Shown here: positions 1 to 30,410 of the stretch, piece by piece
Numbering within the stretch: position 1 is the first letter of the stretch
Layout: every line of letters starts with the position of its first letter
Source: a virus
Direction: 5' to 3' (one strand)
IMG/VR virus record: IMGVR_UViG_3300032182_000198
Location: 1-30,410 of that record
DNA: 30,410 nucleotides
The notes under the pieces: model-generated
Seen by the model: the letters and a program-made list of their open reading frames with translations, nothing else
Told to the model about the DNA's origin: nothing
Databases searched by the model: none
Position numbers and translations under genes: made by a program

Positions 1-99
1 GCCAATGATAACGAAATATTTGTAATGCTCCATCAAGCACAAAATGATACTGGAAGCACTGGAGTCTGCAGATTCAGTTTAACGTATCATGCCGCTTGA
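1..99 (+). CDS. C-terminal end of an upstream gene (partial)
   Basis: Frame 1 is open from the first base to a TGA at 97-99 and gives 32 residues ending in SLTYHAA. Only the tail is present, so no family can be named. The gene runs in the same direction as the structural genes that follow, and its stop codon is merged with a late-promoter-like octamer, the same arrangement seen at 13880-13888. That supports this being a genuine gene end, probably of another virion protein. Confidence 0.6.
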   Translation, partial: ANDNEIFVMLHQAQNDTGSTGVCRFSLTYHAA

Positions 100-105
100 T
101 AAATA
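98..105 (+). promoter_or_regulatory. T4-type late promoter (GATAAATA variant)
   Basis: GATAAATA matches the NATAAATA form of the T4-like late promoter known from cyanomyoviruses. It shares its first two bases with the stop codon of the upstream gene (TGATAAATACT) and lies about 22 nt before the ATG at 128. An identical 11-mer occurs at 13880. Confidence 0.6.
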
Positions 106-127
106 CTGTTGACATGATATATTAACT

Positions 128-313
128 ATGGATACATCAAAAATGCGAGAGGAATTCCTATCCCAACTGAAAGACTACGAGTTCAAAATCAAAAGAGGCG
201 AGGAAGAAATCGCTAAATTGAAAGAGTACAAGTTGAAACTTGAGGGTGGGTTAGAAACATTAGATCTACTAGAGAAGCAAGATGGCAGCGATTCCAGTCA
301 ACATACTGATTGA
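128..313 (+). CDS. Small coiled-coil hypothetical protein
   Basis: A 61-residue, highly charged protein. Residues 5-50 are rich in Lys, Glu and Leu with heptad-like spacing (for example LKDYEFKIKRGEEEIAKLKE), which predicts one long helix or coiled coil. It has no signal peptide or membrane segment. It starts 22 nt after a late-promoter octamer and its 3' end overlaps the next gene by 32 nt in another frame, so the two are probably translated together. I do not recognise the family. A small structural or assembly factor is plausible from context only. Confidence 0.65.
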   Translation: MDTSKMREEFLSQLKDYEFKIKRGEEEIAKLKEYKLKLEGGLETLDLLEKQDGSDSSQHTD

Positions 314-614
314 TAAGGGAGCAGACTTCGGAGTTACTTTCTTCATCACCAATAAAGATGGCACTCCGCTAAACATGGCGGGGTACACTGGTAGTGCGGT
401 GATGAAAAAAAGTTATCACGCAAGCACTTCAGTTCCTTTCACATTGAGTTTTGTGAATAGAACGACTGGAGAGATTGCTCTTTCTCTAACAGATACAGAA
501 ACTCTAGCACTCGATAGAAGACGTTATGTCTATGATATTGTTCTAGAAGATCCCAATGTATACAAGACAAGAGTGATCATGGGTAATGCTGAAGTAAGCC
601 CAGGAGTTTCCTGA
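282..614 (+). CDS. Small beta-rich phage structural-type protein
   Basis: A 110-residue protein with alternating hydrophobic residues and no helices or membrane segments evident. The pattern of DFGVTFFITNKDGTPLNMAGYT near the N-terminus, followed by a TTGEIALSLTDTET turn and a final strand, resembles the small Ig- or jelly-roll-like baseplate/fibre accessory domains that many phages carry. This is a fold impression, not a family assignment. The gene overlaps the previous one by 32 nt and its TGA overlaps the next ATG by one base (TGATG), which implies translational coupling within a late structural operon. Confidence 0.7.
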   Translation: MAAIPVNILIDKGADFGVTFFITNKDGTPLNMAGYTGSAVMKKSYHASTSVPFTLSFVNRTTGEIALSLTDTETLALDRRRYVYDIVLEDPNVYKTRVIMGNAEVSPGVS

Positions 615-1333
615 TGGCACAGTATAACGTTAGGATTGGAGATAGTTCTTATAGAGTAGGTAAGCAGTTACCACCCCAATATGGAATTGATGTAAACTAC
701 CAGATTCCATCAAAGTCGGTACAATATTCAAACTTACTTATTGACAGTATTGCTTCGCAGTTTGACGGTGTTCAAGACACTTTCAATATTACAATAAACG
801 GAGAAGCATACACCCCTCTTAACGAAGAGCAAGTTTCTATCTCTATTAATAATGTTATCCTTGAACCTAGAGTTGATTATGTAGTATCCAACGATCAGAT
901 TGTATTCAATACTCCACCAGCAGGTGGTGCTACTTTCTTTGGCGTAGCTTTTGCAACAACTGCTGATCTAACACGTACTCTTAATTATGTAATTGATAGT
1001 GGATCTTTCCCAATGGCTAATGGTCCAAAAGGACACATGACCATTGACGTTACTGGTGTTATCGAGTCGTGGACAGTCATTGCTGACAGTGAGGGACTCC
1101 TAGAAGTTGACATTCAAAAGTGTAGCTTTGAAGACTTCCCTAATTTCACATCTATTTGTGGTACGGAAAGACCTCATCTAGGTGTGATAAATAGTAGTGT
1201 TCAAAGAAAGAATAAGGACGACAATCTTTCTACTTGGGATACTACGGTAAATGCTGGTGATGTTTTCCAATTTGAGGTCGTCTATTCAAATAACATTTCC
1301 AGATTTGTCGTTTCTCTGAAACTCAAATTATAA
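614..1333 (+). CDS. Virion structural-type protein, 239 aa
   Basis: A 239-residue protein. Residues 1-120 contain a segment (DGVQDTFNITINGEAYTPL, then SISINNVILEPRVDYVV and IVFNTPPAGG) typical of phage fibre and neck proteins in which a feature is named, positioned and bounded by beta-hairpins. The second half (about 135-239) reads as a separate beta domain (MTIDVTGVIESWTVIADSEG ... TICGTERPHL ... FEVVYSNNISRFVVSLKLKL), similar in style to phage receptor-binding or baseplate beta-sandwiches. The start overlaps the preceding stop by one base. The gene is followed by a canonical late promoter, so it ends this transcription block. Exact function unknown. Confidence 0.75.
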   Translation: MAQYNVRIGDSSYRVGKQLPPQYGIDVNYQIPSKSVQYSNLLIDSIASQFDGVQDTFNITINGEAYTPLNEEQVSISINNVILEPRVDYVVSNDQIVFNTPPAGGATFFGVAFATTADLTRTLNYVIDSGSFPMANGPKGHMTIDVTGVIESWTVIADSEGLLEVDIQKCSFEDFPNFTSICGTERPHLGVINSSVQRKNKDDNLSTWDTTVNAGDVFQFEVVYSNNISRFVVSLKLKL

Positions 1334-1344
1334 ATCATACTCAT

Positions 1345-1352
1345 TATAAATA
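1345..1352 (+). promoter_or_regulatory. T4-type late promoter (TATAAATA)
   Basis: An exact TATAAATA octamer lies in the 57-nt intergenic gap. It is followed by a purine-rich ribosome-binding site (AGAGGAGAG, 1377-1385) just ahead of the ATG at 1391. It should drive the 477-residue structural gene. Confidence 0.8.
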
Positions 1353-1390
1353 AAAATAAACTCGCACGAAAAAAGTAGAGGAGAGTCTCA

Positions 1391-2824
1391 ATGGCATTGC
1401 TAGTAACCAACCAAGGTGAAATTGAATCTCTGCGTAATCTTCTGAATGCTAATCAGGCGATTCCCAGAAACTTAATTCTTAAATTATATTCCACCGACAC
1501 GTATCCTGCAGAAAGCGATACGCCTTCGCAAACAAGATATTTTGAACCCTATAACGGCACCTCACCTTTTGGTATCGGATATGGTTCTGCACCTACCACT
1601 GGTTATCATGATGTAAAGAACAACAGAACTGACCAGGACTATAGCTCCCAGTATGGTATCCTCTTGAATGGCAACCGCTGGTCTATTGCAACCGAACCTT
1701 CTGCTGTTACTACAGTAAATGGCGATGGCACTACTGGCACATACCTAATCACTGTTGCTTCTAACGCTGGTATCAAGAAAGGTGACTATGTAACTGGTCC
1801 CGTAAACACTGTTGGTACTGGAGCATATGTTGTTGACATCGACGGTACGACTCTCAACTTAAGTGTCAAGAACGCAGGTACATTCTCTGCTCAATCTCTA
1901 TCCTTCGGTGCGGGTAGAACAACTGCTTCTTATCCAGAGCAAACTTTTGAGTTCTCTGGTGCTGCAGGTGATATCTATGGTTACTTCCTTGCTCGCGCAA
2001 ACAACATGCCTGTTACCCTTGCTGGTGTACAGGATGCTGCTCAAATCACGGCTGCTACTACAGTATCCAAGACTGGTGTTCGTGGAAACCAAGGCACTTC
2101 AATTATCACTCTTGCTGCAGTAACTAATACCACTACCATTACTGGTACTGCTGGCGAGTTTGAAATCACTGTTGGTGCTACAACTGGTATTGCAGTTGGT
2201 CAAAGAGTAATTGGTACTGGTGTTGCTACTGGCGCAAGAGTTGCTGGTATCGCAGGAACCACTATCTACCTAGACAAAGCTAATAGCGGTGCTGTTAGCG
2301 GAAACGGAGACTTCAAGGTTGAAGTTGCTGCAGACCTAGCAAAAGGCATGGCAGTTTCCCAGAGTGGAACCGCTGGTGTTGTTGGTGGTGCTCCTGATGC
2401 TATCGATGCAAACACCATCATCATCGGTATCGATAGAGAGACCGAAGATGAAGACGGCACTGTTGATATTTACCTCAACAACCTACTTCTAGAGAACATC
2501 GCTCCTGCATCTGGAAACGATGAAGTTGAGTTTGACTTCTCCAAAGTAACCTTCAATGGTCACGGTCTAGTTGTTGGTGACGTAGTTTACATCGATCAGG
2601 GTACTACGAATAGCACCACAACTGCTGGAACATACACTGTTCACACAGCAACTGCTAACGAGTTTACTTGCGAACCCGCTCTTGATGGTGGTGGCGCTGG
2701 TGCAGCAGGTGTTGCTACTATCTACAACTCAATTTTCTTCGCAGAAAGATTCACAAACGGACCATACAGCATCCAAAACGCTGGTGACCAAATCAAAGTC
2801 ACTCTGAACGTCAGCCTCGACTGA
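1391..2824 (+). CDS. Gly/Ala/Thr-rich virion structural protein, 477 aa
   Basis: A 477-residue structural protein with its own late promoter, a strong ribosome-binding site and a terminator, so it is probably abundant. Residues 1-100 form a distinct head (MALLVTNQGEIESLRNLLNA, then a Tyr/Gly-rich stretch). From about 105 onward it is made of repeated beta modules in which a Gly-hydrophobic-x-x-G turn introduces each unit: GIKKGDYVTG, GIAVGQRVIG, LAKGMAVSQ and GHGLVVGDVVYI. The last of these resembles modules also present in the large protein that starts at 26634 (EHGFDVG, NHGLLPG, DHSLQVG). There is one Cys and no membrane segment. It is best described as a cyanophage virion protein, possibly a fibre or head/tail decoration component. 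I cannot assign a T4 gp number. Confidence 0.8.
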   Translation: MALLVTNQGEIESLRNLLNANQAIPRNLILKLYSTDTYPAESDTPSQTRYFEPYNGTSPFGIGYGSAPTTGYHDVKNNRTDQDYSSQYGILLNGNRWSIATEPSAVTTVNGDGTTGTYLITVASNAGIKKGDYVTGPVNTVGTGAYVVDIDGTTLNLSVKNAGTFSAQSLSFGAGRTTASYPEQTFEFSGAAGDIYGYFLARANNMPVTLAGVQDAAQITAATTVSKTGVRGNQGTSIITLAAVTNTTTITGTAGEFEITVGATTGIAVGQRVIGTGVATGARVAGIAGTTIYLDKANSGAVSGNGDFKVEVAADLAKGMAVSQSGTAGVVGGAPDAIDANTIIIGIDRETEDEDGTVDIYLNNLLLENIAPASGNDEVEFDFSKVTFNGHGLVVGDVVYIDQGTTNSTTTAGTYTVHTATANEFTCEPALDGGGAGAAGVATIYNSIFFAERFTNGPYSIQNAGDQIKVTLNVSLD

Positions 2825-2854
2825 TACACTTCAATTGAATTCTACATCATGCTA

Positions 2855-2884
2855 CAGGGGGGTTGCTTGCGATCCCCCTTTTTA
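2855..2884 (+). terminator. Rho-independent terminator
   Basis: A run of six G (2857-2862) pairs with five C (2874-2878), extended by a G-T and a T-A pair inward and an A-T pair outward, around a loop of about 8 nt. It is followed directly by a T tract (2879-2883). It sits 33 nt after the stop of the 477-residue gene. Confidence 0.85.
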
Positions 2885-2903
2885 TTGCTGTACGCTGTTG
2901 TAG

Positions 2904-5900
2904 ATGATATTTTCTTACACTGGTGAAGGGTTTATAGGAAAACTCCGAGGTGCTGACTTCGGGGTCATTTCCTATAGCTACAATCCATCCAGTGTAGATG
3001 AACTTGTTTATTATGACTTTGGAACATTAGGAGCAACCCCAACTGCAAGTGCAGATTACGGTGGCATAAACCAAGAGACAGATATTGGTGCCGCTGCACA
3101 AGCTGATTGGGGAGATATTCGCCAGGCTCCTGGCAGAACAAGATTCCCATTCGGCGTCGTTAGACTAGCGAGTAGCACGACGTTTAAAGTCAAGAAGACA
3201 TACGTTGGTACAGGTCAGATCTTCGAGTTCGGTGGAGGACGTTATATCCCACTGATCCCATGGATCGTCACAGGCACTGTATCCATTCGAGGTGCCGCTG
3301 CGGCGGCGTTTGGACCAGTATATCGTTCGGAGGGTCTTGGGACCCTCCAAGGCGCTGCCAACGCCGCTTTCTCTACACAATATTTTGGATCAGGATCTAT
3401 ACTTGGAAGATCCTTCACAGGCGAAGCAAAAGCTACGGTCTATCCCGAGCAGCCTGCATATAGTGATGGTTTCCCAATTGATTATGCTTACGACCTATTC
3501 ACAAATAATCCACGACCAGATCAACCTTGGATCGACACAACTCTTGGAACTACGCTAGAGTCTGGCGGAACAGGAGAAGGTAACACTGGTGGTTTCAATA
3601 TTGGTTCCCACATTCGCTTTGGCGGAGAGACTGGAGGAACCAATGGATTACGAAGAGTAATGCTCAAAAAAGATCTACGTAATGTAGATCAATTAGAGAT
3701 TCGTGCCATTAAGGGCAATCGTGAAAATGGAGGAGAAGAACCAGACTTTAACGAAGATCTCCGAATCCAGTTTGCTAGCAACTTTGTAGATTATTTCGGT
3801 GATGAATTTGTTGTAATTCCAGAAACATCTACAGATCCAAATCTTCAAACAATCATCATTAATGTTCCTGCGGGAGCACAAGTAGAAGATAGTGAATTTG
3901 CTATCAGACAAGCTCAAAGTAGTGGTACAGGCACTTCGTTCGATCACTACGGTCTGGCAAGTATTAGGTATCTGTCAGGACCTAAACCAGTAGACGGAGA
4001 TACTCGTAAGACACTGTTTAGTATCGGTGGCGAAGTATCTCTTGGTATCATTCTTCGCACGTTTGGTGGAGGATCACTATTCACCTTCGGCACCAAGTAT
4101 GCCACGAAGACATTTGCGTGGGAAGGATCAGGAAGCCTGTTCTCCATCGCTGGTCTACAAGAAAGAAACGTATACTCTTACAACTCTTCCAGCACATATC
4201 TCTACGAGAAGGAAGATTACCAGAGTGTTGCATCTGCAACAACAGAACCAAATATTGACTATGGTCAGATAATTCCTGACGATGGTGATGATGTATTCCA
4301 ACCATTCGATTATGGAGATCTAGCGAATGTAGTATCGTTCAGCGATTATCCATTCGGAACTCTACGTCTCAAGAGCGAAACTACTATTGCGTTCCAACCA
4401 AATTGGATTGGTTCTGGAACATTGTTTGCATTCAGCAATGCAATTACCAAGGGTCCACAAAACCACTACGGTTCTGGTACTTTCCATCTGGACGGCACAG
4501 CAGTTATTGGCATCACTGTTGGTATCTTTGGCGGTGGCAATCTATTTGGATTTGGTGGTGGATCAGAATCCATTCAATATGCTGGAGAAGAGAAACAGGT
4601 TCTTCTCGAATTTGGTGGTGTTGCAGCAGAGTCTGCTATCATTCGAGATCCTGTTCAAGGAACATCTCTCTCCTTCGGAAGTAAGGCATCTAATACACGT
4701 TTCATCCCACGATTCTTTGGTAATGTTCTCTTCGATATCGAAGGAGGAATTACTGCCGAGAGATCTACATTCTCTGAAGTTGCTAGCGGTAATCTGTTCT
4801 CCTTCGTTGGTAAGGAAGAGAGGAGAACATATAGTTACAACACATCTTCTATTGACTTCCTTGTACGTCCTGATTATGGATACATTGCTAATGCAGCGAC
4901 GGAAGAAGTTGATCATGGTACGTTAGATCTAGTTTACTACCCAGAGACTGGATGGATTAGCACTCCCGATGCTAGACTTGATTATCAGTATATTACTGAT
5001 GTTGCCACCATCTATCCCTTCGGTATTCTACCTCTCACCAGTAATACTGAAATTGCATTCCAGCCCAACTGGGTTGGTTCTGGTACTCTACGAATTACTG
5101 GTGAAGTATTCATCTTCTTCCCACCAGTACACGAAGGAGAAGGATCATTCCATATCAGTGGTACAGCAGAAGAGAGATTTGTATCTGACGAATCCTTCCA
5201 GACTCTATTCGAGTTCAATGGATTTGCAGCAGACTCTACTTCTGTCAGAGAAATCTTTGACATTGAACTGCACATTGCTGGTGCCGCAGAAGAAAGCTTC
5301 ATCGCAAATCCACCAGAGAGACCAGTTCTCTTCACTTTTGTTGGCGATACGATCACATCGTTCATTCCTCGCTACAACGGATTTGTACACATCGATATCG
5401 ATGGTGGTTTGGTTGCCGAGAGATCTACATTCTCCGAAGTTGTCGAAGGCAATCTATTCTCCTTTGTCAGCAAAGAAGAGAGAAGAACATATCATTACAA
5501 TACATCTTCGATCAATCTATTCGAGACTCCAGATTACGGATACATCTCGCAGGTTGCTACACATACCGAAGATCATGGATACCTCGAAACTGTTTACTAT
5601 CCAGAGACTGGATGGATCAGCCTACAGGATACCTTACTCGATTACGAGTATATCACTGGTCATGCTACAGACTACCCATTTGGTATCTTCCCACTCAAGG
5701 GCGAAGCACAAACTCCAAGAACAAGAGACTATATTGGTTCTGGAGATCTATTTACATTTGGCGATGTATTTGTATTCGTTCCCCCCGTCTTCAGTGGAGA
5801 GGGAACGTTCACAATCGGTGGTACGGCGGAAGAGAGATTCATCTCCAACGAAGTATTCCAAACTCTATTCGAGTTCAACGGAGAGGTTGCAGATTCTACG

Positions 5901-8900
5901 TCTGTCAGAGAAATCTTCGATGTACATCTGGAAATCTTCGGTGCGGCAGAAGAAAGCTTTATTGGCAATCCACCAGAAGAACAGATTCTGTTTACCACCA
6001 GAGGTATTGCAGTTACATCGTTCATTCCAAGATACAACGGTTCGGTCGAGATCGATATCGATGGTGGTCTTGTTGCAGAGAAAGCAACCTTCTCCGAAGT
6101 TGTTGACGGCAATCTCTTCTCCTTCATTGGTAAGGAAGAGAGAAGAGTCTACTCTTACAACAACTCCTCGATCGACTTCTTCGATACACCTGACCTCGGA
6201 TCTGTTGCTTCTGCTCCTGACTCTGGAGCGACTAATGTTGCACAGTATCCAACACAAGATTATGGTTATCTAAACAATGTTTACTATCCCGAGACGGGAT
6301 GGATCAGTCTGCAAGACGAGCTTATCGACTGGCAGTCGATTACCGAGCACACTACAAATTATCCATTCGGTCTATTCAAGATCGTATCTGGATCCGATCA
6401 AGATGTTGTTCCTGTTATCAGAATCAACTACTTTGGTTCTGGTTCTCTCTTCACGATTGGAGATGCAGAAATTGCTCTGCCAAACAAATTTACCAGTTTT
6501 GGCGAACCTATCATTGTCTATGGCGAAGCTGCCGAAAGATTCATTGCGAATCCACCAGACAAACAGGTTCTATTCGATATCACTGGTCAGGTTTCCGAAC
6601 CTATCCTCACGTTCGCAGAACAACCATTCGGAACTATCAGTATTAGTGGTTTCGTTAACCATGCGTTCACAGGTGCTATCAATCCTGGTGGTGTTATTAG
6701 CATCGATGTTGAAGCTGCGACTGCTTATACTCCAAACTTCAGTGGTTCTGGATCTATCTTCTCCAACGGAGTCCTTGGCGAAGCACTCGTCAAGACATTC
6801 CCAGAAGACGTTGTACCTGCACTGGGTGATATCCGAGAAACTCTCTTCAATGTTTCTGGTTCTGCAACACTCAAGTCCACATCATCCGAGACTGGTCTTG
6901 CACTCATCAAGCTATCTGGCGATGCAGTACCAGTTGCTACATTCGACGAAGTATTCTTTACCACAGCGAATATCTTTGGCGAAGGTCAAGACAGATTTAT
7001 TCCTTCTTACACTGGCGAAGGATTTATCTCTACTCTATCGGGCGCAGCAGAAGCGTTTGCTGCAAGTCCAGATGATCTCCAAGTTCTCTTCGACATTACT
7101 GGTAATGCCGATAAGAGATTTGTATTTGCTGCTCCACCAACCACTGGAGATATTTCTATCCTTGGTGGTATTCCAAGACCAGCAACTCTGGTATTTGCAG
7201 AATCTGGATTTGGTTCAGTCTCTATTCTTGGCGAAGTTTCCGAAAGATTTGTACCAAACTTCAATGGTTCTGGTACAATCTTCGCCGCTGGTATTTCTGG
7301 AGAGGCAATCACTGTCGATCTGCCAGCATTCACCAGAGCACATCTACAGATTTCTGGTTCCGCAGCAGAAGCATTCGTCCTCAACCCACCAGATATCACA
7401 ACAAACGTCAAGTTTGGTGGAGATGTCATATCCAGTATTGCTCGCCTCACGTTTGCAGAGCAACCAACTGTTCTTGCACAAATCTCTGGTCAAGTTGGCG
7501 AGAGTTATCTACCAAACAATGTTGGTTCTGGTTCTATTGCTTCTCGCGGTATTGGTGGAGAAGCTGTTTCCAGAAAACTACCTGCATTCCAGGCAGATGT
7601 GTTTGTTTCTGGACTTGCTGGTCAGAGCACGACAGTCAGAGAACAGTTCTTTGGATCTCTATTTACATTCAGAGGGTCCTCTGCTCCAGAACTTCTCACG
7701 TTCGCAGAACAACCAGAAGTACAAATTGCTATCTCTGGAACTGCAACCGAGAGATTTATCCCAGATTATGTTGGCGATATTCTCATTGGAACCTTCAGTG
7801 GTGCGGCAGAGTCTGTCACCATCAATCCAATCGAAAGAGAACTTCTCTTCACTGTTCGCGGTGGTATTACTTCTGTCAAGGCTACCAAGTCCGAAGTCAA
7901 GACAGTCAATGCTTCTATCTTCAGCGAAACTGTCGTACCTCTTATCACGAAGAGTTACATTGGATCTGGAACATTACATCTTTCTGGAGAATCTGTTGCG
8001 AGGTTCACTGCCACAGAAGTTGGTACTGGATTCATTTCAACTCTATCTGGCGCAGCAGAGTCGGCAACCTTCAATCCAGCAGAAGACACCGCTCTATTCG
8101 AGTTCAGTGGAATCTCAACAATCAGATCCGCTGTATCCGAAGTCAAGTTTGTTAGAACATCTGTCTTTAACGAGCCAGTTAAAGTATATGTTATCAAGAA
8201 CTTCTCTGGCGAGGGAACTCTCAATGTATCTGGAGATGGAATCATCAAGATTTCTCTCTTGCACATTGGTTCTGGATCTATCTCTACTCTATCGGGCGCA
8301 GCAGAAGCAATCACTGCAAGCCCAACAGAAGATACAGCACTGTTTGATCTCACTGGTATTGCTGATGTTCGCAAGATCAATGTTTATGGATATTATGGCG
8401 ATGACGCAGATCCAGGAACTTCTGGTTCTCTATTCGCGGTTGGCGGTGCAGCAGAATCCAGAGCAATCGTCAATACCACAGAAGGAATCTTCAATATCAG
8501 TGGTGCTGCTGCAGAAGCATTTGCAGTTCCATTTGCAGGATTTGGAAATCTGTTCGGTCTGGTATCGAAAGAAGAGAGAAGAACATTCGCTCATCAGACT
8601 ACAGGAGCATTTATTGTTTCTGGTCAAGTCGAAGACGTTCATGTCAGAGACTACGAGGGATCTGGAAGTCTCTTCTCCTTCATCGATGCGGAAGAATCCT
8701 TCACCAAGCTTGTTCCAGCAAAGACAACTATTCTCACTATTACTGGAGAAGCAGTTGTCAAGATTTCTGCAAAACACTTCGGTTCTGGAGATCTATACCT
8801 CTTCGACAGTGCTGCAGAAGCAAGAACAATTCCAGTTACTGCAGGTATCTTTGGAGAATTCTTTGGCGTTGCAAGGAGAAAGGTTACCAGAGCAGAAGTT

Positions 8901-9296
8901 GCATCTGGAACAGCAACTATTTCTGGAGAATCTGCAAATGCATTCAGCAAAGGAGCATACGCTGGATCTGGATCTACAGAAATATCTGGTCAGTCAGAAA
9001 ACTCACATGTTCGCGACTTTACTGGTCAGGTTACAGTCGATCTCGATGGTCAGGTTACGGTCATCAGAACACAGGCATACACAACCACTGGTCAAGCAAC
9101 AATCAGTGGCGATGCTTTCATCAATATTTCTCCAGCAAACCCTGGTTCTGGTACTATCTTCGTATCTGGTCAGGGCGCAGAGATTGGACCACTTGGCACA
9201 TGGGTCAGCAAAGAAGGTGTACTAACAATATTCGGAAATTCAGCAACCAGAAAGGTTTCTGTCGCTCCACAAAGAACTTACGGATGGATAATTTAA
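2904..9296 (+). CDS. Giant repetitive virion/fibre protein, 2130 aa
   Basis: A 2130-residue protein built almost wholly of short beta repeats of the type GSG-S-L-F-x-F-x-G and GAAE-x-F, recurring every 30-40 residues. Residues about 420-1245 hold larger units carrying EERRTYSYN, DYGYI, VYYPETGWIS, YPFGI, AEERF, NPPE and FSEVV..GNLFSF in fixed order with a 660-nt period. A non-repeat module at about 190-360 (IKGNRENGGEEPDFNEDLRIQF, ending DHYGLASIRYLSG) resembles a reelin-type jelly roll. No catalytic motif or membrane segment was seen. A long fibre or virion surface protein is the likely role. The ATG at 2904 follows an in-frame TAG with no clear ribosome-binding site, no late promoter and a terminator just upstream, so expression may depend on read-through. 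The protein starts directly inside a repeat (YTGEGFIG). Confidence 0.85.
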   Translation: MIFSYTGEGFIGKLRGADFGVISYSYNPSSVDELVYYDFGTLGATPTASADYGGINQETDIGAAAQADWGDIRQAPGRTRFPFGVVRLASSTTFKVKKTYVGTGQIFEFGGGRYIPLIPWIVTGTVSIRGAAAAAFGPVYRSEGLGTLQGAANAAFSTQYFGSGSILGRSFTGEAKATVYPEQPAYSDGFPIDYAYDLFTNNPRPDQPWIDTTLGTTLESGGTGEGNTGGFNIGSHIRFGGETGGTNGLRRVMLKKDLRNVDQLEIRAIKGNRENGGEEPDFNEDLRIQFASNFVDYFGDEFVVIPETSTDPNLQTIIINVPAGAQVEDSEFAIRQAQSSGTGTSFDHYGLASIRYLSGPKPVDGDTRKTLFSIGGEVSLGIILRTFGGGSLFTFGTKYATKTFAWEGSGSLFSIAGLQERNVYSYNSSSTYLYEKEDYQSVASATTEPNIDYGQIIPDDGDDVFQPFDYGDLANVVSFSDYPFGTLRLKSETTIAFQPNWIGSGTLFAFSNAITKGPQNHYGSGTFHLDGTAVIGITVGIFGGGNLFGFGGGSESIQYAGEEKQVLLEFGGVAAESAIIRDPVQGTSLSFGSKASNTRFIPRFFGNVLFDIEGGITAERSTFSEVASGNLFSFVGKEERRTYSYNTSSIDFLVRPDYGYIANAATEEVDHGTLDLVYYPETGWISTPDARLDYQYITDVATIYPFGILPLTSNTEIAFQPNWVGSGTLRITGEVFIFFPPVHEGEGSFHISGTAEERFVSDESFQTLFEFNGFAADSTSVREIFDIELHIAGAAEESFIANPPERPVLFTFVGDTITSFIPRYNGFVHIDIDGGLVAERSTFSEVVEGNLFSFVSKEERRTYHYNTSSINLFETPDYGYISQVATHTEDHGYLETVYYPETGWISLQDTLLDYEYITGHATDYPFGIFPLKGEAQTPRTRDYIGSGDLFTFGDVFVFVPPVFSGEGTFTIGGTAEERFISNEVFQTLFEFNGEVADSTSVREIFDVHLEIFGAAEESFIGNPPEEQILFTTRGIAVTSFIPRYNGSVEIDIDGGLVAEKATFSEVVDGNLFSFIGKEERRVYSYNNSSIDFFDTPDLGSVASAPDSGATNVAQYPTQDYGYLNNVYYPETGWISLQDELIDWQSITEHTTNYPFGLFKIVSGSDQDVVPVIRINYFGSGSLFTIGDAEIALPNKFTSFGEPIIVYGEAAERFIANPPDKQVLFDITGQVSEPILTFAEQPFGTISISGFVNHAFTGAINPGGVISIDVEAATAYTPNFSGSGSIFSNGVLGEALVKTFPEDVVPALGDIRETLFNVSGSATLKSTSSETGLALIKLSGDAVPVATFDEVFFTTANIFGEGQDRFIPSYTGEGFISTLSGAAEAFAASPDDLQVLFDITGNADKRFVFAAPPTTGDISILGGIPRPATLVFAESGFGSVSILGEVSERFVPNFNGSGTIFAAGISGEAITVDLPAFTRAHLQISGSAAEAFVLNPPDITTNVKFGGDVISSIARLTFAEQPTVLAQISGQVGESYLPNNVGSGSIASRGIGGEAVSRKLPAFQADVFVSGLAGQSTTVREQFFGSLFTFRGSSAPELLTFAEQPEVQIAISGTATERFIPDYVGDILIGTFSGAAESVTINPIERELLFTVRGGITSVKATKSEVKTVNASIFSETVVPLITKSYIGSGTLHLSGESVARFTATEVGTGFISTLSGAAESATFNPAEDTALFEFSGISTIRSAVSEVKFVRTSVFNEPVKVYVIKNFSGEGTLNVSGDGIIKISLLHIGSGSISTLSGAAEAITASPTEDTALFDLTGIADVRKINVYGYYGDDADPGTSGSLFAVGGAAESRAIVNTTEGIFNISGAAAEAFAVPFAGFGNLFGLVSKEERRTFAHQTTGAFIVSGQVEDVHVRDYEGSGSLFSFIDAEESFTKLVPAKTTILTITGEAVVKISAKHFGSGDLYLFDSAAEARTIPVTAGIFGEFFGVARRKVTRAEVASGTATISGESANAFSKGAYAGSGSTEISGQSENSHVRDFTGQVTVDLDGQVTVIRTQAYTTTGQATISGDAFINISPANPGSGTIFVSGQGAEIGPLGTWVSKEGVLTIFGNSATRKVSVAPQRTYGWII
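4161..6640 (+). repeat. Tandem coding repeats, period about 660 nt
   Basis: Equivalent points in the motif EERRxYSYN fall at 4161, 4815, 5475 and 6135, giving steps of 654, 660 and 660 nt. Units two and three are close at the DNA level (for example GCCGAGAGATCTACATTCTC occurs in both the 4755 and 5415 copies). The first and last units are more diverged, and the last has an insertion around the DLGSVASAPDSGATNVAQ segment. The reading frame is preserved throughout. This looks like growth by in-frame duplication inside the giant fibre gene. Confidence 0.8.
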
Positions 9297-9299
9297 TAG

Positions 9300-9307
9300 T
9301 ATAAATA
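9300..9307 (+). promoter_or_regulatory. T4-type late promoter inside a palindrome
   Basis: An exact TATAAATA, 28 nt before the ATG at 9335. It sits in a perfect inverted repeat (ATAGTAT-AA-ATACTAT, 9296-9311) whose left end overlaps the stop codon of the giant gene. Confidence 0.8.
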
Positions 9308-9334
9308 CTATCAGTAACCTTAAAACTAATTCTA

Positions 9335-9793
9335 ATGACTACCCAGGTACAATTTAGAAGGGGTACTACTGCTGAACATGCTCACTTTACAGGGGCAGAA
9401 GGTGAATTAACTATTGATACCGACAAAAATATGGCCGTCATTCATGACGGTTCTACTGCTGGCGGTTTTGATGTTCAAAGATCAAGATGGGAGTTCATTA
9501 CTTCGGACACTCTTCTTGGAACGAATTTAAGATATCTCGTAGATTCTTCCAGTGGACCCATCACACTTACATTACCTTCTTATAATAATCAGTTAATTCC
9601 TAGACCAGGAGATACTGTTGAATTTGTCGATTCAGCATTTACTTGGGATATAAATAATATCACATTGGTAGATACTAACGGAAGACAATTTATTAATGAA
9701 AATAATGTGATTTCTTCTCCTCTAATTTTTGATGTTAGAGGTGCCAGGGTACAATTAATCTGGGAAGGAGTTTACTGGAGGGTAGTCGTATGA
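9335..9793 (+). CDS. Fibre protein with Mtd-like N-terminal domain
   Basis: A 152-residue protein. Residues 1-46 (VQFRRGTTAEHAHFTG, AEGELTIDTDKNMAVIHDGS) match the short N-terminal trimerising beta domain first described in the Bordetella phage major tropism determinant and common at the start of phage fibre proteins. Residues about 50-152 form a second beta module (ITLTLPSYNN, PGDTVEFVDSA, VQLIWEGVYWRVV) that is repeated, by eye, in the 112-residue protein at 13914. The full length is far shorter than Mtd and there is no C-type lectin domain, so it is probably a small fibre tip, linker or collar protein. It has its own late promoter, and its stop overlaps the start of the next gene by 4 nt (ATGA). 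Confidence 0.8.
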   Translation: MTTQVQFRRGTTAEHAHFTGAEGELTIDTDKNMAVIHDGSTAGGFDVQRSRWEFITSDTLLGTNLRYLVDSSSGPITLTLPSYNNQLIPRPGDTVEFVDSAFTWDINNITLVDTNGRQFINENNVISSPLIFDVRGARVQLIWEGVYWRVVV

Positions 9794-10161
9794 CGATGTA
9801 TTTAAGTGATATCATGAATCCAACCGATTCTACGGAAACGGAATTGGGTAATGATTTTTATGTACATGCTCTCCGAAAGGATGAGGATGGTATGTTGATT
9901 TATACCAGAATCAGATCCATTGATGATGAAATGGCTGATTTTACTCGTAAAGATGGTACGCCATACCTAGATATTGCTGCTGGTCTTTATGATTATGTAG
10001 AAGAGGTAACAGAAGAGAAGTCTCTGTACAACAACCCGCTCGATCGATATCAACAGTTTAGGTTCGACGAGAGAAAAATTAGTTATTTTATTGATGACGA
10101 CGGATACTTTGTAATTCGTTTCAATGAACCCTATGATTATACCACCGAAGGTCCCAATTAA
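9790..10161 (+). CDS. Acidic 123-aa hypothetical virion-cluster protein
   Basis: A 123-residue, Asp/Glu-rich protein without Cys, signal peptide or membrane segment. The first part (MTMYLSDIMNPTDSTETELG, DFYVHALRKDEDGMLIYTRI) and the C-terminal strand pair (ISYFIDDDGYFVIRF) suggest a compact alpha/beta or beta domain. Its ATG overlaps the previous stop (ATGA), and its own stop overlaps the ribosome-binding site of the 1098-residue fibre gene. It is therefore translationally linked to fibre proteins on both sides. A structural or fibre-assembly role is inferred from this position only. I do not recognise the family. Confidence 0.7.
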   Translation: MTMYLSDIMNPTDSTETELGNDFYVHALRKDEDGMLIYTRIRSIDDEMADFTRKDGTPYLDIAAGLYDYVEEVTEEKSLYNNPLDRYQQFRFDERKISYFIDDDGYFVIRFNEPYDYTTEGPN

Positions 10162-10175
10162 GGAAGTAAACAACA

Positions 10176-13100
10176 ATGGCTGATTTCAGATTAGGTAGAT
10201 TAAAGTTTAACTGGAGAGGAAATTGGCAGGTTGCCACTTCCTACGAGGTTGACGATATCGTCAAGTATGGCGCTAATACATATGTAGCGGTTTCTAACCA
10301 CACTTCGGCATCGAATGAAACGATGTTCTATAGTGCTGATTCCACTAATTGGAATCTTCACACCGAAAGTATTGAAACTAAAGGTGATTGGCAAGCCAAC
10401 TACTGGTATAAACTCAACGATGTTGCAAAATACGGCAACAACCAGTATAGAGTAACAACACCTCACACTTCTCAAGCTGCTTTCGACGAAAGTAATTTTG
10501 AGTTGTTTGTTTCTGGTTTAGTATTTGAAGATACTTGGGCTATCGCTACCGAGTATCAACCTGGAGATATTGTTTCCTATGGTGGTTATACTTATGTTGC
10601 CACTTCGATCCACACTGGATCTACTCCAAACACTCTAGTAAATTGGGAAATTGTTACTACTGGATTTAAAGTAGTTGGTGATTGGGACGCAGGAACAGAA
10701 TACAAGCAAGGTGATGTTGTTCTCCTAGGTGGTAATTCTTACGTCGCTAAAACTACCAATACTGGTAACAATCCATCAAGCAGCCCAACTGATTGGGACT
10801 TCATTGTTGGTGGTTTCACCTGGCAAGGAACCTGGGATTCTGGTACTACGTACTATGCAGGAGATGCGGTTGTACGTAATAGCAACTCTTATATTGCTGT
10901 TGCAGAATCCACAAACCAAACTCCAGAAACTGATGCAAATGGAGATTACTGGAATACCCTCGCAGAAGGTGCCCAGTCTAACGTCCTGACAACAACTGGC
11001 GATATTCTTTATCGTTCTGGTGCTGGTGCTGCTCGTCTCCCAATCGGAACTGACGGTCAAGTTTTAGCAGTAAATTCTTCGGGTGTTCCTGTTTGGGAAA
11101 ACAATAATGTAACTGATCCTGTTTACTACGTTACAACTGAAGGTAGTGACACTAATACTGGTGAAAATATCTCTAGGGCATTCGCTTCATTGCGTTATGC
11201 ATGTGATAACATCACTGGACCAGCGTCAATCTATGTTAAGGCTGGAACATATAACGAGACTTTACCTATCATTGTTCCTGAAAATGTATCCATTATTGGA
11301 GACAACTTAAGAACTAGTGTTATCAAACCAGCTGTTGGACAAAACAGTTCGATGATTGATGTCACACTAGACACTCTAGTTGATGATGATGATATTGTAG
11401 ATGGCGAGACTGCTCAAGGTGGTAATGCTACTGGTGTCATCTATGGTCATAGAACTGTTGGTAGTGTAACTGTTCTTCAAATTCTACCTAGTTCTGGAAC
11501 TTGGGACAACTCAAGTGTCTTCCCACATAGTGGTGGAACAGCAGCTGTAACTGCGGTAACAGCTATTACCAATGAAGAAACTACTATGTTCTTCATGAGC
11601 AATAAGACGATGCTCAAAGATCTAGTTATGGATGGCATGGCTGGATTTGAAAAGTCAACCTCTGATCCAAAAGATCTCAATACAGCAACAATTAAGGGAA
11701 CGTTCTTACGTCTCAACCCTAACTCCCCAACAACCAAGTCACCTTATATCTCCCAGTGTTCTGCATTCTCGCAGACTGGTGTAGGTGCTATTGTTGATGG
11801 CAAGGTTCATGAGAAGTGGGATGGAACTGCAACTCCTTCTAATAAGTCGATGCTGTTTGACTCCTTCACTCAAATTCATGAAGGTTCTGGAACACAGTCT
11901 GGTGTTGGTTTCTTCGTCACAAACAACGGAAACTCTGAAATCGTTTCTTGCTTCACTTACTACGCACACGCATCTTACGTTGCTACTCGCGGTGGAAGCA
12001 TCAGATCTCTTGCTGGTAACTCTTCTTGGGGTACTTACGGTATTATCTCTTCTGGTTTCAACGCAGATGAGTCAACCCTCGACGGAAGAATTGATGGTGT
12101 AGAACTCAACTTTGTTGAGGGAACTAACCTATCTCCTGGTGGATCTCTTGCTCCTTTCTCTAACGGAGAGAGAGTTATTGGTGCTGTATCTGGAGCAATT
12201 GCTGAAGTTCTTTCTTCCCAAAACTCGGCAAATAAAGTTCTTGTCAGAAAACTAAAGGGAGACTTCACCCTTGGCGAAACGATCAGTGGAAACCAGTCAC
12301 TTACATCTGCAACTCTTGTAAGTAATGCAGACTTCGAGTCTGGACAGAAAGGATTTGCTCTAGTTGTTAGAGATCTCTCTGCTGCTCCAAAGCCTGGTGG
12401 TTCTATTGAATTTGTAACTGGTCCTGGTAACGCAGGTGCTGATCAGTTTACCTATGTTGTCACCAACTCTTCATACACTCCACCCGATGGTAAGGGTGAT
12501 CTGGTTGTAGTCAGAGGATCTCTTGGTTCAACCGCAGTTACTCACGACGGTCTTCTAGACATCGTAAGATATAGTGTTGGTGGATCCGCAACTCTGCAGG
12601 CAAATATTGATGCTGTCACAACAACAATTACTGTTGATACTATCAGTCCATTTACCGCAGGATCATTCCTGATTATCAATAACGAGGTAATGCAGATTGA
12701 TGCTGCAACACCATTCCCTTCAGCATCTTCTATTAATGTTGTTAGGGGTGTAGAAACATCAACAGCATCAACTCATGCTGGTAATGATACTGTTCGTGCT
12801 ATCACTGGTTCAAACCCAACTCAAACACAAAACATTGGCGATCTAGATGCTGTCTCTACTGATATTAGAGTCTTCAACGAAGATTCTATTGTTTCTGGAG
12901 ATTACATCAGACTAGATTCCGAGTTTATGCTCGTAACATCTTCAACAGAAGATCCTAACGGTGAAGTTCTTCTTACACTAGCAGAAGAGAAGCCAACTGC
13001 TTCTTATGATGGTCAGACCTTTAAGATCAGATATCTGTATTCGCAGGTTAGACTAACTGGTCATGACTTCCTGAACATCGGTACTGGTGGTAAGACAACA

Positions 13101-13472
13101 ACCAACTTCCCTGGTCTTCCAATTCAATCACCCGCTCCAGGTAATGAAGTTACCGAACAACTTCCTGGTCGTGTTTACTATGTTTCTACTGACCAAGACG
13201 GTAACTTCTCGGTTGGTAAATACTTCAGAGTTAACCAGTCAACTGGTAGCACAACTCTGAACGCTTCTTCCTTCGACCTATCTGGTCTGTCTTCACTACA
13301 ACTTGGTTCTATCGGTGCTCAAATCGGTGAAATCATTAGTGAATTCTCCTCTGATGGAACTCTATCTGCTAACAGCAACGAAAAAGTTCCTACCGAGCAA
13401 GCAGTTAAGACATACGTAGACACAGAAGTCAAAAACCTGAAGGGATACGTATTCTGGGCAGGCGCTATCTAA
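10176..13472 (+). CDS. Tail fibre/tailspike with five sugar-binding-like modules and a beta-helix
   Basis: A 1098-residue protein with an AAGGA ribosome-binding site at 10160-10164. Residues 14-263 are five similar modules (starting near 14, 69, 119, 168 and 218) of the form W..xxxY..GDIVxYGGxxYVAxxxHT. This is the Trp/Tyr plus GD pattern of chitin-binding type CBM5/12 domains. A linker follows (TTGDILYR, RLPIGTDGQVLAVNSSG, 273-303) that recurs in cyanophage fibres. From 316 a right-handed beta-helix of pectate-lyase type begins (SIYVKAGTYNETLPIIVPEN, then VSIIGDNLRTSVI). Later parts repeat linker modules (TTITVDTISPF..FLIINNEVMQI and TDIRVFNEDSI..YIRLDSEFM). The C-terminus carries the fibre motif PTEQAVKTYVDTEV. 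The likely role is adsorption to, or depolymerisation of, host surface polysaccharide. No catalytic residues can be fixed by eye. Confidence 0.85.
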   Translation: MADFRLGRLKFNWRGNWQVATSYEVDDIVKYGANTYVAVSNHTSASNETMFYSADSTNWNLHTESIETKGDWQANYWYKLNDVAKYGNNQYRVTTPHTSQAAFDESNFELFVSGLVFEDTWAIATEYQPGDIVSYGGYTYVATSIHTGSTPNTLVNWEIVTTGFKVVGDWDAGTEYKQGDVVLLGGNSYVAKTTNTGNNPSSSPTDWDFIVGGFTWQGTWDSGTTYYAGDAVVRNSNSYIAVAESTNQTPETDANGDYWNTLAEGAQSNVLTTTGDILYRSGAGAARLPIGTDGQVLAVNSSGVPVWENNNVTDPVYYVTTEGSDTNTGENISRAFASLRYACDNITGPASIYVKAGTYNETLPIIVPENVSIIGDNLRTSVIKPAVGQNSSMIDVTLDTLVDDDDIVDGETAQGGNATGVIYGHRTVGSVTVLQILPSSGTWDNSSVFPHSGGTAAVTAVTAITNEETTMFFMSNKTMLKDLVMDGMAGFEKSTSDPKDLNTATIKGTFLRLNPNSPTTKSPYISQCSAFSQTGVGAIVDGKVHEKWDGTATPSNKSMLFDSFTQIHEGSGTQSGVGFFVTNNGNSEIVSCFTYYAHASYVATRGGSIRSLAGNSSWGTYGIISSGFNADESTLDGRIDGVELNFVEGTNLSPGGSLAPFSNGERVIGAVSGAIAEVLSSQNSANKVLVRKLKGDFTLGETISGNQSLTSATLVSNADFESGQKGFALVVRDLSAAPKPGGSIEFVTGPGNAGADQFTYVVTNSSYTPPDGKGDLVVVRGSLGSTAVTHDGLLDIVRYSVGGSATLQANIDAVTTTITVDTISPFTAGSFLIINNEVMQIDAATPFPSASSINVVRGVETSTASTHAGNDTVRAITGSNPTQTQNIGDLDAVSTDIRVFNEDSIVSGDYIRLDSEFMLVTSSTEDPNGEVLLTLAEEKPTASYDGQTFKIRYLYSQVRLTGHDFLNIGTGGKTTTNFPGLPIQSPAPGNEVTEQLPGRVYYVSTDQDGNFSVGKYFRVNQSTGSTTLNASSFDLSGLSSLQLGSIGAQIGEIISEFSSDGTLSANSNEKVPTEQAVKTYVDTEVKNLKGYVFWAGAI

Positions 13473-13488
13473 TTCTGCTCACCATATG

Positions 13489-13513
13489 AGGGGGTTTTAT
13501 AGCCCCCTTTTGT
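13489..13513 (+). terminator. Rho-independent terminator
   Basis: AGGGGG (13489-13494) pairs with CCCCCT (13503-13508) across an 8-nt loop and is followed by more T residues (13509-13511). It lies 17 nt after the stop of the 1098-residue fibre gene and ends right at the next late promoter. Confidence 0.85.
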
Positions 13514-13521
13514 TATAAATA
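13514..13521 (+). promoter_or_regulatory. T4-type late promoter (TATAAATA)
   Basis: An exact octamer three bases past the terminator T run, 40 nt before the ATG at 13562. It is followed by an ACGGAGA ribosome-binding site at 13550-13556. Confidence 0.8.
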
Positions 13522-13561
13522 ATAAAAGAAAAAATTACTGAATCATACACGGAGAATATAA

Positions 13562-13882
13562 ATGGCTTCTGGAATTTTAGGACAATCAAACCCATCGGCG
13601 GGCGTCGATACTCTGGTATACACAGTCCCAGCTGATACGGTTGCATATGCTAACCTCAATATTGTAAATCGTGGAACTGGCACTGCTACTGTAAGAGTTG
13701 CTCTTTCAGCTGCAGCGTCTCCTTTAGTTGCAGAATGGGTTGAGTATGATGCAGAAATCGCTGCTAAAGGTGTTTTAGAGAGAACTGGATTTGCTCTACA
13801 AGCAGCAAAAAAAGTCGTAGTATTTTCAGACACCGCAGATGTAAGTGTTGCAGTCTACGGCGTAGAAGAATCCACTACTTGA
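13562..13882 (+). CDS. Small virion-type beta protein, 106 aa
   Basis: A 106-residue beta-rich protein with the layout: tandem strands (DTLVYTVPADTVAYANLNIV), a small-residue turn (NRGTGTATVRVALS), a YDAEIAAKGVLERTGF hairpin and a final KVVVFSDTADVSVAVYGVEE strand pair. The same order of elements occurs twice in residues 1-225 of the fibre protein at 25491 (for example ARVIVSHKNPYPTKIRIAVG and ADGQKVFVWADRPDTNFVLEG). This single-domain gene therefore looks like the free-standing form of a reusable fibre module. There is no Cys or membrane segment. It has its own late promoter and ribosome-binding site and is followed by another promoter. The exact position in the virion is unknown. Confidence 0.75.
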   Translation: MASGILGQSNPSAGVDTLVYTVPADTVAYANLNIVNRGTGTATVRVALSAAASPLVAEWVEYDAEIAAKGVLERTGFALQAAKKVVVFSDTADVSVAVYGVEESTT

Positions 13883-13888
13883 TAAATA
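13881..13888 (+). promoter_or_regulatory. T4-type late promoter (GATAAATA variant), fused to a stop codon
   Basis: The TGA stop of the upstream gene (13880-13882) runs into the octamer as TGATAAATACT, identical to 97-107. An AGGAGA ribosome-binding site follows at 13898-13903, ahead of the ATG at 13914. Confidence 0.6.
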
Positions 13889-13913
13889 CTAACACACAGG
13901 AGATTTAAGACCA

Positions 13914-14252
13914 ATGGGAAGAGTATTAACAGCGCCCGTCTCTAACGCAGGCGGAGGAGCAACTAGAACTGCTACCACCTCACTCACCGCAAATGCTAGT
14001 GACATTATCTTTATTGATACTGCTACTAACGCTGCAGAACTAACAATTACACTACCAGCTAACCCCGCGCTTGGCGATCGTGTTAATCTAATCGATTCTG
14101 CAGGTAACTGCAGCACGATCAAGGCTATTATTGCCAGAAACGGAAACAAAATTGCTAATGTTGCTGACGATCTAGATTTTGATATCAGTAACAACTCTCT
14201 AGAGTTAATTTATTCTGGTTCGTCATACGGCTGGTCTATTCTATCTAACTGA
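13914..14252 (+). CDS. Small virion-type beta protein, 112 aa
   Basis: A 112-residue protein. After a flexible Gly/Ala/Thr-rich N-terminus (about 1-25), residues 28-112 form a beta module (DIIFIDTATNAAELTITLPA, GDRVNLIDSAGNCSTI, NNSLELIYSGSSYGWSIL). By eye it has the same layout as the C-terminal two thirds of the Mtd-like protein at 9335: TLP strand, GD-V turn, F/LIDSA strand, N-G-x-x-I turn, then a final L/QLIY/W..G.YW strand. It is therefore probably a minor virion or fibre-associated protein. It is preceded by its own late promoter and AGGAGA site, and followed after 19 nt by the first of the cysteine-rich proteins, whose AAGGAG site lies in the gap. Confidence 0.75.
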   Translation: MGRVLTAPVSNAGGGATRTATTSLTANASDIIFIDTATNAAELTITLPANPALGDRVNLIDSAGNCSTIKAIIARNGNKIANVADDLDFDISNNSLELIYSGSSYGWSILSN

Positions 14253-14271
14253 TACTAACAAGGAGTTTTAA

Positions 14272-15312
14272 ATGGCTAGTTTAAGAAATCTCCTTGATAA
14301 GCCAACAGAGGCTGATATCAGGAGAGTCCCAACATACATGGGAGACGACGGTTATCAGTGGGTCTGGAGAGGCAATCATTGTGGCCATGGTTGTGTTAAC
14401 GATGATTCATACAATCGTCACTGGCATTGTACATGCTGGTGCGTCCCCGATCTTAACATTTGTAGAATGAAGGTCGAACTATGGGGTGCTGGTGGTCAAA
14501 ATAGTAACTGGCGTTGCCGTTCTATTCCATTCCCTGGTGCTTCTGGCGAATATAAGTCACGTACTATCTGTGCCGCTAATTGGAGTGGTAGAGAAACTGG
14601 ATACTTCGATGGAATGTGTATCCAAATGGTAGCCGCACTACCACGTTGTTGCGCTAACTGTAACGGTGGATGTACGGGTTGCTGGAGTTATTTCTGTACA
14701 GAAAATAACTTCACTATGTGTGTTCATGGCGGATGTGGTGGCCAACACTGCGGTATGTGTTTCTGCTATAGCAGCAACCAGCATTATCAATGCCAGGCGT
14801 GTTATGCAATTGATCACAACATGTGCAATCACTATGATATGTCCACTTCTGGTTACAACCGCGCTTCAGAGGGTTACCCAAGAAACTGGTGTGATATTCA
14901 GAAGTGCTGTGGTGGAGATGGTAGAAATACTACAGTTCCTGGTTGTGGATGCTGCTATCACACTCCTGTTGGTTCAGCTATCGTACATAAAAATGCAAAC
15001 GATGGAAGAAATTCTTGCTCTTGGTATTGGATGACTCCATATCCAGCAGGTCTTAACTCTACTCATGGTGGTTACTCGGTACAAATTGGTAACACAGAGT
15101 GTTGCTGTTCTTGCTGGGACTGCTTTGTACACCAGTTGGCATATAGACCTGGATACTTCCCAGGTGGTTCTCCTGAAGAGTATATGGGACCAATTGGTTC
15201 TGGCGGTACGACCAATGGTATTGGGGGCGGCGACAGCGTATGTCGTTGTGGTGGTCCTGGTGCTGGCGGTGGTATCAGACTTACATTATATCCAGATACG
15301 TCGGCTGGTTGA
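14272..15312 (+). CDS. Cysteine-rich glycine-rich fibre-type protein A (37 Cys in 346 aa)
   Basis: A 346-residue protein with 37 cysteines by my count, many as CC, CCC or CxxC. It begins MASLRNLL like its two downstream paralogs. A core beginning VELWGAGG (about residues 68-75) and ending PGAGGGIRLTLY near the C-terminus is the signature of phage glycine-rich tail-fibre and adhesin domains (ELWGxGG at the start, G-[AG]-GG-[IV]R-[IL] at the end), where Gly-rich loops usually contact receptors. Here those loops are loaded with Cys, His and Asn (CVHGGCGGQHCGMCFC). There is no signal peptide or lipobox. The AAGGAG site at 14260-14265 fixes the start. Role inferred: a virion tip or surface adhesin stabilised by disulfides or metal ions. 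It is unlikely to be an enzyme. Confidence 0.8.
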   Translation: MASLRNLLDKPTEADIRRVPTYMGDDGYQWVWRGNHCGHGCVNDDSYNRHWHCTCWCVPDLNICRMKVELWGAGGQNSNWRCRSIPFPGASGEYKSRTICAANWSGRETGYFDGMCIQMVAALPRCCANCNGGCTGCWSYFCTENNFTMCVHGGCGGQHCGMCFCYSSNQHYQCQACYAIDHNMCNHYDMSTSGYNRASEGYPRNWCDIQKCCGGDGRNTTVPGCGCCYHTPVGSAIVHKNANDGRNSCSWYWMTPYPAGLNSTHGGYSVQIGNTECCCSCWDCFVHQLAYRPGYFPGGSPEEYMGPIGSGGTTNGIGGGDSVCRCGGPGAGGGIRLTLYPDTSAG

Positions 15313-15348
15313 TCCAGAGACTGATAAACTTTACGGACACTTAAAAAA

Positions 15349-16347
15349 ATGAGTAGTTTAAGAAATCTATTAGGGTCGGATCATAAATCAGATCTAAATG
15401 TATATGGACAAGTCCCTAGTCCTCTATTTGATGGAAAGGTAGTAACCTTTACTTATGATAAAGATTGCTGTTGTTATTCTTGTGGATGGGAAGCCCAGAG
15501 GAGACACATGTGGTGTGCTCCCTGTGGCGTCTGTCGTATTACATTTGAAGCGTGGGGTGGAGCAGGTGGTGCAGCTACTTCATGTTGCTGCGCTGTCTCT
15601 ACTCCTGGAACTCTAGGTGCTTATGTCCGTAAAACCATTTGTGGTTCTTTGGGTGGAAGTTGCTTCTGCATTTGCCTTGGCAGAGTAGAAGGTTCCGATA
15701 ACCAAGTTACCTCAAAGAGAGGTTGTAGAGGATGTTGGACTACTGTTTGTGGTCCAAACGTCTTCCTGTGCGCTGAAGGTGGTTATGGTGGATGTTCCAT
15801 CTGTAACCTCGTACAACCAGCAGGAACAGGTAATAATTATTTTGGAGAAAGTAGAATTGTATTGTTCGATAACAATACGCAACCAGATAACTGCGTAGAG
15901 TTTGGACCTCCTGGACACGGTGGTGACATCAATATGTGTGGTCACACAGGATTCTTACGTTACCACTGTGCATGTAATAAAGCGGTATATCAGCACATTC
16001 CTTCCCCACCATACATTGGTCACACAGGAGCACGCGCTTACGTAACATTCAAGCACTGTACAGATCAAACATGTGCTTATGCACACATGAGAAACTCCGC
16101 ATCATCATTTACAGGTGCTACTGGTGGATTTACTGTCTGGGCTAACCACGAAAGAGGATGGAGAGGATCACCTATGCCATACCCAGGTCCAAATACCACT
16201 GGCAGCTGCTGTGTTCATGGTACACCTTCTGGTGCTGGTATGGTTAGGATTACATATCAAGGTTGTCGATGTGGTTGCTACTGTGCTGATCTAGGACTCT
16301 GTACAGGAATGGCAAACTGCTCTTTCGCAAGACACATGTGTAGCTGA
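15349..16347 (+). CDS. Cysteine-rich glycine-rich fibre-type protein B (35 Cys in 332 aa)
   Basis: A 332-residue paralog of the preceding protein, with 35 Cys by my count. It opens MSSLRNLL and has the same core: FEAWGGAGGAA, TSCCC, a GxLGAYVRKTICG segment, RGCRGCWTTVCG, CAEGGYGGCSIC, a PYPGP turn and the closing PSGAGMVRITYQ. It then adds a Cys-dense tail of its own (GCRCGCYCADLGLC and later a terminal MCS). The ribosome-binding site is weak and the gap of 36 nt holds no good late promoter, so it is probably co-transcribed with protein A. Function inferred as for protein A. The C-terminal extension is the main difference. Confidence 0.8.
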   Translation: MSSLRNLLGSDHKSDLNVYGQVPSPLFDGKVVTFTYDKDCCCYSCGWEAQRRHMWCAPCGVCRITFEAWGGAGGAATSCCCAVSTPGTLGAYVRKTICGSLGGSCFCICLGRVEGSDNQVTSKRGCRGCWTTVCGPNVFLCAEGGYGGCSICNLVQPAGTGNNYFGESRIVLFDNNTQPDNCVEFGPPGHGGDINMCGHTGFLRYHCACNKAVYQHIPSPPYIGHTGARAYVTFKHCTDQTCAYAHMRNSASSFTGATGGFTVWANHERGWRGSPMPYPGPNTTGSCCVHGTPSGAGMVRITYQGCRCGCYCADLGLCTGMANCSFARHMCS

Positions 16348-16352
16348 TACTT

Positions 16353-16359
16353 CTAAATA
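16353..16359 (+). promoter_or_regulatory. Possible variant late promoter (CTAAATA)
   Basis: TTCTAAATACTATT lies five bases after the stop of protein B and 22 nt before the start of protein C. It resembles the TATAAATA octamer with one substitution. An AGGA site follows at 16368-16371. The weak match makes this uncertain. Confidence 0.35.
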
Positions 16360-16381
16360 CTATTAACAGGAATCAAAAGCA

Positions 16382-17359
16382 ATGGCAACTAATTTAAGGG
16401 AATTATTACGTAAGAAAGTACCAGGGGATTATGGTCAAGCTGCTGATTATATGCAAGCAGCAGATGGTCAAGAGGTTCATGACCTTCTACCAAAATTTCC
16501 TCTAGAAGGATACGAAACAATTTATGTTCGTACTAGTGGAGGTAGTTTCAGAACAAATCAAAGTACACACCCTGGTGATGGACGAGATGGTGTCCATAAT
16601 ACATATTATCCCGATTGGGAAATTCCTGCTGGAACAACAGATGTTATTTTTGAACTCTGGGGTGGCGGCGGTGCTGGTGCTGGCAATTGCTGCTGCCATA
16701 GTGGTCCTCCTGGAGGATCTGGTGCTTATGCATTCAAGCGTTTGATGGGTGATGAAGTAGTTCCTGGTTGCAAGTATCAAGTTTGTGTTGGTGGTCTGGC
16801 TGATAGATCATCTTCTTGCGCTGGTCGTAGAGGTTGTAAGACTTATGTAATTGGTCACAACCTAGCTACTGTTGCTAATTGTGGTTTTGATTTCTGTGCT
16901 GAAGGTGGTCATGGTGGTAATGGTTCCTACTGTTATGGTTGCTGTAATGATGGCAAAAACATTTGGGCTAGATATCGTTGCGTTGATGGTAACGGTAATC
17001 CAGAATGCCAGATGGGATGCTGTGCATTGTACTATGGTGCTGACTATGGTGCTTATGGACTTCCTGGTTATTACATGCCAAGAAGAACTGATAACAGATG
17101 CTGCAACCAGTGGGGAATTCCTTATCCTGGTGGTTTGATGAACTCCAGAGGTGGATGGATTCATATCGGTCAGGCATGTCAGGCTAGAAGTTGTGCTGCC
17201 TGTGAGCAATCAAGAGCACAAGGACAGGTTGGTGTTGGTGGTGGATACTGTCAGGCATATGTTCCTGGAATGGGTGGATCTACTGCTTACAACTGTGATA
17301 CTGGCGTATACTGTGGTTCTCCTGGAAATCCTGGAATGGTTCGTATTAGCTGGAAGTGA
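16382..17359 (+). CDS. Cysteine-rich glycine-rich fibre-type protein C (24 Cys in 325 aa)
   Basis: The third member of the paralogous trio, 325 residues with 24 Cys by my count. It starts MATNLRELL and has a longer Cys-free N-terminal region (1-90) that includes a beta strand before the core (EIPAGTTDVIFELWGGGG). The core matches proteins A and B: GNCCCHSGPPGGSGAYAF, RRGCKTYVIG, FCAEGGHGGNGSYCYGCC, IPYPGGLMNSRGGWIHIG and a closing GNPGMVRISW. The PAG.TDVxFELWGGGG opening is very close to ordinary phage glycine-rich fibre proteins, so this copy best shows what the family derives from. Function inferred: adhesin or fibre tip, with Cys supplying cross-links or metal ligands. Confidence 0.8.
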   Translation: MATNLRELLRKKVPGDYGQAADYMQAADGQEVHDLLPKFPLEGYETIYVRTSGGSFRTNQSTHPGDGRDGVHNTYYPDWEIPAGTTDVIFELWGGGGAGAGNCCCHSGPPGGSGAYAFKRLMGDEVVPGCKYQVCVGGLADRSSSCAGRRGCKTYVIGHNLATVANCGFDFCAEGGHGGNGSYCYGCCNDGKNIWARYRCVDGNGNPECQMGCCALYYGADYGAYGLPGYYMPRRTDNRCCNQWGIPYPGGLMNSRGGWIHIGQACQARSCAACEQSRAQGQVGVGGGYCQAYVPGMGGSTAYNCDTGVYCGSPGNPGMVRISWK

Positions 17360-17362
17360 TAA

Positions 17363-17506
17363 ATGACTAACAAACAACTTAAATTAGATGTCCCAGGTCT
17401 TTTGCCTGAAAAAGAGCAGAAGACCTTTCATGAATACGGTAAATACTCACCAAAGAAAAATTATTTTAGTATAAATATTTCAAAACAAGGAAGATACAAT
17501 GGCTGA
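17363..17506 (+). CDS. Possible 47-aa peptide
   Basis: ATG at 17363 opens 47 codons ending at TGA 17504-17506, preceded by GGAAG (17352-17356) at good spacing. The product is basic and polar (MTNKQLKLDVPGLLPEKEQ ... HEYGKYSPKKNYFSINIS) with no known motif. Its second half covers the late promoter and ribosome-binding site of the next gene, and it overlaps that gene by 8 nt. It may be a real small protein or a chance open frame; the ribosome-binding site and protein-like composition tip slightly towards real. Confidence 0.4.
   Translation: MTNKQLKLDVPGLLPEKEQKTFHEYGKYSPKKNYFSINISKQGRYNG
17470..17477 (+). promoter_or_regulatory. T4-type late promoter (TATAAATA)
   Basis: An exact octamer 21 nt before the ATG at 17499, with AAGGAAG (17487-17493) as the ribosome-binding site between them. 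Confidence 0.75.
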
Positions 17507-18290
17507 AATTACCAAGCAATATACTTATAAATTACCTGATACTTATTTTGGCAATACGTGGGCGGAAGAAAAAACCGCATCCGCAATGTATACAGGTCCC
17601 CAAGAGGGATTTGTTTTTGTGAATACAGAAACTGGAGAATTATTCTTCGACGAGTCTTTCCACCCCATTTACGAAACTTGGGAGTTTACTGAAGAAGAAG
17701 TTGCTACAACTCTTCTAGAGTCACTACAATTCAGATGTGGTCCAACCAAATCTGTTGTTAGAGTAAATGCGTCTAATAGCAACGAAGAAACAATTATTGC
17801 TGCTACGATGCAAGGTATTCATCATGAAGATTGGCCAGACAAAGAATATGCTTTCCCCGATGGTCATCCCAATGCAGGAGAAGTTTATCATGTAGATCCC
17901 GATCCCCTTCCAATCAACGATTCTCTAGACGTTGAGCATGGCATCAAGTATGACTTTGAGACAGAAACTTGGAGTCTTGATGATGTTAAATTCCTTGACC
18001 CATACTGCACTGAAGAACGTCACACTTCTATGCTACAAGGTCAAAAAGAATATGCTATTGCATTAAAAGAAAGGGACGGTTGGACCGCCGAGCAAGAAGC
18101 AGAATTGGATAGATTCATCGCAGAATGCGATGCAGTTCCAACTAAATTTGCTGGCATTCACTGGTTGATGATTAAATTCCCTGAACTTGATAACAATATT
18201 TTATTCCCATCAGTAGAAGAACCAGCAGGCGATCCTGAAGATGGTGATGCCGCTGCTAACGCTGCGAATGAAGCTGCATCTGCAGAGTAA
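17499..18290 (+). CDS. Acidic 263-aa protein, possible fibre-assembly factor
   Basis: A 263-residue, strongly acidic protein. Residues 1-75 look like a small beta domain with Tyr/Phe-rich strands (GFVFVNTETGELFFDESF). A central part contains HHEDWPDKEYAFPDGHP. Residues 180-235 are helical (LQGQKEYAIALKERDGWTAE, then AELDRFIAECDAVP), and the last 30 residues are a low-complexity Asp/Ala/Glu tail. Small acidic proteins with a helical C-terminal half directly after fibre genes are often fibre-assembly chaperones of the Tfa kind, but I see no diagnostic motif. It has its own late promoter and ribosome-binding site and is closed by a strong terminator, so it ends the fibre block. Confidence 0.75.
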   Translation: MAEITKQYTYKLPDTYFGNTWAEEKTASAMYTGPQEGFVFVNTETGELFFDESFHPIYETWEFTEEEVATTLLESLQFRCGPTKSVVRVNASNSNEETIIAATMQGIHHEDWPDKEYAFPDGHPNAGEVYHVDPDPLPINDSLDVEHGIKYDFETETWSLDDVKFLDPYCTEERHTSMLQGQKEYAIALKERDGWTAEQEAELDRFIAECDAVPTKFAGIHWLMIKFPELDNNILFPSVEEPAGDPEDGDAAANAANEAASAE

Positions 18291-18311
18291 TATTTCTGTG
18301 ATATAATAGAT

Positions 18312-18337
18312 GGGGGCGGGGAACCGCCCCTTTTTTT
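18312..18337 (+). terminator. Strong rho-independent terminator
   Basis: A perfect 7-bp stem GGGGCGG / CCGCCCC (18313-18319 with 18324-18330) with a GGAA tetraloop, followed by seven T. It separates the structural block from the sugar-modification cassette. Confidence 0.92.
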
Positions 18338-18341
18338 GTAC

Positions 18342-18348
18342 CTAAATA
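18342..18348 (+). promoter_or_regulatory. Possible variant late promoter (CTAAATA)
   Basis: CTAAATA lies just after the terminator T run and 30 nt before the first sugar gene. It is the best promoter candidate for the cassette, but it differs from the octamer used by the fibre genes. A second partial match, CTAAATC, lies at 18355. Confidence 0.3.
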
Positions 18349-18378
18349 GTAGCATCTAAATCATTAGGCGATTGAGTT

Positions 18379-19527
18379 ATGAGACCTAAATCATTTTTTA
18401 TTAATGGTGGTGCAGGTAGAGTTCTCTGTTCTATTCCAGCATTAGAAAAATACAAGGAAGATCATCCAGAAGAAGATTTTGTAATCGTCTGTGAGGGTGG
18501 TATGGACTTGTATAGAGGACATCCAGAACTACACAAGCACTGCTTTGAATCTTGGCATAAGAATTTATTTCAAGACAAGTTAAAAGACACTGATATGGTG
18601 AGTCCAGAACCATACAGAGTCTGGGAATATTACAATCAGAAAGCAAATCTTTCTCAAGCTTTTGATATTGCTATCAACGGCAAAGGATTGAGAGATCTTC
18701 CCGCACCAACTATCAAGTTGACTAGGGACGAAAGAACTTTTGGTGCCATGTGTGTAGCAGAAGTTAGAGAGTTGACTAAAAAGAAAAAGACCGTGGTCTT
18801 CCAACCATTTGGCAGGGGTGTTCAAACTCATGGTAATGTAATTTTTGATCCTTCTGGAAGAAGTTTTGAATATCACAATGCATCAAGTATTGTCAGGAGA
18901 CTTCAGAAAAAATATTCTGTTATTTGGATGAGTGAATTTCCATTCAACTGGGAAGCAGAAGGTCTCAAAGAACCAGTTTCTGTTCCTAGAGAAATTAGCA
19001 TCAGACAGTGGGCTTCCATTATTGCAGAAGCAGATTTGTTCCTAGGGTGCGATTCTGTAGGTCAGCATATTGCTTACTCCTTTGACAAACCAGTTGTTGC
19101 TGTGATGGGATCTACATTTGGAGAAAATGTTTCTTATCCAGATCATCCAAAGTTTGATGTCCTTGACATGGGTGATGGAAAGAGAGTATACGATCCTATT
19201 AGAATCAGTATGGATGATGAAACCATGAGAACCAATGATGGTGTAATGGATATGAACGACAAAATTGAAGAAGTTATTTTGAAATCAGTTGATAAACTGA
19301 TGAATAAATACTACAGGAAGCCTGAATTTGAATACAAGTTTCCGCAAGAGGGAGGGTGTGGACCACAAGGTTGTGGACCTGAAGCACGACCAGTTCCTCA
19401 AACAAAAGTTGACTCGGGAACTCTCCCAATGCTGGGAGAAAAACCAGAACCAATCGACTTGAAAACAGTTCTTAAGAACACCGATAAACCCAATGGGTTT
19501 TCAAATAATGTAAAGACAAAGGTTTGA
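18379..19527 (+). CDS. GT9-type (heptosyltransferase-like) glycosyltransferase
   Basis: A 382-residue protein with the two-lobed layout of GT-B family 9 enzymes, which transfer ADP-heptose or related sugars. The N-lobe starts FFINGGAGRVLCSIPAL (the acceptor-side glycine loop). The C-lobe carries VVFQPFGRG, WASIIAEADLFLGCDSVGQ and then HIAYSFDKPVVAVMGSTFGE. D225-S226 and H230 correspond to the DSGxxH-type nucleotide-sugar motif of the family. The C-terminal 60 residues (GGCGPQGCGPE and a Pro-rich tail) are not part of the usual fold. It is first in a cassette that also encodes ADP-heptose synthesis, which supports heptose as the donor. The acceptor is unknown: host LPS-like glycan, or virion protein as in bacterial autotransporter heptosyltransferases. 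Confidence 0.75.
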   Translation: MRPKSFFINGGAGRVLCSIPALEKYKEDHPEEDFVIVCEGGMDLYRGHPELHKHCFESWHKNLFQDKLKDTDMVSPEPYRVWEYYNQKANLSQAFDIAINGKGLRDLPAPTIKLTRDERTFGAMCVAEVRELTKKKKTVVFQPFGRGVQTHGNVIFDPSGRSFEYHNASSIVRRLQKKYSVIWMSEFPFNWEAEGLKEPVSVPREISIRQWASIIAEADLFLGCDSVGQHIAYSFDKPVVAVMGSTFGENVSYPDHPKFDVLDMGDGKRVYDPIRISMDDETMRTNDGVMDMNDKIEEVILKSVDKLMNKYYRKPEFEYKFPQEGGCGPQGCGPEARPVPQTKVDSGTLPMLGEKPEPIDLKTVLKNTDKPNGFSNNVKTKV

Positions 19528-19531
19528 TAGC

Positions 19532-21229
19532 ATGACAAATATTTTATCAGTTGCTCGCGGTCACAACAGCAGCACAACTCTTCTTGTGGATGGAGAAATT
19601 GTATTTTATCTTGAGGAAGAACGTCTTACTAGAAACAAGTATGATGGTTCTCCTATTACAGGAATCTTAAAAGCATTTGATTATGTTGATCACATTGATC
19701 ACCTAGTCGTTTGTCACACACATCGTGATGGTCCTCAACTAGATTGGTGTGGTGAAGACTTATATGAAGGTTGGGTCAGAAAACTTTCTAGAAAGAAGTT
19801 TAAGTTTGAAACTACTTTCATCGATGTTCAACACCATCAACTACATGCAGCCGCAGGTTTTTATAACTCTGGGTTTGAAACTGCTGCTTGTGTTGTTGCT
19901 GATGGTGCAGGAAGTTTCTTGGGTCTAACAGGTGAAGCTCAAGGAGAAATTGCATATGAGTTTGAAACTATTTTCAAAGCAGGGTATCCCAATGAATTTG
20001 AAACTGTGTATAAGCATGTAGGAACTAAACATGCTTTGGGTATGCAACTTGATGACGATACTATTTTCCTGACTGAATATCCTGGTCAAACCAAGATGTA
20101 TGAGGCAGTTACTCAATACTGCGGATTCCCAGCAATCGAAGCTGGAAAGCTTATGGGTCTTGCTCCTTATGGTAAACCAAATGATGATCTACCTCCTTTC
20201 TTTAGAGACGGTTGGGGTAATAGAGATTTGATCATTCCAACATATCCTAATGCAGCAACTATTAATATTGCTAGATATCCCATCTTCCAAGAAGACGTTA
20301 AAAACTTCAAAGAAGGAGAATTTACAGATCTCCAAAAAGATCTAGCATATAAGATTCAGGAAGAAACTTCTGAAAATATGTGTATGCTGATTGAGAAAGC
20401 AGTTGAACTAACTGGAGAAAAGAACATCGTTATCTCTGGTGGTTATGGTCTCAACTGTGTTGCAAACTATAAGTATTGGCAACGCTTCCCTGACCTCAAC
20501 ATCTACTGTGAACCCATCTCACATGATGGTGGTACATCGATTGGTGGTGCAAAGTATATTTGGAACACTGCTTATGCAGAAAATCCTGGACCTTCCAAGC
20601 AAGAGTCTGTATACTATGGTCCTCAATATGATCCCGCTGGTTATGAAGCAGACCTAGAAGGTCTTGATGTAACTGATGCTACTTACGATGATGTGGCTGC
20701 ATTGATTCGTGAAGGTAATATCGTTACCATGTATCAAGGTCGTTCAGAAGGTGGTCCTCGTGCCCTAGGAAACCGTTCTATCCTATTTGACCCCACTATC
20801 AAAGATGGTAAGGATCATGTTAACGCAGTCAAGCGTCGTGAGTGGTTCCGTCCGTTTGCATGTTCAATCAAAGCTGATAAGGTTAATGATTGGTTTGATC
20901 TCGCTGGTCGTGAAGAGACTCCACACATGATGTACGCAGTTAAGTGTCATGAAGGTGTTGAAGAGAAGATTCCTTCAGTTATTCACGTAGATGGTACATG
21001 CCGTATCCAGACTGTTACTCCAGAGCAAAATGAGCATTACTATAATCTCATTGACGCCTTTGAAAAGTTGAGTGATACTCCCATCTTGTTCAATACATCA
21101 TTCAACCTTGGTGGAGATCCTTTGGTAGAAACTATTGAAGATGCAGTTGATACTCTTCAACGCAGTGATATTGAATATCTTTTCTTACCCGAGATCAATA
21201 AACTAGTTTACATTAAGAATGAAGACTAA
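19532..21229 (+). CDS. Carbamoyltransferase 1 (NodU/CmcH/TobZ family)
   Basis: A 565-residue enzyme, normal length for the family, expected to transfer a carbamoyl group from carbamoyl phosphate, through carbamoyl-AMP, to a sugar hydroxyl. The N-terminal Kae1-like half has the HHQLHA metal-binding motif (101-106), VVADGAGS, GKLMGLAPYG and VISGGYGLNCVANYKYW. The C-terminal YrdC-like half has GRSEGGPRALGNRSILFDP (from 403), WFRPFACSI, HVDGTCRIQTV and LFNTSFNLGGDP. All key motifs look intact. AAAGG at 19518-19522 serves as the ribosome-binding site, four bases after the GT9 stop. Its stop overlaps the start of the second carbamoyltransferase by one base. The acceptor is probably the sugar made or attached by the neighbouring genes. 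Confidence 0.92.
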   Translation: MTNILSVARGHNSSTTLLVDGEIVFYLEEERLTRNKYDGSPITGILKAFDYVDHIDHLVVCHTHRDGPQLDWCGEDLYEGWVRKLSRKKFKFETTFIDVQHHQLHAAAGFYNSGFETAACVVADGAGSFLGLTGEAQGEIAYEFETIFKAGYPNEFETVYKHVGTKHALGMQLDDDTIFLTEYPGQTKMYEAVTQYCGFPAIEAGKLMGLAPYGKPNDDLPPFFRDGWGNRDLIIPTYPNAATINIARYPIFQEDVKNFKEGEFTDLQKDLAYKIQEETSENMCMLIEKAVELTGEKNIVISGGYGLNCVANYKYWQRFPDLNIYCEPISHDGGTSIGGAKYIWNTAYAENPGPSKQESVYYGPQYDPAGYEADLEGLDVTDATYDDVAALIREGNIVTMYQGRSEGGPRALGNRSILFDPTIKDGKDHVNAVKRREWFRPFACSIKADKVNDWFDLAGREETPHMMYAVKCHEGVEEKIPSVIHVDGTCRIQTVTPEQNEHYYNLIDAFEKLSDTPILFNTSFNLGGDPLVETIEDAVDTLQRSDIEYLFLPEINKLVYIKNED

Positions 21230-22920
21230 TGAATACGTTGTCAGTTAATTTGACCCATGACGCATCACTAACACTGATGCGTGATGGTGATATCATTCTC
21301 CATCAAGTAGAAGAAAGAATCGCACATAAAAAATTTGCTCAAGATCTTTATTATTCTTTTGATAAATTAGAAGAGTATTTTGATAGCATTGATCGTTTGG
21401 TTTATGCTGGAATATGGAATGGATTTAATGATTGGAGAAATGTAACTCGTTATCTAGAATATAAAGGTTATCCAATCGAAAGTAATGATTACAGTATGAT
21501 TGATGGTGGACAAGACCACCATCTTTTACACGCCATGTGTGGTTACTTTTCATCACCGTTTTCACAAGATGCAGCAATATTAGTTCTTGATGGAGCTGGA
21601 TCTGATCTTACAATTAATTCTAAAGAAAATGAAAGTATCTTTACTTATGATAAAGGTCGTGTAGAGTGCGTCTATAAAACCGTTGTTGGTTTTCATGGAA
21701 TTAAAGATCCGTTAACAGAATACGAACCTCGTATTGGCGTTGGTATGATGTATAATGCCATTACAGAATATATTGGATTTGGATGTGAGCAAGAAGGCAA
21801 AACTATGGGATTGTCTGCATATGGAACAAACACATCTAATCTAAATGATTTTATGAGTATAGAGACTGGTGCTAATGCTGAATTATTTTTACTAGTAACG
21901 TCTGGTAGAATAGGAATTACTGGAATCAATAGTCCAGTTGGTTGTAAATTCAATGTTGGACCAGCGTTCAAAGTGTTGCCAAAAATTGATTTTGATCCAG
22001 ATGATCAAAATACTATAGGCACACCAACATTTAATTTAAGATCCAAAATAGCAGGTAAAGCTCAACAAGACTTTGAAGAATATGTTTATCAGATGATCTT
22101 GAAAACAATTGATCTTACTGGTAAGAAGAATATTGTTCTTTCTGGTGGTTGCTTTATGAACTGTGTATCTAATTACAAGTTGATTAAAAGGCTACCCAAA
22201 GATGTAAATCTGTATGTAGATCCTCTGTGTGGTGATGTTGGAATTTCTTTAGGAGGTGCTTTATATTCTGTATTGAAAGATAAAAAAATTCCCAGAAGAT
22301 ATTCACCCTCGTATCTAGGATCTCCACTAAACTATGATTATTCTTTGAAGGAAGGTCAAACGGAAGAAGATACCACTCCTCAAAAAATTGCAGATCTTTT
22401 ATCTTCTGGCAATATTGTTGCTATTGCTCAAGGAAGAGCAGAGTCTGGAAAAAGAGCTTTGGGTAACAGATCTATTCTTTTTGACCCATCAGTAAAAAAT
22501 GGAAGAGAGATAGTTAACAGAGTAAAGAAAAGAGAAAACTGGAGACCGTTCGCTGGCACTGTAATGTTAGAACATGCAAGAGAATGGTTTGATATGGATA
22601 AACTAGAAGAAAGTCCTCATATGACTTATGCCATTGATGTTTGGGATGAGAAAAAAGAACTTATTCCATCCATCACTCACGTCAATGGCACTTGTAGAAT
22701 TCAAACAGTATCAGAAAAACAAAATAAGAACTACTATGATCTTATTTCGGAGTTCTATAAAATTACAGGAACTCCCATTGTTTTGAATACGTCTTTTAAT
22801 CTTGCTGGTGATACTATTGTAGAAACTATGCAAGATGCTCTTAAGACTCTTGAGAATAGTGAGATTGAATATTTGTATTTACCAGATATTATGAAACTAA
22901 TTCATGTGCCAAATAAATGA
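21229..22920 (+). CDS. Carbamoyltransferase 2 (NodU/CmcH/TobZ family)
   Basis: A 563-residue paralog of the preceding enzyme with the same domain order: THDASLTLMRDG, DHHLLHA (96-101), VLDGAGSD, GKTMGLSAYG, VLSGGCFMNCVSNYKL, then GRAESGKRALGNRSILFDP (from 402), NWRPFAGTV, HVNGTCRIQTV and LNTSFNLAGD. The usual EGGPRALGNRS stretch reads ESGKRALGNRS here, a change next to the carbamoyl-phosphate/AMP site. Its DNA is visibly more A/T-rich and prefers AGA for Arg where copy 1 often uses CGT. The pair therefore do not look like a recent duplication. The 1-nt overlap upstream and 4-nt overlap downstream indicate tight coupling. Confidence 0.92.
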   Translation: MNTLSVNLTHDASLTLMRDGDIILHQVEERIAHKKFAQDLYYSFDKLEEYFDSIDRLVYAGIWNGFNDWRNVTRYLEYKGYPIESNDYSMIDGGQDHHLLHAMCGYFSSPFSQDAAILVLDGAGSDLTINSKENESIFTYDKGRVECVYKTVVGFHGIKDPLTEYEPRIGVGMMYNAITEYIGFGCEQEGKTMGLSAYGTNTSNLNDFMSIETGANAELFLLVTSGRIGITGINSPVGCKFNVGPAFKVLPKIDFDPDDQNTIGTPTFNLRSKIAGKAQQDFEEYVYQMILKTIDLTGKKNIVLSGGCFMNCVSNYKLIKRLPKDVNLYVDPLCGDVGISLGGALYSVLKDKKIPRRYSPSYLGSPLNYDYSLKEGQTEEDTTPQKIADLLSSGNIVAIAQGRAESGKRALGNRSILFDPSVKNGREIVNRVKKRENWRPFAGTVMLEHAREWFDMDKLEESPHMTYAIDVWDEKKELIPSITHVNGTCRIQTVSEKQNKNYYDLISEFYKITGTPIVLNTSFNLAGDTIVETMQDALKTLENSEIEYLYLPDIMKLIHVPNK

Positions 22921-23315
22921 AAATCTCTTTTGTTAACGGATGTTTTGATGTGCTTCATCCAGGGCACATTGAACTTCTGAAATATGCTAGGTCTCTTGGA
23001 GATTACCTTATCGTTGCTATTGATTCCGATAGGAAGGTGGCGGAGATGAAGGGTCCCGAGAGACCTATTTTTTCGCAATATGATAGGTCGGTGATGCTCA
23101 AGGCCATCAGACATGTTGACGTTGTGCATGTGTTTGATACCAAGGAGGAACTGGAGGATTTGCTTGAATCCATCTCACCTGATATAATGGTGGTAGGTTC
23201 TGACTGGAAAGGAAAAGAAGTAGTAGGTTCACAGTATGCCAAATCAGTTCGGTTTTTTGATAGACTCGGAGATTACTCCACAACCCAAACAGTTAAAGGT
23301 ATTGCTTATCGGTGA
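22917..23315 (+). CDS. rfaE2: Nucleotidyltransferase, HldE C-domain/RfaE2-like
   Basis: A 132-residue single-domain cytidylyltransferase-like enzyme. VNGCFDVLHPGHIELLKYAR carries the HxGH motif (H14-H17), followed by GDYLIVAIDSD, the RPIFSQYDRSVML loop where HldE has RPVNPLEQR, VVHVFDTKEEL and VVGSDWKGKEVVG. In HldE this domain joins ATP to heptose 1-phosphate. Because the neighbour is the matching kinase domain, the adenylyltransferase reading is favoured over glycerol-3-phosphate cytidylyltransferase, which shares the fold. The start overlaps the carbamoyltransferase stop by 4 nt, and its last 80 nt overlap the kinase gene in another frame. Confidence 0.8.
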   Translation: MKISFVNGCFDVLHPGHIELLKYARSLGDYLIVAIDSDRKVAEMKGPERPIFSQYDRSVMLKAIRHVDVVHVFDTKEELEDLLESISPDIMVVGSDWKGKEVVGSQYAKSVRFFDRLGDYSTTQTVKGIAYR

Positions 23316-24021
23316 TTCATGTATCGATCGATATGTGTATGGAAAGTGCTCTAGATTGAGTCCAGAAGGTCCTGTACCAGTCCTTGAGAAGACTAGGGTA
23401 GAAGAGACCAGAGGCATGGCATGGAACGTCAGAGAGAACCTCATGGCGTTCGGTATTGAGGTCTACATCATGACCAATGAAGAGATGCCAATCAAGACAA
23501 GATTTGTTGACGAGAAATCTAATCAGCAGATCATGAGATTAGATGAGCTTGATGAGGTAAAACCATTTGAATGGGAGATGCCAAAAGAAGACTTCGATGC
23601 AATGGTCATCTCTGACTACAATAAAGGATTGTTGTCGGAAGAAAAGATCTTTGAACTATGCGACTGGTTTAAGAGACCTGTCTTCATTGATAGTAAAAAG
23701 ACTAATCTACCAAGACAGTGTTTCATCAAACTAAATGATGGCGAAGCACAGAAATTGGAAGGAGAATATCCTTTCTTGATTACTACAAAAGGATCTGAAG
23801 GTGCTACCTTCAAAGGTAGATTGTATCCTGGAACTAAAGTGCCAGTCTTTGACGTAGCAGGTGCTGGTGATACATTCTTATCTGCTCTAGTATTCCATTA
23901 CCTAAACACTGGCGTCATGGAGTCTGCTATTCCTTTTGCCAACAGAGCAGCCGCAGTAGCGGTATCAAACCCAGGAACTTATGTACTTACACAGGATGAT
24001 GTGAATGATTTATGTAATTGA
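23236..24021 (+). CDS. rfaE1: PfkB-family sugar kinase, HldE N-domain/RfaE1-like
   Basis: A 261-residue kinase that closely follows the heptose-7-phosphate kinase domain of HldE: VLLIGDSCIDRYVYGKCSRL (22-41), SPEGPVPVLE, RGMAWNVRENLMAFG where HldE has GGAANVAMNIASLG, QQIMRLD, MVISDYNKGLL, FIDSKKTN and FDVAGAGDTFLSAL, with D212 as the PfkB catalytic base. It is shorter than the E. coli domain (about 318 residues). The segment after the GMAWNV helix is cut down, removing part of the lid region. The only ATG lies 20 codons ahead of the conserved strand, inside the adenylyltransferase gene, so those residues may be an overprinted addition. Kinase function is likely; heptose as substrate is inferred from the neighbours. 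Confidence 0.8.
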   Translation: MPNQFGFLIDSEITPQPKQLKVLLIGDSCIDRYVYGKCSRLSPEGPVPVLEKTRVEETRGMAWNVRENLMAFGIEVYIMTNEEMPIKTRFVDEKSNQQIMRLDELDEVKPFEWEMPKEDFDAMVISDYNKGLLSEEKIFELCDWFKRPVFIDSKKTNLPRQCFIKLNDGEAQKLEGEYPFLITTKGSEGATFKGRLYPGTKVPVFDVAGAGDTFLSALVFHYLNTGVMESAIPFANRAAAVAVSNPGTYVLTQDDVNDLCN

Positions 24022-24325
24022 TATTGATGGCACTATCTGTGTCAAGGACAAAAGAAAAGGATATGAGATGAGTGTCCCTATGATGCATAGGATCAATATG
24101 ATCAATGATCTATATGATAAGGGTCACTACATCAAATACTTCACAGCAAGAGGTATGGGAAGGCATCAAGGCAATGCTAGCATGGCATTCACCGAGTTCT
24201 ATGTTATGACATCAGAACAGTTAAGGAAGTGGGGATGTAAGTATCATGAGTTGATTCTCGGAAAACCCGCTGGCGATATATACATTGACGACAAAGGAAT
24301 TAATGATGTCGGATTCTTTAGTTAA
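24005..24325 (+). CDS. Minimal HAD-superfamily phosphatase
   Basis: A 106-residue protein with the HAD motif I DIDGT (D6, D8), a motif II candidate in KYFTARG and a motif IV acidic pair in GDIYIDDKGIN (D95-D96). There is no cap domain, so it should act on an exposed or macromolecular phosphate or a small sugar phosphate. In an ADP-heptose pathway the GmhB phosphatase fills the step between kinase and adenylyltransferase, and this gene lies immediately after both. It lacks the zinc-binding Cys loop of GmhB and is much shorter than the 190-residue E. coli enzyme, so it would be an analogue, not an orthologue. AGGA at 23993-23996 precedes the ATG. The gene overlaps the kinase by 17 nt. Confidence 0.75.
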   Translation: MIYVIDIDGTICVKDKRKGYEMSVPMMHRINMINDLYDKGHYIKYFTARGMGRHQGNASMAFTEFYVMTSEQLRKWGCKYHELILGKPAGDIYIDDKGINDVGFFS

Positions 24326-24662
24326 ACACGTACCCAAAGGTTGGGGTTACGAGAAGTGGATTGTTAACAACGAAAAGTATTGTGGAAAACTCCTCTTCTT
24401 TGAGGCAGGCAAGAAGTGCTCTTGGCACTATCATAAAAAGAAGCACGAAACTTTCTATCTACATTCAGGTAAAATCTATCTGTACTATGGTTTCGATGAT
24501 GATTTTTATACAGCTGACCGCACAATATTAACCCCTGGGATCCCTTTCGAGATTCCCAGGGGTATGAGGCATCAGATGGTTGCCTTGGAAGATTCTGAAT
24601 TATATGAGTTCTCTACGACTCATTTTGAGTCTGATTCGTATCGAGTTTGTAAAGGCGATTGA
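24306..24662 (+). CDS. Cupin-fold protein (mannose-6-phosphate-isomerase-like)
   Basis: A 118-residue cupin. GWGYEKWIVNN and CGKLLFFEAGKKCSWHYH, then KKHETFYLHSGKIYLYYG form the first cupin motif (His, His, Glu, with a later His in GMRHQMV), as in the metal site of type II mannose-6-phosphate isomerase/GMP cupin domains. I chose the ATG at 24306 because AAGGA (24294-24298) is 7 nt ahead; ATGs at 24303 and 24285 are alternatives. It probably handles a sugar phosphate or nucleotide sugar, but isomerase, epimerase and simple binding roles cannot be separated by eye. It overlaps the HAD gene, and its 3' end overlaps the opposite-strand epimerase gene by 50 nt. Confidence 0.75.
   Translation: MSDSLVKHVPKGWGYEKWIVNNEKYCGKLLFFEAGKKCSWHYHKKKHETFYLHSGKIYLYYGFDDDFYTADRTILTPGIPFEIPRGMRHQMVALEDSELYEFSTTHFESDSYRVCKGD
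24531..24563 (-). terminator. 10-bp inverted repeat, candidate terminator for the opposite-strand gene
   Basis: ACCCCTGGGA (24531-24540) and TCCCAGGGGT (24554-24563) are perfect complements around a 13-nt loop. The repeat lies inside the cupin coding sequence. Read on the minus strand it is 50 nt after the stop of the epimerase gene and is followed by TAATATTGTG, which is T-rich but not a pure T run. Confidence 0.45.
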
Positions 24663-25434
24663 TATAATCGTCTACAGTCATAAAGTTCTTACCAACCCAG
24701 TGTCCTACGGATCTGGTTTCGTATTGATACTTACCTTTTAAATGTTCGGGGAAGGGGATCTCTTGGATCTCCGCCCCGTATTTTTTTGCAATGGTTTCGG
24801 CTACTTCTCTGAATGAGATTGTATGTCCAGATCCAATGTCATAGATTCCTGATGGTGCTTCGTTGTCTTCCATGACATCGATCACATCATCCACCCATAC
24901 AAAATCTCTCATCATTTTGTCAGAACCTTCAAAGATTTTAATAACTCCGTCTTCTTTAGCCTGTTGCACAAACTTACTTACAGGACTCTGTTGGTTCCCC
25001 TTGTGCTCTTCGCCTTGACCATATACATTGAAGAATCTAAATCCTTGGATAGATTTAAATTTATCGATATTGTCTTGTACCCAGTAATCAATTTGAGTTT
25101 TTGTTAGGGCATAGTAATTTAAAGGATTCATTGATCCATCTGTACTATTTCCATAGACAGATGCGGATGAAGCATACTTGACTGGAATTTGATACTCGAT
25201 TGCTTTGTGGAATAGGAGTAATGTTAGATGAACATTGAAGTGATGAAGCTTGTTCAGATTTGTTTCAGTAGTAGATGAAATAGCACCTAGATGAATAATT
25301 TCATCGACTTCTTCCCATTTGTTGAAGTTATCAATTATCGCAGCGGCGTTAAAATGCTCAAGACCAATGTATTCAGGATGTCTTCTAGCATAGTGAGATC
25401 CGATAAATCCACCGAATCCTGTGATCATTTTCAT
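24613..25434 (-). CDS. hldD: ADP-L-glycero-D-manno-heptose 6-epimerase-like SDR (HldD)
   Basis: A 273-residue extended short-chain dehydrogenase/epimerase. TGFGGFIGSHYARR (5-18) is the NAD(P)-binding glycine loop, LGAISSTTE (49-57) matches the HldD signature, YASSASVYGNS precedes the catalytic Y108xxxK112 (YALTK), and then come RFFNVYGQGEEHKGNQQSPV, KIFEGSDKMMRDFVWVDDV, SGIYDIGSGHTISFREVAE and IPFPEHLKGKYQYETRS. This order and wording follow E. coli HldD closely. It is shorter (about 310 in E. coli), with a trimmed early region. The ATG at 25434 is chosen because the fold begins there. It is the only minus-strand gene here, with its own late promoter, and its 3' end overlaps the cupin gene. 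It would complete ADP-heptose synthesis. Confidence 0.85.
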   Translation of the reverse strand: MKMITGFGGFIGSHYARRHPEYIGLEHFNAAAIIDNFNKWEEVDEIIHLGAISSTTETNLNKLHHFNVHLTLLLFHKAIEYQIPVKYASSASVYGNSTDGSMNPLNYYALTKTQIDYWVQDNIDKFKSIQGFRFFNVYGQGEEHKGNQQSPVSKFVQQAKEDGVIKIFEGSDKMMRDFVWVDDVIDVMEDNEAPSGIYDIGSGHTISFREVAETIAKKYGAEIQEIPFPEHLKGKYQYETRSVGHWVGKNFMTVDDYINRLYKLDTNQTQNES

Positions 25435-25440
25435 GGCAAG

Positions 25441-25448
25441 TATAAATA
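25441..25448 (+). promoter_or_regulatory. T4-type late promoter (TATAAATA)
   Basis: An exact octamer 42 nt before the ATG at 25491, with AAGGAAAGGA (25480-25489) as a strong ribosome-binding site. It starts seven bases from the epimerase start on the other strand and faces the minus-strand promoter at 25466-25473. Confidence 0.8.
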
Positions 25449-25465
25449 AGAATAACACGAAACTA

Positions 25466-25473
25466 TATTTATC
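25466..25473 (-). promoter_or_regulatory. T4-type late promoter on the minus strand (GATAAATA)
   Basis: The plus strand reads TATTTATC here, which is GATAAATA on the minus strand. It lies 31 nt before the epimerase ATG at 25434, the usual spacing for late promoters in this window. Confidence 0.6.
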
Positions 25474-25490
25474 CTGCAGAAGGAAAGGAC

Positions 25491-26615
25491 ATGTCTTCAC
25501 ACCCAACGTTTGGTTATTTGGCGAATGTGATTCCTAGTGCTACTAAAACAAACTTCTTGCTGTTCACTGCCAACTCTGGTGAATTAACAGAAGCAAGAGT
25601 AATTGTTAGTCATAAGAATCCATACCCAACAAAAATTAGAATTGCGGTCGGTTCATCAGCAACATCCGACACCCCATCTTCTCTAAAGAATGAATATATC
25701 TACTACAATTGTTTTGTAGATGAAGGCGAGACTTTCCACAGCGATTCTCTGTTTATTGCTGATGGTCAGAAAGTTTTTGTGTGGGCAGATCGTCCAGATA
25801 CAAACTTTGTTCTAGAGGGTATCACGTCACCACTACCAACAACTGGTTCTGGTTTACTAGCCCATCAACACATGGGAGCACTTACAAAACAAAACCATGT
25901 TTTGTATAGCACTGGTGCTGGCGACGAAGCAACTATTATTTTATACGCTGTTAATCAGGGCAGTCAAACTGCTAGATTACGAGTGGGTGTTACTGATGTT
26001 GGAGGTAACATTTCTCCTGGAGGATACTACGATTATAACGTAAGAGTCCAAGGAGGTCAATCCTATATCAGAAAGACACTACGCCTTTCCGAAAACCAAA
26101 GTCTTGTAGTAAGAACTGACTATGGTGAATTGAGCTTCATTGCTCTTGGTACATTTAACTTTGAGGTTGCTGCTCAAACTAGTTTAAGTCTACCTGGCAA
26201 CTTGTCCGTAGGAGGAACTTCTACATTCTCTGGACCTAGTACATTTTCAGATAGTCTTACTATCAATGGTGGTCAAATTCTGGGATACAATACATCTACA
26301 GGAGAACTAAAATATACATTAGATCCAACAAATGGAACTCTTGATGCAGGAGCAATCAGTCTTTCTGCTGGTCTCACAATGGGTGGAACCTTAAATGTAA
26401 ATGATGTATTTACAGTTGACCCAGCCACAGGAAATGTAAACATTGCAGGATCACTCACAGCGGGAACTTTTGACTTTGATCTCTCTATCGACGGCGATTT
26501 AGATCTTCTAAATAATAAAGTAATAAATATGGCAAATCCAGTTGCGGCGAGTGACGCTGCAACAAAATCGTATACGGATTCTACCGCTATTGCCTACGCT
26601 ATCGCTCTCTCATAA
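25491..26615 (+). CDS. Tail-fibre protein with two reusable beta domains, 374 aa
   Basis: A 374-residue fibre protein. Residues 1-110 and 120-225 are two copies of the beta domain that forms the whole 106-residue protein at 13562 (for example EARVIVSHKNPYPTKIRIAVG and IILYAVNQGSQTARLRVGVT, each followed by a Y..-hairpin-DGQ/ENQ-V turn). Residues 230-325 are a repetitive shaft (LSLPGNLSVGGTSTFSGPST, LSAGLTMGGTLNVNDVFTV, NVNIAGSLTAGTF). The C-terminus, GDLDLLNNKVINMANPVAA then SDAATKSYTDSTAIAYA, is the common phage fibre end motif (nKI.nva.P....DA..K.Yvd). It has a strong late promoter and ribosome-binding site. A receptor-binding or fibre-shaft role is likely. Confidence 0.85.
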   Translation: MSSHPTFGYLANVIPSATKTNFLLFTANSGELTEARVIVSHKNPYPTKIRIAVGSSATSDTPSSLKNEYIYYNCFVDEGETFHSDSLFIADGQKVFVWADRPDTNFVLEGITSPLPTTGSGLLAHQHMGALTKQNHVLYSTGAGDEATIILYAVNQGSQTARLRVGVTDVGGNISPGGYYDYNVRVQGGQSYIRKTLRLSENQSLVVRTDYGELSFIALGTFNFEVAAQTSLSLPGNLSVGGTSTFSGPSTFSDSLTINGGQILGYNTSTGELKYTLDPTNGTLDAGAISLSAGLTMGGTLNVNDVFTVDPATGNVNIAGSLTAGTFDFDLSIDGDLDLLNNKVINMANPVAASDAATKSYTDSTAIAYAIALS

Positions 26616-26633
26616 GAATCACTGGAGTTTTAG

Positions 26634-29600
26634 ATGTCTAAAAAACAGATTAAAGAATACGCATTCAATCCAGGCAGTGCTGGGGTAGGAACTCTAAAGC
26701 TGGTCGGTAAATATGCGTCGGAAGATTTTCTTCTGGTAACAAATATCACCGCTGGGGGCGAGGTTTTACTTAACTTCTCGGACTCCACAAAACCATACGC
26801 AGTCTCTTTCGTGACTGTTTCCGAGTCATCACCAGACTCGGATTTTCCATATGCACACCATAAAGCTGATGGTGTGACAGTCGTCACGTTCTTGTATAAC
26901 ACGTCACAGTATAGTTCAACTGATGACATTCAAGTTTTTGTAGAGAGTCAGATTACAAGGACAAGACCATATGACTTTGGCACTGATGCCATCGAGCGTA
27001 TGCGTGTTGCTAAAGCTCAATCGATGCTTGACGCTGACTTTGAGTATGGAATCCAACCAACCAAGTGGCAATCTCTAGATTTGTTCCGTGGATATCCTTC
27101 CCTTTACGAAGTTCCTGGATCTGATGTCGCTGTCTCTTCTATTGTTACAGACGCATCAACAGGTACTGCTGGAATTGGACCTTCTAAAATTACAGTAGTC
27201 ACTGCTCTTGAGCATGGATTTGATGTAGGTCAACCAATTTCATTGAGAGGTGTAGACGATAGTGTCATTGGATATGGTAAAGCAGAGGGATCATTTGTTA
27301 TTAGTGGTGTTCCCGCCACAGACACATTTGAATTTTTTGCAAAGGGTAAAGTAGGTACAACTTTAAATACTTCTCTATTCACTAATTTCACTGTTCTCAA
27401 GAAATCTGGATTTTACACAGGTGCTGCTATTGGAAGCAATCCAACATTCAACGTTGCATTGCAAGGTGGATCTGGAACATTCTCAACTTCTTCTATTACA
27501 CCAACTGGTCAACCTTTATTAGGTTTGGCTAGCGGTGCTTCATCTTTGCCACCTATTGGATCTACGTTTACTGGCAGTGGTATTCCATCTGGATCCCAGG
27601 TAACTGCTATTGTAGAAACTACCTTACAGAGAAGTTTAAAGAATGATGTTGCTATCGGAGATACACAAATTGAGTTATCTGACGTTACAGGAATTACTAT
27701 AGGTCATGCTTTAGATGATGGTACAGGTACAAACGTTTTTGTTACTGATATTACTGGAGATGTAGTCACTCTGTCTGATTCGTTTGGAGCTGTTAAATCA
27801 GGTAATAATCTGAATACAAATCCGCAACAAGCAACTGGGTTTTCTAATTTTAATCTGGGACAATCATTAAAGGTTGATGTTGACAGACAGGATGGTTTTT
27901 ACACAGCAACCATCTCTCCGAATGTTGTAATTGATGTAGAAGAAAACCTTTTTGTATATTCTGGATCTGGTACTGGAGCAAAATTTAGTGTCAGTAGAAA
28001 TGTAAACACTCAAGTTTACACAGTTACTAATGTTTCTCCTGGTAGTTTTTATCTAGGCGGAGAAACCATTACAATTTTAGGAACAGATTTAGGTGGTGCT
28101 TCTCCTGCTAATGATCTCTTGATTACTATTAATACTGTAGGAACTGGAGGAGAAATTGCAACGTTCACTGCTTCTGGTACTGGATCTACAACTAACAGTA
28201 ATGTAGGAACTGGTTATAGTGCAAACGAATCTCTAACTATTTTTGGTAGTGATTTGGGTGGAGAATCTCCAGCAAATGACATGACAGTAAATATTCTTAC
28301 TGTAGGTGGTAATGGTGAAGTTTTAACTTTTAACGTACTTGGCGATGCTATTTCATCAAGTGCTGTTTATAGTAATGTCCAACCTTTCACAACTTCTGGA
28401 ACAGGAACAAATTCTACTTTCCAAGTTGATAGAACTGGTTCAGGTACAGCAGTATCGCAGTTAGAAGAACTTATCATCACAGGTTTTATTGAAGCTGGTG
28501 ATCTCTTCAGAGTTACTATTGATGGCATCAATGCAGATTATACAGCACTAGCTGGAGACACTATTGCTGCTGTAAGGAACGGTGTTATCAATGCTGTCAA
28601 CCAAGTTTACAATAATGGAAATATTGATGCTTATGCATACATTGGGGATTCTGCTGGAAGAATTTACATTGAAGGTCAGACTGCTGGACAAGCTTTTACT
28701 ATTAGCATTGATACAACCGAATCTGGTGGAGGAAGCGCCGACACCCAGGCGTTCACTCTTGTAAATGTAAGAGCAGCGGCTTCTTCATCTACTACTCCAT
28801 CATATGCAGTAACCTTAACAAATCCTGGAGATGGATATGCTCAAAACGATACCATCACTTTAGAAGGTGCTCAACTGGGAGGTGTATCACCAACTAATGA
28901 TATTACTATCACTATTAATACAGTTGGTGCTAATGGAGAAATTCTAACATTTGGGTTCACAGGAACAGCTTCTACTGGTAACGAATTTTTTGCTGGACAA
29001 CAACCACAGCAATTGGCAAACGGAGCTGCGGTGATTGCTAGTATTGATTCTGGAACTAATTCATACAACGCAACTATTTCATCCGCTGGCAGTGGATATA
29101 AGGTTGGATATACGTTTATTGTTTCTGGACAAAATCTTGGGGGAGCTTCACCAGCAAACGACATGAATGTTCAAGTTCAGGACGTTAATGCTGATGGAGA
29201 AATTTTAGTAGTTGGTGTATCTGGATCTCCTAATAGTGGAGATGTTATTGACTTTAGACCAACCGTGTCTATCTCCAACAACTTAAATTCTGCTGTTGCT
29301 TCTGGTACGTCTTATACATTTACTTCTCTTGCAGAAATTGAAGTAACCTTTACTGACAACCACGGACTTCTTCCTGGAAGTAATATTCTTGCTTCTATTG
29401 CTAGTAGCGGAAGCAATCACGATTTAGCTGCTGGACCGTATTTGGTCACATCAGTTCCTTCATCAACTAAAATTAGATATACAGCTAGAGCTGCTGGTTC
29501 CGTTGCCACTGGATTAACTGGAGAAATTTATGCAAGAACAGATTGTTTCTATACTCACAGACCATTTGACGGCGGTGTTCAGTTAGGAACAGGTTCTCCT

Positions 29601-30410
29601 GCTCATGGCGCACAAGCTATTCGTCAATCCAAGAAGTACATCAGATACCAGTCTGGTAAAGGTATCATGTATACCACTGGTGCTCTGTTTGCACCTTCTT
29701 ATGACTTGAGAAATGTAGTTGCTAGTGGATCTTCTATTGGTTCAACTATCACTATTACAACAGATGATGTAGATCACAGCTTACAAGTTGGTGCTGAAGT
29801 TCAGATTACAGGAATTACAACCGCAGGTTATAATAATCATTACGTTGTAACATCAATCATTGATGAAAATACTTTTACAGTAAATGCTGTAGAGACTTTG
29901 GCGGATGTTGCTCCAGAATTTGGCAATCAACCACAAGTAGCTCTATACAAATGGAAAGGTGCTACTGTAAGATCTGGTTCTTTTGATGATCAAAATGGCA
30001 TCTTCTTCCAATATGATGGAACCAACTTCTCCGTTGGTTTGAGATCTTCCACTTTCCAGTTGACAGGAACAATTTCTGTTAACAGCGATTCAAACGCTGT
30101 TACTGGAACTAATACTAGATTCAGAGATCAGTTGAAGGTGGGTGACAGAATTGTCATTCGCGGTATGTCTCATGTTGTAACACATGTAGATAGTCAAACA
30201 TCTCTATCAATCAATCCAGACTATAGAGGTGTTAATAACGCAGTAAATACTAAAGCAGCTTTAACTAGAGATATCATTATTCCTCAATCTGAATGGAACA
30301 TCGATAAGTGTGATGGCACTGGAGAGTCTGGATATAATATTGAAATCAATAAGATGCAGATGATCGGATTCCAGTATTCCTGGTATGGTGCTGGTTTCAT
30401 TGACTGGATG
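26634..30410 (+). CDS. Giant virion structural protein (partial, at least 1259 aa)
   Basis: Open from ATG 26634 to the end of the window with no stop, so the C-terminus is missing. GGAG at 26624-26627 fixes the start. Residues 1-110 are a beta domain (FLLVTNITAGGEVLLNF, VTVVTFLYNTSQY). Then TRPYDFGTDAIERMRVAKAQ is followed by FEYGIQPTKWQSLDLFRGYP, the conserved opening of large T4-like cyanophage virion proteins. Repeated modules follow: H-G-[FL]-x-x-G turns (EHGFDVG, NHGLLPG, DHSLQVG) and four LGGxSPxND repeats. HRPFDGGVQLGTGSPAHG and RQSKKYIRYQSGKGIMYTT (about 980-1015) are also hallmark cyanophage structural segments. No enzyme motif was seen. It is probably a major baseplate- or fibre-associated component. 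Confidence 0.85.
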   Translation, partial: MSKKQIKEYAFNPGSAGVGTLKLVGKYASEDFLLVTNITAGGEVLLNFSDSTKPYAVSFVTVSESSPDSDFPYAHHKADGVTVVTFLYNTSQYSSTDDIQVFVESQITRTRPYDFGTDAIERMRVAKAQSMLDADFEYGIQPTKWQSLDLFRGYPSLYEVPGSDVAVSSIVTDASTGTAGIGPSKITVVTALEHGFDVGQPISLRGVDDSVIGYGKAEGSFVISGVPATDTFEFFAKGKVGTTLNTSLFTNFTVLKKSGFYTGAAIGSNPTFNVALQGGSGTFSTSSITPTGQPLLGLASGASSLPPIGSTFTGSGIPSGSQVTAIVETTLQRSLKNDVAIGDTQIELSDVTGITIGHALDDGTGTNVFVTDITGDVVTLSDSFGAVKSGNNLNTNPQQATGFSNFNLGQSLKVDVDRQDGFYTATISPNVVIDVEENLFVYSGSGTGAKFSVSRNVNTQVYTVTNVSPGSFYLGGETITILGTDLGGASPANDLLITINTVGTGGEIATFTASGTGSTTNSNVGTGYSANESLTIFGSDLGGESPANDMTVNILTVGGNGEVLTFNVLGDAISSSAVYSNVQPFTTSGTGTNSTFQVDRTGSGTAVSQLEELIITGFIEAGDLFRVTIDGINADYTALAGDTIAAVRNGVINAVNQVYNNGNIDAYAYIGDSAGRIYIEGQTAGQAFTISIDTTESGGGSADTQAFTLVNVRAAASSSTTPSYAVTLTNPGDGYAQNDTITLEGAQLGGVSPTNDITITINTVGANGEILTFGFTGTASTGNEFFAGQQPQQLANGAAVIASIDSGTNSYNATISSAGSGYKVGYTFIVSGQNLGGASPANDMNVQVQDVNADGEILVVGVSGSPNSGDVIDFRPTVSISNNLNSAVASGTSYTFTSLAEIEVTFTDNHGLLPGSNILASIASSGSNHDLAAGPYLVTSVPSSTKIRYTARAAGSVATGLTGEIYARTDCFYTHRPFDGGVQLGTGSPAHGAQAIRQSKKYIRYQSGKGIMYTTGALFAPSYDLRNVVASGSSIGSTITITTDDVDHSLQVGAEVQITGITTAGYNNHYVVTSIIDENTFTVNAVETLADVAPEFGNQPQVALYKWKGATVRSGSFDDQNGIFFQYDGTNFSVGLRSSTFQLTGTISVNSDSNAVTGTNTRFRDQLKVGDRIVIRGMSHVVTHVDSQTSLSINPDYRGVNNAVNTKAALTRDIIIPQSEWNIDKCDGTGESGYNIEINKMQMIGFQYSWYGAGFIDWM
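28050..29205 (+). repeat. Four dispersed protein repeats with LGGxSPxND
   Basis: Within the giant protein, units starting at 28050, 28215, 28836 and 29097 read Y-x3-[ED]-x-[LI]-T-I-x-G-x-x-LGG-[AEV]-SP-[AT]-ND, then a strand and x-GE[IV]. Residue starts are 473, 528, 735 and 822. The fourth unit is the most diverged at its beginning. The spacing is uneven (165, 621 and 261 nt). Confidence 0.75.

Follow-up and report, generated by a model that had tools for sequence, protein, structure and literature searches.

Tandem cysteine-rich variants of a known tail-fibre fold, predicted to act as tip adhesins, are conserved and widespread among phages

Why would a phage encode, side by side, three glycine-rich fibre-type proteins loaded with cysteine, when most sampled proteins of this kind contain little or none? 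The question is raised by a 30.4 kb IMG/VR fragment (hereafter the window, meaning the whole stretch of DNA analysed), which encodes three such paralogues, P1, P2 and P3, together with the following neighbours:

10176 to 13472, plus strand: long tail fibre, 1098 aa, matching phrog_9851 (tail fiber, E 0), with five CBM_5_12 repeats
13562 to 13882, plus strand: small fibre-linked protein, 106 aa, no cysteine, matching phrog_11338 (tail fiber, 1.4e-12)
13914 to 14252, plus strand: small fibre-linked protein, 112 aa, matching phrog_8859 (4e-20) and phrog_972 (tail fibre proximal subunit, 5e-7)
14272 to 15312, plus strand: P1, predicted cysteine-rich and glycine-rich tail-fibre adhesin, paralogue 1, 346 aa, 37 cysteines
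15349 to 16347, plus strand: P2, predicted cysteine-rich and glycine-rich tail-fibre adhesin, paralogue 2, 332 aa, 35 cysteines
16382 to 17359, plus strand: P3, predicted cysteine-rich and glycine-rich tail-fibre adhesin, paralogue 3, 325 aa, 24 cysteines
17499 to 18290, plus strand: probable tail-fibre assembly chaperone, 263 aa, 3 cysteines, matching phrog_9740 (E 4e-31)

The cysteine counts of the trio are exactly those reported in an earlier note on this DNA. Cysteine makes up 10.7% of P1, 10.5% of P2 and 7.4% of P3, and 0 to 2.4% of each of the remaining coding ORFs of the window. The same note had described the cysteines as often clustered in CC, CCC or CxxC motifs and accompanied by many histidines. 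Such clusters are indeed present, but CC, CCC, CxC and CxxC occur about as often as expected from composition, the exception being CC in P3 (5 observed versus 1.75 expected, p about 0.02). Histidines are present as well (13 in P1, 12 in P2 and 7 in P3) but are not conserved, as detailed below.

A sequence artefact or a frameshift could be ruled out, since orthologues in other phages retain both the reading frame and the cysteines; the reading frames of the trio are thus real. The cassette is not an oddity of one contig either, being found in other phages and at further IMG/VR loci. Among the records searched, the closest cultured relatives of the window were the Synechococcus phages S-CAM3 and S-CAM1, in both of which these three genes recur in unchanged order (cysteines 36/329, 35/302 and 24/300 in S-CAM3; 36/311, 31/310 and 25/299 in S-CAM1), all of them labelled "hypothetical protein" in public records. 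Ranking all ORFs of at least 150 aa in the complete S-CAM3 genome by cysteine content (median 1.0%) places these three proteins at the top. Distant relatives were recovered in P-SSM2 (PSSM2_304 and PSSM2_306, 36 cysteines each), S-SSM7 (_114 to _116) and Sf-FS3 (_97 to _99). The S-PM2 "adhesin" block, considered as another relative, was rejected: it consists of large cysteine-poor proteins with no Gly_rich_2 match, and the search of the S-PM2 genome revealed no proteins of the cysteine-rich kind.

The earlier note had proposed to look for cysteine-rich proteins with the same motif in metagenomic viral data, and the class does recur there. A profile search of IMG/VR with a cysteine-rich query returned 78 loci, the ordered cassette being present at about 75 loci. 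All 210 ExWGGGG-motif ORFs from the IMG/VR loci and the phage loci first fetched were cysteine-rich (5.7 to 12.4% cysteine after removal of near-duplicates), and they were mostly arranged as tandem pairs or triplets. In a FastTree tree, cassette positions 1, 2 and 3 formed separate orthologue clades in S-CAM-type phages; the trio thus appears to consist of ancient paralogues whose order has been maintained. Among 20 class-bearing contigs tested, 14 encoded the T4-like capsid protein Gp23 and only one encoded photosystem proteins. No photosystem proteins were found on the large class-bearing contigs (198.7 and 165 kb), so the hosts of these phages may extend beyond cyanobacteria.

All three proteins matched the profile of phrog_4205 (E 5.7e-28 for P1, 6.6e-36 for P2 and 2e-56 for P3), a family whose function is given as unknown in its annotation. 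P3 also exceeded the cut-off of PF21722 Gly_rich_2 (E 3.5e-9, 37.4 bits versus 24.3); P1 and P2 gave no match in the same Pfam search. These two families, together with phrog_35878, are the nearest ones to the trio, although most sampled ExWGGGGG domains are poor in cysteine, unlike P1 to P3.

A search of solved structures by sequence returned no match for the trio. Structure prediction, which the earlier note had called for, was performed with AlphaFold2 on P2 and P3, using sequences from the window and from IMG/VR as input, and P1 was placed by alignment. In both models (pLDDT 78.5 and pTM 0.81 for P3; pLDDT 69.9 and pTM 0.73 for P2), a TNF-like beta-sandwich runs into a glycine-rich loop domain, an arrangement that alignment extends to P1. 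The best solved match was in both cases the tail fibre gp24 of cyanophage Pam3 (7ypx), with Z 16.8 over 192 aa at 3.0 A for P3 and Z 14.5 over 194 aa at 3.4 A for P2. The Bxb1 tail tip and the ALK/LTK domain ranked next, and unrelated folds scored near Z 3.

The neighbouring genes point in the same direction. Upstream, the 1098-aa tail fibre is likely the shaft carrying the adhesins; S-CAM1, S-CAM3 and P-SSM2 all keep the gene for the 106-aa protein ahead of the cassette, and that for the 112-aa protein is syntenic in S-CAM1 and S-CAM3. Downstream, the 263-aa protein has no direct PF16778 match, so its assignment as a chaperone rests on its family, whose members in S-SSM7 and Sf-FS3 match PF16778 Phage_tail_APC (1.1e-9 and 5.3e-11) as well as phrog_4912 "tail fiber assembly". 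Of the 69 loci in which the cassette has a neighbouring ORF (140 aa or longer), 68 show a gene of this family directly after it; in nine further loci with enough sequence, no neighbouring ORF of that size was found. Given the model matches, the chaperone family and the upstream fibre genes, we read the trio as tip adhesins. The fibre-type identity proposed in the earlier note thus held, and we are highly confident that these proteins belong to tail fibres of known fold, of which they would represent a distinct cysteine-rich variant. From this assignment we infer their location in the virion, their oligomeric state, their docking and their role in receptor binding.

The trio is also linked to carbamoyltransferase, heptose and glycosyltransferase genes, a neighbourhood that could suggest secreted or intracellular cysteine-rich proteins outside the virion, for instance modifiers of the host envelope encoded beside LPS/heptose genes. 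We consider this very improbable in view of the match of the P2 and P3 models to tail fibres, the position of the trio between tail-fibre genes and a chaperone family, and the T4-like capsid gene found on most of the class-bearing contigs tested.

Reading P1 to P3 as adhesins makes Pam3 the natural comparison. According to the study of that phage, gp24 forms a trimer, occurs in virions and is served by a dedicated chaperone, gp25; its glycine-rich domain contains 12 motifs, whose variable distal ends were proposed to bind the receptor (PMC9608196). In common with gp24 (7YPX, 7YFW; PMC9608196), the P2 and P3 models have the TNF-like plus glycine-rich fold, and Pam3 and the trio share a genome-linked tail-fibre chaperone gene and a first loop of the GGGG type. 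The differences concern composition, gene number and the N-terminus. No cysteine is found in residues 91-276 of gp24, against 7-11% in the trio, and glycine amounts to 39% of the gp24 glycine-rich domain but 14-19% of the trio. Pam3 has a single fibre gene, gp24, where the window has three. The long N-terminal helix of gp24 is replaced by a short segment in the trio, the P2 and P3 models showing only a short N-terminal helix followed by a low-confidence stretch; the relatives PSSM2_304 and L178 have long N-termini that look like coiled coils by eye.

Two other systems show more limited likeness. The extracellular TNF-like plus glycine-rich domain of ALK/LTK has an overall fold similar to that of the P2 and P3 models (Z about 7.5-9.5), but it belongs to an animal ligand-binding receptor, the match is weaker than that to Pam3, and we claim no homology. 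With gp38 of T-even phages and S16 the trio would share a glycine-rich lattice at the fibre tip and a small protein encoded after the fibre gene, whereas gp38 has a beta-helix middle domain (PMC9608196); no gp38 structure appeared among the listed fold matches of P2 and P3, though a relationship to it may exist.

We examined how the cysteines are conserved, aligning sister pairs with a matrix that gives cysteine a neutral score. At mean identities of 85, 68 and 53%, cysteine retention was 98, 91 and 77%, making it the best retained of all residues in each identity band. Columns with at least 95% cysteine numbered 14 in P1, 14 in P2 and 11 in P3 (34 orthologues each). Random variation of the cysteines among close homologues, which the earlier note had named as speaking against its proposal, is thus not what was observed. 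Histidine retention in the same bands was 78, 53 and 28%, placing histidine among the least conserved residues.

These figures bear on the suggestion, also made in the earlier note, that the adhesins could be loaded with a metal, possibly iron. The very high density of cysteines, the presence of CC and CxxC and the fixed cysteine columns would fit a tip binding Zn, Cu, Fe or an Fe-S centre, and metal sites would tolerate odd numbers of cysteines. However, the histidines are poorly retained, 16 of the 131 sequences carry HxH, and CxC and CxxC do not exceed the composition expectation, so that motif clustering was discarded as a sign of metal sites. The cysteines are moreover scattered over strands and loops without forming compact clusters: 4 fall in 77 strand residues and 20 in the 248 others in P3, 10 in 80 and 25 in 252 in P2, and neither protein shows a clear enrichment in the glycine loops. 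The idea of an iron or other metal site involving histidine is therefore not supported, a site made of cysteines only is possible, and metal binding as a whole is unlikely.

Since the query of the profile search was itself rich in cysteine, we ran a control blind to this residue, searching at the DNA level for E-x-W-G-[GA]-G-G-[GA]-G, a motif free of cysteine. It gave 83 domains, 55 with at most 3.1% cysteine and 28 with at least 6.2%, none falling between. The statement of the earlier note that ordinary relatives are cysteine-poor was thus borne out, and a further example is P-SSM2 protein PSSM2_126, which has the same Pfam domain and only 2 cysteines in 485 aa. As P-SSM2 carries this protein in addition to its cysteine-rich ones, the cysteine load belongs to the class and not to the phage. 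Over the sampled domain, cysteine and glycine together account for 31.5% of residues in the cysteine-rich group (11.1% + 20.4%) and for 32.2% in the cysteine-poor group (0.4% + 31.8%), as if about one third of the glycine content of the class had been swapped for cysteine. Column by column within the cysteine-rich class, glycine was under-represented where cysteine had been lost; it is thus only the composition at the level of the class that supports the exchange.

What could these cysteines do? A precedent is offered by phage Milano, whose tail and receptor-binding complex are crosslinked by disulfides through conserved cysteines (PMC10811340). Conserved cysteines are found in both Milano and the trio, although disulfides were observed in the former and are only inferred in the latter; the Milano cysteines also occur in sheath, tube and baseplate, and the proteins are unrelated to those studied here (PMC10811340). 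The extreme conservation of cysteine, the two-state cysteine content, an extracellular life in oxic water and, by analogy, the Milano precedent make disulfides plausible, and we regard disulfide bracing of the trio fibres as somewhat favoured.

The distribution of individual cysteines constrains how such bonds could be arranged. With Fitch reconstruction, no pair of cysteine columns co-changed above a branch-weighted null, either per paralogue or over the whole family, the power of this analysis being low. A few weak candidates were noted in P2, such as 41-237 and 107-134, which did not exceed the null. Of 123 proteins, 67 had an even and 56 an odd number of cysteines, a result that is uninformative to negative for disulfides, and differences by a single cysteine were common between close relatives. 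Not all cysteines can thus be in fixed intramolecular pairs; inter-chain bonds would permit variable and odd counts.

The frequent single gains and losses and the lack of pair covariation would also agree with free thiols acting in host attachment, for instance through exchange between thiols and disulfides or by covalently capturing a partner on the host surface. It would also fit the CCC run that P2 and P3 both carry in their first glycine loop; in Pam3, loops of this type lead up to the tip for which receptor binding has been proposed (PMC9608196). Yet the conservation of this run contrasts with the hypervariable distal tips of Pam3; surface thiols are expected to oxidise in oxic seawater, and no host partner is known. 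Free thiols thus appear quite unlikely to be the main explanation.

The explanation that we consider best, and hold to be rather probable, is that of chaperone-folded cysteine-rich tip adhesins, probably braced by disulfides after release. P1, P2 and P3 would be three tip adhesins of the tail fibre of a marine T4-like phage, whose folding would be aided by the chaperone encoded next door. Each would combine a TNF-like beta-sandwich bearing a lattice of glycine-rich loops, similar to that of Pam3 gp24, with a short N-terminal docking segment, and the conserved cysteines would form intra- and inter-chain disulfides locking the loops and the oligomer. These bonds would probably arise after lysis, when the virion leaves the reducing cytoplasm for oxic water. 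The annotation of the S-CAM3 genome lists three glutaredoxins and no thiol oxidase, so oxidation would be spontaneous or made by the host. Tentatively, one could envisage, among the receptor-binding proteins of T4-like phages, a discrete and widespread class of redox-matured adhesins, folded in reduced form in the host cytoplasm and locked by oxidation upon release into oxic water, in which a disulfide network partly replaces the polyglycine lattice.

In the literature searched, we found neither a description of these cysteine-rich proteins nor virion proteomics of any phage in which the cassette has been identified; virion proteomes exist for S-CREM2 and S-SM1 (PMC10665884, PMC3037559), two phages that are not known to contain it. 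The trio is thus a real, conserved and widespread cysteine-rich variant of a known tail-fibre fold that is undescribed in the literature searched. Receptor binding by cyanophages is poorly understood, and in cultured phages, S-CAM1 and P-SSM2 among them, these genes are annotated as hypothetical only; with a fold and a chaperone, they can now be called likely host-range determinants. If the disulfides are real, the trio would exemplify phage adhesins that mature through the shift in redox conditions when the host cell lyses, a prospect that could be tested directly in existing isolates.

The highest Cys density of any domain seen in our sample of 83 ExWGGGGG-type motif domains, drawn without regard to Cys, was 14.6%, in a relative of the three Cys-rich tail-fibre adhesins of the window (P1, P2 and P3) whose N-terminus is long and coiled-coil-looking:

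L178, 3142-4200: single-copy relative of the trio, 353 aa, 39 Cys

Intermediate domains were rare in this sample: those of two L143 ORFs (2.2 and 3.1% Cys), of L167 (6.2%) and of one L159 protein (6.5%), the last two with 25-26% Gly. They may represent transitional stages linking the Cys-poor class with the Cys-rich one. A large protein encoded in the window 5' of the fibre genes contrasts strikingly with the trio:

Window, 2904-9296: 2130-aa protein, 0 Cys

The Cys-rich class was also present on two large T4-like contigs, L142 (198.7 kb) and L072/L147 (165 kb). No photosystem genes were detected on either, and their host may be other than a marine picocyanobacterium.

The genes directly 3' of the probable tail-fibre assembly chaperone in two more distant phages resembled each other by eye:

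L086, 10784-11443: S-SSM7 gene, annotated as "minor coat protein"
L087, 12345-12977: Sf-FS3 gene, prolyl 4-hydroxylase-type Fe(2+)/2OG dioxygenase by annotation

A possible modifying enzyme encoded next to Cys-/Gly-rich fibres would be of interest.

In the window, the chaperone gene is followed by a further block of genes:

Window, 18379-25506: glycosyltransferase-9-like gene, two carbamoyltransferases, cytidylyltransferase-like gene, PfkB sugar kinase, cupin and epimerase, 3' of the chaperone

A large part of this block was also found 3' of the adhesins in the cultured Synechococcus phages S-CAM1 and S-CAM3, in P-SSM2 and S-SSM7, and in L178. Its targets may be either the host LPS or the fibres.
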